This document shows, in pieces, positions 1 to 64,000 of a stretch of 64,000 nt of DNA. The notes below the pieces were generated by a model. It was not told where the DNA came from. It saw only the letters and a list, made by a program, of their open reading frames with translations, and ran no database searches. This DNA comes from Acidimicrobiaceae bacterium. Lineage in GTDB: Bacteria; Actinomycetota; Acidimicrobiia; Acidimicrobiales; RAAP-2. A program made the position numbers and the translations under genes. The stretch spans positions 107,467 to 171,466 of the forward strand of contig PKWY01000046.1 in the NCBI GenBank assembly GCA_003132205.1. Reading direction: 5' to 3'. Position 1 is the stretch's first letter; each line of letters opens with the position of its first letter.

Positions 1-18
1 GCACGACGATGACTGGTC

Positions 19-645
19 TCAGGCGACCTTCGTGTACAAGCTTGACTGCGTGACACCGACATCCTGGGCGTAGCAGCCCGTCGCTCCATCAATAAACTTC
101 AGCCAGCTCGGGTCGGCGTTGAGTTTTGACTGGGCCGTCTCGAAAGCGGCCAGGCTTTCGTAGCCCGTGAGCCATCCCACACCTCCGTACTTTCCGGTCA
201 GCCCCGCGATGAACAATGTCGAAAGGCCGGTGATGGACTCGGCCTTCTGCGCGATCTCCACGACGTTCGTCATGGCCCGCTCATAACTGCCCGACGCGCA
301 GTCCGCCTGCACCGATCCCACGTACTGGGCAACTCCCCCTTCGCCCACCCCGTCGTACACCGACTGGTACAACGCGTCATCGATCCCCTCGCTAATGAAC
401 TGCGCACCCTTGCCGGCGAGGGCGATGTACTTGTCGTCGCTGAATAGTTTCGCGAGCGATGACTCCATCGACCCGAGGTCGGCCCACCATGAAGTCCAGG
501 TGACCGTGCCGAAGCCCGGCGAAAGAGTGGTCGCCCAGAGCTGGACATCGTTTCCGCTCACCTTCGCGGCCCTCGCGGTGATTGACGTGGCACAGTCCAA
601 TGCGTCTTCGACGGCCAGTCGTGCCTGTCGTGTGAATAAGTACAT
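19..645 (-). CDS. Unrecognised protein of 208 residues
   Basis: I do not recognise this family with certainty. The reading frame is intact from an ATG at 645 that has a GGGGGA stretch just upstream; an ATG 12 bases further up is possible but less well placed. The start MYLFTRQARL followed by a long helix, a beta-rich centre with paired tryptophans (TWTSWWADL) and a second similar half suggests two stacked ferredoxin-like (dimeric alpha/beta barrel) repeats, as in NIPSNAP or ABM proteins. That reading is inference from pattern only. There is no signal peptide and no membrane segment. The gene stands alone, in the same direction as the secreted protein gene upstream at 900-1583. Confidence 0.6.
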   Translation of the reverse strand: MYLFTRQARLAVEDALDCATSITARAAKVSGNDVQLWATTLSPGFGTVTWTSWWADLGSMESSLAKLFSDDKYIALAGKGAQFISEGIDDALYQSVYDGVGEGGVAQYVGSVQADCASGSYERAMTNVVEIAQKAESITGLSTLFIAGLTGKYGGVGWLTGYESLAAFETAQSKLNADPSWLKFIDGATGCYAQDVGVTQSSLYTKVA

Positions 646-899
646 GATTCCCCCCAATGCGCCCTACGACGTTCGTGGGACGCCAAACAGGAATCCAACG
701 ATGTCTTCCTCCAACGTCAATCGGAAAATTTCCCACCAATCGATCATGTGCCACCCGCTCGTGGCACCATCAACCAAGCCCGAGCGACAACTGACTGGAG
801 GGTCCGTGACTGACTCAGCCAGGCAGCTGGAAGAAGCACGTGACCTGGAAACGACATAGCAGAACCACCCGAGTCGCAGCCAGTGAACCGTTCTGTGGG

Positions 900-1583
900 T
901 TACTTGGCGAAGCTCACCCGTACCGTGCTGGCCTCGATCACGTGCCCATCCTTCGCGGAGTAGGTGCGAAACACCAGTGCACCATATTTGGATGACGGCC
1001 CAGGGAACGAAACCATCTTGGAGAACGGGCCCATGACTCCCATCGACCCGCCCATCACGGTGTTGCTTGTCACGGGATTGACACTCCCGTCCTGACGTAG
1101 TTGCACGTTGACAACAGCCTCGTAGGCGGTGCTCGTTCCTTTGACCAGGACCGGAGAGCTGATTCGTTGCATTGTCGAAGGACTGGAAACGATGATGTCG
1201 GGCGCCGACGACCCGAGAACCCACCACGTGTGGGCAGAAGTGGACTGCCGCACAAGGACCGTCGTCGCAACGCTGTTGACGCTTGACCTCACAACAATCG
1301 CATCTGAACCGTTGGCTTTTCTGTGGAGGGAACCAACCAAGGGGTTGGTGAACCCCAGGTAATCGGTGGCAAAGGTCTGCACCGCCAATGCCGGATCCCC
1401 GAATCGTGTCGCAGTCGATGCGAACGGCCATATCGCCGTCGTGGGCGCCGTCGACGATGGGGTCGTCGATGATGTTGTGGACGTTCGAATCTGACGGTCG
1501 CCAATCGCGCCGATCGCCCCTCCGACGATTAGTGCGCCCAACACCAGAACTGTCACTCGCCTGCCCACGCATCCATGATGCAC
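900..1583 (-). CDS. Membrane-anchored or secreted protein with a Gmad2-like Ig domain
   Basis: The product has a short basic N-terminus (GRR), one hydrophobic segment (VTVLVLGALIVGGAIGAIG), a Thr/Ser/Pro-rich linker (TSTTSSTTPSS) and an outer domain. The last 90 or so residues carry the pattern of the Gmad2 immunoglobulin-like domain: SPVLVKGTSTAYEAVVNVQL, a GPF strand, and a final VRVSFAK strand. Such domains occur in exported proteins of Gram-positive bacteria and are thought to bind other proteins or the wall. The start is uncertain: GTG codons at 1583 and 1556 both precede the hydrophobic segment, and the frame stays open to 1643. The substrate or partner is unknown. Confidence 0.65.
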   Translation of the reverse strand: MHHGCVGRRVTVLVLGALIVGGAIGAIGDRQIRTSTTSSTTPSSTAPTTAIWPFASTATRFGDPALAVQTFATDYLGFTNPLVGSLHRKANGSDAIVVRSSVNSVATTVLVRQSTSAHTWWVLGSSAPDIIVSSPSTMQRISSPVLVKGTSTAYEAVVNVQLRQDGSVNPVTSNTVMGGSMGVMGPFSKMVSFPGPSSKYGALVFRTYSAKDGHVIEASTVRVSFAK

Positions 1584-1778
1584 GACTAGCTGAAGGTCCG
1601 GCAGGGGCCAAAGTCCCAGAAAGCGTCGGAGAATGGCACGCAACGCGATGGTCCGAAGGTCTCCCAGAGGACTCCCTAAAGCTCAATTCGCTGGCGCAAA
1701 GACCATGGTCGTGATGTTCGCGTCCCAGAGCCGGCTAAACGCCTGTCGACGAACCTTCGCGATGCAGGCGCCGGGCGA

Positions 1779-3017
1779 CTAGTCCGCTCCGGCGTACTTG
1801 CCCGCAGTTTCGGGGAACATCGCCTTCACGATCTTGAAGTTCGACACGTCAGTGGTCCCATCGGAATGGAGATTGATGAGCGCGTCACGCATGTACTTCT
1901 CGATCCCGACCTCGAGCATCGCCCCGTAGCCACCGTGCAGCTCCATGGCGTTCTGGCAGACCTTGACGATCTCGTGCGACGCAAAGACCTTCACCATGTT
2001 GCAGAGCGCGTCGGCGTCGGGCGAACGCTCGTCGACGGCCAACGCCGCGTGGCGAAGCAACGCGGCCACCGCCTCGAGGCGGGTAGCCATGTCAGCGATC
2101 CGCAGCGCAACCGCCTGGTGCTTAATGATGGCCTTACCTCCCTGCACACGCTCGTGGACGAAGGCGACGGTCTCCTCGTACGCTCCGACACCGATGCCGA
2201 GACTCTTCGCCGCCACGAGCACCTTTCCCGGTCGAAAGTAGATGCCAGCCTTGCCGAGGGCGTCGTTGTGGACGAGCAGATGATCGGCCGGCACCCTGCA
2301 GTTGTCGAAGACAATCTCACCGTTGTTCATGAAGCGCCCGCCGATGGTCTCGTTGCAGCGGGTGACCTCCAGCCCCGGCGTCTCGCGCGGAACCAGGAAG
2401 CTCGAGGTTCCCTGCTGCATGCCTACGTCGTCATCAGTGTTGGCGTAGACGACGTACAGCGATGCGTCGAACCCGTTGCTGATGAACTGCTTGCGCCCAT
2501 TAATGACCCACTCGTCACCGTCGAGGACCGCCTTGGTGTCCATGTTGACCTCGGGGACGTTGTAGGGGAGCCAACGGTCGGACGCGCCTCGGGGCTCGGT
2601 CAGGCAGTGGGCCATCAGGAACTGGGGCTCAGACATGTAACGGGTGAACCAGTACTCCTGGAGGTGCTTTGGAGCGAACTGGGCGATGAGCACCGAGATC
2701 TTCCAGTTCTGGACCAACTTGTCGGCGAGCCCCGACTCGCCTCTCGCAATCTCGGTCGCTATCAGCGCCAGCGTTTGGGACTGGGTCGAAGGGTCGAGCG
2801 CAATCCCCCCGTATTGCTCGGGAACCCCGAGAGCCCTCAGCCCCGCGGCATCCGCCTGCTCGAGGATGTGTGGAGGGAGGCGGTCCAACGGGTCCATCTG
2901 CCATTCACGCATGCGATTCTGTTGAATGAACGGAATAACGACGTGGTCGACGTACCGACGGGTGGTGTCACGCATCATCCGTTGTTCGCCCGTCAAGTAC
3001 CTGTCCTGGAAATACAT
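1779..3017 (-). CDS. Acyl-CoA dehydrogenase family protein
   Basis: This is a FAD-dependent acyl-CoA dehydrogenase of about 412 residues, the usual length. Visible marks are the helical N-domain, the FAD/substrate segment HCLTEPRGASD and GRKQFISNGFDASLYVVY, the arm GGRFMNNGEIVFDNCRVP, and the C-terminal helix bundle with NAMELHGGYGAMLEVGIEKY. The family oxidises acyl-CoA to enoyl-CoA and passes electrons to ETF. In place of the common catalytic YEGT segment this protein has HSDGTTDV, with Asp where Glu is usual. I chose ATG 3017; an in-frame TTG at 3032 would add five residues. No beta-oxidation partner lies next to it, so the substrate cannot be inferred. Confidence 0.9.
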   Translation of the reverse strand: MYFQDRYLTGEQRMMRDTTRRYVDHVVIPFIQQNRMREWQMDPLDRLPPHILEQADAAGLRALGVPEQYGGIALDPSTQSQTLALIATEIARGESGLADKLVQNWKISVLIAQFAPKHLQEYWFTRYMSEPQFLMAHCLTEPRGASDRWLPYNVPEVNMDTKAVLDGDEWVINGRKQFISNGFDASLYVVYANTDDDVGMQQGTSSFLVPRETPGLEVTRCNETIGGRFMNNGEIVFDNCRVPADHLLVHNDALGKAGIYFRPGKVLVAAKSLGIGVGAYEETVAFVHERVQGGKAIIKHQAVALRIADMATRLEAVAALLRHAALAVDERSPDADALCNMVKVFASHEIVKVCQNAMELHGGYGAMLEVGIEKYMRDALINLHSDGTTDVSNFKIVKAMFPETAGKYAGAD

Positions 3018-3289
3018 CTGCCCCCGATTCAATAAGCGACATCCGCACCGCTGCGCGATGACCGGGTACGCCTGCGCTTGAATCTAACGCGCAAAGGCCA
3101 GACGTCGGGGCTGACTGAAAAGTTTTAAGAGTAGGTATTCCATCCATCGAAATATCCCCCAAGAGTGCGAATTGTCGAAATGGACTGCTTCCCCCTATCT
3201 CAGAGCGTCGACCAAGCGCCGGGCGGACGTTCTTCGTTCGGTGCCGGGGCTCTAGCGCGACAACAAGTTGACGTACCTAGAATTAGCGG

Positions 3290-3766
3290 GTGAATTCGAT
3301 CATTATCTTCGTCGCCAAGTACTTCTTTATCATCAGCATCCTTCTCGTCGCCTCTTACTGGATTAGGGCTAGGGCCTCGGTCAAGATCGAACTCACCTGG
3401 CGACTAGCTGTAGGCGGCGTCTTGGCTTTTGCACTAGCGGCTCTCGCCGGGCACCTTTACTTCGATCCGCGACCCTTCGTCACGCACCATCTGATTCCGC
3501 TCATTCCCCATTCGCCCGACAACGGGTTTCCCTCGGATCACGTGCTCCTGACCGCGTTTCTCGGTTTCACGATGCTCCTCTATTCGCGCACCTTGGGGCT
3601 GGCCCTGCTCGTTGTCGCCTTTCTGGTGGGTGCTGCGAGGGTGGCGGCTCATATTCACAATCCTCGGGACATTGTTGCGTCCTTCGTCATCGCGGCTCTT
3701 GCTGTCGCTCTGACCCAACTCCTCTCGCATCTTTGGAATGGACGACGCACCGCGAAGAGTCATTAG
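3290..3766 (+). CDS. PAP2-family membrane phosphatase (undecaprenyl-diphosphatase-like)
   Basis: A 158-residue integral membrane protein with about five hydrophobic segments. The three PAP2 phosphatase motifs are visible in order: DPRPF near residue 63, GFPSDH near 82 (central His) and a third motif with ARVAAHIHNPRD near residue 115. The last carries the Arg, His and Asp of the active site. The length and the short first motif fit BcrC-type enzymes that recycle undecaprenyl diphosphate for wall synthesis, but other lipid phosphates are possible. It starts with GTG at 3290 and stands alone; the next gene in the same direction begins 93 bases downstream. Confidence 0.8.
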   Translation: MNSIIIFVAKYFFIISILLVASYWIRARASVKIELTWRLAVGGVLAFALAALAGHLYFDPRPFVTHHLIPLIPHSPDNGFPSDHVLLTAFLGFTMLLYSRTLGLALLVVAFLVGAARVAAHIHNPRDIVASFVIAALAVALTQLLSHLWNGRRTAKSH

Positions 3767-3859
3767 CTCTTTCACAGTCCACCGAATGCCCTCGGGTGAG
3801 ATGAGTTCCCGAGCCACAATCGATCCGTCCGAGATGCTCCGTGAGACAATGGCCCCACA

Positions 3860-4387
3860 ATGTTGAGGTACTTCATAGCGATCGAGCCACCGGTAGACCA
3901 GCGCCTCCGTATCGGCGCCGTCATGCGTCAGATGGGTGACCCCTGGCCAGTACCGCACATCACCGTGATGGCGCCTGACGGCCTAATGCCTGATTTGGCG
4001 TGGTTGTCGAGGGTCAAGGAGGTGGCAGCACAATCCGCCCGATTCGCAGTGAAGATAGGAGAAGCGAAGACCTTCGGTGACCGGGTTCTCTACCTGTCTG
4101 TCGAAGGGACCGGTCTCTCCTCACTTCACGAAAGAATCCTCGAAGCCGTTTCGCCCGAACTTGATCTCGTGCCCGAGTCCTCGAGCGAACAAGAATATGT
4201 TCCACACCTGACCCTGGCGAGGTCGCACAATGAAAATGGGTTGTCGCAGTTTGAGGAACTGGCGTCAACGCTGGGGGATATCCCTCCTTTCGAGGTCATC
4301 GAGTTGACAGTGTTTAGGCGAGAAGATCCCTCGACCCAGTATCGAGCATGGAGACGGTTAGCGTTGGCGCACTCGCACCAGTACTGA
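3860..4387 (+). CDS. 2H phosphoesterase, 2'-5' RNA ligase (LigT/ThpR) family
   Basis: The 175-residue protein has the two H-x-T/S-x motifs that define the 2H phosphoesterase fold: PHITVMAP near residue 32 and PHLTLARS near residue 115. It starts MLRYFIAIEPP, a beginning typical of the bacterial 2'-5' RNA ligase / cyclic phosphodiesterase group. Members hydrolyse 2',3'-cyclic phosphates of RNA ends or ligate tRNA halves in vitro; the cellular job is rarely known. The frame is complete and starts at an ATG. Neighbours give no functional hint. Confidence 0.8.
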   Translation: MLRYFIAIEPPVDQRLRIGAVMRQMGDPWPVPHITVMAPDGLMPDLAWLSRVKEVAAQSARFAVKIGEAKTFGDRVLYLSVEGTGLSSLHERILEAVSPELDLVPESSSEQEYVPHLTLARSHNENGLSQFEELASTLGDIPPFEVIELTVFRREDPSTQYRAWRRLALAHSHQY

Positions 4388-4526
4388 TTCAGGGTCAAGT
4401 CAACGTCTGACCGGAAGGATGCATTCGGAGATCTCCTCGTGACGAGAGGCGCAATCATGATCAAGTAGACGACTCTTCCAGGTGAACTCGGTTAGAAGCC
4501 CGAGATTGAAGAGCTTCAAGGGTTGG

Positions 4527-4866
4527 TCACGCGATTCCAGGCACTGAATGAGGGAGGCTTGCTGAACCGAAGCGCAAGACACCGCTAGGGACTAGCCATG
4601 GCATCACGACAGCATCGAATCGTCCGGCTTGAACGGCCGGGTCCTGTTCCATGAGTCGACGGGCAATCTCAGGGGGCGCCGAGAATCACCAGACCTCTGA
4701 AGTGGTCATCCTGGAGCAGTCCCGCAGCCCTGACAAAACCTGCATCCTGAAGGTCGGCGAGTTGCGAGAGGTGAGCGTCCTGGAGCTCGCCGGCCTCCTC
4801 TTCACCGAGCTCGGGTGCATCCGATCGAAGGACCAGCAAGGCAATGCTCAGCTCGTCGAATTCCAT
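4527..4866 (-). pseudogene. YciI-like protein gene broken by one frameshift
   Basis: From the ATG at 4866 the frame gives MEFDELSIALLVLRSDAPEL and then a helix with conserved His (DAHLSQLADL), as in YciI-family proteins. It stops at ILGAP just after a run of five G bases (4672-4676, plus strand). Removing one base from that run restores the family's C-terminal half in the next frame: EIARRLMEQDPAVQAGRF and then VVMPWLVP. Both halves are well preserved, so the break is recent or a sequencing error in the homopolymer. YciI proteins are small ferredoxin-like-fold proteins of mostly unknown activity. The restored frame would end at 4527. Confidence 0.7.
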
Positions 4867-5252
4867 GACACGTTGTAGCACAACCAGATCTCAGAGATTT
4901 GGGCTCCACTCTTTCTGGCAATCGCGACAGCGGACGCCAATCAACCGATTGATCGAGACCTGTGGTGCGCCTGAACAGGCCCTCCGCCGTTCGAGAGCTT
5001 CACAAGCCAACTCGTGCCGGGCCTCATCCGTTGATGGTGCCCCAGACCCGACGCCGCCGGTCTGCGACCTTGCGCCGAAGACCTGGTCCAAGGCAATGGT
5101 TCGCGCGACTATCCCCGCGCGCCGGCGCAGATTGGCGTCACGAAACTTCGGGCAAAGCCGCGACGTGTTACTCGCTTTGACACCCTGATCATTGCGGAGG
5201 CGCTTACAATGACGTTCGTATTTCCAATTCCACAGTCAATCTCGGGAGCGTC
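4867..5252. other. Stretch without a supported gene
   Basis: A minus-strand frame at 4891-5091 ends with a single CRDC pair but matches nothing I know and has no clear ribosome binding site. I see no RNA gene or strong hairpin here. Confidence 0.4.
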
Positions 5253-5570
5253 GTGCTTGCAATCTGGCACTGGTTGTTGCAGGTCACCGGCGTAGATAAC
5301 GAGGCCGGCAAGTGGTATGCATTTTGGAGCGGATTTGGCGCCGACTTTACGGAAGGTGCAATCTTCGTCAGCATTATTGGCCTTTATCATCGCCACAAGT
5401 GCCAGAGTTGCTGGCGGCCAGCTCTCAAAGCTGGCCTCGGGCGCGTCGCAGGAACTCACTACGAAACCTGCCACAAGCACACAAACAGGGAAGTCCATGA
5501 CGCACTCAAAGAGCAGCATCAACTTCGTCACCCTGCGATGCACGAGCACTTGAGTAAAGGAAACGAATGA
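5253..5570 (+). CDS. Small phage-type membrane protein with Cys/His cluster
   Basis: A 105-residue protein starting with GTG behind a GGGAG ribosome binding site. It has one hydrophobic segment (residues about 27-44, including FWSGFGADFTEGAIFVSIIG) followed by a cluster of His and Cys (HRHKCQSCW, then HYETCHKH) that could bind a metal. Proteins of this layout, FWSGFG followed by RxHxC, occur in actinobacterial phages and prophage remnants near lysis genes; I base this on recollection of the pattern only. Its stop overlaps the start of the next gene by four bases (ATGA), so the two are very likely translated together. Confidence 0.6.
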   Translation: MLAIWHWLLQVTGVDNEAGKWYAFWSGFGADFTEGAIFVSIIGLYHRHKCQSCWRPALKAGLGRVAGTHYETCHKHTNREVHDALKEQHQLRHPAMHEHLSKGNE

Positions 5571-5830
5571 TTGACACGACCTTCTTCCAACGATGGGTAT
5601 GGCCGGCCGGAGGGTCTGGAGGCATGCCGGGCGACGTGGTTGCGACGTTGATTTGGGTGATTATCGCTGCGATCGTCACTACCATCTTCTATCCACCGTT
5701 GCGCAAGGCAGTCGAGAGGTTTGTCAAGCGTCACCTCGAGGCTGGAACCGCGGAGCTCCACGCCAAACTTGATCACATCATTGAGCACCATCCTGACATC
5801 CCGCCCTTCCCGACCAAGAAGCAAGAATGA
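5567..5830 (+). CDS. Small holin-like membrane protein
   Basis: An 87-residue protein coupled to the gene before it through an ATGA overlap. It has a short N-terminal part (RWVWPAGGSGGMPGDVVA), one membrane segment (LIWVIIAAIVTTIFYPP), and a charged helix ending in a likely coiled coil (LHAKLDHIIEHHPD) and a basic tail. Size, single membrane helix and charged C-terminus fit phage holin or holin-partner proteins, but no endolysin gene is present here. The pair may be a remnant of a prophage or an adopted two-protein membrane unit. Function is inference. Confidence 0.6.
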   Translation: MIDTTFFQRWVWPAGGSGGMPGDVVATLIWVIIAAIVTTIFYPPLRKAVERFVKRHLEAGTAELHAKLDHIIEHHPDIPPFPTKKQE

Positions 5831-5986
5831 CCGAAAGCATCAGCGCCAAACAGCGTCAACGCTGGCCCTACCCGCTACCTACAGCGCACGGCGGGTTAGT
5901 GGCGAATTGCTCACGGAGCGCCGTGGAAGTGAATATTGCTGGCGTCAGGAGCCTTACACCGAGGCCCGCCGCCGCGCGCAGGCGAT

Positions 5987-6190
5987 TCACAACTTCGGTC
6001 GACGAAAGTAGTGAATGATTGCGGTAGTTCTGCTGCCGGAAATGCCCGGAATCCACGCCGTAAGCGAAATTATCGGAACCGCCATAAACAGCTCCCATCC
6101 GTCTGCAGGCAGGTCGACGAGTGCGGAACCAAGTACTTGCCAGCCCTTCTTGCCGACTGGAATGTACACCTCGGTGTATTCGTAGTTCAT
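5987..6190 (-). CDS. Small protein with a GWELF motif
   Basis: A 67-residue frame beginning MNYEYTEVYIPVGKKGWQVL, with an alternative GTG start at 6232. The centre DGWELFMAVPI followed by a C-terminal IIHYFRRP strand is the kind of sequence found in short DUF4177-like proteins, where a beta strand ends in GWEL. I do not recognise a function. There is no clear ribosome binding site, and the surrounding DNA contains broken genes, so it may be a decaying copy. The frame itself has no stop or frameshift. Confidence 0.45.
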   Translation of the reverse strand: MNYEYTEVYIPVGKKGWQVLGSALVDLPADGWELFMAVPIISLTAWIPGISGSRTTAIIHYFRRPKL

Positions 6191-6461
6191 TTGCCAACGG
6201 TAACTCATCGCCAATATTGGCGAGACGTCCACTCAGTATGCAGGAAGTTGAAACGACAACTCCCCCACCTACTGTCCGAGGGCCAACATCCACAAACTCA
6301 CACCAGGGCACCCACAAGTCTTTGGCTGTCGAAACGTAACTTCGACTGCATCGATGACAAACTTGCGACGCGATGAACAGACTTGTTGCCAAGCCTCACT
6401 GGTTGTCGAAGGCGGGATGCGGACCCTTAGAGTTGAGCTCCGTGAGACGCGAAAGTACTCC

Positions 6462-6745
6462 TTCACGCGAAAGCGCCCGTCCCAAAAGTCAATGGGAATC
6501 GGGCGCTTTACTTAACTTGTACTCCCTGAACGGACTGAGGAGAAATGGCACCCAGACAAGCGTACGCGCTTCCTGTCCGTCGCAAGGCTCAACCTCGAGC
6601 CCCTTGCCTTCAATTCAATCTGGGCCTACCGGAATCTCTCCCGTACAATCTCTTGCCATCCATTCTCAGGACGAACCACAATTAGGATCCATTCGAAACT
6701 GACCTCCTAAAGAACCTCTCCAGATCCTTCAAAATCATTGTACCG
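6462..6745. repeat. Long direct repeat, copy A, headed by a strong hairpin
   Basis: This 284-base stretch is repeated in imperfect form at 7498-7780, in the same direction. Both copies begin with GCGAAAGCGCCCG, share a hairpin, continue with ACTTAACTTGTACTCC and GGCACCCAG, share CCGGAATCTCTCCCGTACAA and CATTCTCAGGAC, and end near GTACCG. The differences are spread evenly and there is no conserved reading frame, so the copies look non-coding. The DUF1918 gene lies between them. Confidence 0.8.
6470..6509. terminator. Two-tier hairpin in repeat copy A
   Basis: The outer stem pairs AAAGCGCCCG (6470-6479) with CGGGCGCTTT (6500-6509), ten perfect pairs. An inner stem TCCCA/TGGGA follows, with an eight-base loop. 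An A-rich start and T-rich end make it suitable as a terminator in either direction, but it could also be a structured RNA. Confidence 0.6.
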
Positions 6746-7124
6746 TGATCGGCTTCGTTTTGGCTAGGGACCAAAGACCCTATACATCGTGCTCAATCTG
6801 TCAGATGACGTGAATGACCGCACGCGCAAACTGCATCCAAGCGCTGAGTATCGGAAAGTCCGAAGTCAGCTCACATTTGGTGACTCTTGCCATGACGATG
6901 TCGGGGGCTCGACGCCGCGTGTCAGCCACCAAGTGTGCAGAAGCCGCATGCCCACAAGGCTGCGAAGACCTCGACGGTATAGGCATTGATTCATCCGCAC
7001 GCACGCTTACGGCGCCCGCGATTGCCAAACCACCGACTGCTGGCAACACTTGGGCCTTCCGTCTCTGGCACCGATGTCCTCTGCGGTATAGACAGTAGGT
7101 ATTCAGTAAATAGCGGGAGGCGCC
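6746..7124. other. Stretch without a supported gene
   Basis: Frames on both strands are short and unlike known proteins. The only sign of function is the GGAGG ribosome binding site directly before the DUF1918 gene. Confidence 0.4.
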
Positions 7125-7319
7125 ATGAACGCACAGGTTGGAGACCGAATCGTGGTTCGAGGGCATCGGGCGGGTCAGTCGGATCGTCACTGCATCATTC
7201 TCGAGGTGCGACATGAGAACGGGGAACCGCCCTATCTCGTCCGATGGGACGATAGCGACCATGAAGAGCTCTACTTCCCTGGATCCGACGCCGCCGTCAT
7301 CAACAGCGAGAATAAGTAA
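7125..7319 (+). CDS. DUF1918 domain protein
   Basis: A 64-residue protein with a full DUF1918 domain: AQVGDRIVVRGHRAGQSDR at the start, then ILEVRHENGEPPYLVRWDDS and a final strand with FPGSDA. These small beta-barrel proteins are common in actinobacteria and have no established function; a fold like that of small SH3-type barrels is usual. The ATG is preceded by GGAGGCGCC. The gene sits alone between two long direct repeats, so it may be a piece of cargo that can be lost by recombination between them. Confidence 0.85.
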   Translation: MNAQVGDRIVVRGHRAGQSDRHCIILEVRHENGEPPYLVRWDDSDHEELYFPGSDAAVINSENK

Positions 7320-7497
7320 TCGAAACCGGCTCGTCAGGGACCGCGACACCCAGATTTGGACGCACATTTATGGGGTGACCTTCGTGCGCAGTGTTGTCGC
7401 TGGTTTCGCGCTAGGCAACGCAGCAGTCGAATCCTGCTGCTTGGTAGAAGAACCCGTTCCCCGGGGATGAGGCATTATGGATTCGAAAATTGGGCTA

Positions 7498-7780
7498 TTC
7501 GCGAAAGCGCCCGTCCCAAGTTTCAATGGGAATCGGGCGCTTTACTTAACTTGTACTCCTAGAACAGATCACTCAGGAAATGGCACCCAGGGAAGCATAC
7601 GTGCTTCTCGTCCGTTGCAACTCTCTACTTCGAGCCTCTTGCCTTCGATGTGTCTGGGCCTTCCGGAATCTCTCCCGTACAACCCCTCGTGTTCCATTCT
7701 CAGGACTAACTATCTTCAGGTTTCATTCGGCCGGGCGCCTCCTTAAGAGTCTTCCCAAATCCTTCAGTTGAATCGTACCG
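7498..7780. repeat. Long direct repeat, copy B
   Basis: This is the second copy of the repeat at 6462-6745. Its ten-base outer stem (7504-7513 with 7534-7543) and its inner TCCCA/TGGGA stem are both preserved, while the loop differs (AGTTTCAA against AAAGTCAA). That pattern suggests the hairpin is kept and the loop is free to change. Confidence 0.8.
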
Positions 7781-8387
7781 AGAGTGCATTGCGATTGCAA
7801 GGGTTATAAAGATCTAATTACACTCTTCTTGTCCTAGCAAGGAATCGCTTCAAGCGCTCGCCCGTTTTTGGACGCGTCCGAATTTCCCGTTCACAAACCC
7901 GTTTACGTACTCTCCATTGTGGGCAGCAATTGGAATTTGGCCAATGTGTTCGCTCAGTGTCGATGACAGGATTCAGCGACATGAATAGACTTTCGCTGAG
8001 TATTCTGTCGGGTCGACGACGCGGATGGTCAGTAATTTGGATTTGGAGGCTGCATTGCTCAGTTGCAGCCGCTGCCTCATTCTCTTCTGGTCGAAACCTC
8101 GCTCCGCTCTCCGGTTTGAATTAGTCGCTTGGTCCATAAGTCATTCTCCGTCTGAAGCTGGTCGTGACACGTTCGAGGTCCCCTAACTCATTGGTTTCAA
8201 ATTCATCTACGTTTCGCAGCACCCGCAAACCGCATCGGCCCAACGTCATAGTCTCGACGCCCCATGCCTGCCACCAAGAGACTTGCGGTCGCTCCTTCCG
8301 GTCACCGGCGCCGGATCTCGGCTACGAAGGGACGCGCACGACCTATTCTTGGTTCAGCGCCCTTAGGCGCAGGTGCAAGGCGAGAGA
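7781..8387. other. Stretch without a supported gene
   Basis: No frame here resembles a protein. A tract just before copy B, at 7423-7443, folds like a tRNA T-arm (GCAGCAG, seven-base loop, CTGCTGC), but no tRNA can be built around it. Confidence 0.4.
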
Positions 8388-8621
8388 ATGACGTTAAGAA
8401 ATTCTGAGTACCGGATCACCTTCAGCTCCGAGGCTGGTCGTTTCTACTACTACTTCGCCAAGGACGATAGAGGTTGGTATCAGATCACGGCGCTGGGCAA
8501 TCGACACGAGGCCACGGCCGAGCAGGTGTTGAATCACATACTGCCCGCGGCGGCCAAGGTGAAGCCGGACGTGAAGGTCACTGTCGAGTACCTGCCGGAT
8601 TGCAACGCAGGAGACTCCTGA
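8388..8621 (+). CDS. Small hypothetical protein with a broken paralogue nearby
   Basis: A 77-residue protein starting MTLRNSEYRITFSSEAGRFY and rich in aromatic residues in its first half (FYYYFAKDDRGWYQI), followed by a helix (ATAEQVLNHILPAA) and a last strand (VKVTVEYLP). I do not recognise the family. The ATG at 8388 is chosen because the broken copy at 14974 is conserved from this point; a GTG at 8373 is also in frame. The presence of a diverged copy 6.6 kb away supports it as a real gene of this genome. Confidence 0.55.
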   Translation: MTLRNSEYRITFSSEAGRFYYYFAKDDRGWYQITALGNRHEATAEQVLNHILPAAAKVKPDVKVTVEYLPDCNAGDS

Positions 8622-9056
8622 CGTCTGAATCAGGAGGCCCGGCGATCCGGTACGAACTTAAGCTGGCCTCGAGTCGCGTCATCGTTGGAAGGGATCGTGC
8701 TTGACCCATCCGCGATTGACGGTGTCGACTTCGAGACCTTCAATTTGCGTCATTTTCGTGTCATCGTGCCAAGTAGCTGCGTAAGCGTCTAAGAGCGGCG
8801 GAATGGCGCCGGTTGTCGATCCGTTCGATGTCGAGCGCCGGAGACGCTGTACAACGGATCCGCCACCATGCAATGGCGGTGACCCGGCAAGGCCCTGCTT
8901 GGTTGTGGATGGTCGTCGTCGACGATCTCCTACGGGCGATTGAACCAGTGACGATGACAGTTGGGTAAGAACAATTCCAGAAAATATCTTCAGAACTAGA
9001 TGACATCACCATGCGGCGAATCTCAAGTTACCGGTGATCGTCAGTCAGGCTTCATA
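8622..9056. other. Stretch without a supported gene, left flank of the TnpB unit
   Basis: A short minus-strand frame near 8679-8800 (LDAYAATWHDD, IEGLEVDTVN) could be a gene fragment, but it cannot be assigned. Nothing else stands out. Confidence 0.35.
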
Positions 9057-9065
9057 CCAGCGCCT
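9057..9065. repeat. 9-bp direct repeat, left copy (possible target duplication)
   Basis: CCAGCGCCT occurs here and again at 10528-10536, directly outside the two inverted repeats of the TnpB unit and in the same direction. That is where a target-site duplication would lie. Confidence 0.6.
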
Positions 9066-9066
9066 C

Positions 9067-9101
9067 CCTTCGGCAAACAGTGACCCGATGGGGCGCGGTA
9101 A
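9067..9101 (+). repeat. Left terminal inverted repeat of the TnpB unit
   Basis: These 35 bases, beginning CCTTCGGCAAACAGTGACCC, are the exact reverse complement of 10491-10525. The repeat ends 29 bases before the tnpB start codon, which leaves almost no room for a normal IS605 left end. Confidence 0.9.
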
Positions 9102-9130
9102 ATGTCACAGCGTGTCCCGATACTGAGTAG

Positions 9131-10471
9131 GTGACGAGACCTGCTAGCCCCACCACGCTGACCCGGGCCTACGCCTACGCCCTGGATCCCACTCCCGAGC
9201 AGGTCTCGTCACTGCGCAGCCACGTCGGTGGGTCACGGTTCGTCTACAACGCCCTGCTCGGACTCGTGAAGGCTAACTGGGATGAGAACCGCCAGAGGAA
9301 GGACGCCGGTGAGGAAGTCGCCAAAGAGGACTACCTCGGCACTCGGCACCTGGACCTGCAGAAGCTCTGGTACGAGAAGCGCGACGAGCTGGCCCCGTGG
9401 TGGCCCGAGAACGGATCGAGCACCTACAACTACGCCTGCCTGAACCTGTCGAAGGCCTTCACCAACTCGCGCGCCGGAAGGTCCAAGTTCCCCACCTTCA
9501 AGAAGCGCGGGTCGGTGAGCTCGGTGTCGTTCATGAGCACCGCCGTGCGTCTCGTTGACTCCCACCACCTTCGCATCAGCCGCGTCGGTGAGATCAAGAC
9601 CTACGAGTCCACCCGCAAGATGTACCGTCACATCGAGAGGGGCACCGGTCGGATTCTGGCCGCCACCACCTCCGAGCGGGGCGCCAAGTGGACCGTTTCG
9701 TTCACCGTCGAGGTGCAGCGTGCGCTCCCTCCGACCCGGGCTCCCGAGAGGGTCATCGGCGTGGACGTCGGGCTCTCCACCCTCTACACCGGGGCCACGC
9801 CTACGGGTGAGCACGTGCTCGACGTCGCCAATCCGCACCACTATGTTGCGGCCGAGAAGACGCTCACGTCAGCGCAACGCATTGCGTCGCGTCGCCAAGG
9901 TCCGCGCCGGGGCGTCGCTGCGTCCAACCGGTGGAAGCGGGCCCAGCAACGCGTCCAGAGAATCCACTCAGGCGTCGCCAACGCCCGTAGAAACCTGATC
10001 CACGAAACCACCATGAAGTTGGCGAAGAACTACGACCTCATCGTCGTGGAGGACCTGAACGTCATGGGGATGCTGAAGAACCACGCACTCGCCAAGCACA
10101 TCCAAGACGCCAGCTGGGGTGAGTTCGTGCGCCAGCTCGAGTACAAGACCAAGTGGTACGGATCGACGTTGGTGAAGGCCAACCGGTTCTACCCGTCATC
10201 GAAGACCTGTAGTCAGTGTGAGACGGTGAAAGCCAAGCTGTCTCTTGACGAACGGGTGTTCTGCTGTGAGGCCTGTGGCCTCACACTTGACCGCGATGTG
10301 AACGCGGCCATCAACCTGGCTCGGATGGGCCTGGCGGGGACAAACTCCGTCACTGGACGTGGAGGGGAGGTAAGTCCCGAGCAGCAGAAACTTGCGGCAA
10401 CGGCTCACCCCGACGAAGCGTCAACCGAACCGTCATCAGATGTCGACGGTGTAGGAGATACTTCGGTTTAG
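9131..10471 (+). CDS. tnpB: TnpB family RNA-guided nuclease (IS605 OrfB type)
   Basis: A 446-residue TnpB. The N-terminal OrfB domain is present (AYALDPTPEQ, then FVYNALL). The split RuvC-like active site is complete: Asp in GVDVG (about residue 212), Glu in VVEDLN (307) and Asp in the DRDVNAAINL segment (387-389). The zinc ribbon between them has CSQC (360-363) and CEAC (379-382). Intact catalytic and zinc residues imply an active nuclease, which in this family uses an omega RNA from the 3' end of its own gene. It starts with GTG and has no TnpA partner. The C-terminal tail after residue 400 is low in hydrophobic residues, as in relatives where it overlaps the RNA. Confidence 0.93.
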   Translation: MTRPASPTTLTRAYAYALDPTPEQVSSLRSHVGGSRFVYNALLGLVKANWDENRQRKDAGEEVAKEDYLGTRHLDLQKLWYEKRDELAPWWPENGSSTYNYACLNLSKAFTNSRAGRSKFPTFKKRGSVSSVSFMSTAVRLVDSHHLRISRVGEIKTYESTRKMYRHIERGTGRILAATTSERGAKWTVSFTVEVQRALPPTRAPERVIGVDVGLSTLYTGATPTGEHVLDVANPHHYVAAEKTLTSAQRIASRRQGPRRGVAASNRWKRAQQRVQRIHSGVANARRNLIHETTMKLAKNYDLIVVEDLNVMGMLKNHALAKHIQDASWGEFVRQLEYKTKWYGSTLVKANRFYPSSKTCSQCETVKAKLSLDERVFCCEACGLTLDRDVNAAINLARMGLAGTNSVTGRGGEVSPEQQKLAATAHPDEASTEPSSDVDGVGDTSV

Positions 10472-10490
10472 ATCTCGGCCTGGTGCGTGA
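10330..10490 (+). ncRNA. Expected position of the omega RNA
   Basis: In TnpB systems the guide RNA scaffold overlaps the end of the tnpB gene and runs to the right end of the element. The matching zone here is the poorly conserved C-terminal coding part and the 20 bases after the stop. I cannot fix its ends by eye; the call rests on family knowledge and position. Confidence 0.3.
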
Positions 10491-10525
10491 TTACCGCGCC
10501 CCATCGGGTCACTGTTTGCCGAAGG
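10491..10525 (-). repeat. Right terminal inverted repeat of the TnpB unit
   Basis: It is perfectly complementary to 9067-9101 and begins 20 bases after the tnpB stop codon. The right 9-base direct repeat follows at 10528-10536 after two bases. Confidence 0.9.
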
Positions 10526-10527
10526 AG

Positions 10528-10536
10528 CCAGCGCCT
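10528..10536. repeat. 9-bp direct repeat, right copy
   Basis: CCAGCGCCT, identical to 9057-9065. Removing the unit and one copy joins flanks in which I recognise no interrupted gene. Confidence 0.6.
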
Positions 10537-10670
10537 ATGCAACCTCCGGTGGAAGGCAGGGAAGCTGCGTCGTCGTAAGAGTGAAGTTACACGGGAGTTG
10601 TGAAAAGTGCTGGCGAAAGAGCACCGTTGCGATCTATTCTTCGCCAAGGAGTAATCAATAGGGGGAATCA

Positions 10671-10955
10671 ATGGCTTATCTCATCACTCATTTCTTTGAA
10701 GGCGGTACTGCTGATCAGTACCAAGTCGTCTTGGGCGCGGCACATCCCAACGGCGGCCTTCCAGCTGGCCAGATTTACCACGTCTCGGGACCAACCGAGG
10801 GCGGGTGGCTGGTTGTCGCCGTATGGGACTCGAAGGAAGCATACGATCGGTTCATGTCCGAGACCCTGATGCCGACGCTAAGCAAAGTGTCCGGTGGATT
10901 CTCCGGCCATCCACAGGAACGATCAGCTGAGGTTGTGAATCTCGTTTCTGCCTGA
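10671..10955 (+). CDS. Small alpha/beta-barrel protein
   Basis: A 94-residue protein with ribosome binding site GGGGGAA before ATG 10671. The order strand (MAYLITHFFEGG), helix, strand (GQIYHVSGPTEGGWLVVAVW), helix (SKEAYDRFMSETLMP) and a closing strand (AEVVNLVSA) is that of a dimeric alpha/beta barrel, similar to antibiotic-biosynthesis-monooxygenase (ABM) proteins. The WLVVAVWDSKEAYDRF segment is the typical third strand and third helix of that fold. No cofactor-binding residues can be assigned and no substrate is known. Similar one-domain genes lie nearby at 11321, 12444 and 15165. Confidence 0.75.
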   Translation: MAYLITHFFEGGTADQYQVVLGAAHPNGGLPAGQIYHVSGPTEGGWLVVAVWDSKEAYDRFMSETLMPTLSKVSGGFSGHPQERSAEVVNLVSA

Positions 10956-11320
10956 GCGGAACGACTTGAGCAGCTCACGGAGTTCGAGTGCCTCGTCGAA
11001 CATGACGTTAGGGAATTGGTAAGTCTGACCAGCATGTCGCGATACGGTGGACGATCGCCCGAGGGTTGATCGCCGGTTATTCAATGGGGTCACACTCGCC
11101 ACGGTCTGACCTGTAACCATTTGACCGCAGACCTGGCCAGTGTCGCAAGCGAGGCGTCTTCGAAGAATCACCCTTGACAAACGAGGAGCATCGATCTTGC
11201 CCCGCGACGGGGCCGTTACTACCGAGGTAGGGCGCATCTCGAATGAGCCCGATGTTCCTACCAGAATTTTCGAAGCATTGCAGTAAGGTTCCACATCAAC
11301 TATTAGATGGGGGTTCTGAC
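10956..11320. other. Stretch without a supported gene
   Basis: A minus-strand frame covering 10923-11294 has no family features. The only clear signal is GGGGG shortly before the next start codon. Confidence 0.4.
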
Positions 11321-11632
11321 ATGTGGGCGCAACTCATTACGATGCGTTTGAAGCCAGGCAGAGAAGCGGGCTTGCAGAAGATGCTCGAGCAGTTGCGAGC
11401 GGCGGAACAACCAGGATCAGGCCTGGTGCGCCAGACGGCGATGCAGGATCAGAATGATTCGAGCCGCTATTACATGTTGGTCCTCTTCGAAAGTGAAGAG
11501 AAGGCTCGTGAGCGCGAGAACGATCCGCGACGCCAGGAGGGGCTGAAGACCATGAGGGCAACGATGATGGAGATCATCGACGGCGCTCCGGAGTTCGTCA
11601 ATCTCACCGTCGTTGATGAGACGTCGCATTAG
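11321..11632 (+). CDS. ABM-like alpha/beta-barrel protein
   Basis: A 103-residue protein starting MWAQLITMRLKPGREAGLQK, with GGGGG about ten bases before the ATG. It has the ABM layout: first strand with LKPG, helix (LQKMLEQLRAAEQ), second strand (GLVRQTAMQD), third strand (RYYMLVLFESEEKARERE) and a final strand (PEFVNLTVV). ABM-fold proteins are often small dimeric monooxygenases or stress proteins that act on unknown compounds. The ORF extends upstream to 11243, but the extension lacks the fold's pattern, so I chose the internal ATG. Confidence 0.8.
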   Translation: MWAQLITMRLKPGREAGLQKMLEQLRAAEQPGSGLVRQTAMQDQNDSSRYYMLVLFESEEKARERENDPRRQEGLKTMRATMMEIIDGAPEFVNLTVVDETSH

Positions 11633-11939
11633 TCGAGACGCGAGCCTTCCTAGCCTCGGAGGGGAGAAAGCGTCAATCTCCGCTTGGCGATTTCAATATT
11701 GGTGGCATTGACTCATGCCTTACGAGAGACAACGTGGCGATGCCGTGCTTCGAAAGACTGAAGTCAATCGATTTTCTGGCTCAACGCTGCCCGGCTGCCT
11801 GCGGGTCGGCATGATAGTTCTGCCACTAACCAATTCACATGGTCTGCTCACTCTCAATCGTGATGACACGAATGAATGCCAAGGAATGTCACACTGCACA
11901 TGGACAGAAGTCCGCTTCCCCACCTTCACCACGAGAGGT
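11633..11939. other. Stretch without a supported gene
   Basis: Overlapping short frames occur on both strands. None shows a domain or a ribosome binding site. Confidence 0.4.
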
Positions 11940-12290
11940 TCAACTGCACCGCAAGGACACTTCCCACTGTTCACGAAACTCGGGACTGCTGGCCGTCACT
12001 TGCCAGGTGCCCGGCTCCAGTCGAATGACGAATTGCCGGGACTTCCCGACGTTCACCGAAGCTACTCTCATGGGATGACCCCGGAGTCTGAAGGCGACAA
12101 CTCCCCCAGCTGAGTCGACTCGCCGGGAGGTGGACCACCAATCAGTCTGAAGGTGCCGACGACTTCGGTCCTCGTGATTGTCGTTGATCCATTCTGCCAA
12201 ACAACAAGCAACGCCCCGATCAGTAGTGCAACGAGTACAACTCCCGTAATGAAGCGACTTCAAAGCTTGTGTGTCGTTGGTCACCGCCAT
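11940..12290 (-). pseudogene. Broken gene for a single-pass membrane protein
   Basis: Reading leftward, three frames must be joined. The first gives MAVTNDTQALKSLH, the second a membrane segment and outer part (ITGVVLVALLIGALLVVWQ, then EVVGTFRLIGGPPPGE), and the third a beta-rich tail (MRVASVNVGKSRQFVIRLEP, then GTWQVTASSPEF). The last part resembles the strand pattern of small outward-facing beta-sandwich domains with a PGTY-like turn. At least two frameshifts are needed, so the gene appears dead. The original function cannot be told beyond membrane attachment and an exported domain. Confidence 0.45.
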
Positions 12291-12443
12291 TCAATCCGGC
12301 ACAATACCCTTCCCAACAGGTCGGTATCCTGGCGGTTTGGCACGGTGTAATTCCCGAACTGATGGAGTCTGGAGCTCCTGATGTTGGAGGCCCGACGCGA
12401 CAGATCTGCTGCCGGGCACTGGAGACTGGCCTTGTGAGTTGGT

Positions 12444-12704
12444 CTAACTCTCTACGAGTAAGACGACCGTGTCTGTTCGAACGCCGTCGGAACTCATGGC
12501 GTCGGCCGCCACCTCGGACTCCATCGTCCGTTGAAACGTCTCCATGTCGGGAACGTCCACGGTCAAACCGACTCGATTACTCTTCGCAGGATCGATAAAC
12601 GTGCGAACAGTCATTCCGAGGGGGCCGAAGGTCTCGTCACGTAGCGGTGAGGCGAGCCAGTGCTCGACGTCATCGACCTCGTGTAAAATGATCACAGTTG
12701 CCAT
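12444..12704 (-). CDS. Small alpha/beta-barrel protein
   Basis: An 86-residue protein, MATVIILHEVDDVEHWLAS, with helix and strand order like the other small barrel proteins in this region. It has a central strand VGLTVDVPDMETFQRTMESE and a C-terminal strand TVVLLVES. It is complete and starts at an ATG. The pattern (first strand ending in H-E-V-D-D, third strand followed by the M-E-T-F helix) fits stand-alone ferredoxin-like proteins that often form dimers. Function unknown. Confidence 0.7.
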   Translation of the reverse strand: MATVIILHEVDDVEHWLASPLRDETFGPLGMTVRTFIDPAKSNRVGLTVDVPDMETFQRTMESEVAADAMSSDGVRTDTVVLLVES

Positions 12705-13390
12705 TCTTGCCTCGACTTTCGTTCACCCCGTCAGGAGCTGAGTTTGAGAGTTGCTTGTCTGACCCTAATCCCCCCTCACGGCGATGGACAACTGGCAACT
12801 CAACAAACTTGTGAAGAGTAAGTCGCAAGTTGATGGCGATTGCGCATCGATTGAGTGACGGCGTCTATTCGACAAGGTCCAAGTATCGGAGTACCGACAT
12901 CAACAATCTCAGAGTGGAGAATCAATGGTTCGGCATTTTGACCTTGTTGAAAACCCGATTCTATGAGGCTCATGTGGAAAGGTCCGACTGGTCAAATCCT
13001 CGTGGTTTGGTGAACCGTGAGTCGTGATCCTCATTGCCTCAATCGCCGGTGTCAGGGTGAGGGTCCCATTTTCGGTGATCGAGATACATGTATCGGCATG
13101 AAAGCCCTGGAAAGCATTCCCTTACGACTGATTGGGTCACGCGAGTGCTCAACGTGGTCCACAGAAGATGGAAGACCGCAGGAGACTTCTGCTCGAGCGG
13201 ACTTCTGAGCCGCTCACTGTGTCGCGATTGCTGAGGACCACTGGTTGGAAAGTATCCATGTTCGGAATTCGATTGTTCAACCATCGGACTGCAATACAAA
13301 TCGACTGGTGCGCAGGTCCGCGATCTAACGGCTCTCAACCGGCAACTGGAACGCTGCCGAAGAGCGGGACTGGGCTAGTTCCGGCTCGGT
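12705..13390. other. Long stretch without a supported gene
   Basis: Nearly 690 bases in which all frames are short, lack family features and overlap each other on both strands. I see no repeat, tRNA or strong hairpin. It is probably eroded coding DNA. Confidence 0.4.
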
Positions 13391-13819
13391 TCAAAAGAAG
13401 TCATCAAAAGCGAAATCTTCCATTCGTCGGCCAGTAACAATCGTCGGTGTGATAACTACCCAGATCTTATGGACGCCCTTCTTCCAAGGCTGCGGCACCC
13501 CGTCGTCAATCCGCCGCAGTAATTCTGGCACGCGCTCGAAATCAACCTCTTCACCGGTCCCGCGAAGCAGAACACTCCATCCCGAGCGGTTGACTTCATC
13601 AATATTGTCGACTTGGAAGGCCACCGGATGTTCGCGCATTCCGCGTATCTTCGCTCCGTCCTCCGAACGAAAGATGATGTCATGACCAGCGACCGCAAAG
13701 TTAACCGGAACTGCCGCCGGTCCAAACTCATCTTGATACACGAGTCGGCCAACGGTTTCTTGCCCGAGCAGCGCGAAACACTCGTCCCAGGACAGGTCTT
13801 CAAGGATACGTCTCGGCAT
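13391..13819 (-). CDS. PNPOx-fold flavin-binding protein
   Basis: A 142-residue protein of the pyridoxamine 5'-phosphate oxidase-like split-barrel group. Marks are the start with LSWDECFALLGQETVGRLVY, the strand VPVNFAVAGHDIIFRSEDG, HPVAFQVDNIDE, and the strand GWSVLLRGTGEEV. Such proteins bind FMN or F420 and reduce diverse small molecules; in actinobacteria many use F420. Its length and the loss of long insertions fit the short, stand-alone type. It is transcribed alone. The cofactor cannot be told from sequence by eye. Confidence 0.85.
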   Translation of the reverse strand: MPRRILEDLSWDECFALLGQETVGRLVYQDEFGPAAVPVNFAVAGHDIIFRSEDGAKIRGMREHPVAFQVDNIDEVNRSGWSVLLRGTGEEVDFERVPELLRRIDDGVPQPWKKGVHKIWVVITPTIVTGRRMEDFAFDDFF

Positions 13820-14157
13820 GCACTGATCATACCTTTTCCGGCGAAATCAATTCGGCGTCCAAGAACACCATGGCCGTGCCGCGCTGGTGCCGTACAGGGC
13901 ATTGGTCGCTCAGGCATCTATAGGCTGAAGCAGTGACGGGAGCGTAGTTTCGAGGATTCAGTGTGGGATGCTGAACCAGTGTCGGGGACTCGACGCCCAG
14001 TCCTGCTACCAGGCACTGGCAACTTGATCAGTGGAACGTCTGATTGGAGTCGGATGCCCGCTGATACTAAGCACTCGCGAGTGACTACATGCGACGCTTC
14101 GGAGCCTCTAAACCAGAGAAGTCGCCTTTCGTTCCGTGAATTAAGCCCACCCCGAGC
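13820..14157. other. Stretch without a supported gene
   Basis: It contains one copy of a degenerate motif (CGACGC followed by GGCACTGG, 13990-14020) that returns at 12394 and 15599. No gene is visible. Confidence 0.35.
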
Positions 14158-14658
14158 TCACCCGACGATCGTCCCGTACATGTCGTTGAGCGGGTAGCTG
14201 AGCAGTTCGATGCGCTCACCATCGGGGCCGGGAAAATACGCCGACGTACCGTCCACCATGAAGACCTCGATTCCAGCCGCCTGGACTTTGGCGACTAAAC
14301 GGTCCAACTGTTCGGGGGTCACGCTGATGGCGATGTGGTGCAGACCGCCTAGCACCTCCCGGTACGGATCCACGTCGAGTCCGGGGAAGTCGAAGTAGGC
14401 CAGATAGTTACCGTTGCCGATGTCGAAAAAGAAATGGGTGGAGCCTCGGTAGTCCCGGTTCTCGAACAGTTCAGCCAGGGGGAAACCGAGTAGGTCCTGG
14501 TAGAAGGTGATGGTCCGCTCTACGTCGCTCGACACCATGGCGAAGTGGTGGAGGCCCCGGGCGGACGAGACGGGCCGTTCTCCCATAGGTCGAAGGTGGC
14601 GGGCCCGCAGGTCTTCCCACTCGGCGTTACGGTCGACATCACTTCCATGGGCGGTCAT
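14158..14658 (-). CDS. VOC (glyoxalase/extradiol dioxygenase) superfamily protein
   Basis: A 166-residue protein with one pair of VOC beta-alpha-beta modules. The metal ligands can be placed: His in GLHHFAMVSSD of the first module, His in GLHHIAISVTPEQ of the second, and Glu in DGERIELLSYP at the end. The AYFPGPDGERIEL segment is the classic VOC C-terminal strand. An N-terminal extension of about 30 residues precedes the first module. The ribosome binding site AGGAGCT lies before ATG 14658. Members act as lyases, isomerases or dioxygenases; the substrate is unknown here. Confidence 0.85.
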   Translation of the reverse strand: MTAHGSDVDRNAEWEDLRARHLRPMGERPVSSARGLHHFAMVSSDVERTITFYQDLLGFPLAELFENRDYRGSTHFFFDIGNGNYLAYFDFPGLDVDPYREVLGGLHHIAISVTPEQLDRLVAKVQAAGIEVFMVDGTSAYFPGPDGERIELLSYPLNDMYGTIVG

Positions 14659-14973
14659 AGCTTGAGCTCCTTATGTCTTGTCTGGCAACATCAGCACCGG
14701 TTGGACTCGCTGGCGTCGCGAAGATCATACCCAGCCCCAGTTTCCCCAGGACTGGAAACCGATGCATTTGCAGTGATGGTCAACCTCAAGGACAATCGAG
14801 GGGCATGACCCAACGACATCGCCCCAACCAGACAAGGATCAGTAGTACTGCCACCACACGCTGGCGGTTCTCTCCTTGAAGCCTCGCGTAGGCGCCTCGA
14901 CCTTGCGGAATCGAGCCTGACCTCATGCGGGCTCAGAACTCTTGACTCTTGTGCGCAGGTGAGAAGTGGGCGA
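14659..14973. other. Stretch without a supported gene
   Basis: Only short unmatched frames. It ends in the region similar to the upstream part of the 8388 gene. Confidence 0.35.
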
Positions 14974-15055
14974 ATGATGTTACGCAACTCTGAGTACCGG
15001 ATCTCTTAGAGAGCCAAGGCCGCCGCTTCTATTATCCCCTTCGCCAAGGACGATG
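14974..15055 (+). pseudogene. Degenerate copy of the 8388-8621 gene
   Basis: The start MMLRNSEYRIS is followed at once by TAG. The DNA nevertheless stays similar to the intact gene for about 80 bases: CTGAGTACCGGATC, then CTTCGCCAAGGACGAT at the same distance. The upstream GCGCAGGTG is also shared. After about 15055 the similarity fades. It is a truncated and mutated duplicate. Confidence 0.65.
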
Positions 15056-15164
15056 GCGACCGTGCCCAAACCGGCACTGGAGATGCATCCGCTTGCCGCC
15101 TAGAGTGACTTCGATGAGGCGGAGTCCGGCTCCGCCCTGAGTGTCGCTGTCAGAAGGTGAGTCG

Positions 15165-15473
15165 ATGTTCCGCCAAGTGGTCGTCTATCAATGGGCTGAA
15201 GGCGTCTCTTCGGAGGCAAAGCAGGCCTTTCGTGACGCTCTCGATGAGATGCGCGCAATACCGGAACTACTAGCCATGACTAGCGGCGATGACGCAGGCC
15301 ACTTCGACGACAACTTCGACTTTGTGGTGGTAGCGGATTTCGCCGACTTTGCCGCGGCGCGCCGCTACGTCGCCCACCCACTGCACCAGACTTATATCCG
15401 GGATCATGCAAGTCGGGTCATTGGAAAGCGGATCATCGTGCAGCATGATTGGGCTGATCCGATTCCTCGGTAG
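15165..15473 (+). CDS. Dabb (stress-responsive alpha/beta barrel) protein
   Basis: A 102-residue protein with the Dabb pattern: first strand FRQVVVYQWAEGVSSEAKQA, helix FRDALDEMRAIPELLAM, the DNFDFVVVADFADFAAARRY segment with the F-x-x-V/A strand, and HPLHQTYIRDHASRVIGKRI near the C-terminus. This last P-x-H-x-x-Y-x-R-D-H signature is diagnostic for the family. Dabb proteins are small dimers, some of them cyclases; most have no known role. The ATG at 15165 has AGAAGGTGAG upstream, so it is preferred to an earlier in-frame start. Confidence 0.88.
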   Translation: MFRQVVVYQWAEGVSSEAKQAFRDALDEMRAIPELLAMTSGDDAGHFDDNFDFVVVADFADFAAARRYVAHPLHQTYIRDHASRVIGKRIIVQHDWADPIPR

Positions 15474-15584
15474 CGAGGCACCGTGGAATCCGCTCTTGGC
15501 ATGCTGAGGCAGAAACCCAGCGGATTTCCTGACGCCTTAGCAATGCCACCACAGACTGACGTCTCGAACCCTTGAAGATCTGAT

Positions 15585-15606
15585 GGGCGTCGGACGCCCG
15601 ACGCCC
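15585..15606. terminator. Hairpin downstream of the Dabb gene
   Basis: GGGCGTCGG (15585-15593) pairs perfectly with CCGACGCCC (15598-15606) around a four-base loop. It lies about 110 bases after the stop of the Dabb gene. No T-run follows, so termination would be inefficient or Rho-aided. Confidence 0.45.
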
Positions 15607-15726
15607 CAGGTTGGATACCGGACACTGGCGGTTAGAGGCGATTTGGACTTGTGACCTACAGGTATCACGAACTCCCACAAAGGCTCCCCGACGCTGGACT
15701 GAGTCCGCCAGTCCTTGCCACCAAAC

Positions 15727-15801
15727 TCAGACTCGCCGAACGAACCAAACAATGACAACGATGACCAAGATAAGCACAACTGTTCCCATTCCGATGTACA
15801 T
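15727..15801 (-). CDS. 24-residue single-helix membrane microprotein
   Basis: A very short frame: MYIGMGTVVLILVIVVIVWF followed by VRRV and stop. The ATG is preceded by GAGAGGTGGG at good spacing. The product is one hydrophobic helix with a basic end, the design of many actinobacterial membrane microproteins. Positive charges at the C-terminus suggest that end stays in the cytoplasm. It overlaps no other gene, and an upstream in-frame extension to 15930 lacks a better start. Confidence 0.5.
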   Translation of the reverse strand: MYIGMGTVVLILVIVVIVWFVRRV

Positions 15802-16152
15802 GTGGACCCACCTCTCTAGCTGATTCGAAACGCTATAGGTTAACGAGTCTGTAATCACGGGCCAAAAGACCCTTAGTTGTGCCACTGAGGTCGGATGTCG
15901 CCAATTGGTTGAAGACCAAGAACAATTCAATGGATTCGCGTCTATTGGTCGATACGCTATGTGATGTAGCCAAGCTGTCGTGCTGGCACTTTTGACAGCA
16001 CTCGATTCTTGAGTTCCCTTTCAGGAGACACTGTCCGCCTGGCGGGTGCGTGCCCTGTTTCGAAGTAGCTGCAACTTCGTTCCTTAGCGTGACGGCATTG
16101 AAACCTCTGACTCATCCACCGGCCCGCCGATCGCGTCGGCGATAATTCGAAT
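15802..16152. other. Stretch without a supported gene
   Basis: No coding frame of interest. It must contain the promoters of the divergent microprotein and antiporter genes, but I cannot single out boxes with confidence. Confidence 0.35.
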
Positions 16153-17202
16153 GTGGCGTCTGTTCCAGTAATCCTGGTCCTCCTCGTATTCGGCGCAGCG
16201 TCAGGGGCGACTTGGGTCGCCGGTGTCGAACTCTCGAAATCAACGGATGAACTTGATCGACGCCTGGGAATCGGTGACGCGATTGGCGGGATGGTGCTGC
16301 TTGCCATTGCCGGCAGCCTGCCGGAGTTGGCGATCACAATCTCCGCGGCAGAGTCGGGCCACCTCGGCCTGGCGGCTGGAAACCTGATCGGCGGCATAGC
16401 GACCGCAACCATGGTGCTTGTCGTGTGTGATCTCTTTGCCCCAAGACCCCTGACTTTCCTCGTCGGATCCCTCGTGCCAGTTCTTGAGGGCCTGCTCGTC
16501 GTGCTCACCGTGTCAGTGGTGCTCATGGGCGCGTTGCTGCCCAAGTCGGTAGTCATAGCGGGGCGCTTCAGTCCGGCGTCTTTCGCGATCGTGGTCATCT
16601 GGATCGGCGGAGTTTGGGTACTGAACCGGACCCGGTCGCATCCAAAGTGGGAGGTGGTGATGGCGGGCAGTCAGCCCGGGCGTCCTCACCGCCGCATCCG
16701 TCATCCGGTCGCAGATGCCGCGCGCGCAAAGCATTCAATGACGCGCGTTGCGACACTCTTCGGCGTCTCGGCGGGGGTGACATTCTTGGCGGGTGTCGCG
16801 CTGGAGATCAGCGGTAACGAACTGGCAAACCGCGCCGGTATCAACGGAGTGGTCTTCGGCGCGACGGTCCTGGCGATAGCGACGGCGCTTCCGGAGATCA
16901 GTTCGGGAATCGAGGCCGTACGTCTCGGCGACCATCAACTCGCGATCGGCGACGTTTTCGGTGGAAATGCGTTCCAGCTATGTCTATTCGTACTGGCAGA
17001 CCTCGTGGCGGCGAAACCGGTACTGCCGACAACCGGTGCCCCGATCGCGTGGCTCGCTTCGCTCAGTTTGGTGTTGACCGTGATGTACGTCGGCGGTGTG
17101 ATCGTGCGTCCTTCGCGACCGAATCGACTAGGACCCGATTCGATCTTGGCGCTCTTCTTCTACGTTGTCGGAATTGTTGGGCTACTCCGGATCGCCGGGT
17201 GA
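16153..17202 (+). CDS. Ca2+/cation antiporter (CaCA, sodium/calcium exchanger family)
   Basis: A 349-residue membrane protein with about ten hydrophobic segments in two homologous halves, as in YrbG-type exchangers. The two alpha repeats are visible: GGMVLLAIAGSLPELAITIS with GNLIGG in the first half, and FGATVLAIATALPEISSGIE with GDVFGGNAFQ in the second. The acidic residue in each (S-L-P-E-L, A-L-P-E-I) is the ion-binding Glu. The middle loop around residues 170-195 is basic. It likely exchanges Ca2+ or another cation for H+ or Na+. GTG start; the ATG two bases before is out of frame. Confidence 0.88.
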   Translation: MASVPVILVLLVFGAASGATWVAGVELSKSTDELDRRLGIGDAIGGMVLLAIAGSLPELAITISAAESGHLGLAAGNLIGGIATATMVLVVCDLFAPRPLTFLVGSLVPVLEGLLVVLTVSVVLMGALLPKSVVIAGRFSPASFAIVVIWIGGVWVLNRTRSHPKWEVVMAGSQPGRPHRRIRHPVADAARAKHSMTRVATLFGVSAGVTFLAGVALEISGNELANRAGINGVVFGATVLAIATALPEISSGIEAVRLGDHQLAIGDVFGGNAFQLCLFVLADLVAAKPVLPTTGAPIAWLASLSLVLTVMYVGGVIVRPSRPNRLGPDSILALFFYVVGIVGLLRIAG

Positions 17203-17630
17203 GCAATACGGCGGCACAACCATCGCCATCCAGTGTGATGCGCTAGAGCAGCCAGTATGCCGGACTGTGCGGTCGACATCGTCGGCTAATCGGAGCGCCA
17301 GAACGCCACCACGAATGCCGGATTAGCGTGACGAATGATGGGGAGTCGCTCTGCACGCGACGAACGAACCGTCGTCCCGGCATGACCCACGATCCGGACT
17401 AAGCGTCGGCGGACCACCGATAGTTGTGGCCCTTGACGAAGTATGACTGCTCCCTAGTGTCAAGACAGTGATGTCGTCCAGTCCGATCCGTTCTGCCACC
17501 TATCACTGGCGGCTCGTACGTACGGCCAGCGTTCGCTTCGGTAAACCCTCCCTCGCCTTTGTTCGCCGTCATGGTTCGGATGGTACCCTCCGATACGAAA
17601 CACGGTAGCAAGTACCTAATTGGAGAACGA
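17203..17630. other. Stretch without a supported gene
   Basis: The frame of the methyltransferase gene is open upstream to 17559, but the stretch shows no protein features. No repeats or RNAs are seen. Confidence 0.4.
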
Positions 17631-18374
17631 ATGCGCGGCGACACGACGAACAGTGAAGATGTATTCGGACGTGCACTATTGGATTGGGCGAAGGGCGGCA
17701 AGACGCCTGAGGTGCTTGAGCGCGACGACGGATTTACCCAAATTGGCGCGGGACCCGAGGTCTACCTATCAGAATTCATCGGCTGGCCATCCGCGGAGCG
17801 GAGGTCCATTCGCTATCTGCGAGGTCGCGTCATTGACATAGGATGCGGCGCTGGCAGGGTGGCTCTGGATCTGCAACGTCGCGGCATCGAGGTTGTCGGT
17901 CTCGATTCGTCGCCTCTCGCGGTTAGAGCGGCCAAGATCCGTGACGTAAAGGAGGTCTGGTGTCTGCCGGTTGAAGATTTGGCATCGAAGATCGGATCCT
18001 TTGACTCAATAGTGTTGTTCGGTAACAACTTCGGAATCTTCGAGACACCAAATCATGCTCGTCAGCTATTGACCGATTTAGCCAAGAGCACTAAACCCGG
18101 TGCACGAATCTTCGCAGAGAGCACGAACGCGTACTGTGGCGGCGCTCCCGGTTTTGACCGTTCCTATTATCGGAAGAACAAGGAACGTGGCGTTACCCCC
18201 GGACAGGCACGTCTGCGCTTTCGCTACGACGACTTGGTTGGTCCATGGTTCAATTGGCTCTACGTGTCTCCGAGTGAGATGCGATCGATTCTTCGTGGTA
18301 CTGGCTGGCATCAAAAAGATGTGCTTGGAGTGCGCTCAAGCGAGCCGTACGTCGCCATATTGGAGAAGGACTGA
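17631..18374 (+). CDS. SAM-dependent methyltransferase, class I
   Basis: A 247-residue protein. The SAM-binding core is clear: motif I GRVIDIGCGAGRVALDL, motif II GIEVVGLDSSPLAV (acidic residue binding the ribose), a motif with VKEVWCLPVEDLAS, and SFDSIVLFGNNFGIF as motif IV. The C-terminal half (LRFRYDDLVGPWFNWLYVSP, then HQKDVL) forms the substrate side. The ATG at 17631 follows TTGGAGAAC, a good ribosome binding site. The substrate is unknown; the layout fits small-molecule methyltransferases. Confidence 0.85.
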   Translation: MRGDTTNSEDVFGRALLDWAKGGKTPEVLERDDGFTQIGAGPEVYLSEFIGWPSAERRSIRYLRGRVIDIGCGAGRVALDLQRRGIEVVGLDSSPLAVRAAKIRDVKEVWCLPVEDLASKIGSFDSIVLFGNNFGIFETPNHARQLLTDLAKSTKPGARIFAESTNAYCGGAPGFDRSYYRKNKERGVTPGQARLRFRYDDLVGPWFNWLYVSPSEMRSILRGTGWHQKDVLGVRSSEPYVAILEKD

Positions 18375-18621
18375 GGAAGAGTGGGCGCTTTCATGATCTT
18401 GCCTGTTAGTGATTCGCTGACGTAGGCCAGCTCAAAGCATTTGCCACCTTGCGCTGGAGGCTTGGCACGGACAAGGCCTGATCCGTGTCGCAGGCCCGAC
18501 GCAAAAGATCTAATGGGTCCGCCACCATGCACGGGCGTCTCCTGCCCGGGCGAGCCGTCGCAGCGCACTGATTCAAATCCATACGTACGTCAAACGACTC
18601 CCTTGAAGGTAGTCTCCCGTC

Positions 18622-19296
18622 ATGGACCCTCCCGGAAACTTGATTGCGGCGGGCCGTGACGCCGATATTTTCGACTACGGCAAAGGAAGCGTTCTTCGGC
18701 GGTCACGCAATGGTCGCTCTCAGGTCCTTGAGGCAAGAGCCATGGAATTCGTTCGGTCTAAGGGTTATCCAGTCCCAGAAGTCTTCGAAGTCAGCGATGA
18801 CGGAATCGACTTGGTCATGGACCGGATCGAAGGACCGACGATGATCGAGGCGGCTTCTGCTCAACCATGGAAACTGAGAGGTTTCGGTCGCGATTTGGCT
18901 GAGTTGCACCAATCGCTCCACCTTCTGCAAGCTCCGCAATGGATGCCCGCTGCACCGTGCGGCCCTGGTGAACATGTACTGCATATGGATCTTCATCCGT
19001 TAAACATCATCCTTTCGAGCAAGGGGCCGATCGTTCTGGACTGGACGAATGCAGCGCGCGGAAATCCTTTAGTTGACGTTGCGGCGACTTGGGTGCTACT
19101 GGCTTCCGGAAATGTCTCAAGCAGTCGAGTACAAGCAGCAGCCGTAAGAGTAGGGCGCGGCGTCCTCCTACGAGCCTTTCTTAGGCAATTTCCGAGAGAC
19201 GAACTCTCTTCCGAACTGAGCAGCGTCGTGGAGTGGAAATGCCAGGACTCGAACATGAGCGCCGCAGAGATTAAACGAATGCGCTCGCTCCTTTAA
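18622..19296 (+). CDS. Aminoglycoside-phosphotransferase-like kinase
   Basis: A 224-residue protein with the C-lobe of the APH/choline-kinase fold. The catalytic loop HMDLHPLNIIL (H-x-D-x-x-x-x-N) near residue 118 and the metal-binding VLDWTNAARG near 138 are intact. The N-lobe is short but has a nucleotide-binding start (AAGRDADIFDYGKGSVLRRS, then EARAMEFVRSKGYPVPEVFE). It may phosphorylate a small alcohol or sugar, or confer resistance. No resistance gene cluster accompanies it. The mobile element's left attachment site begins 30 bases after its stop. Confidence 0.8.
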   Translation: MDPPGNLIAAGRDADIFDYGKGSVLRRSRNGRSQVLEARAMEFVRSKGYPVPEVFEVSDDGIDLVMDRIEGPTMIEAASAQPWKLRGFGRDLAELHQSLHLLQAPQWMPAAPCGPGEHVLHMDLHPLNIILSSKGPIVLDWTNAARGNPLVDVAATWVLLASGNVSSSRVQAAAVRVGRGVLLRAFLRQFPRDELSSELSSVVEWKCQDSNMSAAEIKRMRSLL

Positions 19297-19325
19297 GGCA
19301 ATTGCCCCAATAGGAGAAGCATTGC

Positions 19326-19388
19326 TGGTGTCGGAGGCGGGACTTGAACCCGCACGCCCCTAAGGGCACCAGCCCCTCAAGCTGGCGC
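19326..19388. repeat. Left attachment site (attL), 63 bp
   Basis: Identical to 28435-28497. It covers the CCA end, T-arm, variable arm and anticodon arm of the tRNA-Leu gene and stops after the anticodon stem. The rest of the tRNA is missing here, so this copy is not a functional gene. Confidence 0.95.
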
Positions 19389-19477
19389 AGGCCCTTTGCG
19401 ATATAGGCGAAAGTGCCTCTGATCTGGGATTTGACTAGTTAGCAGTTTGCACTATTTGACACTGTTTGTGAAAGTCT

Positions 19478-19507
19478 TGCGGACTTTTCGCGGACTTGGG
19501 GAGCGTC
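19478..19507. repeat. Candidate integrase arm site, left
   Basis: Thirty bases identical to 28358-28387. Each contains two copies of GCGGACTT (here 19479-19486 and 19490-19497) one helical turn (11 bp) apart. In the excised circle the two blocks would lie on opposite sides of the 63-base core, as arm-type sites do. Confidence 0.6.
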
Positions 19508-19608
19508 CCAACACCGGACTATTGGAAACGTCTACCTTCAGTCCAGGTGAATGGGGAAACTCTCAGGCGAGGAAGCCACCAGTCGAGCTCTCGGGCTCGG
19601 CGACTGAC

Positions 19609-19639
19609 GAGGCGCGGCGGTAATGAACCGTCGCGCCTC
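19609..19639. terminator. Hairpin after the leftward operon
   Basis: GAGGCGCGGCGG (19609-19620) pairs with CCGTCGCGCCTC (19628-19639) with one wobble pair and a seven-base loop. It is the likely terminator of the satellite's long operon, about 170 bases beyond its last gene. Confidence 0.5.
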
Positions 19640-19806
19640 TTCGGTTCTAGGTAGGTTCACCCTCTTGAGGCCTTCACGACGCTCGCTGTGTGGCGATTCT
19701 CGGCACTCTTTCAGGTGGAGTGGGATCACCCGTATGGCTCAAACAGCGACGACGTTAGACCTCACGCGGAGGGCGATGGCCCTTGATCGAATTCACAGCG
19801 ACTGCG

Positions 19807-20136
19807 CTACTGTGCGTCGATCTGGTCCGCGAGAGTTTCGAGTGCCCTCGCCAACTCGCGAGCGCTGTTCGCAGTGAATCCAAGATCAGCAAACTTGATG
19901 ACAACGCCGACCCGCTCGGGCTTGAAGTCGCCGTCGTCATTCAGCACCGTTTGAGAAAGACAGACCTCGGCCTTGGCGAAATCCCTGTTGTGGTGCACTT
20001 GCTGTGTCGCTATATCGATCGGGTGCCCTTCGTGAGTGAAGGAATGCCAGGAGTTGGCTTCAAACTCGCGCTCGTGCATGGCGCCAGTGACGCACCATTC
20101 CGGGCATGGGTGGTCGTCAGGCGATTCGGTAGTCAT
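19807..20136 (-). CDS. Small hypothetical protein with a CPEWC motif
   Basis: A 109-residue protein, last gene of the leftward operon and four bases beyond the terminase gene. It starts with DHPCPEWCVTGAMHEREFEA, followed by HSFTHEGHPIDIA and an even beta pattern, and ends in a helix (SARELARALETLADQIDA). The C-P-x-W-C and His spacing followed by a final SAREL helix resembles the DUF6907-type proteins common in actinobacteria and their phages. That link is from memory of the pattern. The Cys and His residues could bind a metal. Function unknown. Confidence 0.7.
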   Translation of the reverse strand: MTTESPDDHPCPEWCVTGAMHEREFEANSWHSFTHEGHPIDIATQQVHHNRDFAKAEVCLSQTVLNDDGDFKPERVGVVIKFADLGFTANSARELARALETLADQIDAQ

Positions 20137-20140
20137 GCTC

Positions 20141-21790
20141 TCAGTCCATCACAAGGATGCGACCTTTGCTGGCCGTGCCTTTTCCCGCACTAGGTAGCTT
20201 GGCGATCGCGTCGAGTCGAGCAGCCCACGCCAGGGTTGCGGCGACCGCGCAGTCAATCTTCCTCGGGCTGTCGGGGTATTCCTTACTGATCTGTAGCCCC
20301 GAGCGTGAGACGTTGCGGCGCGCATTCAAAATGTGCTCGGTCAAGCGGTACGACCCGTCGTGTGTCATGTCACCGTTGCTGACGGCCTCCTCGAAGGCGG
20401 CCAACGCGCGGACCATGATCGAAGCGCGGTTCGCCCAAAAGTGTGTAGCGTGGTCATGGCTCGCTTTGACTTTCAAGCGACGTGAGAAAGCCGCTTCCCA
20501 GGTGCCGAGCTGCGATTGCCACTGTGACGGGTCCGCGTAAAAGCCGACAACGCGAAAACGCTTAAACGCGTCTCTGACTGCGGCGTCGACGAGGGCCTCG
20601 GGAACCTCCCAGGTGTCCTCATCTTCTCGCGCCTGCCAGCACCCTAAGAGCTCAACATGGCCATCCTTCACGCGCACGGCGACCAGGGCGGTGGCGTCAG
20701 CGTTGCCGCGCGCGCGACCTCGCGAGCCATCGAATCCCAGCGTGATCGTGTCGCCCTCGACGAGCGGCTTGGATCGATCGAGGCAACCGTGCCACTGGTC
20801 TCCACGGATCCATGCATCATCAGCTGAGGCCGCCTGATTCAAGTAATACCTTCTCGCGTCGCTCGGATGAGTGCCCCCGTCGAGGACTTCGGCCGCGAGA
20901 CGATCAACGTCGATCCAAGGGCTGTCTGCGTAGAGCTCGGCGAGAGCGGCGCGGAGCTCTACAGGGTCGCCCAGGTCCTCGCAATGCCCGATCGGGTGCC
21001 ACGTGAGCACACCGTCGCCCGCGTGAGTGCCAGCGCGAACGGCTTCCGCGTACGTGTGCGTCGACTCGGCAACGGACCCGGCGCCCGCGATCCACATATT
21101 CGACGTTTCGAGGCTTCGTCCACCTGTCTTGGCCACACCCCGTCGCAACGTCTCAGCGAGGCGGTGCCCCCCATTCGACGCGATCCACAAGTGCGACTCG
21201 TCGAGCACTACCGCCGTAGGACGGAGACCCTCTTTCGACGGAGCGCGGGCCGTTGACGAGGTTAACTTTCCGACGCGCGTTCGAATGCGAGTGAGACCCG
21301 CGTCGAGGCCGGGAATCGCCGCCAGGGCGGTGACGTTTTCCAACATCGCGATCGCCAGACTCATCGTCGCATCCTCTGCCTGGTCTTGTGAGAGAGCGGA
21401 CAGCTTCACATCTGGCGAAGGGTGCGAGCGCATGACGGGTTCACCGTCGTCGGCCCACTCGACGAAACGAACCGGGCCCGCGAGCTCACAGCACGCGAGC
21501 GCGGCCGCCATCGGCGACTTACCCGCGCCCTTTGGCAACACGATCTGACCACGGCGCCAGATGTACTGACCGTCGTCGTCGAGGGAGTACCACCAGCTCA
21601 CGAAACGCGCTTGCGACTCGCGCCAGCGCCACGGTTGACCCGCGTCGTCGCCGTCTGGCTGCGCGAGCACGACCTCTGACCATGCGAGCACGCCAGGACC
21701 GGCAGAGCGCACGTCTTGATCGTGAGGCCAGCCGACCGGCAGGCCGTCGTCAGACCATTCGAGGTGGGCGAGAATGTCGGCGGCGCTCAC
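20141..21790 (-). CDS. terL: Phage terminase large subunit
   Basis: A 549-residue packaging ATPase/nuclease. Walker A is VLPKGAGKS (about 84-92), Walker B is TAVVLDESHLW (about 192-202), and a C-terminal RuvC-like nuclease begins with TLGFDGSRG and continues with DATALVAV. The length and motifs are those of complete tailed-phage terminases. The frame is open far upstream, but the GTG at 21790 overlaps the TerS stop (GTGA) and gives the correct N-terminus. It would cut and pump DNA into a prohead, but no prohead gene is present, so it must act with a helper phage's portal or have been co-opted. Confidence 0.9.
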   Translation of the reverse strand: MSAADILAHLEWSDDGLPVGWPHDQDVRSAGPGVLAWSEVVLAQPDGDDAGQPWRWRESQARFVSWWYSLDDDGQYIWRRGQIVLPKGAGKSPMAAALACCELAGPVRFVEWADDGEPVMRSHPSPDVKLSALSQDQAEDATMSLAIAMLENVTALAAIPGLDAGLTRIRTRVGKLTSSTARAPSKEGLRPTAVVLDESHLWIASNGGHRLAETLRRGVAKTGGRSLETSNMWIAGAGSVAESTHTYAEAVRAGTHAGDGVLTWHPIGHCEDLGDPVELRAALAELYADSPWIDVDRLAAEVLDGGTHPSDARRYYLNQAASADDAWIRGDQWHGCLDRSKPLVEGDTITLGFDGSRGRARGNADATALVAVRVKDGHVELLGCWQAREDEDTWEVPEALVDAAVRDAFKRFRVVGFYADPSQWQSQLGTWEAAFSRRLKVKASHDHATHFWANRASIMVRALAAFEEAVSNGDMTHDGSYRLTEHILNARRNVSRSGLQISKEYPDSPRKIDCAVAATLAWAARLDAIAKLPSAGKGTASKGRILVMD

Positions 21791-22164
21791 GCTTTGCGAT
21801 CCCAACGGGCCCGCGCGAGGCCGATCGCGGACACCGTGGCTGCGCGTGAGGCGTCGACGGCGGACGTGTCGGTGTCGGCCAGTGAGAGACCTCGTAGGAG
21901 CGTCGACAGTGTGGCCCTGTGTGCGCGCAGTTCTGAGATCAGAGGATGGATCACCTCTTGCCCCATCGAACCTCGCGTCGTTCGGGGCACGTCTTTCAAG
22001 GCCGCCTGTAGGTCGTCGATCAAATCGCATTCGTGGCACGCGTCCTGCAAAATTCGCGCGTGGTCGGGGCGTAAGACGTGATTTTTGGTTACCTCGCGCC
22101 ACAGAGCGCGGCCGCCTGCGGCCAGTCCTTTCGGTGCGGCGGGCGATTTCTTAACTGGGGCCAT
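21787..22164 (-). CDS. terS: Phage terminase small subunit (P27-like)
   Basis: A 125-residue protein upstream of and overlapping terL. The N-terminal basic segment (MAPVKKSPAAPKGLAAGGRA) and the LWREVTKNHVLRPDHARILQ helix pair are typical of the P27 family of small terminase subunits, followed by the helices ACHECDLIDDLQAAL and LISELRAHRATLSTLLRGLS. TerS recognises the packaging start on DNA and hands it to TerL. In satellites a TerS of their own lets the island's DNA be chosen instead of the helper's. Its start overlaps the end of the preceding frame by 14 bases. Confidence 0.8.
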   Translation of the reverse strand: MAPVKKSPAAPKGLAAGGRALWREVTKNHVLRPDHARILQDACHECDLIDDLQAALKDVPRTTRGSMGQEVIHPLISELRAHRATLSTLLRGLSLADTDTSAVDASRAATVSAIGLARARWDRKA

Positions 22165-22447
22165 ATTTCACCTGACCTCGAAAACGGACGGCGATGCGCA
22201 TCGACAGCGACCGGCTACACGGTACGGGACGGACAGAGGCACCCAGGGGGTCAAGAGGGGCCACGTCGACGCGGCCGGTCGCGTATGGGCGGCCACCAGG
22301 GCGACGCCGTGCCGGTCGTGGTGCCACTGAGGGCCGCCCCTCGATGTCGATGTCGATGTCGCCGCCGGCGACGCCCCACCCCGTCGAGTCGAGTGACGAA
22401 GTGCGGCACTGCGTCATGATCTTCGAGGTGTCCATCACTGCGATCAT
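22151..22447 (-). CDS. Hypothetical protein coupled to recT and terS
   Basis: A 98-residue frame that begins in the stop codon of recT (TGATG) and ends 13 bases inside terS. It is rich in Arg and Pro (ARRRPGGRPYATGRVDV) and contains a DIDIDIEG repeat from a CGATGT tandem tract. I recognise no domain. The frame fills exactly what would be the only large gap in an otherwise gapless operon, and that is the main argument for it being real. Codon composition looks less regular than in its neighbours, so it may be poorly conserved. Confidence 0.4.
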   Translation of the reverse strand: MIAVMDTSKIMTQCRTSSLDSTGWGVAGGDIDIDIEGRPSVAPRPARRRPGGRPYATGRVDVAPLDPLGASVRPVPCSRSLSMRIAVRFRGQVKYGPS

Positions 22448-23607
22448 CAGTGGACCTCACTCGTCGCGGCGTCCTCGTCCAGTCGGTCGATGACCGTGTG
22501 GGCTTCATCCTTCGTGAGCGCGTTCATCGAGTCGAGTGGCCGGTCGATGATGGCGCTCACGTAGTCGTGTCGGTCAACCTGAGCGACGCCGGCCATCGTG
22601 AGCATCGTTTGAATCTTCGTGACTTGGAACTTCGTCGCGAGTGGTGCATCGACTTCACTCGATGACGCCGTGTCGACGGCCGTCGTGGTGTCTGTCGTCG
22701 TGTCTGAAGGTTCGACGACCTCGGCCTCGACAACGTCGCCTCCAACAGCGTTGAGAACATCCAAGATGATCTGCATCGCATCCTCTGCCTGGTCTGACGT
22801 GAGACCTCGGGAAAGCGACGGCAGACCCGCTGCGATCCACGCGGTCTTGACGGTCGCCTTGTCACCCGCTTCGAGCAGTCCCAGCGACGTTGAGATGGCG
22901 TAGAGCTGATCGTCAGTCGCGGCCACGCCGGTCTCTTCGGTCGGTGTGGAGTGCGTCGTCGTCGATCGAGACGATGACCTGGTTGGTGCGGCCGCTGGCG
23001 GCGTGAACGACATGACCTCTTCGGGCGTGTACGACATGCCCGCGACGACATCCGAGAACATCATGCGAGCGATTCGACTGGTGGCGCGAGCCAACAGAAG
23101 GTCCTTTGTGTACTTCTCCCACGGCAGCGCCTTGCCTTGCTGAGAGCGAGCGCGAACCTTCCCCGTCGCGTCAACCGTACACAGGTCGGCATTGACGGCG
23201 TCGTCGATGGTGAAGTCAGTCTCACCTACTTCACCCGTGTCGCCGCGCTCGGCAACGATGATGCACTCGGTTCGCGTTGATTTGATGTTCAACTTGTGAC
23301 CAGCCTGTCGAATCAAGGCGCGCATCAGTTCGGGAGCCATCGACGGTTTGCCCTCAATGAAGTTCACCTGCTGCATTGCCTGCATTGGGCCTATTCCGAG
23401 CTCTGCCCCGTACATGACGACCGCCAGAACCTCGGCGGGTCGATTGCGCAGTGCGCTCGGCACCATCGCTGTCTTGCTGATTGCTTCGGCCAACTCCATG
23501 TACTCGTGCAAGTGAGGTATGCCCCCAAGGGCACGAGCGCCCGCGTGGTTGACGGCCGGAAGATTCGCGACCTCGACGACGGTTGCTTCGATCACTTCGT
23601 CGCTCAT
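22447..23607 (-). CDS. recT: RecT-family single-strand annealing protein
   Basis: A 386-residue protein. The first 200 residues have the RecT pattern: EYMELAEAISKTAMVPSALR, then EVLAVVMYGAELGIGPMQAM with QQVNFIEGKP, SMAPELMRALIRQAG, and LPWEKYTKDLLLARATSRIA. These proteins anneal complementary single strands in phage recombination and replication. After a Ser/Thr-rich linker the C-terminus carries two similar modules of about 50 residues (DDQLYAISTSLGLLEAG and FQVTKIQTMLTMAGVAQ, each ending in an LT-x-(D/E)-(Q/E)-A helix). The start overlaps the preceding stop by four bases. No RecE-type exonuclease is adjacent. Confidence 0.85.
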   Translation of the reverse strand: MSDEVIEATVVEVANLPAVNHAGARALGGIPHLHEYMELAEAISKTAMVPSALRNRPAEVLAVVMYGAELGIGPMQAMQQVNFIEGKPSMAPELMRALIRQAGHKLNIKSTRTECIIVAERGDTGEVGETDFTIDDAVNADLCTVDATGKVRARSQQGKALPWEKYTKDLLLARATSRIARMMFSDVVAGMSYTPEEVMSFTPPAAAPTRSSSRSTTTHSTPTEETGVAATDDQLYAISTSLGLLEAGDKATVKTAWIAAGLPSLSRGLTSDQAEDAMQIILDVLNAVGGDVVEAEVVEPSDTTTDTTTAVDTASSSEVDAPLATKFQVTKIQTMLTMAGVAQVDRHDYVSAIIDRPLDSMNALTKDEAHTVIDRLDEDAATSEVH

Positions 23608-24128
23608 TTCACTTTGGCCGCTGCAACGCCACCGGCGTTCTGGCCGCGCTCGGCGACCTCAGTGGCTGCGATACGGTGCGCAATTGAGGCACGACCCGCG
23701 AGGATCCGCTCGCAAACTTCAGCAAAGGTCAAATCAACAAGGCCGCCGGTTACAACGACGCGCGATTGATTGACGTTGTTGAGCTGCACGGTCGCTGCCA
23801 CGAACGAAGCGTGCAGCGTTTTCAGCGTCGAAAACTTCACGAACAATTCTTCGATCCCAGCGTCGGAATCGGCGGCAGAAGCTTTGAACGCCAGATCAGC
23901 GTTCTCGTACGATTCGCCGCATTTGATCCGCGACGCTTCGATGCTGGCCTTCACCGCTTCATCGTACGCATCGTCGCGACGTTGCTGGAGGTCGCGAGCC
24001 GCGAGCTCTTCGTCGGTTGGCACGGCATCGAGGACAGCCTGGGCCCTCGCCTGTTCGTCATCGATTCTTTCGGCTTCAAAACGTGCAATTCGCGCCGTCT
24101 CGATTTCTACAAGTCCCAGTGGTTCCAT
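23604..24128 (-). CDS. Hypothetical helical protein
   Basis: A 174-residue, mostly helical acidic protein (ETARIARFEAERIDDEQARA, DEELAARDLQQRRDDAYDEA) with probable coiled-coil stretches in the first 80 residues. The C-terminal part, VNQSRVVVTGGLVDLTFAEV followed by CERILAGR, is less charged. It lies between the 170-residue gene and recT, overlapping recT by four bases. I do not recognise the family. Its position beside recT suggests a role in satellite DNA metabolism, but there is no direct evidence. Confidence 0.65.
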   Translation of the reverse strand: MEPLGLVEIETARIARFEAERIDDEQARAQAVLDAVPTDEELAARDLQQRRDDAYDEAVKASIEASRIKCGESYENADLAFKASAADSDAGIEELFVKFSTLKTLHASFVAATVQLNNVNQSRVVVTGGLVDLTFAEVCERILAGRASIAHRIAATEVAERGQNAGGVAAAKVK

Positions 24129-24156
24129 TGTTTCCTTCTTTCGTTGATTGGTTGGT

Positions 24157-24669
24157 TCAGTTGACCGGGTGGCCAGTTGCAGGGTCTACCGTCGGCAACT
24201 TCGAAAGTTGAGCGGCGATTCGTTGAGCGGGTGTCAGCGGCTTCGAGGGCGTGACGACCACTGAGCCGGAGCCGCCTTGGGCGGGTTTTGGCCGCATGCC
24301 AGGCCGCGGGATCGCGAGTCCTGGGTTCGCTGTAACGGCGTCGTTGATGGCGGCTTCGAGGGCCGCTATGTCGCCTGCCTCGATCGACCCCAGGGCTTTC
24401 ACGAAGCGGTTGCTGTCCACCAGTGCGGTCAGGTCAACCCCGAGAGCGGTGGTGGCCGTTCGAAGCGCCTCAGCCATCGAGGGAGACTGCCCCTCAACGA
24501 CGGGTGATTCCACAACCGCTGTCACAGTCGGATCGGGCCCGGCGAGGTCGCGCCCATCCTTGTCGACGCGCGGAATTCCACGAAGTTTTGCCTGAATCGC
24601 CGCCCTCGTGTTTTGCACCATTGTCGCGTCCTCGACGAACGATGTTGGACGGCTGATGTTGCTGCTCAT
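24157..24669 (-). CDS. Hypothetical protein
   Basis: A 170-residue protein with a Pro/Ala-rich character and two repeated helix-like parts (MAEALRTATTALGVDLTALV, GDIAALEAAINDAVTANPGL). It ends with a basic linker and LTPAQRIAAQLSKLPTVDPA. No enzyme motif or membrane segment is seen. It follows the 55-residue gene by a single base after the stop (TGACATG) and precedes the next gene by 28 bases, so it belongs to the same operon. Function unknown. Confidence 0.6.
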   Translation of the reverse strand: MSSNISRPTSFVEDATMVQNTRAAIQAKLRGIPRVDKDGRDLAGPDPTVTAVVESPVVEGQSPSMAEALRTATTALGVDLTALVDSNRFVKALGSIEAGDIAALEAAINDAVTANPGLAIPRPGMRPKPAQGGSGSVVVTPSKPLTPAQRIAAQLSKLPTVDPATGHPVN

Positions 24670-24670
24670 G

Positions 24671-24838
24671 TCAGTTTCTCTTCCCTGGGGGTTTGGTGTT
24701 AGTGAGTCGGTGAGTCGAGGCAGGGCCGGTCGGCCTTGGGCGCCTCAGGGCTCCTTTGACGCTCGCCTCGATGGCGGAGCGCAGGCCGACGACGCGAGGA
24801 ACGCGCTGGCCCTGCCTCGAAACTTGTGACGCGCTCAT
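24671..24838 (-). CDS. Small basic protein (55 residues)
   Basis: This frame begins in the stop codon of the replication gene (TGATG) and ends one base before the next ATG, so it fits the operon exactly. The product, MSASQVSRQGQRVPRVVGLR followed by a short helix and a basic Pro-rich tail, is strongly positive and could bind nucleic acid. No family is recognised. The overlaps on both sides are the main support. Confidence 0.5.
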   Translation of the reverse strand: MSASQVSRQGQRVPRVVGLRSAIEASVKGALRRPRPTGPASTHRLTNTKPPGKRN

Positions 24839-25965
24839 CAGCGCACGACCTCGCAGTTGCCGCGAAATTGCTCGGCAATCTCGGCGCTCAGAATGCGGTT
24901 CGTGTCGTCGTCGCCGGCCGGCGAGTCGGGGGCATCGGTGCGCGCTTCTGGCTCACGTAAAGGGCCACCTTTGTGTGCGATCGCGCGAAGTGCAACCTTC
25001 AGGTCGTAGCTCTTCATTCTGGCGACCTTGGCCTCCGAGAGGTCGGCGATCGCGGAGCGCGCCAGTGAAGGCAGCACCGAAATGTCACGTGGCGCTGAAG
25101 TTAGGTAGAAGTCGCCCAGGGCGCCGCTCGCCTCTTCGACGAGCTGGTCGACGTTGCCGCGCGACTTCGTGGCATTCGCGAGGCCCGCGCCACCTGGCAG
25201 ATAGTCCTTCCATGTCCCATCGCGAAAGAAATTCTCAGCGATCTTGGTGAACTGATGATCCTTGCCTTCACGACAGCGCGCGTAGGTCTGCGTCGCGAGC
25301 AGCACCTCGTCAAAGGGCGCTCCAGATTCGAGTAGTGCCTCGACGGCGCGCAGGCCAGCGACCTTGCGCTCTGATCGAGGGTAGATCTCCAACAACGACG
25401 CGACCAAGACGGAGCGAGGTTGCGGCGGCGCTTCAGCGTCAGCGGGCGACGGTGACGTGAGTTCACTTCTCTTCTCTTCACTTCTCTTCTCTTCACTTCT
25501 CTTAGGTTCAGCAGACACTTCAGCACTTGCTAAAGGGTCTGCTTCAGCAAGTGCTTCAACAGATGCTGAAGCACTTGCTTCAATGTTTGCCTGAGTATCA
25601 GGCTTCGGCTTCCGCGCCTCCCACGATTTTCGCCCTCCGCGCTCGCCCGCCTTGATCTTGGCCTCGCGCATCTTCTCAATGTCCGCGCTGGACTTATTCC
25701 ACTTCAGGAAACTCTCGATTGTGAAGGTGCCGTCGTCATTGCGGGCCCACAGTCCATTCGCGACGAGCTCGTCGACGAGAGGCGTCACATCATCGACCTT
25801 GTAGCACTCGCGCTTCACCTGTAGCAAGGTGAGGTGTCCATCGCTCTCGATCCGCTTCGCGACGCGCAGACCGGCCAGGTAGACCCACTCAGCGCCCATG
25901 CTGAGTGCCTCGATGCGAGGATCGTCTGAGAAGTGCACGTCGACGGCGACGAAGAGCTTGCTCAT
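24838..25965 (-). CDS. Replication initiation/organiser protein with winged-helix N-terminus
   Basis: A 375-residue protein. The N-terminal part (AVDVHFSDDPRIEALSMGAE, then LTLLQVKRECYKVDDVTPLV and DELVANGLW) is the winged helix seen in phage replisome organisers, with FTIESFLKWN closing it. A Lys/Arg-rich segment (ERGGRKSWEARKPK) and a low-complexity acidic linker follow; the C-terminal half is helical with no helicase motif. The DNA of the linker contains an iteron-like array, so the origin may lie inside the gene, as in lambda O. It overlaps the xis gene by four bases. Confidence 0.65.
   Translation of the reverse strand: MSKLFVAVDVHFSDDPRIEALSMGAEWVYLAGLRVAKRIESDGHLTLLQVKRECYKVDDVTPLVDELVANGLWARNDDGTFTIESFLKWNKSSADIEKMREAKIKAGERGGRKSWEARKPKPDTQANIEASASASVEALAEADPLASAEVSAEPKRSEEKRSEEKRSELTSPSPADAEAPPQPRSVLVASLLEIYPRSERKVAGLRAVEALLESGAPFDEVLLATQTYARCREGKDHQFTKIAENFFRDGTWKDYLPGGAGLANATKSRGNVDQLVEEASGALGDFYLTSAPRDISVLPSLARSAIADLSEAKVARMKSYDLKVALRAIAHKGGPLREPEARTDAPDSPAGDDDTNRILSAEIAEQFRGNCEVVR
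25462..25506. repeat. 15-bp tandem repeat in the replication gene
   Basis: The unit TTCACTTCTCTTCTC occurs at 25462 and 25477 and, with its last three bases changed, at 25492. One strand is pure purine for long runs, a feature of unwinding regions near origins. It encodes the SEEKRSEEKR linker. Confidence 0.7.
25522..25579. other. Iteron-like array, candidate replication origin
   Basis: Three ten-base sites lie at exact 24-base intervals: AGCACTTGCT at 25522, its reverse complement AGCAAGTGCT at 25546, and AGCACTTGCT at 25570. The last two share TGAAGCACTTGCT. Equal spacing plus the neighbouring purine-rich repeat make an origin bound by the encoded protein plausible. It is an inference from pattern. 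Confidence 0.5.
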
Positions 25966-26141
25966 TGAGCCACGGCCCAGGCGTTGACCTCGGTGAGCCG
26001 GTAGCGGAGATGGCGCCCGATCTTATGGGCCGGTGGGCCGACCTTGCGATATTTCCACGCGTAGATCGTCTCGACGGGAATCGCAAACATTGCGGCCAAC
26101 TCCACAGGGGTAAGCCAGGGATCGCTTGTCACGGTGGTCAT
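25962..26141 (-). CDS. AlpA/Xis-type excisionase with MerR-like helix-turn-helix
   Basis: A 59-residue protein: MTTVTSDPWLTPVELAAMFA, then IPVETIYAWKYRKVGPPAHK and IGRHLRYRLTEVNAWAV. The L-T-P-x-E-L-A start, the (T/E)IYxWK recognition helix and the G-x-x-L-R-Y-R wing are those of helix-turn-helix excisionases and AlpA regulators. Both ends overlap their neighbours by four bases. In islands of the PICI type such a gene directs excision and/or turns on the integration genes, which fits its place straight after the regulator. Confidence 0.85.
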   Translation of the reverse strand: MTTVTSDPWLTPVELAAMFAIPVETIYAWKYRKVGPPAHKIGRHLRYRLTEVNAWAVAQ

Positions 26142-26401
26142 TGCTGCATCTCCATCGTCGCGGCCAGCGCTGCGATCACGGTCCAGTATCGAACTGCGTG
26201 CTCACCGGTCGGCTCGCGCCGCCCGCGCTCCCATTGGCAGACCGACGACTTCGAAACGCCGCACGCTCGGCCGATTTCCGACAACGACGCACCTACCGCC
26301 AGGCGAACGCGTCGCCCGGTTCCGTCACGAGCGACTTGTCGCGCCGCAGTCAGCCTGATCAATACTTGTCCGTCGTCTAGGTGCTCGCCGTCGATATCCA
26401 T
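26138..26401 (-). CDS. Cro/CI-type (XRE) helix-turn-helix regulator
   Basis: An 87-residue protein. The HTH is ASLSEIGRACGVSKSSVCQW followed by ERGRREP, a textbook XRE motif (about residues 38-63). The protein is too short for an added protease or dimerisation domain, so it resembles Cro more than CI. It opens the leftward operon and faces the rightward integrase operon across a region with four similar palindromes. It probably regulates both. Confidence 0.85.
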   Translation of the reverse strand: MDIDGEHLDDGQVLIRLTAARQVARDGTGRRVRLAVGASLSEIGRACGVSKSSVCQWERGRREPTGEHAVRYWTVIAALAATMEMQQ

Positions 26402-26416
26402 TTGGCCAAGGTAGTG

Positions 26417-26515
26417 GTTTAGTCAACGTTCCGACGGCGTTTACTAATCACTCTTCTCAATCGTGAGATTGGATTTAGGAAACCCTGAGAGTTGTCACCC
26501 AATCGTTTACCAAAC
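26417..26515. promoter_or_regulatory. Divergent control region with four operator-like palindromes
   Basis: Four 11-base sites fit GTTT-N3-AAAC: GTTTAGTCAAC (26417), GTTTACTAATC (26439), ATTTAGGAAAC (26473) and the perfect GTTTACCAAAC (26505). All contain TTTA. They fill the 131-base gap between the HTH gene and the GTG start of the rightward operon, where a regulator of both promoters would bind. Confidence 0.6.
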
Positions 26516-26532
26516 GTGTTAACCTCTGTCGC

Positions 26533-27273
26533 GTGGAGATCATTAATCGCGACGGAGGAAGGTGGCCCGATCCAGAATTAGGGCCGTTCAATCTCTGGAC
26601 GACCTTCGCAATTGTTGACGGGCGCGCTGAGGTCGTAGGCGTCGAACTCTGGGCCGTCGATCCAGCTTCGTTGGAGAAGCGCGTGACGCATCTATCGAAG
26701 GCTCAAGCTCGGGAACACTGGCCGCGTCTTGACGATCCTGAATGGGATTCCCGAGAAGGCGTGATTCGATCAAACGACCTTCGACTACCACTCGGCAGGA
26801 TTGTTACCGACTACATGGAACGCCAACGCCGCCTCGCGCGGGCTGACCAGCACCCGGACTTCAAAGAGAAGGTTTTGAACGACGCCAAGCGATTTGGGCT
26901 CGTGTCGCCGGACTACAAGCCACTTCCAACAAATCCGAAACGCCAAGAGGCAACGCGGCGAATTCTCGAACTTGAAGATGACTCAGCGCCCAGAAAGCCT
27001 GGGCGACCGTCGCTGCCGTTGAGCGAATACTTGAGGGTGGCCGAAATCTATGTGCGCGCGTGCGAGAACAGATTGGACCCACTGCAAGAAATTTCGAACT
27101 TCGCTGAGAAGGAAATGTCGAAATCAAGTGCGGGAAAGATGATCTTTAAGTGCCGCAATGTGTATGGGTTGCTCACTAAGACAACGCGTGGTCGGTCCGG
27201 CGGAACTCTGACCGAGAAAGCGCTTCAACTGAGAAACGAAATCGATGCATCGAAATCAAAGGGGGAAAACTGA
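26533..27273 (+). CDS. Hypothetical protein linked to the integrase
   Basis: A 246-residue protein starting with GTG. The first half (INRDGGRWPDPELGPFNLWT, then VVGVELWAVDP) is beta-rich, and the second half has a helical region, SLPLSEYLRVAEIYVRACEN, then NFAEKEMSKSSAGKMIFKCR and YGLLTKTTRGRSGGTLTEKA, that could be a DNA-binding helix-turn-helix. Its stop overlaps the integrase ATG (TGATG). In phage islands this place is often taken by the master repressor (Stl-like), which is an attractive but unproven reading. Confidence 0.6.
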   Translation: MEIINRDGGRWPDPELGPFNLWTTFAIVDGRAEVVGVELWAVDPASLEKRVTHLSKAQAREHWPRLDDPEWDSREGVIRSNDLRLPLGRIVTDYMERQRRLARADQHPDFKEKVLNDAKRFGLVSPDYKPLPTNPKRQEATRRILELEDDSAPRKPGRPSLPLSEYLRVAEIYVRACENRLDPLQEISNFAEKEMSKSSAGKMIFKCRNVYGLLTKTTRGRSGGTLTEKALQLRNEIDASKSKGEN

Positions 27274-28418
27274 TGGCCACGACACCAGGCGTCAAGAAGC
27301 GAGGGGCAAAGTGGCAGGCAACCTATCGAGGCCCTGACGGACGTGAGCGCACGCGTTCATTCACACTGAAGGGCGATGCCAAGAAGTGGATCGAGGACGA
27401 ACGCTCCAAGATCAATCGCGGCGCGTGGATCGACGCGCGCTCAGGGCGCGCCACATTGCGCGAGTTTGCAGACCCCTGGTTGGATCGTCAACTTAATCTG
27501 GCGGTCAGGACGAAAGAGCTCTACAGGTATCTTCTCGACAAGCACACGCTGCCAACGTTCGGCGAAACGTCACTCGGCGCGTTGCGTCCGTCGATGATCG
27601 AAGCGTGGCACGGTCAACTCGCGCAAGCTCACCCGAGCACTGCGGCGAAGAGTTACCGGCTTCTGAGTCAGATAATGCGCGCGGCCGTCCGCGACAAATT
27701 GATCCACGAGAGCCCGTGCCAGTTGCCCGGTGGCGGAAAGGAAAGCGCCGCTGAGCGCCCTGTCGCCTCGATCGCGGAGGTTGACGCGATCGCCGGTGCG
27801 ATGCCCGCGCACCTACAGCTCGCTGTACTGCTCGCCGCCTGGTGCCAGTTACGACGTGGTGAGCTGCTAGGGCTACGTCGTCGAGACGTTGATCTGCTCC
27901 ACGCCACCGTTACCGTCGCCGTCACCCGCGTCAAGATGATGAGCGGCGAGATGATCGACAAGGCGCCGAAGTCCGACGCGGGCGTGCGAACGCTGGCCGT
28001 ACCGCCTCACGTGGTCCCAATCCTTGTTGAGCACCTGGAGCGGTTCGTCGAGATCGATGCCAGCGCACTGGTGTTCACGGGGCTGCTTGGCGAGCCATTG
28101 CGGGTCCGCCAACTCGACGGCGCGTGGCAAAGGGCACGAGCGACGATTGGCCGGAGCGACCTCCACTTTCACGATCTACGCCACTCGGGCTTGACCTGGA
28201 GCGCCGCTACGGGCGCCACCGTGGCGGAGCTGATGCGACGGGCCGGTCACGCCTCGCCCACTGCCGCACTTCGCTACCAGCACGCCACCGAGGACCGCGA
28301 CCGAGTGCTCGCTGATGCCCTTTCGGAACTCGTACCGCTTGCAAAAGTTTTGCGGCCTGCGGACTTTTCGCGGACTTGGGGAGCGTCTGACGACGCGGCC
28401 GCGAGGGAAGCGCTCTGA
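27273..28418 (+). CDS. int: Tyrosine-type site-specific integrase
   Basis: A 381-residue phage integrase. It has an N-terminal arm-binding part (KWQATYRGPDGRERTRSFTL), a core-binding SAM-like domain (about 60-150) and the catalytic domain. Catalytic residues are Arg194 in LRRGELLGL, His300 and Arg303 in HFHDLRHSG, His326 in RRAGHASP and Tyr335 in ALRYQHAT. It ends 16 bases before the tRNA-Leu gene it uses as target. The last 20 codons contain one of the candidate arm sites, so gene end and attachment site overlap. Confidence 0.95.
   Translation: MATTPGVKKRGAKWQATYRGPDGRERTRSFTLKGDAKKWIEDERSKINRGAWIDARSGRATLREFADPWLDRQLNLAVRTKELYRYLLDKHTLPTFGETSLGALRPSMIEAWHGQLAQAHPSTAAKSYRLLSQIMRAAVRDKLIHESPCQLPGGGKESAAERPVASIAEVDAIAGAMPAHLQLAVLLAAWCQLRRGELLGLRRRDVDLLHATVTVAVTRVKMMSGEMIDKAPKSDAGVRTLAVPPHVVPILVEHLERFVEIDASALVFTGLLGEPLRVRQLDGAWQRARATIGRSDLHFHDLRHSGLTWSAATGATVAELMRRAGHASPTAALRYQHATEDRDRVLADALSELVPLAKVLRPADFSRTWGASDDAAAREAL
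28358..28387. repeat. Candidate integrase arm site, right
   Basis: Identical to 19478-19507 and located inside the integrase reading frame, 47 bases from the att core. Two GCGGACTT copies lie 11 bases apart. Confidence 0.6.
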
Positions 28419-28434
28419 AAGCGCAATGATTCAT

Positions 28435-28521
28435 TGGTGTCGGAGGCGGGACTTGAACCCGCACGCCCCTAAGGGCACCAGCCCCTCAAGCTGGCGCGTC
28501 TGCCTATTCCGCCACTCCGAC
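28435..28521 (-). tRNA. tRNA-Leu(GAG), also attR of the element
   Basis: An 87-base class II tRNA with acceptor GTCGGAG/CTCCGAC, discriminator A and encoded CCA. The anticodon loop is TTGAGGG, anticodon GAG, so it reads CUC/CUU. It has a long variable arm and a T-loop with TTCAAGTC. The integrated element restores the 3' end, so the tRNA remains intact. Its last 63 bases equal attL. Confidence 0.95.
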
Positions 28522-28560
28522 GCGGATTCCCACTTTAGCCTGCCTAGGCCTTGCCGATGT

Positions 28561-30222
28561 TCAACTACCCTTGGGAAGTTGCTGCGAGGTCAACCAATCA
28601 ACCTCTTGATCTACCAGACCGGGAACCGAGATGCTGGGAGCGACCGTAGTAATGGAGTTGGACCACTCAACCAGCGAAGGTGCGGTAAAGAGCGGGCGTA
28701 TCCAGAAGTCGCCCATGATGTCTTGGTCAAGATCGAGCCAGGTCACAGACGCGGAAACCGGATTGAAGTTCTGAACCCCCGCTTTGAATAGTTTCGTGAA
28801 CAACTCTGAAGTGACGCCGCTCGAATAAGCGTCGAGATAGGCGGGTCCGCTCCACGACCGCGCGCTGTACGAAGCGGTGGTCGTCGTGGGCCTCATAAAG
28901 ATAGCCACGTCTGCGCTATTGGTCGCGGTCGCGCGGGCGGCGTCCTCGTCGGAGCCAACGACAAACGGGCGCACTGCTATGCCCCTGCTCTTCCACTGGG
29001 CTTCGATGTCCGCCGCCATCGCCCGATCGAGCGGCGAGGGACCAACGGCCACCCGTACATTCAGCAGCGCCCCCCCGGCGCTCTCCCAGCCTCGCGCCGA
29101 CATCGCGTAGCCGGCCTTCTTCAAGACCGCGACGGCGCACTTGGCGCAGTCAGCCAGCGCGCTGTTCTGGGTCTTCGACGTGATCGTCGTGGTCGTCGAC
29201 TGCGCCGAGGGGCCGTTGCCGCCACCACCCGGATAGGCGCTTTGACCCTGGGAGTACAATACGGAACTCGCGACCGAGGGAGAGAAGGTGACCGATCCGA
29301 AGAGTCCGTTTATCAGCGCTTGGCGGTTGAGCGACCAGCCGAGTCCCTCTCGCAACAGCAAGGAACTCGTGAGCGGACGATCTGGCGCGAACGTGATCTC
29401 GGCGACGTTGCTGGAGGTCCCGATGTGGCTGAGGACCGAGGGATGGATGCTCACCGCCTGGACCGTCGTCCGATTCACCTGAGTGGAATAGCCAACAAAG
29501 TACGCGCTCGGGCTCGCTGGGATGACACCGGAGTCGGTGAGGACGATTCGCTGGAAGCGACTCGGATTGAGCGTCCATTTCTTGTTGATCACCAGCACGA
29601 TCCGGTGGGCCGATGCCGTCACAAGGTTGTAGGGACCGAGCGTCGGACGCGCCAGAAAGCTCCTCCACGAGCAGCCGAGCGGCGTTCCCACGTCCTCGAC
29701 GTCTCGAAAGAGCAGATTCCATTCGGCATAGTCGGCGGAGAACGTCGCGGTGACGCTCAGCCCGTTGTTCGACTCGGAGAGCGACTTGATGTCCCGGTAG
29801 CCGTCGCTCTGGACACTGGCGAGCGCCTTCGCCTTCAGCCACCAGGCGACGAGGTCCACACCGTCGAAGGAGTCACCGTTGCTCCAATGCTGATGGGGAG
29901 AGATGGTGTAGACCACCGTCTCGGGCTTCAGGGAAATGAGCTCGGCCGACGCGATCGCTCCACCTTCGCCATAGAGGTTTCCGGTCTGGCTCGTGAGGAA
30001 GGCCGACGGTCGGATCAGGTCGAGCACGGCATTCGTGGTCGGCGTCGCCGCAGGGTCGAGGATCGTGCAGCCGTTGAAGGGACCCGGGAGCGAGAGGTTG
30101 AGGGTTCGTTCGACGCTGGCGATCAGGGATCCAGAGGCCGGCAGCGTCGAAATCGCCACCATCGTTGCGGCGACCAGGGCGCCCGCGCACAGTGCGCGAA
30201 TGGACGATCCGCGTGGGATCAT
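28561..30222 (-). CDS. ABC transporter substrate-binding protein, family 5
   Basis: A 553-residue exported protein. A signal peptide (basic start, then ALCAGALVAATMVAISTLPA) comes first. The family-5 (peptide/nickel) pattern follows: TVVYTISPHQHWSNGDSFDG, VDLVAWWLKAKAL, then LTSSLLLREGLGWSLNRQAL and a C-terminal DIEAQWKSRGI. No lipobox cysteine sits at the cleavage point, so lipid anchoring is not evident. It would capture oligopeptides outside the cell. The matching permease operon is at 42556-46355, so a link is possible but not shown. It is followed by the tRNA-Leu gene on the same strand. Confidence 0.85.
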   Translation of the reverse strand: MIPRGSSIRALCAGALVAATMVAISTLPASGSLIASVERTLNLSLPGPFNGCTILDPAATPTTNAVLDLIRPSAFLTSQTGNLYGEGGAIASAELISLKPETVVYTISPHQHWSNGDSFDGVDLVAWWLKAKALASVQSDGYRDIKSLSESNNGLSVTATFSADYAEWNLLFRDVEDVGTPLGCSWRSFLARPTLGPYNLVTASAHRIVLVINKKWTLNPSRFQRIVLTDSGVIPASPSAYFVGYSTQVNRTTVQAVSIHPSVLSHIGTSSNVAEITFAPDRPLTSSLLLREGLGWSLNRQALINGLFGSVTFSPSVASSVLYSQGQSAYPGGGGNGPSAQSTTTTITSKTQNSALADCAKCAVAVLKKAGYAMSARGWESAGGALLNVRVAVGPSPLDRAMAADIEAQWKSRGIAVRPFVVGSDEDAARATATNSADVAIFMRPTTTTASYSARSWSGPAYLDAYSSGVTSELFTKLFKAGVQNFNPVSASVTWLDLDQDIMGDFWIRPLFTAPSLVEWSNSITTVAPSISVPGLVDQEVDWLTSQQLPKGS

Positions 30223-30227
30223 TTCAG

Positions 30228-30458
30228 CTACTGCAAACGCAGGTCGAGTGTCAGTGTTGCGAAAGTGAAGATCAACGCCACTGCGATGGTTATGCGGTCG
30301 AGGTTGCGCTCGACGACGGTAGAACCTGAGGCCATAGCGCCCATGCTGCCGCCCATGAGGTCAGAAATGCCGCCGCCGCGTCCCGAGTGGAGCAGCACCA
30401 AGAAAATGAGACCCACGGCGGAAAGCGCCTCTATAACTACGAATGCCCAGGTGAACAT
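30228..30458 (-). CDS. secG: Protein translocase subunit SecG
   Basis: A 76-residue protein with two membrane helices (WAFVVIEALSAVGLIFLVLL and ITIAVALIFTFATLTL) joined by a Gly/Ser-rich loop (HSGRGGGISDLMGGSMGAMA). This is the standard SecG layout. SecG supports SecYE in protein export. It follows tpiA by 12 bases, and tpiA-secG adjacency is common in actinobacteria. Confidence 0.92.
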   Translation of the reverse strand: MFTWAFVVIEALSAVGLIFLVLLHSGRGGGISDLMGGSMGAMASGSTVVERNLDRITIAVALIFTFATLTLDLRLQ

Positions 30459-30470
30459 TACAACCTCCGA

Positions 30471-31256
30471 TTAGCGCTTGCCATCGTAGCATTCGTCACA
30501 CGACTGGATAATCGTCATGAACGAATCAGCCTTCAGGCTCGCACCACCCACGAGGAATCCATCGACGTTGCTCTCGGCGACTAATGACGACGCGTTGTCA
30601 CCGTTCACCGAGCCCCCGTAGAGGACACGGGCCTCGGAAAGCGACAATTTGAACAGAACCGAGCGTATGTGGCTGGTCATTTCGCCGACCTGCTCGGTCG
30701 AGGCGGTGAGTCCCGTGCCGATCGCCCAGATGGGCTCGTACGCGACGGTGACGAGCTCACGGTAGTTCTCGTCGAGCCCTTCGAGAGCGCTGTGCAGCTG
30801 GGCGGAGATGAACTCGTTCTGCCCGTCCTCTTCTCTGACTGATAACGCCTCGCCCACACAGAGCACCACCTTCACGCCGTTCTTCGCCACCGTGCGCAGC
30901 GTCGCAGCGACGACCTCGTCGGTCATCGCGTACATCGAGCGCCTCTCGGAGTGACCGACCAGCACCCACTGCACGTTCAGACGCTTCAGCATCGAGATGC
31001 TGACCTCGCCGGTGTGCGCTCCGTTGTCGTGGGCGCTGACGTGTTGGGCGCCGACGTCCATGGGTATACGTTCGGACTCGACGATCGAGGTCACGCTTCG
31101 GATGTCGACGAACGGCGGTGCCACCACGATGTCGGTGTGCTCGGCGGGCTTATTCTTGAGCATCACGCCGAGTTGCTGGCCGAGATGGACCGCCTCGACG
31201 TAGTCGAGGTTCATCTTCCAGTTGCCGATGACGAGTGGTTTCTTGGCGGTGGTCAT
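30471..31256 (-). CDS. tpiA: Triose-phosphate isomerase
   Basis: A 261-residue TIM barrel. Marks are GNWKMNL near residue 11 (catalytic Lys), GHSERRSM (catalytic His near 100) and AYEPIWAIGTG (catalytic Glu near 175), with the phosphate-binding YGGSVNGDNA loop near the end. It interconverts dihydroxyacetone phosphate and glyceraldehyde 3-phosphate. Its ATG directly follows the pgk stop, with no gap, so the two are translated together in the glycolytic operon. Confidence 0.97.
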   Translation of the reverse strand: MTTAKKPLVIGNWKMNLDYVEAVHLGQQLGVMLKNKPAEHTDIVVAPPFVDIRSVTSIVESERIPMDVGAQHVSAHDNGAHTGEVSISMLKRLNVQWVLVGHSERRSMYAMTDEVVAATLRTVAKNGVKVVLCVGEALSVREEDGQNEFISAQLHSALEGLDENYRELVTVAYEPIWAIGTGLTASTEQVGEMTSHIRSVLFKLSLSEARVLYGGSVNGDNASSLVAESNVDGFLVGGASLKADSFMTIIQSCDECYDGKR

Positions 31257-32393
31257 TTAGTTGAACGGGCTTTCACGCAGGGCCTTGAGGCCGGGTAGAT
31301 CCCCGAGCTCAACGAGCTCGAGCGACGCGCCACCGCCGGTTGAGACGAAACTGACGTCACCTTCAAGCCCGTAGGACTGCAGTGCGGCGACCGAGTCTCC
31401 CCCGCCGATCACCGAGACCGCGTCGGACGCTGCGACGGCCCTCGCCACCGCCTCGGTACCGGCGCTGAGACGGGGATCCTCGAAGACGCCCATCGGGCCG
31501 TTCCAGAGGATGGTTTTGGCCTTCGCGATCGCGTGGGCGAACGACGCGCACGCGAGGGGCCCGATGTCGAGCCCCACGAAGCCGTCGGGAATGTTGGCGT
31601 CGAACTCGATAACCTCGTCGGGGCCGCCGGCACTGCCGAAGCTGTCGCCGTCCTTCAGCCCGCGCGAATCCTCGGGGATTAAGACCTTCCCCTTCGCCAT
31701 CAGCTGCGCGCACTCTTCGAGGTAGGAAGCGTCGAAGAGTGACGATCCGATCGTGCGGCCCTGGGTTGCCTCGAAGGTAAAGGCCATGCCACCGCCAACG
31801 ATCACCGTGTCCGCGCGTTCGCTCAGCACCTTCACAATGCCCAGCTTGTCCTTCACCTTCGCGCCGCCGATGATCGCGAGAAACGGTCGGGCGGGACTCT
31901 CCAGCAGCGACTGGATCGTCGCGACCTCTCGTTGCAGGTTCGGTCCGGCCGCACTCGGCACGAGCAGCGGGGGGATCATGATCGACGCGTGCGCGCGGTG
32001 CGACGCACTGAACGCCTCGTTGATGTAGTAGTCGAAGCCGGCGACGAGCGACTCGCCGAAGGCGCGGTCGTTACTCTCCTCACCGGGATTGAAGCGGAGG
32101 TTCTCTAGCAGTTCCACTCGAGGGCACAGCTCTGCTAGGCGTGCGCGCACCGGCGCGACGCTGTACTTCGCCACTACCTGACCGCTGGGTCGACCGAAGT
32201 GCGTGCACGCGACGACGGTCGCTCCGCGCTCGAGGAGGTCCTCAAACAGCGGCACGGTCGCGCGGATTCGGAAGTCATCGGTCACCTTCAGCTGGCCGTC
32301 GATCTCGGCGACGGGCGTGTTGAAGTCGACGCGGACAAGCACCCGCTTGCCGGCGAGACTTCCCCAGCGTTCGTAGGACGGAAGCGTCGACAC
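31257..32393 (-). CDS. pgk: Phosphoglycerate kinase
   Basis: A 378-residue kinase, slightly shorter than the usual 390-415. N-terminal substrate residues are in KRVLVRVDFNTPV, with CTHFGRPSG and VELLENLRFNPGE. The C-terminal nucleotide domain has IIGGAKVKDKLGIV, NGPMGVFEDP and VIGGGDSVAAL. It makes ATP from 1,3-bisphosphoglycerate. It lies between gap and tpiA in the same direction with almost no space. Confidence 0.97.
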   Translation of the reverse strand: MSTLPSYERWGSLAGKRVLVRVDFNTPVAEIDGQLKVTDDFRIRATVPLFEDLLERGATVVACTHFGRPSGQVVAKYSVAPVRARLAELCPRVELLENLRFNPGEESNDRAFGESLVAGFDYYINEAFSASHRAHASIMIPPLLVPSAAGPNLQREVATIQSLLESPARPFLAIIGGAKVKDKLGIVKVLSERADTVIVGGGMAFTFEATQGRTIGSSLFDASYLEECAQLMAKGKVLIPEDSRGLKDGDSFGSAGGPDEVIEFDANIPDGFVGLDIGPLACASFAHAIAKAKTILWNGPMGVFEDPRLSAGTEAVARAVAASDAVSVIGGGDSVAALQSYGLEGDVSFVSTGGGASLELVELGDLPGLKALRESPFN

Positions 32394-32397
32394 CGGG

Positions 32398-33405
32398 CTA
32401 TTTGCCGATGAAGCTGGTCAGGTCGACGAGACGGTTCGAGTAACCCCATTCGTTGTCGTACCAGCCGAAGATCTTCACCAGGCTCTTCTCATCGTCGATG
32501 CGCTGGACCATGGTCATCTTCGAGTCGAAGGTGCATGACGCGGGGATGCCGACGATGTCCGATGAGACGATCGGGTCATCGGTGTAGACGAGCACGCCCC
32601 TCAGCGCGCCCTCAGCGGCGGCCTTGAACGCCGCGTTAATCTCCTCGACGGTCGTCGAGCGGACGATCGCGGTGAAGTCGGTAATCGACCCGTCGGGAAT
32701 CGGAACACGAAGCGACGTGCCGTCGAGGCGGCCCTTCATTGATTCGAGCACCAGGCTCGTCGCGCGCGCGGCGCCGGTCGAGGACGGCACGATGTTCACC
32801 GCGGCGGCGCGGGCCCGACGCAGGTCCTTGTGCGGGAGATCGAGCAGGTTCTGGTCGTTGGTGTAGGCGTGGACGGTCGTCATGAGTCCGGCGTCGACGC
32901 CCAGGGCGTCGTCGAGGACTTTCACCATCGGCACGAAGCAGTTCGTGGTGCACGAGGCGTTGCTCACGACGTGGTGCAGCGCCGCGTCGTAGGTGTCGTG
33001 GTTGACGCCGAAGACGAACGTGGCGTCCACGTCGGAGGCGGGAGCCGAGATGATCACCTTCTTGGCGCCGGCCGTGAGGTGCTGTGCGGCGCCTTCGCGG
33101 GTTGTGAAGATGCCCGTTGATTCAATGACGACATCGATCTCCAGTTCGGCCCAAGGCAGTTCCAACGGGTTGCGCACGGCGAGGACCTTGATGGTCTTGT
33201 CCCCGACGGTGATGCCGCCGTCAGTCACGCTCACGGGGAGCTCCAGGCGTCCCTGGGTCGAGTCGTACTTCAGCAGATGAGCGTTCGTTTCTGGCGACGT
33301 CAGGTCGTTCACCGCAATGACGTCGATCTCCGGATTGTGGAGTGAAGCGCGAAGGTAACCCCGTCCAATTCGTCCAAACCCATTAATCGCAACACGTGTG
33401 GCCAC
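32398..33405 (-). CDS. gap: Glyceraldehyde-3-phosphate dehydrogenase
   Basis: A 335-residue GAPDH. NAD-binding start VAINGFGRIGRGYLRA, active site SNASCTTNCFVPM with catalytic Cys near residue 152, substrate motif TGAARATSLVLE, and the C-terminal WYDNEWGYSNRLVDL. It is the first gene of the glycolytic set. In most actinobacteria whiA lies between yvcK and gap; here only 37 bases separate them. Confidence 0.97.
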   Translation of the reverse strand: MATRVAINGFGRIGRGYLRASLHNPEIDVIAVNDLTSPETNAHLLKYDSTQGRLELPVSVTDGGITVGDKTIKVLAVRNPLELPWAELEIDVVIESTGIFTTREGAAQHLTAGAKKVIISAPASDVDATFVFGVNHDTYDAALHHVVSNASCTTNCFVPMVKVLDDALGVDAGLMTTVHAYTNDQNLLDLPHKDLRRARAAAVNIVPSSTGAARATSLVLESMKGRLDGTSLRVPIPDGSITDFTAIVRSTTVEEINAAFKAAAEGALRGVLVYTDDPIVSSDIVGIPASCTFDSKMTMVQRIDDEKSLVKIFGWYDNEWGYSNRLVDLTSFIGK

Positions 33406-33442
33406 TGGCGTCTCCTCATCTACTGGTCATCAGTTGTTGCAC

Positions 33443-34291
33443 TCACGCAATAACTGCTCGGGCCAATTTTTGCACATCGTGGACCATGCCATTTCGCCCC
33501 GCCACATCCGCGACGATCAGGGGCAGCGAACAGGGCTGAGTGGCGAAGATCGACGCGGCGTCGACGAGGACCGCGTCGGGTCGTATGGCGTGACGCACCA
33601 GCGCGTCGACGTGGTCCTGGAGGCTGTAGCTGCTAGTTTCGGGCATCTCGGGACGAAGGTTGGCGACGTAGATCTTTCGCGCCGTGGTGCCCGCCAGCGC
33701 CTGGGCGATTCCGGGCACCACGCACGCCGCCAAGACGCTCGTGAAGAGCGAGCCCGGGCCAATGAGGATCAGTTCCGCGTTCTCGATCGCCTCGACGGCG
33801 GCGATCGGGGCGGCGGCGTTCCTCGGCTCGACGCTGATGTTGCGGATTGAGGAGCACTGGTGTACCACGGTCTGTCCCCTCGTGCGTCCCTCTTCGGTGC
33901 TGGCGACGAGCACCACGCCCTCGGAGCTCGCCGGGATGATCCGGCCCGTCACGCCCATGACCTGAGCGGCGGCGCAGACCGACTCCTCCAGGTTCCCGGT
34001 AGCGTCGATCAATCCCACCAACAGGAGGTTCCCGACCGCGTGCCCACTCAGATCACCAACACTGAAACGATGCTCGAACGACCTCGCGAGCGGGTTATCA
34101 GGGTCCGCGAGCGCGCTGAGGCAGACTCGCAGGTCCCCGACTGCGGCAACGTTGAGCATGGCGCGAAGTCGACCGGTCGATCCCCCGTCGTCGGCAACCG
34201 ACACCACGCCGGTCACATCGGCAGTGATCAGCCGAAGGGCTTTCAGCGACACGGCCGTGCCGTGACCCCCACCGACAGCGACGACTTTCAT
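33443..34291 (-). CDS. yvcK: YvcK/CofD-like protein (gluconeogenesis factor)
   Basis: A 282-residue protein with VVAVGGGHGTAVSLKALRL at the start, VVSVADDGGSTGRLRAML, the central LSGHAVGNLLLVGL, and LILIGPGSLFTSVLAACVVP. These are the nucleotide-sugar-binding motifs of the YvcK family, which binds UDP-GlcNAc and helps control carbon flow and cell shape in Gram-positive bacteria. Its start overlaps the rapZ stop by four bases, as in many genomes. Confidence 0.93.
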   Translation of the reverse strand: MKVVAVGGGHGTAVSLKALRLITADVTGVVSVADDGGSTGRLRAMLNVAAVGDLRVCLSALADPDNPLARSFEHRFSVGDLSGHAVGNLLLVGLIDATGNLEESVCAAAQVMGVTGRIIPASSEGVVLVASTEEGRTRGQTVVHQCSSIRNISVEPRNAAAPIAAVEAIENAELILIGPGSLFTSVLAACVVPGIAQALAGTTARKIYVANLRPEMPETSSYSLQDHVDALVRHAIRPDAVLVDAASIFATQPCSLPLIVADVAGRNGMVHDVQKLARAVIA

Positions 34292-35133
34292 CGCGCAATA
34301 TCGCGGTGAAAGACGGCGTTAGGAATCTTGAGCCGGCGGCGGATCTCCTCGGCGATGGCGACCGATCGGTGACGCCCACCGGTGCAGCCGATCGCGATCG
34401 AGAGATACGACTTGCCCTCTTTCGCGAACTCCGGAATCTGCCACTCGAGAAGCTGGACCACGTCGTGCAGGAAATGCTGGGCCGGCTCTTGGCTGAGGAC
34501 GTAATTCGCCACCGGTTCGTCGAGGCCTGTGAGGGGGCGAAGCTCCTCGACCCAATGCGGGTTGGGCAGGAAGCGGCAGTCGAACACCAGGTCGACGTCG
34601 CGCGGAATCCCGTTGGAGTAGCCGAACGACACGAGCGACACGCGAAGCGCACCCGCGCTGTTCGCTTCGGTGAAGATCTCAACAATCCGAGAACGCAGCT
34701 GGTTGGTGTTGATGGAACCGGTATCGATGACCATGTCGGCGGCGTCCCTGATCGACTGCAGCAGCGCCCGCTCGCCCGCGATCGAATCGGCGAGCGTTGG
34801 CGCGGGGAACGGATGACGGCGCCGATTTCCCTCGTAGCGGTGGATCAGGACGTCATCGGGCGCGTCGATGAACAGGATCTTGGCGCTGTCGTGCTTCTGC
34901 TGCAGTTCCATCTCGACGGCGAGCAGGGCGTCGGGCTGCACCCTTCCCGAGCGCCCGACGATGAACGCCACGCCGGCGTATTCGGCCGAGCCCGCCGCCG
35001 CGAGCTCACCCACCCGGACGATCAATTCGAGCGGCAGATTATCGATCACGAACCAGCCCAGGTCTTCGAGGGCGGCGGACACGGTCGAGCGGCCGGCCCC
35101 CGACATTCCAGTCACGAGCAACATCTCACTCAT
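34288..35133 (-). CDS. rapZ: RapZ/YvcJ family nucleotide-binding protein
   Basis: A 281-residue protein with a P-loop near residue 8 (VTGMSGAGRSTVSAALEDLG), where Arg replaces the usual Lys as often in actinobacteria. Other marks are WFVIDNLPLELI, the DAPDDVLIHRYEGNRRRHP segment, and the C-terminal SIAIGCTGGRHRSVAIAEEI. The family binds nucleotides or amino-sugar phosphates; in E. coli it is an RNase E adaptor. ATG 35133 overlaps the uvrC stop by eight bases and is preferred to an earlier in-frame start. Confidence 0.93.
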   Translation of the reverse strand: MSEMLLVTGMSGAGRSTVSAALEDLGWFVIDNLPLELIVRVGELAAAGSAEYAGVAFIVGRSGRVQPDALLAVEMELQQKHDSAKILFIDAPDDVLIHRYEGNRRRHPFPAPTLADSIAGERALLQSIRDAADMVIDTGSINTNQLRSRIVEIFTEANSAGALRVSLVSFGYSNGIPRDVDLVFDCRFLPNPHWVEELRPLTGLDEPVANYVLSQEPAQHFLHDVVQLLEWQIPEFAKEGKSYLSIAIGCTGGRHRSVAIAEEIRRRLKIPNAVFHRDIAR

Positions 35134-36988
35134 CGCGGGCACCCCCCTTCGTCGGTCTGGGCTCACTCGGCGCCTGTAAGTGATCGTAGATGTTCCGCGC
35201 CACCTCGTTCGGCAACCACGCCAAGGCCTCGAGCTCGTCGAGGGTGGCGTGGCGAAGCGCGTCGAGCGACCCGAACTGGACCATCAAGCGCTCGCGCCTC
35301 GCCGGTCCGAGTCCCTCCACTGCCTCGAGCGTCGACGCGATCATGGACTTGGCCCGCTTCGAGCGGTGAAACGTGATGGCGAAACGGTGGGCTTCGTCCC
35401 TTATCCGCTGGACCAGATACAGGCTCTCCGACCCGCGCTCGAGGGCGATCGGGATCGAACTGCCCGGTCGATAGAGCAGTTCCTCTCTCTTCGCGAGCGC
35501 GGCGAATTCCACGTCAGCGAGCCCGAGGCTCTTGGCGGCCTTCTGCGCGGCGTGTAGTTGCGGGAGGCCGCCATCGATGATTATTAGGTCGGGACGGTGG
35601 AACTTCGTGGCGGCCTGGTCGTCGCCCCAGTAGGTGAGTCGCCTTCGAACCACCTCCTGCATCGCGCCGACGTCGTCGTTGCCGAGGATCTCCTTCACGT
35701 TGAAGCGGCGGTAGTCGCCCTTCTTCGAGATACCGTCTTCGAACACGACCATTGAGCCGACGTAGTTGGTTCCCTGGAGGTGGCTCATGTCGAAGCACTC
35801 GATGCGAAACGGAGGCTGTTTCAGTCCAAGCGCCTCACCGAGCTCCTGGAGAGCGCGCGAACGCACATTGTGGTCGCTCTGGCGGCGCAAGGAGTCTCGG
35901 CTGATCACCGCTCGCGCGTCATTGGTCGCGAGGTCGAGCACTCGGCGGCGTCGACCCCGCTGGGGCGCCACCACATCGACGTTCTTGTCTCGCAGCGTAC
36001 TCAGATAGGCCCTCATCAGCGGCGACGCCGACTCGGCGTCGGGGACGACCACGACCGGCGGGACGCTTCCCGGGTCGCTGTAGAGGTCGGGCAGGACGCT
36101 CTCGAGGATCTCGGCGCCGCCTTCGTCCATTGACCGGTCGATCAGGTGCACGGTGCGCCCGATGATCCGCCCGTGGCGGACCCGGAATCGAACGACCGCC
36201 GCCCGACCACCGTCGGTGTCGACCGCCAGTACGTCGAGGTTGGAGTGGTCATCGAGGACCACGCTCTGGTTGCCCGCAGCGCGCTCGAGGGCGGCGAGAC
36301 CGTCTCGGGCCTTCGCCGCGGCCTCGTAGTGCTTCTTCTCGGAAGCCGCCTTCATCTGGCCCTGGAGCAGCGTACGTAGCTGGCGCACGTCGCCCTCGAA
36401 GAACTTCGCCCACGACTGGACCAACTTCTGGTAGTCCGCGGCGTCGACGGCCTGCACGCAGGGCCCCGAGCACTTGCCGATGTCGTACAGCAAGCACGGC
36501 CTACCGATGCGTTGTTGGTAGTTGAACTTGTGCTTCGTGCACGAGCGCAGTGGAAACGCCTGGAGCAGCTCGTCGATCGTGGCCCGCAGCGCCCTCACGT
36601 CGACGAAGGGCCCGAAGTAGCGAACCCCCTTCACGTGCTTGCCCCTGGTGATCAACGGGGCCGGGAAGTCGGTCCGTGAGTCGATGGCCACGTACGGGAA
36701 GCTCTTGTCGTCCTTCAGGCGCATGTTGTAGCGGGGTTGATTCTGCTTGATCAATTCGTTCTCAAGGATCAGCGCGTCGATCTCGCTTGGCGTCACGATC
36801 CACTCGACGGAGGTCGCCTCGGCCATCAGCGCCTGGGTCTTGAAGTCGAGCGCGTCGCCGCGCTGGAAGTAGTTCGAAAGCCGCTGCTGGAGCGAGAGCG
36901 CCTTGCCGACGTAGATGACCGTGTCGTGCTCGTTGCGAAAGAGATAACAGCCACTTTCGCGAGGTATGCCCGAGGGCCTGGCGAACAC
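35126..36988 (-). CDS. uvrC: Excinuclease ABC subunit C
   Basis: A 620-residue UvrC. The N-terminal GIY-YIG nuclease (SGCYLFRNEHDTVIYVGKAL) makes the 3' cut. A Cys-rich part (RPCLLYDIGKCSGPCV) and the UvrBC-binding helix (KKHYEAAAKARDGL) follow. The RNase H-like nuclease (RIECFDMSHLQGTNYVGSMV, then LIIIDGGLPQLHAAQ) makes the 5' cut, and the tandem HhH motif (TLEAVEGLGPARRERLMVQF) is at the end. GTG start overlaps the uvrA stop. Confidence 0.96.
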   Translation of the reverse strand: MFARPSGIPRESGCYLFRNEHDTVIYVGKALSLQQRLSNYFQRGDALDFKTQALMAEATSVEWIVTPSEIDALILENELIKQNQPRYNMRLKDDKSFPYVAIDSRTDFPAPLITRGKHVKGVRYFGPFVDVRALRATIDELLQAFPLRSCTKHKFNYQQRIGRPCLLYDIGKCSGPCVQAVDAADYQKLVQSWAKFFEGDVRQLRTLLQGQMKAASEKKHYEAAAKARDGLAALERAAGNQSVVLDDHSNLDVLAVDTDGGRAAVVRFRVRHGRIIGRTVHLIDRSMDEGGAEILESVLPDLYSDPGSVPPVVVVPDAESASPLMRAYLSTLRDKNVDVVAPQRGRRRRVLDLATNDARAVISRDSLRRQSDHNVRSRALQELGEALGLKQPPFRIECFDMSHLQGTNYVGSMVVFEDGISKKGDYRRFNVKEILGNDDVGAMQEVVRRRLTYWGDDQAATKFHRPDLIIIDGGLPQLHAAQKAAKSLGLADVEFAALAKREELLYRPGSSIPIALERGSESLYLVQRIRDEAHRFAITFHRSKRAKSMIASTLEAVEGLGPARRERLMVQFGSLDALRHATLDELEALAWLPNEVARNIYDHLQAPSEPRPTKGGARDE

Positions 36989-39825
36989 TATGACCCGCCG
37001 GCGGCCGCCAAGACTGCACGCAGGACCGTTCCGGTCGCCGTCTCCAACGTCGCAATCTTCTCGGGCGTACCCTCGCCGACCACGAGTCCCCCGCGGCGAC
37101 CACCTTCGGGTCCGAGGTCGATCACCCAGTCCGCGGTCTTCACGACGTCGAGGTTGTGCTCGATCACGAGCACCGTGTTGCCCTGATCCACCAGGCGGTG
37201 AAGCACCTGCAGCAGCCGATTCACGTCCTCGAAGTGCAATCCCGTCGTCGGCTCGTCCAGCACGTAGAACGTGTGGCCGGTCGGGCGCCTCGCCAGCTCG
37301 GTCGCCAGCTTCACGCGCTGGGCCTCCCCCCCGGACAGGGTCGGCGCGGGCTGACCGAGTCGGACGTAGCCGAGCCCCACGTCAGCGAGGCTTTGGATGT
37401 TTCGAAGGATTGAGGGCTGGCGCTCGAAGAACTCCAGCGCCTGGGAGATCGGCATGTTGAGCACGTCGCTGATCGACTTGCCCCGGTACTTGATCTCGAG
37501 CGTCTCGCGGTTGTAACGTGCCCCGTCGCAGGTCTCGCAGTTCACGTAGACGTCGGGCAGGAAGTGCATCTCGATCTTGATGGTTCCGTCGCCCGCGCAC
37601 ACCTCGCAGCGCCCACCCTTCACGTTGAACGAGAAGCGGCCCTGCTGGTAGCCGCGGACCTTGGACTCCTGGGTTTCGGCGAACAGCTTGCGGATCTTGT
37701 CGAAGACCCCGGTGTAGGTGGCGGGATTCGATCTCGGCGTGCGTCCGATCGGCTGCTGGTCGACGGCGACGACCTTGTCGATGTTCTGAACCCCGAGAAT
37801 CGTGTCGTGCTCGGCGGCCGTGGTCTTGGCCCGGTTGATCTGGTGTTCGAGCGAACTCAGCAGGATCGAGTTGATCAGCGTTGACTTGCCCGAGCCCGAA
37901 ACCCCGGTGACCGCGACGAACGTGCCGAGCGGTATGGCGACCGACACATCCTGGAGGTTGTTGGCCCGCGCCCCCTTGATGGTCAACTTCTTCCCGTCGC
38001 CCTTGCGGCGGGTCTTCGGGGTCTCGATGGTGCGCGCCCCTGAGAGGTACTGGCCGGTGAGCGACTTCTTGTTCTTCAAGAGGTCCGCGTAGCTTCCCGC
38101 GTGCACGACCTCGCCACCGTATTCGCCAGCTCCGGGGCCGATATCGACGATGAAGTCAGCCATCCGGATCGTCTCTTCGTCGTGCTCGACGACGATGACC
38201 GAGTTGCCGAGGTCACGGAGCCGTTCGAGGGTGGCGATGAGGCGACGGTTGTCGCGCTGGTGCAGCCCGATCGAGGGCTCGTCGAGGACGTAGAGCACCC
38301 CCACCAGGTAGCTCCCGATCTGGCTCGCCAGGCGGATCCTCTGCGCCTCGCCGCCCGACAGCGTCGCCGACGCCCGGCTCAAGGTCAAGTAGTCGAGGCC
38401 AACATCCATGAGGAACGTCAGGCGAGCGAGGATCTCCTTGATGACCTGGCGGGCGATGGTCTCCTCGCGCTTGGTCAGCTTCAGTTTCTTGAAGAAGTCG
38501 ATCGCCTCGTCGATGGTCATCGCGTTCACTTCGGCGATGTTCTTGCCGTGGATGCGAACGGCGAGCACCTCGGGCTTGAGGCGCTGGCCCGCGCAGGTCG
38601 TGCACTCGACCTCGCGCATGTACTGCTCTGCCTGCTCGCGCGACCAGTCCCCGTCGGCTTCGTTGCGTTTTCGCTCCAGCCAGTCGACGATCCCGTTATA
38701 GGTCGTGTCGTAGGTGCGCACCTTGCCGTACCGGTTTCGGTACTTTACCGGAACCGACTTGCGGTCCACCCCGTAGAGGATGAGCTTGCGGTCCTTCGCC
38801 CTCAGTTTCTTCCACGGCGTCTTCACGTCGAACTCGCCCATGGTGGCGATGCCGGCGATGAGCCGCTCGAAGTACTTGAAGCGCTGCCCCGCCCAGGGTG
38901 CCAAGGCGCCACCGGCAAGCGAAAGCTCGGCGTCGGGCACCACCAGGTCCGGATCGACCTCGAAGCGGGTTCCGAGGCCCGTGCACACCGGGCATGCTCC
39001 GTAGGGCGAATTGAAGGAGAAGTCCCGGGGCGCCAGTTCCGTGAAACTTATGCCGCAGTGACTGCAGGCCATCTTCTCGGAGAACTGCACCAACTCCTCG
39101 CCGTCAAGGAACAGAAACGAGACGAGACCCTTCGTGAGCTTCAGCGCCGTCTCCACCGACTCGGTGAGGCGCTGGCGATTCGTCGCCTTGACCGTCAGCC
39201 GGTCGAGCACGACGTCGATCGTGTGCTGTTCGTAGCGGGCGAGGTCCACCTCCTCGCGGTCCGCGAGTTCCATCACCGTACCGTCGACGCGCACCCGGGA
39301 GAACCCCTGGGCCGCCAATTCGTTCAAGAGCGTGCTGTACTCGCCCTTTCGACCCTCCACCACCGTTGCGAGCACCAGGAAACGCGCCCCATCCTCGCGC
39401 CCGAGTATCTGGTCAACGATCTGCTGGGGGGTCTGGCGTGTGACCAGGCGTCCGCAGATGTGACAGTACGGCACGCCGATGCGGGCGAACAGCAGCCGCA
39501 GGTGGTCGTGGATCTCCGTGATCGTGCCGACGGTCGAGCGCGGATTCCTCGACGCGGTCTTCTGGTCAATGGAGATCGCGGGCGAGAGACCCTCGATGAA
39601 GTCGACGTCGGGCTTGTCCATCTGACCGAGGAACTGGCGAGCGTAGGCCGAAAGGCTCTCGACGTATCGCCGCTGGCCCTCGGCGTAGATGGTGTCAAAG
39701 GCCAGTGATGACTTACCCGAACCGGACAGCCCGGTGAAGACCACGAGCTGGTCGCGGGGAATCTCGACCGAGAGGTCCTTGAGGTTGTGGACGCGTGCCC
39801 CTTGCACGCGGATGGTCTTGGACAT
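36988..39825 (-). CDS. uvrA: Excinuclease ABC subunit A
   Basis: A 945-residue UvrA. Two ABC ATPase halves: first Walker [17 protein letters not shown] (about 30-45), signature [15 protein letters not shown] and [14 protein letters not shown]; second Walker [15 protein letters not shown], signature [16 protein letters not shown] and [13 protein letters not shown]. Zinc fingers include CSHCGI with CPVC, and CEVCAGDG with CETC. It finds DNA damage and loads UvrB. It lies 16 bases after uvrB. Confidence 0.97.
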
Positions 39826-39841
39826 AGCGCGAATCTACCGG

Positions 39842-41860
39842 TTATGCATCAACGCTCAATCCGTCAATGATCGAGTCGAGTCCTTGGAGGTGCAGGGTGT
39901 GCAGGTAGTCGCGCAACGCCGCCGCTTCCTCGAAGCGAAGCTCGGCGGCGGCGCTCAGCATGGCCTTTTCCACGCGGGCAATCTCAATGTTGAGATCGTC
40001 GGGTAGCGAGCCCTCGAGCGACGAGATGCCGTGGGACCTGTTGGTTGGCTCGGGCGCCGACTCGCTGCGCAGTCGCCCGAGGATGTCCGCCACGTTCTTC
40101 ATCACGGTCTTGGGCTCGATGCCGTGCTCTTCGTTGTACGCGGCCTGGAGGAGCCGGCGCCGCTCGGTGAGCGAAATCGCTTCACGCATGGAGTCGGTCA
40201 TCCGGTCGGCGTAGAGCACCGCTTCTCCGTTGGAGTTTCGAGCGGCCCGCCCGATGGTTTGGATCAACGCGCTGCGCGAGCGCAGAAAGCCTTCCTTGTC
40301 GGCGTCGAGTATCGCCACCAGCGATACCTCGGGCAGGTCGAGCCCCTCCCGCAGGAGGTTGATCCCGACCAAGACGTCGAACTCGCCCAGGCGGAGCGAA
40401 CGCAGGATCTCGATCCGCTGGATCGTGTCGATGTCGCTGTGCAGGTACTGAACTCGGTATCCGGCCTTGGCGAGGAAGTTGGTCAGGTCCTCAGCCATGC
40501 GTTTGGTCAGCGTCGTGATGAGGATCCGCTCGCCGCGGGCGATCGTGACGTCCAGACGCCCGCGCAGATCGTCAATCTGGTTCTTGGTCGGAACGACCGT
40601 CACCACCGGATCGAGCAAGCCGGTGGGGCGTATGACCTGCTCGGCGATCTGGTCGCTGTGCTCGATCTCGTACGGTCCCGGCGTCGCCGAGACGAAGACC
40701 ATCTGGGGCACGAGTTCCATGAACTCGTCGAAATTGAGGGGTCGGTTGTCCATGGCGCTCGGCAACCGGAATCCGTGCTCGACCAGGGTCAGCTTCCTCG
40801 ACCGGTCCCCCGCGTACTGACCTCGCACCTGGGGCACCGCGACGTGCGACTCGTCGATGACCACCAGGAGGTCCTCGGGAAAGTAATCAAGCAGCGTGTA
40901 GGGGCGTTCGCCCGGCTTGCGGCCGTCAAGGTGGGCGGAGTAGTTCTCGATGCCCGCGCAGATGCCCGTCTGCTCGAGCATCTCCAGGTCGTGCTCGGTA
41001 CGAGATCGCAGCCGCTGGGCTTCGAGCAGCTTGGACTCGGCTTGGAACGCCGCGAGCTGCACCTGCAGTTCCTCTTCAATCGACCGGCAGGCCTGCTGCA
41101 GCGTCTCGGTGCTCGTGGCGTAGTGCGACGCGGCGAAGAGCGTGAACTCCGGGACCCGGCCCCGATGCTCCTGGGTCACCGGATTGAAGAACGAGATCTC
41201 TTCGACCTCGTCACCGAAGAACGAGACGCGGATGGCCTCGTTGCTGTAGGCCGGCTGGATCTCAAGCGTGTCGCCCTTCATCCGAAAGGTCCCCCGGTCG
41301 AGCACCAGCTCGTTGCGGTTGTACTGCATCTCGACCAGGCGACGCAACAGGGCGCGCTGATCCAAGCTCTGCCCGACTTCGAGTTGCAGCATTCGCTCGC
41401 GGTACTCGACCGGGGAGCCGAGTCCGTAGATGCACGACACCGACGCCACCACGATCGTGTCGCGGTGAGTCAGCAGCGAGGACGTCGCGGCGTGGCGCAG
41501 CCGGTCAATCTCCTCGTTGATGGAGCTGTCCTTTTCGATGAAGGTGTCGGTGCGCGGGATGTACGCCTCGGGTTGGTAGTAGTCGTAGTACGAGACGAAG
41601 AACTCCACCCGGTTGTTGGGCAGCATCTCCTTCAGCTCCGAGGCGAGTTGCGCCGCCAACGACTTGTTGGGCTCGAGTATCAGCGTCGGGCGCTGGACCC
41701 GCTCGACCAGCCACGCTATGGTCGCGGTCTTGCCGCTGCCGGTGATTCCCTCGAGGGTCTGGTAGCGAAGGCCGTCCTCCACACCTTGGGCGAGGGTGGC
41801 GATCGCCGTGGGCTGATCGCCCGAGGGACTGAACGGTGATTCGACGAGGAACTTATCCAC
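39842..41860 (-). CDS. uvrB: Excinuclease ABC subunit B
   Basis: A 672-residue UvrB. Walker A GITGSGKTATIAWL near residue 40, the beta-hairpin region FFVSYYDYYQPEAYIPRTDT, DEAD-like VVIDESHVAVPQ, helicase motifs VLVGINLLREGLDLPEVSLV and QTIGRAARN, and the C-terminal UVR coiled coil EKAMLSAAAELRFEEAAALR. It verifies damage and recruits UvrC. Its start overlaps the end of coaE by eight bases. Confidence 0.97.
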   Translation of the reverse strand: MDKFLVESPFSPSGDQPTAIATLAQGVEDGLRYQTLEGITGSGKTATIAWLVERVQRPTLILEPNKSLAAQLASELKEMLPNNRVEFFVSYYDYYQPEAYIPRTDTFIEKDSSINEEIDRLRHAATSSLLTHRDTIVVASVSCIYGLGSPVEYRERMLQLEVGQSLDQRALLRRLVEMQYNRNELVLDRGTFRMKGDTLEIQPAYSNEAIRVSFFGDEVEEISFFNPVTQEHRGRVPEFTLFAASHYATSTETLQQACRSIEEELQVQLAAFQAESKLLEAQRLRSRTEHDLEMLEQTGICAGIENYSAHLDGRKPGERPYTLLDYFPEDLLVVIDESHVAVPQVRGQYAGDRSRKLTLVEHGFRLPSAMDNRPLNFDEFMELVPQMVFVSATPGPYEIEHSDQIAEQVIRPTGLLDPVVTVVPTKNQIDDLRGRLDVTIARGERILITTLTKRMAEDLTNFLAKAGYRVQYLHSDIDTIQRIEILRSLRLGEFDVLVGINLLREGLDLPEVSLVAILDADKEGFLRSRSALIQTIGRAARNSNGEAVLYADRMTDSMREAISLTERRRLLQAAYNEEHGIEPKTVMKNVADILGRLRSESAPEPTNRSHGISSLEGSLPDDLNIEIARVEKAMLSAAAELRFEEAAALRDYLHTLHLQGLDSIIDGLSVDA

Positions 41861-42449
41861 GGCTGAGCCCCAACCGATGGAGCTGCACGTCCAGTTGTTC
41901 GTAGAGCTCTTCCAACGTGCCGTCGTTCCAGATCACGTGATCGACGAGCGACGAGCGCTCCTCATTGATGATCTGGCTCGCCAGACGCGCGCGCGCGTCC
42001 CTTTCGGAAAATGAGCGGTATTTAATCAGCCTGTCGACCGCGACCTCGGGAGATGACTGCACCGACCACACCTCATCGAGCGTCAAGATCTCGCGTAGCT
42101 CGGCTCGAAAGAGCGGCAGCGCGACGAAGACCGCCGGGCCCTTCGCTTCGTCGAGTTGTCGAACGATTTCATTAAGAATGTGCCCGTGTGTGATTTGGTT
42201 GAGTCGCTTCAGCGCGCTCGGGTCGTGGAAGACAATCTCGGCCATGAAGGCTCTGTCCAGTGATTTATCCTCGTCAAGCGCCGCATCGCCGAAGGCGTCA
42301 TGCAGCGCCTGCCAAGCCGGCGCTCCGATATCGGTGACGCGACGCGCCACTTCGTCGGCGTCGACGATCGCGAAATTTAGAGCCGCGAGACGGTCGGTGG
42401 CCGCCGTCTTGCCCGCGCCAATTCCACCCGCGATGGCAATTCGTTTCAT
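41853..42449 (-). CDS. coaE: Dephospho-CoA kinase
   Basis: A 198-residue kinase with P-loop AIAGGIGAGKTAATDRLAAL, the substrate-binding IVDADEVARRV, and lid/helix motifs RYRSFSERDARARLASQI. The last step of coenzyme A synthesis is the phosphorylation of dephospho-CoA. In mycobacteria coaE follows rpsA directly; here the oligopeptide transporter operon sits between them. The gene opens the leftward repair block. Confidence 0.92.
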   Translation of the reverse strand: MKRIAIAGGIGAGKTAATDRLAALNFAIVDADEVARRVTDIGAPAWQALHDAFGDAALDEDKSLDRAFMAEIVFHDPSALKRLNQITHGHILNEIVRQLDEAKGPAVFVALPLFRAELREILTLDEVWSVQSSPEVAVDRLIKYRSFSERDARARLASQIINEERSSLVDHVIWNDGTLEELYEQLDVQLHRLGLSRG

Positions 42450-42555
42450 TCAACCACGGTAGCCACGACCAGTGACATTCCCGCCACGGTTGATTTGGTG
42501 TCCACTCGGGGTCTCGCCCTTGGCTAACCTCCTAAGAGGTCTCAGAGGGGGAAGA

Positions 42556-43506
42556 GTGCTCAGGTACGTCATCAGGCGCATACTGATGTTGATTGGCATC
42601 ATCTTCGTCATCTCCATCGGAAGTTTCTTTCTGATCCACTTGCTGCCCGGCAACATCACCGCGGTCATCGAAGGTCCTGGCGCCAGCCCGGAGAACCAGG
42701 CCAAGCTCTATAAGCTCCTGGGACTCAACCGACCCATCTATGAGCAGTACTTCGTGTGGATCAACAACATCCTTCACGGGAACCTCGGGACCTCCTTCAT
42801 CTCCCAGACGTCGGTCGCCACCACAATCGGCAACGCCCTGCCGATTGACCTGGAGATGATGTTCCTCAGCCAGATCCTGGCGTTCGCGGCGGCAATTCCC
42901 ATGGCCATGCGCTCAGCGCGCAAGCCCGACGGCATCGTTGACCGGTTCTTCAGCGCCGGGAGCTTCACGATGTTGTCGGTGCCCCCCTTCATCGTGGTCA
43001 TCCTCCTCGTACTCTTCGTCACCTATAAACTGGGTATCCCCCATACGGGCCCCTCCTCCTACGTGTCGCTTCGAGCCGACTTGATAGGCAACCTGGAGAG
43101 CATGGCGCTGCCCGCTATCACCTTGGCGCTCGGGAGCTTCGTCATCTACTTCAGGGTTCTTCGAAGTGACCTGATCGCGACTCTCCAGGAGGAGTTCATA
43201 ACAATGGCCCGCTCGAAGGGCATTAGCCAGCGACGAATCATGTGGCGACACGCCTTTCGCCCTTCGTCGGTCGCGTTGCTTGGCGCCGCCGGGGTGAACA
43301 TCGGCGGACTACTGGCCGGCGGCTTCGTTGTCCAGTACCTGCTCAACATCCCCGGACTCGGCTACACCTTGATCGCCTCCATCAATACCGACGACTACCT
43401 GCTGGTGCAGGGAATCGTTCTCGTTGTCTCGGTGGGCGTGGTGCTCATCAACTTCATCTTTGACTTCATCATCAATATCGTCGATCCGAGGATCAGCCGT
43501 GAGTAA
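42556..43506 (+). CDS. oppB: Oligopeptide ABC transporter permease (OppB/DppB type)
   Basis: A 316-residue permease with six membrane segments, beginning VLRYVIRRILMLIGIIFVIS. The binding-protein-dependent transport loop is EFITMARSKGISQRRIMWRH (EAA-like), and IGGLLAGGFVVQYLLNIPGL is typical of the OppB group. The GTG at 42556 has AGAGGGGGAAGA upstream, so the longer frame to 42472 is rejected. First gene of a four-gene operon in which each gene overlaps the next. Confidence 0.92.
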   Translation: MLRYVIRRILMLIGIIFVISIGSFFLIHLLPGNITAVIEGPGASPENQAKLYKLLGLNRPIYEQYFVWINNILHGNLGTSFISQTSVATTIGNALPIDLEMMFLSQILAFAAAIPMAMRSARKPDGIVDRFFSAGSFTMLSVPPFIVVILLVLFVTYKLGIPHTGPSSYVSLRADLIGNLESMALPAITLALGSFVIYFRVLRSDLIATLQEEFITMARSKGISQRRIMWRHAFRPSSVALLGAAGVNIGGLLAGGFVVQYLLNIPGLGYTLIASINTDDYLLVQGIVLVVSVGVVLINFIFDFIINIVDPRISRE

Positions 43507-44374
43507 CACATTTTTGGAACTTGAAGAACTCGCCCTGGTCGAGAGGCCTGAGAAGAAGAAGCCCCTTGGTCCCCTCTTTTGGATATGCGTCGGTTGGATC
43601 GCGCTCAACATTTTTGGGGCCATCTTCGCGAACGTCCTACCGCTGCAGAATCCGCTGTTCCAGGACTACGGCGCCATCAACGCGGGCCCCTCGCTGCACC
43701 ATCTCTTCGGCACCGACGACATCGGACGCGACATCTTCTCAAGAATCGTCTTTGGTTCTCGGGTGTCGATCACAGTTGGCTTCGGGTCCATGGTCATCGG
43801 CTTCGGGATCGGCGCGCCGCTGGGCATGCTGGCCGCCTTCCGGCGCGGGCGCTTCGACACGATCGTCACCACCTTCATGTACATCCTCCTGGCCTTCCCC
43901 GCGATCATCGCCACCATCGCGGTGCTGTCGTTCTGGACGCCGCGATCCGTCTTCAAGATCATCCTGGTCATTGGCCTCGCGTCGGTCCCCCTGGTGTATC
44001 GAGTGATTCGCACCGCGACGCTGTCGGTCGCCACCAAGGACTACGTCGTCGCGGCCAAGGTGCAGGGGGCCACTGACCGGCGAATTCTGATGAAGGAGCT
44101 CCTGCCCAACATCGCGCCCATCGGTATCTCGTTTCTCCTCATCGGCGTCGCCACCGTCATCGCCCTCGAAGGAACCCTCGCCTTCCTCGGGCTCTCCGTG
44201 GTCGTGCCGACGCCGTCGTGGGGAAACATGATCAACGAGAGCCGCACGGTCCTTCAGCAGAATCCCTGGCTCGCGATATTTCCCTCCCTCGCGCTCTGCT
44301 TCTTCCTCTTGAGCCTCAACTTCATTGGTGACCGCCTGCGGAGCCACTTCGACGTCACCGAGGTGAAGCTGTGA
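43499..44374 (+). CDS. oppC: Oligopeptide ABC transporter permease (OppC/DppC type)
   Basis: A 291-residue permease. The N-terminal cytoplasmic part precedes the first helix (FWICVGWIALNIFGAIFANV). HLFGTDDIGRDIFSRIVFGS and the inner loop DYVVAAKVQGATDRRILMKE are standard OppC motifs. GTG 43499 overlaps the end of oppB by eight bases; the longer ORF start is a shadow of oppB. With OppB it forms the membrane channel. Confidence 0.93.
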   Translation: MSNTFLELEELALVERPEKKKPLGPLFWICVGWIALNIFGAIFANVLPLQNPLFQDYGAINAGPSLHHLFGTDDIGRDIFSRIVFGSRVSITVGFGSMVIGFGIGAPLGMLAAFRRGRFDTIVTTFMYILLAFPAIIATIAVLSFWTPRSVFKIILVIGLASVPLVYRVIRTATLSVATKDYVVAAKVQGATDRRILMKELLPNIAPIGISFLLIGVATVIALEGTLAFLGLSVVVPTPSWGNMINESRTVLQQNPWLAIFPSLALCFFLLSLNFIGDRLRSHFDVTEVKL

Positions 44375-45378
44375 GCGTCACGCCAGAGAAGCTCCTCGTT
44401 GTCAACGACCTATCGACCACGTTCGCCACGGCCGGCGGTCCCCTGCCCGCCGTGGCGAACGTGTCCTTCGACCTGATGCGCAACGAAACCATCGGCATCG
44501 TGGGCGAGTCCGGCTCGGGCAAGACCGTCCTCTCGCGAACGATCATGGGCCTCCAACCCCGGACCAACGTCACCGTCACCGGCTCGGTGCTGCTCAACGG
44601 CAGCGAGATGGTCGGCACCACCGAGAGCTTCAAACGTGGGCTCTGGGGAACCGAAGTGGCGATGGTCTTCCAGGACCCCATGACATCGCTCAACCCGGTG
44701 ATGCGCATTGGCAAGCAGATCGACGAGACGCTTCGCGTACGCCTCGGGATGTCCAAACAGGACGCCAAGGCGCGCGCCATCGAGCTGCTGGAGCTCGTCG
44801 GGATTCCGTCGCCCTCGCAGCGGTACGACGCCTTTCCGGGACAGCTCTCCGGCGGCATGCGCCAGCGTGTCGTCATCGCCATTGCCCTCGCGTGCTCCCC
44901 GAAGCTTCTGATGGCCGACGAGCCCACCACCGGTCTCGACGTCACGATCCAGGCCCAGATCCTCAACTTGCTCGACGAGTTGAAGGAGCGCCTCCACATG
45001 TCGGTCGTGCTGGTTACCCACGACCTGGGAGTCGTAGCCACGCGCACTTCGAGGATCGTCGTAATGTACGCCGGGCGGATCGTCGAGATCGGCTCGACCC
45101 GCGACGTCTTCGCGAACCACCGCATGCCCTATACGAGGGCTCTGCTCGAGAGTTCACCCAAGGTCTCGAACGCCTCGCACACTCGCCTGATCACCATTCC
45201 GGGAAGGCCGCCGAACTTGCTCAAGCTGACCCAGGGCTGCAGCTTCGCCCCACGCTGCGCCTACGCGAGCGACAAGTGCCACCAGGAACGCCCGGAGCTC
45301 CAGCAGGCAGACCAGCCCGGACACTCGTTCGCCTGCTGGAATCCCCTACCCATCACTCGAGGAGATTCAGCCTCATGA
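44371..45378 (+). CDS. oppD: Oligopeptide ABC transporter ATPase (OppD/DppD type)
   Basis: A 335-residue ATPase. Walker A IVGESGSGKTVLSRTIMG, Q-loop VFQDPMTSLNPV, signature LSGGMRQRVVIAIALA, Walker B LLMADEPTTGLDVTIQAQIL and switch His VTHDLGVVA. The C-terminal Cys motif (GCSFAPRCAYASDKC) of the oligopeptide group is present and may hold an iron-sulfur cluster. Start overlaps oppC (GTGA). Confidence 0.95.
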   Translation: MSVTPEKLLVVNDLSTTFATAGGPLPAVANVSFDLMRNETIGIVGESGSGKTVLSRTIMGLQPRTNVTVTGSVLLNGSEMVGTTESFKRGLWGTEVAMVFQDPMTSLNPVMRIGKQIDETLRVRLGMSKQDAKARAIELLELVGIPSPSQRYDAFPGQLSGGMRQRVVIAIALACSPKLLMADEPTTGLDVTIQAQILNLLDELKERLHMSVVLVTHDLGVVATRTSRIVVMYAGRIVEIGSTRDVFANHRMPYTRALLESSPKVSNASHTRLITIPGRPPNLLKLTQGCSFAPRCAYASDKCHQERPELQQADQPGHSFACWNPLPITRGDSAS

Positions 45379-46355
45379 CCGACACCACCCGACCGCTTCT
45401 CAAGGTTCGCGACCTCAAGGTCATCTTCGGCAAGGGCCACCACGCGGTCAGCGCGGTCGCCGGGGTGAGCTTCGACATCTTCGAAGGCGAGACGCTCGGT
45501 CTCGTCGGCGAATCCGGTTGCGGCAAGTCGACCACCGGCAAGGCCCTCATGCGTATCGTCGAGCCCTCGAGCGGCTCCATCGAGCTTGACGGCACCGATC
45601 TTACCGAGCTCAAGAGGGGCGGCCGCCAGCTGCGAAACATTCGGACCCGCATGCAGATGATCTTCCAGGACCCCATCAGCTCGCTCAATCCGCGCCGTCG
45701 GGTGAAGGACATCGTCGCCGAGCCCCTCGACTGTTGGAAGACCATTTCGGGCCACGAGCGCGACGTCCTGGTGAGCGACCTTCTGAGCAAGGTCGGCATC
45801 GACCCCGCGGTCTACGGCAACCGCTACGCCCGCCAGTTCTCGGGCGGCCAATGCCAGCGCATCTCGATCGCCCGCTCGCTCGCGATGCGCCCGAAGCTGC
45901 TCATCTGCGACGAGATGGTCTCGGCCCTCGACGTGTCGGTCCAGGCGCAGATCCTCAACCTGCTCGAGGATCTGAAGGCCGAGTACGGTCTCACCCTCTT
46001 GTTCATCGCCCACGACCTCGCCGTCGTGAAGAACGTAAGCGACCGCGTGGCGGTCATGTACCTCGGCAAGATCTGCGAGATCGGACCGGCGGACGCCCTC
46101 TACGAGGCACCGGCCCATCCGTACACCAAGTTCCTCTTGGGTGCCGCTCTCGAGGCGGACCCTGACTCGCCCATTCACTCACAGGTTCTCGAAGGCGAAC
46201 CCCCGAGTCCGATGAACCCACCGAGCGGCTGCCGTTTTCGTACCCGCTGTCCCAAAGCCACCGAACTGTGCGCGAGCGATGAGCCGCTGGCCCAGGAGGT
46301 CGCTCCGGGGCATCAGGTCGCTTGCCACTTCCCGCTGTCCATAACGCGCAAATAG
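45375..46355 (+). CDS. oppF: Oligopeptide ABC transporter ATPase (OppF/DppF type)
   Basis: A 326-residue ATPase. Walker A LVGESGCGKSTTGKALM, Q-loop IFQDPISSLNPRRRV, signature FSGGQCQRISIARSLA, Walker B LLICDEMVSALDVSVQAQIL, and the C-terminal CRFRTRCPKATELC segment. It pairs with OppD to drive peptide uptake. The ATG overlaps the oppD stop by four bases. The frame is open further upstream inside oppD, which I regard as a shadow. No binding-protein gene is in the operon. Confidence 0.95.
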   Translation: MTDTTRPLLKVRDLKVIFGKGHHAVSAVAGVSFDIFEGETLGLVGESGCGKSTTGKALMRIVEPSSGSIELDGTDLTELKRGGRQLRNIRTRMQMIFQDPISSLNPRRRVKDIVAEPLDCWKTISGHERDVLVSDLLSKVGIDPAVYGNRYARQFSGGQCQRISIARSLAMRPKLLICDEMVSALDVSVQAQILNLLEDLKAEYGLTLLFIAHDLAVVKNVSDRVAVMYLGKICEIGPADALYEAPAHPYTKFLLGAALEADPDSPIHSQVLEGEPPSPMNPPSGCRFRTRCPKATELCASDEPLAQEVAPGHQVACHFPLSITRK

Positions 46356-46392
46356 CCCGTCCTCACGGCCATTCGGCTGCAAGGACGGGCTA
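46353..46392. terminator. Shared hairpin between oppF and rpsA
   Basis: TAGCCCGTCCT (46353-46363) pairs perfectly with AGGACGGGCTA (46382-46392), 11 pairs with an 18-base loop. It begins in the oppF stop codon and ends 15 bases before the rpsA stop, so it can serve both convergent genes. Confidence 0.7.
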
Positions 46393-46406
46393 CCCGGCAA
46401 AACTGG

Positions 46407-47801
46407 CTATTCAGCGGTTGGAGCCTCTTCGACAGCCTCAGGGACAGTCTCAGGGACAGTCTCATCGGAGCCATCTTCTGGCGACTTGACCGGAACCTCG
46501 GTCGCGTACTCCGCCCACGCAGCCTGCGCTTCGGTCTCGGGAGTGAACTCGCCGTACTCGATGCCGCCGATGTAGTTGCCCTCAGTGTCGTACGCGTGCG
46601 AGCCAAAGGCCTCACGGTACTCTTCGGAGACCTCGCCACCCTCGGCAGCCTGCTTGATCGAAAGGCTGATACGGCGTCGAGCGGTGTCGAGCTCGATGAT
46701 CTTGACCCACAGTTCCTCGCCGGCGCTGACGACCTGGTCGGGCGACTCGACGTGGTGCGCCGCCATCTCCGAGATATGCACGAGTCCTTCGATGCCTTCG
46801 CCCACCTGGACGAACGCGCCGAATGGCACCAATTTGGTCACGCGGCCATAGACCAACTGGTCGACGGCGTGGCTGTCGGCGAAGACCTGCCACGGGTCGG
46901 ACTGGGTTGCCTTGAGCGAGAGCGAGATGCGCTCTTTGGAGAAGTCGACGTCGAGAACCTCGACGTCGACTTCGTCACCGACGGCGACGACCTGGCTCGG
47001 GTGATCGATGTGCTTCCAGCTGAGCTCGGAAACGTGGATGAGTCCATCCATGCCGCCCAGGTCCACGAAGGCGCCGAAGTTGACGACCGACGAGATAACG
47101 CCGTGACGGCGCTCGCCGGGCTTGAGGTTGTTGAGGAAGTCGCCGCGCTGCTCTTTTTGGGTCTCTTCGAGCCAGGCACGACGCGACAGCACCACGTTGT
47201 TGCGGTTGCGGTCGAGCTCGATGATCTTCGCCTCAACGGTCTTGCCGATGTAAGGTTGCAGCTCGCGAACGCGGCGCAGCTCCACGAGTGACGCGGGTAG
47301 GAACCCGCGAAGACCGATGTCGACGATGAGTCCGCCCTTCACCACTTCGATGACGACACCCTTCACGACTTCGTCGCGGTTCTTCAGTTCTTCGATGTTG
47401 CTCCACGCCTTCTCGTACTGGGCGCGCTTCTTCGAGAGGACGAGGCGACCCTCTTTGTCCTCCTTTTGAAGGACGAGGCACTCGACGCGCTCGCCCATCG
47501 AGACAATCTCCGAGGGGTCGACGTCATTGCGGATCGAAAGCTCGCGCGAGGGGATCACGCCCTCGGACTTGAAGCCAATGTCGAGCAGCACTTCGTCGCG
47601 GTCGATCTTGACGACCGTGCCAGTAACGAGGTCGCCGTCTTCGAACTCGAGGACACTGTCCCCGACCAAGGTGGCGAGGTCGGTGCCGACCATGTTGTCT
47701 TCGGTGATGACGCGGGGAACGTAGTTACCCTGTTCGTCAAAGGTGCCCATCTGCTGGGGGGAAAGGAGGCTGGTGCCGTCCGACATGCGTACTTCTTTCA
47801 T
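46407..47801 (-). CDS. rpsA: 30S ribosomal protein S1
   Basis: A 464-residue protein with four S1 RNA-binding repeats, the number usual in actinobacteria. Examples are GDLVTGTVVKIDRDEVLLDI, GERRHGVISSVVNFGAFVDL with GMDGLIHVSELSWKH, and VYGRVTKLVPFGAFVQVGEG with IEGLVHISEMAAHHV. It helps load mRNA on the ribosome. The C-terminal 70 residues are acidic and Pro/Glu-rich. The start may instead be the internal ATG at 47786. Confidence 0.95.
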   Translation of the reverse strand: MKEVRMSDGTSLLSPQQMGTFDEQGNYVPRVITEDNMVGTDLATLVGDSVLEFEDGDLVTGTVVKIDRDEVLLDIGFKSEGVIPSRELSIRNDVDPSEIVSMGERVECLVLQKEDKEGRLVLSKKRAQYEKAWSNIEELKNRDEVVKGVVIEVVKGGLIVDIGLRGFLPASLVELRRVRELQPYIGKTVEAKIIELDRNRNNVVLSRRAWLEETQKEQRGDFLNNLKPGERRHGVISSVVNFGAFVDLGGMDGLIHVSELSWKHIDHPSQVVAVGDEVDVEVLDVDFSKERISLSLKATQSDPWQVFADSHAVDQLVYGRVTKLVPFGAFVQVGEGIEGLVHISEMAAHHVESPDQVVSAGEELWVKIIELDTARRRISLSIKQAAEGGEVSEEYREAFGSHAYDTEGNYIGGIEYGEFTPETEAQAAWAEYATEVPVKSPEDGSDETVPETVPEAVEEAPTAE

Positions 47802-47882
47802 ACGACCACACCGGGGTCAACTAGGCAACAGGGGTCTGGATCTCCGGTGTAAACCCAGGACAAAACTCTACCACCCAGCAAT

Positions 47883-50507
47883 TCAGCCCTTGGCCGCGGC
47901 CCAGTTCTCGCCCCAGTGGAGCGAAACCTCCAGCGGGACACTGAGCGACGCCGCATTGGTGAGCGCGTCGACGATAATCTCCTCGACGCGCTCCTTCTCG
48001 TCGTTCGGCGACTCGACGAGGACCTCGTCGTGCACCTGCAGGATAAGGCGCGCCTCGAGTCCTTCGCCCATCAGGCGCCGATCAAGCCGGACCAGCGCGG
48101 ATTTGAAGATATCCGCGGCGAGCCCCTGGATCCCAGCGTTCATCGCCTGGCGCTCGGCGGCTTGGCGCTGGGGGCCGGCGGAGGTCGCAAGGTCGGGGAA
48201 TGGCCGGATCCGGCCGAATTCGGTCCGCGAGTAGCCCTTCGCGCGGATCTCCTTGATGGTTTCGTCCATGTAGGCGCGAAGGCTCGGGAAACCGGCGAAG
48301 TACTTCTCCATGATCTCCTTCGCCGAACTTACGGGGACTCCGAGGCGCCGGCTGAGCCCGAAGGCCTCCATGCCGTAGGCGAGGCCGTACGAAACGGCCT
48401 TCGCCTGCTCGCGCTGCTCGTGGCTCACCTTCTCCACCGGTTCACCGAACACCGAAGCCGCGATCGTGCGGTGCACGTCCTCGTTCGAGGCGAACGCCAT
48501 CAAGAGCCCCGAGTCCTGCGACAGGTGCGCGAGGATGCGCAGTTCGATCTGGTTGTAGTCCGCCACCGCCAACTGCCAGCCCTCGCTTGGCACGAACGCG
48601 TAGCGAAGCCTCCGTCCCTCTTCGCTGCGCACCGGGATGTTGTGCAGGTTCGGATTCTCCGACGACAGGCGTCCGGTGCGCGCGACGGTCTGGTTGAACG
48701 TGGCGTGAATGCGTCCGTCGCTTGCGACCGCGCCGATCAACGGCGCGCCGTAGGTGCTTCGCAGCTTCTCCACTTCGCGGTAACGCAGGATCAGCGAGAC
48801 GATCTTGTGCTCGTCCTCGATCGCCTCGAGGCTGGAGGCATCGGTCGAGAAGCCCGACTTGATCTTCTTCACCGGCGTGAGGTGGAGCTCGTCGAAGAGC
48901 ACCGTCTGGAGCTGCTGGGGGGAATTGACCTTGAACTCGTGGCCCGCGATCCTCTGGATCTGGGCGTCGAGGCTGCTCGCCTCCTTCGCGAACTCGGCGG
49001 CGATGGTCCGGAGCATCTCGACGTCGACGCGCACGCCGCACGCCTCCATGCGCCCGAGTACCGCGACGAGCGGGAGCTCGATCTGCTCGTAGACGAAACC
49101 CAGCTCCCAGCGCGCGATCTCGCCGCGTAGGTGCTCGCGCAGCCGGGCCGCCAGCTGCACGTCGCGGATCAGCGTGTCGTCGTCGGACGTCTCGTCGAAG
49201 AGCGACGGTGCTGCGACGCCGATCGTCTCGTCGAGGAAACGATGGACGACGTCGGCGAGCTCGTACCTGCCACTCGTTGCGTCGACGAGGAAGGCCATGA
49301 TCGTCGTGTCGTCGGCCGGCTCGCGAAGCTGATATCCCCGCTCGGCGGCGTGGCGATAGAGCTCCTTCAGATCGTGGCCGCTGGGGAGAAGCGCGCTCGC
49401 TCGCTCGAAGAAGTCCGATTCACTCCCCACCGCGACGACGTTCTTCGCCGGGTCGAAGACCGCGACCCTCGAATGCCCGTAGCTCACGACGATCGACTCG
49501 ACGTCCTTCAGCACGGTGTCGAGCGAGTCCTCACGCTTCACGGGCGCGGACGCCGGCTTCGCCGAGGCCACGGGCGCGGCGCCCTCGCTCTTCGCCGGGG
49601 CCCCGAGCAGCCCGTCCTGCATCAGCTTCTCGAAGCGCGTTCGCATGGCGTTCATCTCGAAGCGGTCGAAGAACGCCGCGACCTCGGCCCGGCTCCAGCC
49701 GCCCAGCGTGATGTCGTGCAGCGTGAAATCGAGGGGAACGTCTCGCACCAGGAGCATGACCCTCTCGTTGTTACGCGCCCGGTCCTCGTAGAGGGCGAGG
49801 TTCTCGCGAAGCTTCGGCGTCAACTCGTCCAGGTGCTGGTAGAGCTCGTCGAAGTCGCGGTACTTGGCGAGCAGCTTCGCCGCAGTCTTCTCCCCCACCC
49901 CGGGCACGCCGGGCAGGTTGTCCGACGAGTCACCGCGCAGCGCCGCGAGCAGCGCGTAGCGCTCGGGCTCGATGCCACAGCGCTCGAAGATTCCGGCCTC
50001 GTCGTAGAGCGAGTAGTCCGATACGCCCCGGCGGTTGTAGAGGACCTTCACGTAGGGATCCTCGACCAGTTGGAACGCGTCGCGGTCGCCCGTGACCACC
50101 ACCACCGGGATCTTCTCGTCACGACCCCACGTCGCGAGGGTGGCGAGCACGTCGTCCGCCTCGTAGTTTGGCACGCCGAGCACCGGAATATGGAGCGATT
50201 TGCAGAGGTTCCGGATGAGGTCGAACTGATGCTCGATCTCGACGGGCGTCTCGGCCCGACCACCCTTGTAGTCCTCGGTCATGGCGTCTCGAAAGGTGCC
50301 CCCGGGCATGTCGAAGGCGACCGCGAGCCCGCGCGGCGACTGGGTCCGGACCAGCGAATGCAGCATCGACGCGAAACCGTGCAGCGCGTTGGTAACGACG
50401 CCCTCGGAGGTCTTGATGTCCGTCGAGAGCGCGAAGAAGGCGCGAAAGGCCAGTGACATGCCGTCCAACAGCACGAGCGGCCGCTGGTCGGCTGAGTCTT
50501 CAGCCAA
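47883..50507 (-). CDS. polA: DNA polymerase I
   Basis: An 874-residue Pol I. The N-terminal 5' nuclease domain (LVLLDGMSLAFRAFFALSTD, then YEADDVLATL and LPGVPGVGEKTAAKLLAKY) comes first. The middle 3'-5' exonuclease-like domain lacks the D-x-E residues, so proofreading is absent, as in other actinobacteria. The polymerase motifs are DYNQIELRILAHLSQD (A), QAKAVSYGLAYGMEAFGLSR (B) and LQVHDEVLVE (C). TTG start overlaps the regulator gene's stop. It fills repair gaps left by UvrABC. Confidence 0.95.
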   Translation of the reverse strand: MAEDSADQRPLVLLDGMSLAFRAFFALSTDIKTSEGVVTNALHGFASMLHSLVRTQSPRGLAVAFDMPGGTFRDAMTEDYKGGRAETPVEIEHQFDLIRNLCKSLHIPVLGVPNYEADDVLATLATWGRDEKIPVVVVTGDRDAFQLVEDPYVKVLYNRRGVSDYSLYDEAGIFERCGIEPERYALLAALRGDSSDNLPGVPGVGEKTAAKLLAKYRDFDELYQHLDELTPKLRENLALYEDRARNNERVMLLVRDVPLDFTLHDITLGGWSRAEVAAFFDRFEMNAMRTRFEKLMQDGLLGAPAKSEGAAPVASAKPASAPVKREDSLDTVLKDVESIVVSYGHSRVAVFDPAKNVVAVGSESDFFERASALLPSGHDLKELYRHAAERGYQLREPADDTTIMAFLVDATSGRYELADVVHRFLDETIGVAAPSLFDETSDDDTLIRDVQLAARLREHLRGEIARWELGFVYEQIELPLVAVLGRMEACGVRVDVEMLRTIAAEFAKEASSLDAQIQRIAGHEFKVNSPQQLQTVLFDELHLTPVKKIKSGFSTDASSLEAIEDEHKIVSLILRYREVEKLRSTYGAPLIGAVASDGRIHATFNQTVARTGRLSSENPNLHNIPVRSEEGRRLRYAFVPSEGWQLAVADYNQIELRILAHLSQDSGLLMAFASNEDVHRTIAASVFGEPVEKVSHEQREQAKAVSYGLAYGMEAFGLSRRLGVPVSSAKEIMEKYFAGFPSLRAYMDETIKEIRAKGYSRTEFGRIRPFPDLATSAGPQRQAAERQAMNAGIQGLAADIFKSALVRLDRRLMGEGLEARLILQVHDEVLVESPNDEKERVEEIIVDALTNAASLSVPLEVSLHWGENWAAAKG

Positions 50508-51072
50508 CGAACTCGCCCTTCAAGATCTGCTGGGCGACGTCGCGCATCCGGGTGCGCCCGCGCATGGCGGACTGCTGGATGACTTCGAAGGCCGCGGGCT
50601 CGTCGAGCCCTCGCTCATCCATCAAGAGCTCCTTCGCCCGCTGGACGATCTCGCGGGTCTCGATCTTGTCGTCTACGTTCGTGACCTCGGGCGCCTCGAC
50701 GGGCTCGGTCGCCAGCGGGTTCATGATGGCGGCGATCTTCGGCAGTATCTCGCTGCTGCGAAACGGCTTCACCAGGTACGCAACGACCCCGGCGTCACGG
50801 GCGCTCTCGATGAGCGCCCTCTGGCTGAAGGCGGTGAGCAGCACGACGACGGTGTTGGAGCCCTTCAGCTCCCTCGCCACTTCGATACCGTCGAGTCCGG
50901 GCATCTTGATGTCGAGCAGCGCGAGGTCGGGCTCGAGCTCGCGGATCATCGCCAACGCGTCATCGCCGCGGGCGGCCTCTCCCACGACGAGGTAACCGTC
51001 ACCCTCGAGAATCTCTTTGAGATCCAATCGAATGATCGATTCGTCGTCGGCAATCACAACTCGCTTATCCAT
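50500..51072 (-). CDS. ANTAR-domain response regulator (PdtaR-like)
   Basis: A 190-residue two-domain regulator. The receiver has acidic pocket DDES, phospho-acceptor Asp in LALLDIKMPGLDGI (about residue 53), Thr in VVLLTAFS and Lys in AYLVKPFRSSEI. The C-terminal ANTAR domain (VQRAKELLMDERGLDEPAAF, then IQQSAMRGRTRMRDVAQQIL) binds RNA hairpins to prevent transcription termination. ATG 51072 follows AAGGAAGAGC. M. tuberculosis keeps pdtaR close to polA, which supports the name. No partner kinase is nearby. Confidence 0.9.
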   Translation of the reverse strand: MDKRVVIADDESIIRLDLKEILEGDGYLVVGEAARGDDALAMIRELEPDLALLDIKMPGLDGIEVARELKGSNTVVVLLTAFSQRALIESARDAGVVAYLVKPFRSSEILPKIAAIMNPLATEPVEAPEVTNVDDKIETREIVQRAKELLMDERGLDEPAAFEVIQQSAMRGRTRMRDVAQQILKGEFVG

Positions 51073-51364
51073 GCTCTTCCTTAGGCTTCCATTCACGTAA
51101 GAGTCCATCTCGTTCGGTTATCAGGCTACGTACCTCGGCCGAGCGCCGCTGCATCTCGGCATTCGCGGCGACCACGTGCCGGGACAACTCGCTATATTCT
51201 TGCTGCTGCAAAGGGGTTTCGGAGACCAGCGAGCGGATGCGGGCGTCTTCGAGGGCGTCATTCCACACCTGCACCTGCTCTTCGAGCACGCTGAGGCTTT
51301 CCCTCGCCGCCATGAGACGGCGCTGAAGATCCTCCAAACGCCGTTTGTCGAGTCGTGCACCCAT
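51065..51364 (-). CDS. Coiled-coil protein of unknown function
   Basis: A 99-residue protein that is almost wholly helical (ARLDKRRLEDLQRRLMAARE, then LSVLEEQVQVWNDALEDARI and EMQRRSAEVRSLITERDGLL) with a coiled coil. It has no membrane segment or enzyme motif. Its stop overlaps the response regulator start by eight bases, suggesting translation together and perhaps a role in the same signal path. The ORF is open to 51403; I chose ATG 51364 because the coiled coil starts there. Confidence 0.65.
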   Translation of the reverse strand: MGARLDKRRLEDLQRRLMAARESLSVLEEQVQVWNDALEDARIRSLVSETPLQQQEYSELSRHVVAANAEMQRRSAEVRSLITERDGLLREWKPKEEHG

Positions 51365-51386
51365 GGAAACGAGTGTAAATCTACTC

Positions 51387-52442
51387 TCAACCGAAGGAGG
51401 CAATGAGCGTCACCGAATCCAGAAAATCCTTCGACGGGACCGTTTCGAACCCGCCGGGCACGCTCTCCAGTTGGCGTTGGACGGCACCTTCCATCGTCTC
51501 GACGAGGCCAATGTCACTGGGCTCGCTGATCGAGTGCTGGGCAAACAGGCGGTTGACCCGTCGCGCAAACGGCGATTCGAAGAATCCTCCGAGGTACGGC
51601 CTGAGGCCCAACTCCTTGGACCTCGCGATGATGGTGCGTGCGTTGGCGTAGCCGCCCACCCGGGCCGGTTTCACACAGACGATGCTCGCGGCGCTGTAGC
51701 GCACGACCTGTTCGAGGTCGCGCACGTTGCGGATGCCTTCGTCAATGCTCAACGGCACCGCAATCTGCTCGGCGAGACGGGCGTGATCAACCACGTTGCC
51801 CGGGGCGAACGGCTGCTCCACACCAGCCACGTCGGCCGCGTCGCCGATCTGGGCCAACTGGCCAATCACGTCCGCGTCGCTGGTCGCCGAGCAGTTGAAG
51901 TCGAGCAGCACGGGCACGCGAAGCGCCGCCAAGCGCTTCATCGCGAACGCACTGATGGCTCCCGGGCTCGTCTTCACGCGCAGGCGGGCCACACCGGGAT
52001 CCACAACCCACTCTTCGTCATCGAGCAGCGACACCGTTGACTGCACGGGCGTATCGAAGACCGCCGGCCACAGCGAAAGGATGCTGCGGCCCTGTGCGCG
52101 CAGTTCCCTGTCGAGAAGGGCCATCTCGACCAGGCATACGGCGGGCGAACTACCCGGCCGCGAACCGGCGAACCTGGCGATTCTGGTCCATGACGGAAGG
52201 CCCCCCTCGCGCTCGAACGCCCCCTGTACCTGGAGCAGTACTACCCCGTCGAGCTCTTGAACCACCTCGGAAAAGCCCGGGTCGCCATTGAGAGAGAACG
52301 GCTGGGGATCGATTTCGCCGAAGCCCATAACGCCCCCGTGCTCGACGCGCAGGAAGAGACGGGTGCGAGCGTCATGACGCTGGGCGGCCGCGGTGACGGG
52401 ATGAAGAACCACCGCTTCGTCTCGCCAGAGCGTCATCTTCAT
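51387..52442 (-). CDS. menC: o-Succinylbenzoate synthase
   Basis: A 351-residue enolase-superfamily protein. The catalytic barrel has Lys in RLRVKTSPGA, metal ligands Asp in VPVLLDFNCSAT, Glu in GVEQPFAPGN and Asp in LSIDEGIRN, then Lys in IVCVKPARVGGYANA. This set fits MenC, which makes o-succinylbenzoate in menaquinone synthesis. Related racemases in the superfamily are the alternative; MenF and MenG in this window favour MenC. The ATG at 52442 follows AAGGTGGG. Confidence 0.82.
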   Translation of the reverse strand: MKMTLWRDEAVVLHPVTAAAQRHDARTRLFLRVEHGGVMGFGEIDPQPFSLNGDPGFSEVVQELDGVVLLQVQGAFEREGGLPSWTRIARFAGSRPGSSPAVCLVEMALLDRELRAQGRSILSLWPAVFDTPVQSTVSLLDDEEWVVDPGVARLRVKTSPGAISAFAMKRLAALRVPVLLDFNCSATSDADVIGQLAQIGDAADVAGVEQPFAPGNVVDHARLAEQIAVPLSIDEGIRNVRDLEQVVRYSAASIVCVKPARVGGYANARTIIARSKELGLRPYLGGFFESPFARRVNRLFAQHSISEPSDIGLVETMEGAVQRQLESVPGGFETVPSKDFLDSVTLIASFG

Positions 52443-52482
52443 CACACCCACCTTATGGTTGCTGCTACCGTTGTCGCCGCAG

Positions 52483-52565
52483 CCCGGATGGCGGAATCGG
52501 CAGACGCGGAGGCCTCAAAAGTCTTTACTCGAGAGGGTGTGTGGGTTCGAGTCCCACTCCGGGCA
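52483..52565 (+). tRNA. tRNA-Leu(CAA)
   Basis: An 83-base class II tRNA. Acceptor GCCCGGA pairs with TCCGGGC, discriminator A, no encoded CCA. The anticodon loop CTCAAAA gives anticodon CAA (reads UUG). A long variable arm and the T-arm GTGGG-TTCGAGT-CCCAC are present. It lies in the gap between menC and fabD. Confidence 0.95.
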
Positions 52566-52583
52566 CGCTGTTACCTTTAGAAC

Positions 52584-53513
52584 ATGTCTGAATCATCGGA
52601 ACTCCCTTTTCGAGACGACTGCGTCGTGCTCTTTCCCGGTCAAGGGTCGCTGAGCGGAGGGGCGGGAAACGCGTGGAGAGACTCCTCGCACTGGGACCAG
52701 ATCGGCCGCATCGCCGAGGCGTCCAAGCTCGACGTCGAGGCGCTGCTCACCACCGCTTCCGATGAAGAGGTGGTTCGCACCGATCGCGCGCAGATCGCCA
52801 CCTTCGCGCTTTCCATCGTTGGCTACCTCGAACTCCTCGACCTCGGCATCCGACCTCGCTACCTCCTCGGCCATAGCCTCGGCGAGTTCTCGGCGCTGGT
52901 CGCGAGCGGGCTTCTAAGTATCGAGGACGGGGCCAGGCTGATCGCCGTCAGGGGGGCGGCGATGGCGCGCTCGGCGAGCGCCACCGAAGGTTCCATGGTC
53001 GCGCTCATGGGCGGCGATGCGGGAGCCCGCGACGCCCTCGACGCGCTCGGCGAGGTGTGGGTCGCCAACATCAACGGCACCGGCCAGATCGTCGTGAGCG
53101 GCACCCGCGCGGGACTCGATGACCTGCTCGCGCGCCACAAGGAGCTCGGCTGGCGCCGGGCGACGCCGCTGAGCGTGGGCGGCGCTTTCCACTCCCCGCT
53201 GATGGCGCCGGCCCAGGACGAGCTCGACGAGACCCTGGCCTCGGTGGCCTGGGGGCGCACCGACGCCACGCTCATCGCCAACGTTGACGGTCAGGTCCAC
53301 ACGAGCGCGGTCGAGTGGCAGGAGCTCCTCTCGCGCCAGCTCACCTCGCCAGTCCAGTTCCTCGACGCCACGCTGGCCCTTCCGCCAACGGTGACGACCA
53401 CGATCGAGATGCCGCCGGGTGCCGTGCTCACGGGACTGACCAAACGCATCCGCCCGTTCCAACTCCAATTCGCCCCTTCCTCGCTCAACGACCTTCAGGA
53501 GATAACGCTATGA
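52584..53513 (+). CDS. fabD: Malonyl-CoA:ACP transacylase
   Basis: A 309-residue acyltransferase. The nucleophile is Ser98 in YLLGHSLGEFSALVASG; the partner His lies in VGGAFHSPLM; VVLFPGQGSLSGG near residue 15 forms the oxyanion loop. It loads malonyl groups on ACP. It begins the gene set fabD-fabG-acpP-fabF and overlaps fabG by four bases (ATGA). Confidence 0.95.
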   Translation: MSESSELPFRDDCVVLFPGQGSLSGGAGNAWRDSSHWDQIGRIAEASKLDVEALLTTASDEEVVRTDRAQIATFALSIVGYLELLDLGIRPRYLLGHSLGEFSALVASGLLSIEDGARLIAVRGAAMARSASATEGSMVALMGGDAGARDALDALGEVWVANINGTGQIVVSGTRAGLDDLLARHKELGWRRATPLSVGGAFHSPLMAPAQDELDETLASVAWGRTDATLIANVDGQVHTSAVEWQELLSRQLTSPVQFLDATLALPPTVTTTIEMPPGAVLTGLTKRIRPFQLQFAPSSLNDLQEITL

Positions 53514-54214
53514 GCCGCCACGTCCTCGTCACCGGTGCCAGTCGAGGGATCGGCGCCGCCATCGCCCAGCACTTCATCGATGAAGGCGACCGTGTCGTCG
53601 CGCTCTCGAGGTCGGGATCGGCGCCCGAGGGCTGCGCCCTCTCCTACGCGGTGGACGTCGCGGACTCCTCGGCGGTGAACGAAGCCGTGAAGATCGCCAT
53701 CAGCGAACTCGGACCCGTCGACGTCGCGGTCGTGAACGCCGGGGTCACTCGCGACGGCCTCGCGATGCGAATGTCCGACGAGCACTGGCGCGAAGTCCTC
53801 GCGACCGACCTCGACGGGGCCTTTTATACCGCGAGGGCGACGATGGCCTCGATGGTGCGAGCCCGCCAGGGGTCAATTATCTTCATCGGCTCCATAAGTC
53901 CGTTCATTGGCGTGCCCGGACAGGCCAACTACGCCGCAGCGAAGGCCGGTCTCGTGGGACTGGCGCGTTCGCTCGCGAAGGAGGTCGCCACCCGCGGCAT
54001 CACCGTGAACGTCGTCGCCCCCGGACTCATCGAGACCGACATGACGAGCGACCTCGGCCCCTCAAAGGACCAGATGGCCGCACTCATCCCCATGGGACGA
54101 ATTGGTCAGCCCTCTGATATCGCTGGTGTTGTCGGGTTTCTCGCCGGTAAGCACTCGAGGTATATCACCGGAGCAGTCATCTGCGCCGACGGAGGACTCG
54201 CACTCGGCCACTAG
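53510..54214 (+). CDS. fabG: 3-oxoacyl-ACP reductase
   Basis: A 234-residue short-chain dehydrogenase. The nucleotide motif is [18 protein letters not shown], with NAG in [12 protein letters not shown]. The catalytic Ser in [10 protein letters not shown] is followed by Tyr and Lys in [13 protein letters not shown]. It reduces 3-oxoacyl-ACP with NADPH. The longer ORF upstream is a shadow of fabD; the ATG overlapping the fabD stop gives the right N-terminus. Confidence 0.93.
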
Positions 54215-54275
54215 ATGTCCTGACGTGGGAGGGCAATTTAGTACCATGAAGCGAGAGAAAATAAGGGGTAATTCC

Positions 54276-54515
54276 ATGGACCGTAACGAAGCATTCACGA
54301 AATTCACCGACAACGCCGTCGAGGTCCTGGCCGTCGACGCGTCGCTGATCACCATGGAGACATCGTTCGAAGACCTCGGCGCCGACAGCCTCGACCTGGT
54401 TGAGCTGGTGATGGCCCTCGAGGAAACATTCAACATCGAAGTCGCCGAGGACGAGCTCAAAGAGATCCGCACCGTGGGCGAGGCCTTCGAACTCATCTAC
54501 GCCAAGCTGCAGTGA
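54276..54515 (+). CDS. acpP: Acyl carrier protein
   Basis: A 79-residue ACP with the phosphopantetheine site Ser38 in [19 protein letters not shown]. The protein is acidic and predicted to form the usual four-helix bundle. ATAAGGGG precedes the ATG. Its stop overlaps the fabF start by four bases. It carries the growing acyl chain between the enzymes around it. Confidence 0.95.
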
Positions 54516-55711
54516 AGGTCGCCGTCACCCCTTCGGGGCCTATCGAGGGCTACCGGGTCGCCGTCACCGGACTAGGCGCCTTGACGTGCGCGGGCGTCGG
54601 CGTCGAGACGCTCTGGGAAGCCTTGATGAAGGACGTCGCGCCGCCGTCGAAGACGATCGCGCCGTTCGACGCGACGCACATCGGCGGACCGAAGGAACTG
54701 CGCAGGCTCGACCCCTTCTCGCTCTACGGGCTGATGGCGGCCGACGAGGCGTGGAAGCAGAGCGGACTCGAAGGCCCGATCATCGACGCTGGCAGCATCG
54801 TCACGACCGGCATCGGCGGACTGCAGACCGTGCTCGAACAGGTTCGCGTGCTCAACGAGAAGGGTCCCGATCGCGTGTCGCCCTTCATGGTGCCGATGAT
54901 GATGCCCAACGCCGCGACCGCGGCGGTGTCGATGCGCTTCGGACTCGGCGGGCCGGCTGAGACCGTGACGACAGCGTGTGCCGCGGGCACTCACGCCATT
55001 GGCAACGCCGCTCGTCTGGTCGCGACCGGGCGGTGCAGCGTCGCCGTCGCCGGAGGGGCCGAGGCCGTGATCGTCGAGATCGCCTTGGCCGGCTTTCGCA
55101 ACATGACCGCCCTGAGCAACGAGGGCCTGTCACGGCCGTTTGACACCCACCGCAACGGCTTCGTCATGGGCGAGGGCGCGGGGATATTGGTCCTCGAGGA
55201 GTGGGAGCACGCCATCGCGCGCGGTGCGACCATCTACGCCGAGGTCATCGGCGCCGCCTCCACCGCCGATGCGCACCACATCACCGCGCCGGATCCGACA
55301 GGCGCCGGAGCCATCCGCTGCATGGAGCTCGCGCTCGCCGACGCGGGTATCTCCACCAGCGACGTCTCGCACATCAACGCCCACGGCACGTCGACGCCGC
55401 TCAACGACCTCGCCGAGGCGGTAGCCGTTCGCCACGTCTTTGGAGAGCACGCTCCCCCCGTGACGTCGATCAAGGGGCACCTCGGACACTCCCTCGCCGC
55501 CGCCGGTGCCCTCGAGGGCGTCGTCTCGGTGCTGAGCCTGCTGAACCAGACCATCCCGCCGACCGCAGGAACGACCGAGATCGACCCGGCCGTGGGCCTC
55601 GACGTGGTTATTGGCTCGCCTCGAAAGGCCCACATCGACGTGGTGCTGTCGAACTCGTTCGGCTTCGGCGGACACAACGGCAGCGTCGTCTTTCGCCGCT
55701 TTCATGCCTAG
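54512..55711 (+). CDS. fabF: 3-oxoacyl-ACP synthase II
   Basis: A 399-residue condensing enzyme. Catalytic Cys is in [16 protein letters not shown], the two His in [13 protein letters not shown] and [16 protein letters not shown], and the end has [14 protein letters not shown]. It elongates acyl-ACP with malonyl-ACP. GTG start overlaps the ACP stop. The cluster has no fabH, so initiation must be encoded elsewhere. Confidence 0.95.
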
Positions 55712-56376
55712 GGAAGGGGCCACGCGTCTCGACGGCGTTGCACGTACGCGTTGTCGTACGCCCAGCGCGCGTTGGCGATGAACTCGCCGAGCAGCACGGG
55801 ATCCTTCACCCCCGGTTCACTCTCGACCCCACGTCGCACGTCAACGCCCCATACGGGGTAGTTCTGCACGATGTCGACGACGTTCGAGGAGTTGAGCCCG
55901 CCCGACGCGATCAGGGGTGTGCGCAGCGAGAAGTCCTGGAACACCTCGAGGCAGTCGACTAGCGAATCGAAATCGTCGGTCTCGGGCAACAAGAAGTAAT
56001 CGACGCCGTCGATCACGTCCTCGTCGAACAGGTCCCGACCGGTGGGAATGGTCCGAATGACCGTGTTGACCCTCTCTGCCACGTACGCGAGCGACGACCT
56101 CGTAATGGCCCCGTCGATCTGCACCGCCGAAAGCCCCAGCGTATTGGTCACTTCGACGATCTTCTGGGGCATTTCGTTTCGAAACACACCAACCGAGACG
56201 GCCCCGTTCGGCAGGCGCCTCACGATATCGTGCGCGGAGGCCGGCGAGATCCTCCGCGGCGTAGGCCCGAACTCGAACCCGACCGCGCTCGCGCCGAGGC
56301 CAATGGAGAACAAGGCATCCTCTTCGCTCGTCACGCCCGACACCTTGATGAAAAGTCCCTCAGTGTTGAATCTCAC
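55708..56376 (-). CDS. TrpF-like barrel protein lacking the usual catalytic residues
   Basis: A 222-residue (beta/alpha)8 protein clearly of the phosphoribosylanthranilate isomerase family: GVTSEEDALFSIGLGASAVG, RRISPASAHDIVRRL, VGVFRNE, IASGGLNSSNVVDIV and WGVDVRRGVESEPGVKD. The first strand reads IKVSGVT, whereas TrpF has K-(I/V)-C-G with catalytic Cys. Around the second catalytic residue, usually L-L-D, it has FLLPETDD, and the GGSGKTFDW loop is missing. The phosphate-binding ends are kept. It may be a new enzyme or a binding protein. No other trp gene is nearby. Confidence 0.75.
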   Translation of the reverse strand: MRFNTEGLFIKVSGVTSEEDALFSIGLGASAVGFEFGPTPRRISPASAHDIVRRLPNGAVSVGVFRNEMPQKIVEVTNTLGLSAVQIDGAITRSSLAYVAERVNTVIRTIPTGRDLFDEDVIDGVDYFLLPETDDFDSLVDCLEVFQDFSLRTPLIASGGLNSSNVVDIVQNYPVWGVDVRRGVESEPGVKDPVLLGEFIANARWAYDNAYVQRRRDAWPLP

Positions 56377-56418
56377 GAAGCCTCCTGGGCTAAGGCTAAT
56401 AGCGGCGAAATCGCCCCT

Positions 56419-57117
56419 TCAACCAATCGTCTCCACGTTCACGTCACCGACCTTCAGCGATCCCTCCCCACTGAGCGCGCTTCGGTGAATGAACCCGAGG
56501 GCGAGGACGCCATCGTCGTCGCGCACGGCGGTGGTGACGCCGCGCGGACCTTCTGGCCCTTTCGCGGTGAGAACATCGTTGATCGCCTCGATCGAGGAAC
56601 CGTGGCACCGGACGAAGCGCCACGGAACGCTTGACCCCCGGGCATCAAGGCGTCCAACGAGCTCTTGGCCAGTGAAGCACCCCTTCGTGAAGGAGACCGT
56701 GGCCGCGACGAACGTCGCGCCGAAGCTCTGGGGCGAGAGCTGCGCCGCGAACTCGTCGGGCCCCGGATGAGCCCCTCGCACCTGTTCTCCCACCGTGTCG
56801 AACGGACCCTGCGCGTCGTTCTCCAACTGGAGCGTGCAAGCGGTGCGCAGGTGGAAACGCTTCAGGCGGGCGAGCGCGACTTCGGCCAGAGAGAGCGGAA
56901 CGGTCACGATGAAACCGAGCTCGTCCCTCGTGACAAGGCACGACGCGAGCACGTCACTGTTCGGACTCAGGAGAAGCGACCAGACGCCGTCCGGGCCGAC
57001 GTCGCGCACGTCCTGGCTGAGTTGGCCCTGCAGAAACGACTCCGCCTCGGCCCCCCTCACGAGGATCCGTGACCATTCGTAAGGATCCGAGTCGAGTCGA
57101 ACGGTTGAGTTTGTCAC
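56419..57117 (-). CDS. ygfZ: YgfZ/GcvT-like folate-binding protein
   Basis: A 232-residue protein. The signature KGCFTGQELVGRLDARG (K-G-C-(Y/F)-x-G-Q-E) is diagnostic for YgfZ, which uses tetrahydrofolate and helps maintain iron-sulfur enzymes. The N-terminus (RILVRGAEAESFLQGQLSQD) fits the family. It is shorter than E. coli YgfZ (326) but of usual actinobacterial type. It is divergent from the small gene at 57177. Confidence 0.88.
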   Translation of the reverse strand: MTNSTVRLDSDPYEWSRILVRGAEAESFLQGQLSQDVRDVGPDGVWSLLLSPNSDVLASCLVTRDELGFIVTVPLSLAEVALARLKRFHLRTACTLQLENDAQGPFDTVGEQVRGAHPGPDEFAAQLSPQSFGATFVAATVSFTKGCFTGQELVGRLDARGSSVPWRFVRCHGSSIEAINDVLTAKGPEGPRGVTTAVRDDDGVLALGFIHRSALSGEGSLKVGDVNVETIG

Positions 57118-57176
57118 AGACCATTACAGTATGCGCCAGTGCGAACTTGCGCGCGGTGTTCAAGGGTCGGTGTGCA

Positions 57177-57365
57177 GTGTCAATCCAGAACGAGCTCAAC
57201 ACGATTACCTCGACCATGAACGAACTGGCCGTGCGGATCACCTCGCTCGTCGAGAGCGAGGGAAACCACATGGAGAGCGACGTCTACACCGAGCTGGTGG
57301 GTGCCGAGCGCACGATCGGCACGCTGCTGCGCCGTCTCACCCGTGTCGCAGCCCGCACCAGTTGA
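57177..57365 (+). CDS. Small helical hypothetical protein
   Basis: A 62-residue protein from a GTG with AAGGGTCGG upstream. It is one long helical protein (NELNTITSTMNELAVRITSL and then ELVGAERTIGTLLRRLTRVA). No family is known to me. It lies 20 bases before mycothiol synthase in the same direction, so the two may be cotranscribed. The ORF upstream to 57069 is an extension without support. Confidence 0.55.
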   Translation: MSIQNELNTITSTMNELAVRITSLVESEGNHMESDVYTELVGAERTIGTLLRRLTRVAARTS

Positions 57366-57385
57366 TTCGCCGGTAGCCTTAAATC

Positions 57386-58225
57386 ATGAACGACTCGTGG
57401 CAGTGCGCTCAATCACTCAGCGCCGAGCAGCGACTCGAAGTCCTCAATCTGCTGAACCGAACTGAGGCGGCGCTCGGGCGCGAAGCGATGGACGAGGGCC
57501 GCCGCCGGATCGTGGTGCACGGGTGGCTCGCCGAAGACTGGCTCAAATACCGAGACGGCGTTCTCGAGAAATACGCCTTGCTCACGCTCTCGAAATACGC
57601 GACCATCGAGATGTGCGGGGGGGGTTTCGACCCGGAGCTGCTCGAGCAGGTGCTGAAGAAGCACCCGGTCGTGGACTGGTGGACCCGGGACTCGCACGAC
57701 AAGTGCGACGGGGAGGTCATTCGCACGCTGCAACTGCTTCGCCTGAAGCTACCCGTACCCGTCGTCGAAGTACCCGAGGGGGCAGTACTGCGCAACTTCG
57801 AGTCGGGACGCGACGAGATGACCTGGCTCGCCCAGAACAACGCCGCATTCGCAGACCATCCCGAACAGGGTGAGTGGCTTCCCGCCGACCTGAACGAGCG
57901 AACGCGCGAACCCTGGTTCGACCCTTCCGGCTTCCTGCTCCTGGAGATTGACGGTCAGCTCGCCGCGTCGTGCTGGACCAAGGTTCACGAACTGCACCCC
58001 GACCGCTTCGGAGAGATCTACGTCATCTCCGTCGATCCCAAGTTTCAAGGGCGTAACCTCGGCCGCGTGATGGTCACCCAGGGGCTGGCGTCGCTTCGAA
58101 GGAAGGGCGTCAACGACGCAGTGCTCTTCGTTGACGAATCGAACATCGGCGCGAGAAAGCTCTACGAGTCGCTCGGCTTCCGCGTCGAGCGCGAGGACAA
58201 GCTGTACCGCTTTACGAGGAGCTAG
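57386..58225 (+). CDS. mshD: Mycothiol synthase
   Basis: A 279-residue tandem GNAT protein. The C-terminal active domain has LAQNNAAFADHPEQGEW, EPWFDPSGFLLLEIDGQLAA, IYVISVDPKFQGRNLGRVMV (acetyl-CoA loop) and SNIGARKLYESLGFRVE. The first GNAT half is degenerate, as in known MshD. It acetylates the cysteine of Cys-GlcN-Ins, the last step of mycothiol synthesis, and is strong evidence for an actinobacterial host. Confidence 0.9.
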   Translation: MNDSWQCAQSLSAEQRLEVLNLLNRTEAALGREAMDEGRRRIVVHGWLAEDWLKYRDGVLEKYALLTLSKYATIEMCGGGFDPELLEQVLKKHPVVDWWTRDSHDKCDGEVIRTLQLLRLKLPVPVVEVPEGAVLRNFESGRDEMTWLAQNNAAFADHPEQGEWLPADLNERTREPWFDPSGFLLLEIDGQLAASCWTKVHELHPDRFGEIYVISVDPKFQGRNLGRVMVTQGLASLRRKGVNDAVLFVDESNIGARKLYESLGFRVEREDKLYRFTRS

Positions 58226-58923
58226 TGGACCCCGACCAGCCGGCCAACGGCGAAGGTCACGCCGGCGGCGAAGGCGGTCATGACCATCTGTCGAAAAGCC
58301 CAACGGATGATTCCACGCTTGGTGAACCATCCGATCGCCGCGCCGACCGCGGCTGAGCCGACGGCGCCGAGGATCAGCGACCAGAGAATCGGATTACCGC
58401 TCGAAGTGAAGAGCCATGGCAGGAGCGGTATCAAGGCGCCGACGGAGAACGCCGCCAGCGAGGAGTACGCCGCGGACCAGGGCGAACCGGTAGCCGAAGG
58501 GTCGATGCCGAGCTCCTCTCGGGTGTGCGTGCGCAGCGCGAGGTCGGGGTCGCGCATCAGGTCGGTGGAGAGCCGTTCGGCGAGTTCCTTGTCGATGCCT
58601 CGCGACACGAAGAGGTCGCGAAGCTCCTTCTGCTCGGCGGCGGGGAATTCGGCCAGGGCTTGGCGCTCGACGGCAATCTCGTACTCGAAGAGTTCCTTTT
58701 GGGCGCGCATCGAAAGGTACTCGCCGCTGCCCATGGAGAAGCCGCCAGCGACCAATGCCGCCAATCCGGCGAGGCGCACGACATTGTGGCCCGGATTGGC
58801 CCCCGCGAACCCCAGAATGAAGGAGATATTGGTCACCAGACCGTCGCTGATGCCGAAGATGGAGGCCCGAATCCATCCTTCAGAGATTTTCCGGTGGTGT
58901 TCTCCGTAGTGGTCGCGCTGCAC
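58222..58923 (-). CDS. VIT1/CCC1-family membrane transporter
   Basis: A 233-residue protein with five membrane segments. The pattern IRASIFGISDGLVTNISFIL near the start, GGFSMGSGEYLSMRAQKELF, and a long cytoplasmic helical insert (AERLSTDLMRDPDLALRTHT) is that of the VIT family, which moves Fe2+ or Mn2+. The C-terminal helices start at AAYSSLAAFSVGALIPLLPW. It ends four bases inside the end of mshD, convergent with it. Confidence 0.88.
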   Translation of the reverse strand: MQRDHYGEHHRKISEGWIRASIFGISDGLVTNISFILGFAGANPGHNVVRLAGLAALVAGGFSMGSGEYLSMRAQKELFEYEIAVERQALAEFPAAEQKELRDLFVSRGIDKELAERLSTDLMRDPDLALRTHTREELGIDPSATGSPWSAAYSSLAAFSVGALIPLLPWLFTSSGNPILWSLILGAVGSAAVGAAIGWFTKRGIIRWAFRQMVMTAFAAGVTFAVGRLVGVH

Positions 58924-59000
58924 GGAGTAATCCTAGGCCTCGCCATCGACTCCGGCTCTCGAATACGAGGTGGAAGATTAGAGTCGTGACGGAGGTAGTT

Positions 59001-59456
59001 ATGACAACGCACGTTCACAGCATCGACGAATTGACGGCTTTGGTGGGAACCCACCTGGGCTACTCCGACTATCGGACCGTCACCCAGGAGCAGGTGAACC
59101 TCTTCGCCGACGCCACCGGCGACCACCAGTGGATCCACGTCGATCCCGAACGGGCAAAGAGCGGACCGTTCGGCCAAACCATCGCCCACGGCTACCTCAC
59201 CCTTTCGCTACTCCCGGTTCTCCTGGGAGGGATGCTGCGAGTCGACGGCGTGACCATGGGAATCAACTACGGGACCAACAAGGTTCGTTTCCCGAGTCCG
59301 GTGCTGGTCGGATCCGAGATCCGGGCTGGTGCCACGCTGGCTTCGGTTGAGCCGGTGAGCGGTGGGGTCCAGGTGGCCCTCGACGTCGTTGTTGAGGTGA
59401 AGGACGCGCCGAAACCCTCGTGCGTCGCACAGATTCTGACTCGCTACTACTTCTAA
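59001..59456 (+). CDS. MaoC-like hotdog-fold hydratase
   Basis: A 151-residue protein of the R-specific enoyl-CoA hydratase type. The catalytic segment is FADATGDHQWIHVDPERAKS with Asp and His, followed by GPFGQTIAHGYLTLSLLPVL. GGAGGTAG precedes ATG 59001, so the upstream GTG 58986 is not favoured. It may hydrate enoyl-CoA or a related thioester. It lies five bases before menG in the same direction, but this pairing does not itself define a shared pathway. Confidence 0.88.
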   Translation: MTTHVHSIDELTALVGTHLGYSDYRTVTQEQVNLFADATGDHQWIHVDPERAKSGPFGQTIAHGYLTLSLLPVLLGGMLRVDGVTMGINYGTNKVRFPSPVLVGSEIRAGATLASVEPVSGGVQVALDVVVEVKDAPKPSCVAQILTRYYF

Positions 59457-59461
59457 AGACC

Positions 59462-60154
59462 GTGCCCGCAACCCCGCTCCCCCAGGGTGAGGAAAAGACG
59501 CGCCAGGTGCGCGCGATGTTCGACGCCATCGCGTCCCGTTACGAGTTCGTGAACAAGCTGATGACGTTCGGTCTCGACTCGAGATGGCGCCGCCGGGCGG
59601 TGGCGGACCTTCGCCTTCCCCCTTCGAGCGTCGTGCTCGACATCGCGGCGGGAACGGGCGACTTCACCCGCGAACTCAGCCGCCAGGGCCAGCGGGCGGT
59701 GGCGACCGATCTCAGCTACGGCATGCTGCGCGCCGGGCGTCAGTTGCACAATCGGGTGCAAGCCGACGCGTCGAGGCTTCCATTCCGCACCAAGAGTTTC
59801 GACGGGATCACCTGCGGCTACGCACTGCGCAACTTCACCGACCTCGCCGCCGCCTTCGACGAAATGGCCCGCGTCACGCGACCGGGGGGGCGACTATCGC
59901 TCCTCGAGGTCGCCGAGCCCGAGTCCGGACTCCTGCGGACCGGGTTCCGCATTTGGTTCCGCCGCGTGGTTCCCTTCATTGGCTCGCTGGTCTCGGACCG
60001 GGCCGCTTACCACTACTTGCCCCAATCAACCGCCTACCTACCAACGTCCTCTGAAATCGTGAAGATGCTCAACCGCTCGGGTTTCACCGCCGTCAACCAC
60101 CGCCGAGTGATGGGCGGTCTCAGCCAGCAGTTCGTCGCTACGAGAGCGTCGTGA
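59462..60154 (+). CDS. menG: Demethylmenaquinone methyltransferase
   Basis: A 230-residue UbiE/MenG family protein. Family marks are VRAMFDAIASRYEFVNKLMT, FGLDSRWRRRAV, the SAM motif VVLDIAAGTGDFTRELS, and DGITCGYALRNFTDLAAAF. The last step of menaquinone synthesis is methylation of demethylmenaquinone. GTG 59462 follows the MaoC stop by five bases; it overlaps menF by four. Confidence 0.92.
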   Translation: MPATPLPQGEEKTRQVRAMFDAIASRYEFVNKLMTFGLDSRWRRRAVADLRLPPSSVVLDIAAGTGDFTRELSRQGQRAVATDLSYGMLRAGRQLHNRVQADASRLPFRTKSFDGITCGYALRNFTDLAAAFDEMARVTRPGGRLSLLEVAEPESGLLRTGFRIWFRRVVPFIGSLVSDRAAYHYLPQSTAYLPTSSEIVKMLNRSGFTAVNHRRVMGGLSQQFVATRAS

Positions 60155-61392
60155 ACTTCATACGCGAGCGAATCCATCCACTCGCCCTCGACGCACTGCG
60201 AACGGTGGGGGCGAGGGACGGATGGCTGATCGAGACCTCGGAAGTGGTGAGGGTCGGTTTCGGAGGGACGGTCGCGACCCTGGAGCTTCCGGGGGGCCTC
60301 GACAACCCGGCCGACGTCGTCAGCGAACTCGCCCGACACCAGCTTTCGGGCGTCGAGGGTCCCCCGGGAACGGGAGTCGTCGCCTTCGCGTCCCTGCCCT
60401 TTGACCGAAGCGCCGAAGGGCGACTCGAGGTGCCTCGCTACGTGGTGACCCAGTTCAGAGGCGGCGACGCATGGATCACCCGTCTTGTCGACTCAATCGA
60501 ATGGATGGAGCTGCTGAACGACATCGACGCCCCCCTGCAAGAGACGCAGAACGCCCGTTCGATTACGTACCAGCCGGCCCCCGACGAGTACGCGCACAAC
60601 GTCGCCCTCGCCGTCGAGATCCTGCGACGAAAAGAGATTGTCAAGGTCGTGCTGGCGCGCTCGGTCGTGGGATCGGTGCTCGAACCCCTCGACGCCGCCG
60701 CCATCGCCACGCGCCTGCGCAAGCGAGAGCCGATCTGCACGATCTACAGCATGCCGACCTCCGACGGCCGTCGCTTCGTTGGGGCGAGCCCCGAACTCTT
60801 GGCCCGACGCGAGGGCGCCACGATCAAGTGCCACCCCCTGGCGGGCACTATCGCGCTGCCGCCCAACGTCGCCCCCGACGACTACCAGAACTGGCTGCTC
60901 GGCAGCGCCAAGAACCTCCACGAGCACGCCGTCATGGTCGATGACATCATCAACATCCTCGCCAGCCGCTACGACGACATCGAGGCCGACCCCAATCCCT
61001 CCATCGTCTCGCTTCGAACAGTGGCGCATCTCGGCACGTGGATCAACGCCAGCACCCCCGACGCCGCTTCGTCGCCCGACGCCCTCGAAGTCCTACGCCT
61101 GCTGCACCCGACCGCCGCGGTCGGCGGGATCCCGCGCGCCAGCGCCTACGAGCTGATCTGTCGGCTCGAACAGCACGACCGGGGCCACTACGCCGGTCCC
61201 ATTGGCTGGATCGACGCGAATGGCGACGGCGAGTGGTGGGTCGGCATCCGAGGCGTGTTCATCAACGGCACGGAGTTCGAAGCCTGGGCGGGGGCCGGAA
61301 TCGTGGGCGAATCCGACCCAATCGCCGAACGCGAGGAAACGAAGGACAAGCTTGCGAGCGTGCTGTCGTCGGTGCTCGTGGATCGCGTCTAG
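60151..61392 (+). CDS. menF: Isochorismate synthase
   Basis: A 413-residue chorismate-binding enzyme. Active-site segments are RRFVGASPELLARREGATIK with CHPLAGTIALPP, EHAVMVDDIINILA, AVGGIPRASAYELI and YAGPIGWIDANGDGEWWVGI with EAWAGAGIV. It turns chorismate into isochorismate, the entry to menaquinone. Isochorismate for a siderophore is the alternative, but overlap with menG (GTGA) favours menaquinone. Confidence 0.92.
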   Translation: MNFIRERIHPLALDALRTVGARDGWLIETSEVVRVGFGGTVATLELPGGLDNPADVVSELARHQLSGVEGPPGTGVVAFASLPFDRSAEGRLEVPRYVVTQFRGGDAWITRLVDSIEWMELLNDIDAPLQETQNARSITYQPAPDEYAHNVALAVEILRRKEIVKVVLARSVVGSVLEPLDAAAIATRLRKREPICTIYSMPTSDGRRFVGASPELLARREGATIKCHPLAGTIALPPNVAPDDYQNWLLGSAKNLHEHAVMVDDIINILASRYDDIEADPNPSIVSLRTVAHLGTWINASTPDAASSPDALEVLRLLHPTAAVGGIPRASAYELICRLEQHDRGHYAGPIGWIDANGDGEWWVGIRGVFINGTEFEAWAGAGIVGESDPIAEREETKDKLASVLSSVLVDRV

Positions 61393-62108
61393 TTAGGCAG
61401 ACGGCCGAAGGGTCGCTCGATGGCCCACTTGGTGACGAGCAGCAGGGCCTCGATGACGATGGCGCCCGACATCTTCGACTCACCCCGTGCGCGGTCGGTG
61501 AACGAGATCGGCACCTCGGCGATCGAGGCGCCGCCTCGCCTCGCCCGGTACGTCATCTCAATCTGGAAGCCGTAGCCGTCCGCGCTCACCGACTGATAGC
61601 CGATCTTCTCGAGCGCGCTCGTCGAGTACACCCGGTAGCCCGACGTGGAGTCCGCGACACCGAGGCCGAGCATGAGCGAAGCGTACTGATTACCGCCGCG
61701 CGACAGCAGCCGGCGAGACCACGCCCACTTCGGGATGCTGCCGCCCTTGATGTAGCGAGAACCAATGACGACGTCGTAATTCTCGGCAGTGACGAGCAGC
61801 GCGGGCAGGGTATGCGGATCGTGCGAGAAGTCGCAGTCGATCTCGACAAAGGTGTCGTAGCCTCGAACGAGTCCCCACGCGAAACCCGCGCGGTAGGCAC
61901 CACCGAGCCCGTTCTTGGACTTTCGCTGAAGGACGTCTATGGCGTCGAGCTCGCTCGCGATTCGAAGGGCCGCCTGCGCAGTGCCGTCCGGGCTGCCGTC
62001 GTCCACCACCAGGACGTGGGCCTCCGGGACGATCTCTCGAAGGGTGCGCAGCATCGATTCAACATTCAGAATCTCGTTGTACGTGGGCAGAACCACGAGC
62101 GTACGCAT
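61389..62108 (-). CDS. Polyprenol-phosphate mannosyltransferase-like glycosyltransferase (GT2)
   Basis: A 239-residue GT2 enzyme. VLPTYNEILNVESML, VLVVDDGSPDGTAQAAL and the metal-binding VEIDCDFSHDP are in place. The acceptor-side motif SRYIKGGSIPKWAWSRRLLS is typical of dolichyl/polyprenyl-phosphate mannose synthases. It lacks membrane segments, so it matches soluble Ppm1 domain-2 type enzymes. It supplies mannosyl lipid for outer glycans. It is convergent with menF (ends overlap by four bases). Confidence 0.88.
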   Translation of the reverse strand: MRTLVVLPTYNEILNVESMLRTLREIVPEAHVLVVDDGSPDGTAQAALRIASELDAIDVLQRKSKNGLGGAYRAGFAWGLVRGYDTFVEIDCDFSHDPHTLPALLVTAENYDVVIGSRYIKGGSIPKWAWSRRLLSRGGNQYASLMLGLGVADSTSGYRVYSTSALEKIGYQSVSADGYGFQIEMTYRARRGGASIAEVPISFTDRARGESKMSGAIVIEALLLVTKWAIERPFGRLPN

Positions 62109-62193
62109 TATTGGATTCTACCGAACTCATCTAGACTGCAAAGGTCGGATTCTGCGAACGATGACGGGAAAGTGAAGCGTTTGAGCAACTCTT

Positions 62194-63255
62194 ATGACCA
62201 CTTCTCCACCTAAGAAGCGTTTCGCGATGCCTCGCGAAATCCGCATCATCCTGAGCGTGGGTTGTCTCGTCTTCGTCTTTGAGTACTTCGTCGTGCCGCA
62301 GTTCTCCTCGTCGCACCTGTCGCTTCGACTGCTGGCTCAACTGAACCCACTGGTCGTCATCCTGGCGGTCCTGTGCGAGGTGGCGGCGCTCTACTCGTAC
62401 GTTGAGCTCACGCGCACCGTGCTCTCTCCGCACGCGCCGAGCCGCTTCAACACCCTGCGCGTGAATCTGGCGGGACTCGCCATCAGCCACGTCGTGCCCG
62501 GTGGCACGGCCCCCGCGGGGGCCCTCAGCTACCGGATCTTCAACGAGCTCGGCGTTCCAAAGGAGACCAACGCCTTCGGGCTCGCCGCCCAGGGCAGCGG
62601 TTCGGCGGTGGTGCTCAACATCATCTTCTGGTTCGCCTTGGTCATTTCAATTCCGCTTCGAGGCTTCAACCCCGCCTACGGCTTCGCCGCCCTCGCGGGC
62701 GTCTTCCTCCTCCTGGCATTCTTTGGCACGATCCTTCTCATCACGAGGGGCCAGCGTCGCGCCGACAGCTGGTTGCGCGTCGCCGCACGCCGGATTCCCG
62801 CGCTCGACCCCGACAAGATCTCCAGCCTGCTGGGCAGGGTGGCCGATCGAATCACGCTGCTGATCAACAACCGGCGAACGTTGTGGTGGGCCTTCACGTG
62901 GGCCGGTCTCAATTGGCTGTCGGACGCCGCCTGCCTGTGGGTGTTCCTGTGGTCGTTCGGACACGCGATCTCGCCCATCGACCTGCTCGTCGCCTACGGG
63001 CTCGCGAACATACTCGCCGCCATCCCTATCACTCCGGCGGGACTCGGCGTCGTCGAGGGTGTGCTCATTCCCACGTTGGTGGGATTCGGCGTTCCCCACG
63101 GCCAAGCGATCCTCGCCGTGCTGTCGTACCGTCTGGTCAACTTCTGGATTCCCATTCCCATCGGCGGCGCCGCCTACGCGAGCCTGCAGTGGCGCCGCGA
63201 ACCACCGACTACAGCTGCGCCAGCGACCGGGATCGGTCCTTCTCCAACCGCTTAA
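62194..63255 (+). CDS. Lysylphosphatidylglycerol synthase/flippase-like membrane protein (UPF0104)
   Basis: A 353-residue membrane protein with seven to eight segments. LRVNLAGLAISHVVPGGTAP and AGALSYRIFNELGV, the loop around GLAAQGSGSAVVLNIIFWFA, and the end LAAIPITPAGLGVVEGVLIP fit the YbhN/LPG flippase-type family. The final P-x-G-x-G-x-x-E motif is diagnostic. It may move a lipid-linked molecule. It is divergent from the glycosyltransferase gene, and the two may serve one envelope pathway. Its end overlaps ppk by 47 bases, convergent. Confidence 0.85.
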   Translation: MTTSPPKKRFAMPREIRIILSVGCLVFVFEYFVVPQFSSSHLSLRLLAQLNPLVVILAVLCEVAALYSYVELTRTVLSPHAPSRFNTLRVNLAGLAISHVVPGGTAPAGALSYRIFNELGVPKETNAFGLAAQGSGSAVVLNIIFWFALVISIPLRGFNPAYGFAALAGVFLLLAFFGTILLITRGQRRADSWLRVAARRIPALDPDKISSLLGRVADRITLLINNRRTLWWAFTWAGLNWLSDAACLWVFLWSFGHAISPIDLLVAYGLANILAAIPITPAGLGVVEGVLIPTLVGFGVPHGQAILAVLSYRLVNFWIPIPIGGAAYASLQWRREPPTTAAPATGIGPSPTA

Positions 63256-64000
63256 ACTCCGCCTGGGCGGAAAAGTTGTTGACCGGCTGGAGTCGTCGCC
63301 ATCGCCGGTCCGTTCCGAGCGCCCACGTGAAGAGGTCGTCGCGCCACGTGATCTCAAAGGCTTCCACCAAGTCCGCCTGAAGCGAGACGTCCTCGATCGG
63401 AACGAGGACCTCCACACGCCGGTCGAGGTTGCGTTCCATCAGGTCCGCCGAACCCAGGTAGATCGCGACGTCCGCGCTCCCCGGATGGCCGAAAATGAAG
63501 ACTCTCGAGTGCTCGAGAAACTCACCCACCAGGCTGTGGACGGTGATGTTCTCCGAAAGTCCGCTGACCCCGGGGCGCAGGCAGCACAGCGTGCGCACCT
63601 CGAGGCGTACCTCTACGCCCTCGGAGCTCGCCTGGTAGAGGGCGTCGATGATCGTCGGGTCGGTTAGTCCGTTCACCTTGATAGCGATTCTTCCCTCGGT
63701 GCCGAGGTCTCTCTGCTCGTTGATCATCTCGACGATACGCGTGCGCGTCGCGGTGGGGCTGACGATGATCTTCTGGTAGTTGCCGTTCCTCGCGAATCCG
63801 GTGAGGAAGTTGAAGAGTTCGCCGACGTCGTGGGTGATCTCGGCGTCGCACGTCAGCAAGCCGAAATCCTCGTAGTTGCGGGCGGTCTTCGAGTTGTAGT
63901 TCCCGGTGGCGATGTGCGCGTAGCGCACCGTCGTCTCACCCTCGCTGCGCACGACCAGGGAGGTTTTCGAGTGGGTCTTCAGGCCCACGATGCCGTACAC
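63209..64000 (-). CDS. ppk1: Polyphosphate kinase 1, C-terminal part (cut by window end)
   Basis: At least 263 residues of Ppk1 are visible. GLKTHSKTSLVVRSEG contains the phosphohistidine site; RYAHIATGNYNSKTARNYED and FGLLTCDAEI follow. The second C-terminal domain has IAIKVNGLTDPTIIDALYQA, IFGHPGSADVAIYLGSADLM and ERNLDRRVEVLVPI. The enzyme makes polyphosphate from ATP. The 5' half lies beyond position 64000. The last 47 bases overlap the end of the membrane-protein gene. Confidence 0.93.
   Translation of the reverse strand: MYGIVGLKTHSKTSLVVRSEGETTVRYAHIATGNYNSKTARNYEDFGLLTCDAEITHDVGELFNFLTGFARNGNYQKIIVSPTATRTRIVEMINEQRDLGTEGRIAIKVNGLTDPTIIDALYQASSEGVEVRLEVRTLCCLRPGVSGLSENITVHSLVGEFLEHSRVFIFGHPGSADVAIYLGSADLMERNLDRRVEVLVPIEDVSLQADLVEAFEITWRDDLFTWALGTDRRWRRLQPVNNFSAQAEFKRLEKDRSRSLAQL

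Follow-up and report, generated by a model that had tools for sequence, protein, structure and literature searches.

The window, that is, the whole stretch of 64,000 nucleotides analysed here, holds a 9.1-kb element (approximately 19326-28497) inserted at a tRNA-Leu(GAG) gene, in a MAG of an actinobacterium (Acidimicrobiales) of peat or permafrost. The question it raises is how a short element with both terminase subunits, and with no portal, capsid or tail gene that we could find, persists and moves. Our answer, given with a probability of roughly 0.68 and drawn from sequence comparison, is that it is an intact-looking phage satellite which would package itself with its own TerS and TerL into the procapsids of a helper.

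Boundaries and gene content

Repeats of 63 bp at a tRNA-Leu had been described in the original prediction, and the exact pair was confirmed. This pair is the longest exact direct repeat of the element, the runner-up being a 30-mer.

19326-19388: left att repeat, 63 bp, exact repeat, copies the 3' part of tRNA-Leu
19478-19507: putative integrase arm site at the terminase end, exact 30-bp match to 28358-28387
28358-28387: putative integrase arm site at the integrase end, exact 30-bp match to 19478-19507
28435-28497: right att repeat, exact 63-bp repeat within tRNA-Leu(GAG)
28435-28521, minus strand: tRNA-Leu(GAG), from the tRNA scan

The tRNA scan was run on the sequences other than the short flanks L090, L092, L097 and L099. 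The 30-bp repeat just inside each end is an addition to the earlier description. The genes of integration, regulation, replication and recombination, and the gene nearest the left end, are the following.

19807-20136, minus strand: DUF6907 protein, 109 aa (PF21848, 1.3e-8)
22447-23607, minus strand: RecT-like annealing protein, 386 aa (phrog_4171, 9.4e-39)
24838-25965, minus strand: Rep, replication initiation protein, 375 aa (phrog_3926, 6.2e-16)
25962-26141, minus strand: Xis/AlpA-like small HTH protein, 59 aa (HTH_17, 1.2e-9)
26138-26401, minus strand: HTH_3 regulator, 87 aa, divergent from the int operon (HTH_3, 5.8e-7)
26533-27273, plus strand: p246, coupled to int, candidate regulator with a C-terminal HTH seen by eye only; conserved in a sister-species element (G050) and in a longer relative (G060)
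27273-28418, plus strand: tyrosine integrase, 381 aa (PF00589, 2.2e-16)

Profile matches thus back each of the named functions that had been read from the letters, namely an intact integrase (PF00589), HTH (HTH_3), Xis-like protein (HTH_17), Rep (phrog_3926), RecT (phrog_4171), TerS (phrog_1496) and TerL (phrog_9). The earlier reader gave no name to the DUF6907 gene, p174, p170 and the 246-aa gene coupled to int. The HTH_3 gene and p246-int point away from each other; no family was matched by p246 at E 0.01, and its predicted structure was unusable (pLDDT 44.3). No primase was matched among the genes of the element, though Rep was found. Scans of IMG/VR returned only loci 20-22% identical with the integrase and 30-42% identical with RecT. 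All 11 ORFs are open. The statement that most genes of the leftward operon overlap was generous, since only four of its eight junctions do so (by 4 nt each), the other four being gaps of 4, 28, 168 and 282 nt.

Terminase genes and candidate packaging region

20141-21790, minus strand: TerL, large terminase subunit, 549 aa, inferred start GTG at 21790 (phrog_9, 1.8e-56)
21787-22164, minus strand: TerS, small terminase subunit, 125 aa (phrog_1496, 1.5e-21)
22165-22446, minus strand: RecT-TerS intergenic region, 282 nt, candidate packaging site, with blocks conserved in G050

The TerL start is most likely the GTG at 21790, which gives a GTGA overlap with the TerS stop, rather than the start of the 653-aa ORF. 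Compared with its counterpart in G050, TerL is 92% identical with a dN/dS of 0.069 (synonymous proportion 0.54), and the corresponding dN/dS values are 0.19 for p170, 0.23 for p174 and 0.24 for int. The low value indicates that TerL has been kept functional. The TerS pair, at 58% amino acid identity, is too diverged for dN/dS. The TerS tree and the TerL tree conflict over the placement of relatives; it looks as if packaging specificity (TerS) had been swapped while the motor (TerL) was retained.

The 282-nt region shares with G050 blocks of 54 nt at 87%, 58 nt at 86% and 21 nt at 100%. A packaging site in common with phage L023 or L021 was considered and dropped, as the region has only 8-14 nt matches with these two, and likewise with G060. 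Terminases of this kind often have an HNH gene alongside; no HNH family was matched among the 10 ORFs scanned in the element.

Virion and lysis genes

The absence of portal, capsid and tail genes, also claimed in the original prediction, was examined with 15 queries (portal, protease, capsid, adaptor, major tail, tail chaperone, tape measure and three unlabelled phage genes behind the capsid gene). None matched at E 0.1 among the 199 six-frame ORFs (at least 30 aa) of the element or the 210 of the sister-species element, and among the 285 ORFs of G060 only the tape-measure query matched (itself). Lysis genes had likewise been reported missing, and none was seen when 10 of the 11 ORFs were scanned with PHROG profiles, which is the sole basis for their absence. 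The head, tail and lysis modules that make up a complete prophage were thus not found by the PHROG scan and the 15 virion queries. In the host genome no portal of the phrog_104 family was found, the one portal family looked for. The claim that the element needs only the portal and head of a helper is not fully borne out, since genes for tail and lysis are among those not found, and a scaffold-like protein may be supplied by the element itself.

Protein p170, with a scaffold-like segment, and its neighbour p174

23604-24128, minus strand: p174, conserved in G050 (65%) and in L021
24157-24669, minus strand: p170, head-scaffold-like segment at residues 75-120 (phrog_22063, 6e-7)

The 46-aa segment of p170 is shared with actinophage head-scaffold proteins. 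Aligned by hhalign to seven phage scaffolds, p170 gave 91.8% (E 7e-7), compared to 0.05% for p174 as control. By tblastn the scaffold evidence reached only E 0.2, and the segment is missing from the L021 homologue. Against 25 related phage and prophage loci the p170 profile had no match, and the phage-scaffold profile had one weak match at E 0.004 and two at 0.06. The predicted structure of p170 was unusable (low-confidence fold, pLDDT 55.7), and no relative of p170 or p174 was found in IMG/VR. A role of p170 as a capsid-redirecting factor is possible and uncertain, and the segment is what points to it.

Relatives and alternative explanations

The sister species carries a 9.5-kb relative (G050) at the same tRNA, in inverted orientation and with a different replication gene, a DUF3631 protein (PF12307, 3.6e-55) in place of Rep; tblastn found no DUF6907 counterpart in it (L010). 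The flanks of the two elements are 94-95% (right) and 91% (left) identical. The sister element has its own 29-bp arm-repeat pair in the same relative places, which matches internally and differs from that of the window, so that the arm repeats covary between the elements and match within each. In the sets searched no intact short copy besides these two was found. Of the 99 genomes of the genus, 4 have TerL, once as a fragment and once split over two frames. Another Acidimicrobiales MAG has a relative with the order p170-p174-TerS-TerL; G061 was left out of the classification, its contig being only 5.8 kb.

The G060 element (PLXU01000114) is 14.5 kb long, lies at a tRNA-Val and has homologues of Int (only 25% identical), p246, HTH, Rep, RecT, TerS and TerL, the last split between two frames. 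Behind TerL lie an HNH gene, a tape measure and a weak match to a tail chaperone, and no head genes were found. A 98-aa ORF beside its TerL, taken for DUF6907-like, was dropped for having no Pfam match. With its remaining tail genes and split TerL, this relative is what would be expected of a prophage line in decay, and the lineage therefore likely originated by loss of phage head genes.

This bears directly on the reading of the element as a prophage remnant, a siphophage which has lost the span from portal to tail and of which the rest is decaying and immobile. We consider it unlikely. In its favour, G060 with its split TerL looks like one stage of a deletion that proceeded in steps, all that was found in G104, adjoining a tRNA-Val, is a piece of TerL containing a stop, and the nearest phage terminase, on IMG/VR contig 3300025679_000082 (L023; TerL 77%, TerS 65% identical), differs by only 23%. 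However, the open ORFs and exact att and arm repeats of the element, the low dN/dS of TerL (and of int) across a deep divergence, arm sites and integrase that diverged in step between the two short elements, and a replication gene exchanged while the capsid-less plan stayed all argue against decay. The original prediction had denied that this is a prophage that lost its middle; G060 suggests that the lineage began so and keeps an origin from a phage in play, while the short form has persisted. The original prediction held that longer relatives at this tRNA, with structural genes inserted, would mark a recent deletion, and we looked for such relatives. The relative found there is equally short and lacks the structural genes sought, which weakens a recent single deletion.

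Quite improbable is an integrative element moving without phage particles, or by generalized transduction only, with TerS and TerL put to another use such as competing for phage portals. No helper was identified, and a phage could run short of portals if a satellite terminase competed for them; moreover, another family of the order has at the same tRNA a similar HTH-p246-int module with helicase and primase-like genes, the window TerL being unmatched on its 11.7-kb contig. Yet the element retains the two subunits side by side, along with RecT and the candidate packaging region, TerS would be unneeded for portal blocking alone, and known defence families were unmatched in the four element proteins scanned. 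A misassembled or misbinned phage piece, conceivable in a MAG, can be practically dismissed, as in the sister MAG these flanks enclose a different, diverged element in the same arrangement, and the right flank is collinear over 20 kb at 95%.

Proposed mechanism

For a satellite packaging itself into helper procapsids, the HTH protein, p246 or both would keep the element silent until an infecting siphovirus-like helper lifts the silencing. Int and Xis would then excise the element and Rep would amplify it with the help of RecT. TerS would mark the DNA of the element, perhaps at the conserved stretch that precedes terS, and TerL would dock on the helper portal and fill helper procapsids. As an alternative scaffold, p170 may fit the shell to the 9-kb genome, and helper tails and lysis would complete the particle. 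It is probably in this manner, packed in the shells of another virus, that the element spreads. If true, the contact between TerL and portal, which usually lies within one phage, is shared by satellite and helper, so that the element would be a natural test case for how motors and portals fit each other, and the known range of phage satellites would come to include Acidimicrobiales of peat and permafrost. How satellites evolve from phages can also be studied on the two elements, which lie in opposite orientation and between which the replication gene and TerS have been exchanged.

Comparison with known satellites

P4-like satellites have P4-type replication and capsid genes; no P4-like names occur among the PHROG or NCBIfam matches of the element. 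In the phages with the nearest TerL relatives, TerL stands directly before a portal gene. L023 differs from the element in being a phage, its TerL followed directly by the portal (phrog_104, 4e-134), and with one portal query the same arrangement was seen in 5 of 19 other IMG/VR loci (L024-L042) and in two Acidimicrobiales prophage loci. The query had no match in the remaining 14, nor in G211 and G238:C185; these loci may have portals of another type or be incomplete.

The likeness to PICIs and SaPIs is one of gene content and layout: Int at one end with a specific, tRNA-type att site, possibly a divergent pair of regulators, Rep, TerS, no tail genes and possibly a redirecting factor of scaffold type (compare CpmB). 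In PICIs the master repressor lies on the int side, a place held here by p246, and an origin follows the primase or replication initiator, which Rep would represent here. The element differs in that no primase gene was recognised and in that, where a PICI has terS only and uses the helper motor, it also has a TerL, under purifying selection. The original prediction is supported as regards an att-bounded, capsid-less and satellite-like element with both terminase subunits, and not fully supported in naming PICIs as the family, which are induced by a phage and packaged into its particles; TerL lies outside the PICI set as described in PMC6092414. We therefore rejected filing it as a full PICI and retained that it works like one. 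Capsid-forming PICIs are likewise small integrative elements with both TerS and TerL, and according to PMC10690885 they have in addition portal, protease, major capsid protein, connectors and HNH, none of which was found in the element. In the searched parts of the open-licence PubMed Central literature, we saw no description of a satellite that has TerS and TerL but lacks capsid genes. The Streptomyces phage satellites MulchRoom and MiniFlayer, by the same source (PMC10690885), are alike in being actinobacterial and having TerS, TerL and scaffold, and also encode portal and capsid, without recognisable replicases. The best reading is a small Acidimicrobiales satellite family, PICI-like in its working, to which neither the TerS-only nor the capsid-forming definition of PICIs fits. 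We see an even chance that it represents a third packaging strategy between these two, a 'motor-bearing' satellite with a whole terminase and a scaffold mimic, which would fit the motor it brings to a foreign portal in a foreign, possibly resized shell.

Element structure and insertion site

The host assembly is a MAG of 2.89 Mb in 60 contigs, and we read the isolate names of its relatives (fen_670, palsa_745, Chersky) as indicating a peat or permafrost origin. The main features of the element are as follows.

19326-28497: element, bounded by 63-bp repeats
27273-28418, + strand: int, at the tRNA end of the element
26533-27273, + strand: p246, sharing one base with int

Divergent from p246 and int, all on the - strand, are HTH_3, Xis-like HTH_17, Rep, p170, p174, RecT, TerS, TerL and DUF6907, with a 4-nt overlap of TerS and TerL provided that GTG 21790 is the TerL start. 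Both 63-bp repeats, which are identical, originate from the 3' part of tRNA-Leu(GAG). The right-flank gene is present in 92/99 genus genomes and adjoins this tRNA in 14 of the 15 flanks scanned. Among 19 flanks fetched, one (genome G101) has the left-flank gene (79%) at a distance of 1.2 kb from the tRNA, and no comparable element separates the two, which we take as an approximation to the empty site. The left chromosomal part of the window, lower in G+C than the right part, holds a TnpB/Cas12f-like protein at 9131-10471 (OrfB_IS605 9e-22, TNB domain 2e-24).

The sister species G050 (PMLJ01000014) carries a 9.5-kb element at the same chromosomal site (right flank 94.5% identical across 1.5 kb and 95.2% across a further 20 kb; left flank 91% across 356 bp), spanning 8940-18532 of the fetched locus L010 with att copies at 8940 and 18470. 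Its tblastn identities to the window are 92% for TerL, 82% for p170, 78% for HTH, 65% for int, p174 and RecT, 63% for Xis, 60% for TerS and 48% for p246. A region with a DUF3631 protein takes the place of Rep, and DUF6907 has no match in the G050 element. The 15 virion-protein queries gave zero matches in either element. Between the left flank and the G050 element lie 8.6 kb (L010 356-8939) that are missing from the window; the ORFs look non-phage on reading, and at L010 5033 the sequence agrees with the tRNA end at 33 of 63 positions.

Gene order relative to the tRNA is inverted in G050, while the 63-bp att cores keep the tRNA direction in both elements, so attP must carry its core in the opposite orientation with respect to int and the arms. 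A 30-mer ranks as the second-longest exact direct repeat in the window element; its copies sit 90 bp inward of the left att and 48 bp inward of the right att, and CGGACTT occurs in it twice, spaced. G050 has a similar but distinct 29-mer repeated at equivalent positions. Because these repeats match within each element and differ between elements whose integrases are 65% identical, they may be putative, co-evolving integrase arm sites.

Terminase conservation and ancestry

By Nei-Gojobori count on window and G050 gene pairs, TerL has dN 0.066 and dS 0.96 (ratio 0.07); the other ratios are Xis 0.10, p170 0.19, p174 0.23, int 0.24, RecT 0.35 and HTH 0.41, and TerS and p246 give none since their synonymous differences are saturated. 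A useless terminase would not keep 92% protein identity at 82% DNA identity, which shows that terL has been functional since the two copies split; packaging as its function is not implied. Part of the constraint could stem from a phage period if terL was re-acquired from phages.

The nearest phage terminase (TerL 77%) is on IMG/VR contig L023, with a portal 3' of it. As a single query, this portal matched behind TerL in 5 of 19 further IMG/VR loci (L024-L028; 14 without match) and in two of the four TerL loci from Acidimicrobiales that were examined (G361 and G238:C208; 2 without match). The TerL tree places the window, G050, L023, the genus MAG G060 and the short contig L021 in a single clade (100/100), within which window and G050 (100/99) are joined by G060 (81/83); the positions of L021 and L023 are unsettled, so satellite monophyly is not demonstrated by this tree. 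In the TerS tree, G050 groups with G060 away from the window (95/92). Because the two trees disagree on these three, TerS looks to have been exchanged. Within the 282 non-coding nt before terS (22165-22446), blocks of sequence show strong conservation in G050, among them a perfect 21-mer, and the G050 counterpart has an inverted repeat of at least 14 bp; the region is a candidate pac/cos site or regulator.

Relatives and the possible helper

TerL was found at 1e-10 in 4/99 genus genomes, namely the window's, G050, G060 and, as a fragment with a stop, G104. The last is a C-terminal piece with an internal stop adjoining tRNA-Val(CAC) (L043 4661-5180), probably a relic of a relative. The G060 element occupies ~14.5 kb at tRNA-Val(UAC) between att-like repeats (93% over 45 nt, one copy with two N) and has homologues of int (25%), p246, HTH, Rep, RecT, TerS and TerL, the last split across two frames. 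It also has HNH (2e-24), tape measure (5e-46) and a weak tail-chaperone match (7e-4); portal and capsid queries had no match in the searched part. This longer form suggests a siphophage ancestry. The 3.6-kb contig L021 has the order p170-like, p174-like, TerS, TerL and stops 107 bp past TerL. The short element plan thus recurs among relatives. In another family of the order, G081 has HTH, p246-like and int genes at tRNA-Leu(GAG) (L113 4900-8922) beside helicase and primase-like genes and with no window-TerL match, which amounts to a shared module for regulation and integration that carries other cargo.

Portal family phrog_104 gave weak matches in 2/99 genus genomes (G060, G045) and none in the host genome, where the search covered this family only; there may be a resident helper with a portal of another family. 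The G060 MAG holds, besides its element, a separate phage-like stretch (G060:C47, L102) with the weak phrog_104 match and very long structural-looking ORFs.

A scaffold-like segment in p170

The p170 protein matches two unnamed families, phrog_22063 (6e-7; G050 copy 1.5e-7) and phrog_8952 (1e-6; 2e-7), which in turn match gp7 of Streptomyces phage Vondra (8e-56 and 1e-55), an annotated scaffolding protein with the major capsid gene directly 3' of its gene. Against an alignment of 7 such scaffold proteins, hhalign gave p170 91.8% (E 7e-7, 46% identity over 46 residues) and the control p174 0.05%. An RPxPxQG motif comes after this segment, and the phage scaffold of L027 (phrog_1793 4.5e-16) likewise has it close to its end; remaining ORFs with the motif appear by eye to be non-coding frames. 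Plain tblastn of p170 reached E 0.2 at best, there was no match in 25 related phage or prophage loci, and the 46-aa segment is missing from L021's p170 homologue. In the cited account, SaPI1 CpmB shares with the helper scaffold the end that binds the capsid, and makes the shell smaller (PMC6893505); by analogy, p170 could act in this way, which we offer as a lead.

Comparison with known satellites

We consider the window element to be a satellite with its own motor, with a probability of roughly two in three. The main reservation is the small size of the family, together with the resemblance of one relative to a half-lost prophage. The original prediction was of a PICI-like satellite with its own terminase; the satellite-like element with TerS and TerL and no virion match stands, and the filing under PICIs does not. 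As described in PMC6092414, PICIs carry int, divergent regulators, primase/Rep and, in some cases, TerS, whereas the window element carries a whole terminase. The cf-PICIs and Streptomyces satellites, as presented in PMC10690885, bring a terminase along with portal and capsid, whereas here the terminase comes without shell genes. Because a whole terminase is present with no shell, the element falls between PICIs on one side and cf-PICIs and the Streptomyces satellites on the other, and is filed as a new variant phage satellite, not a PICI.
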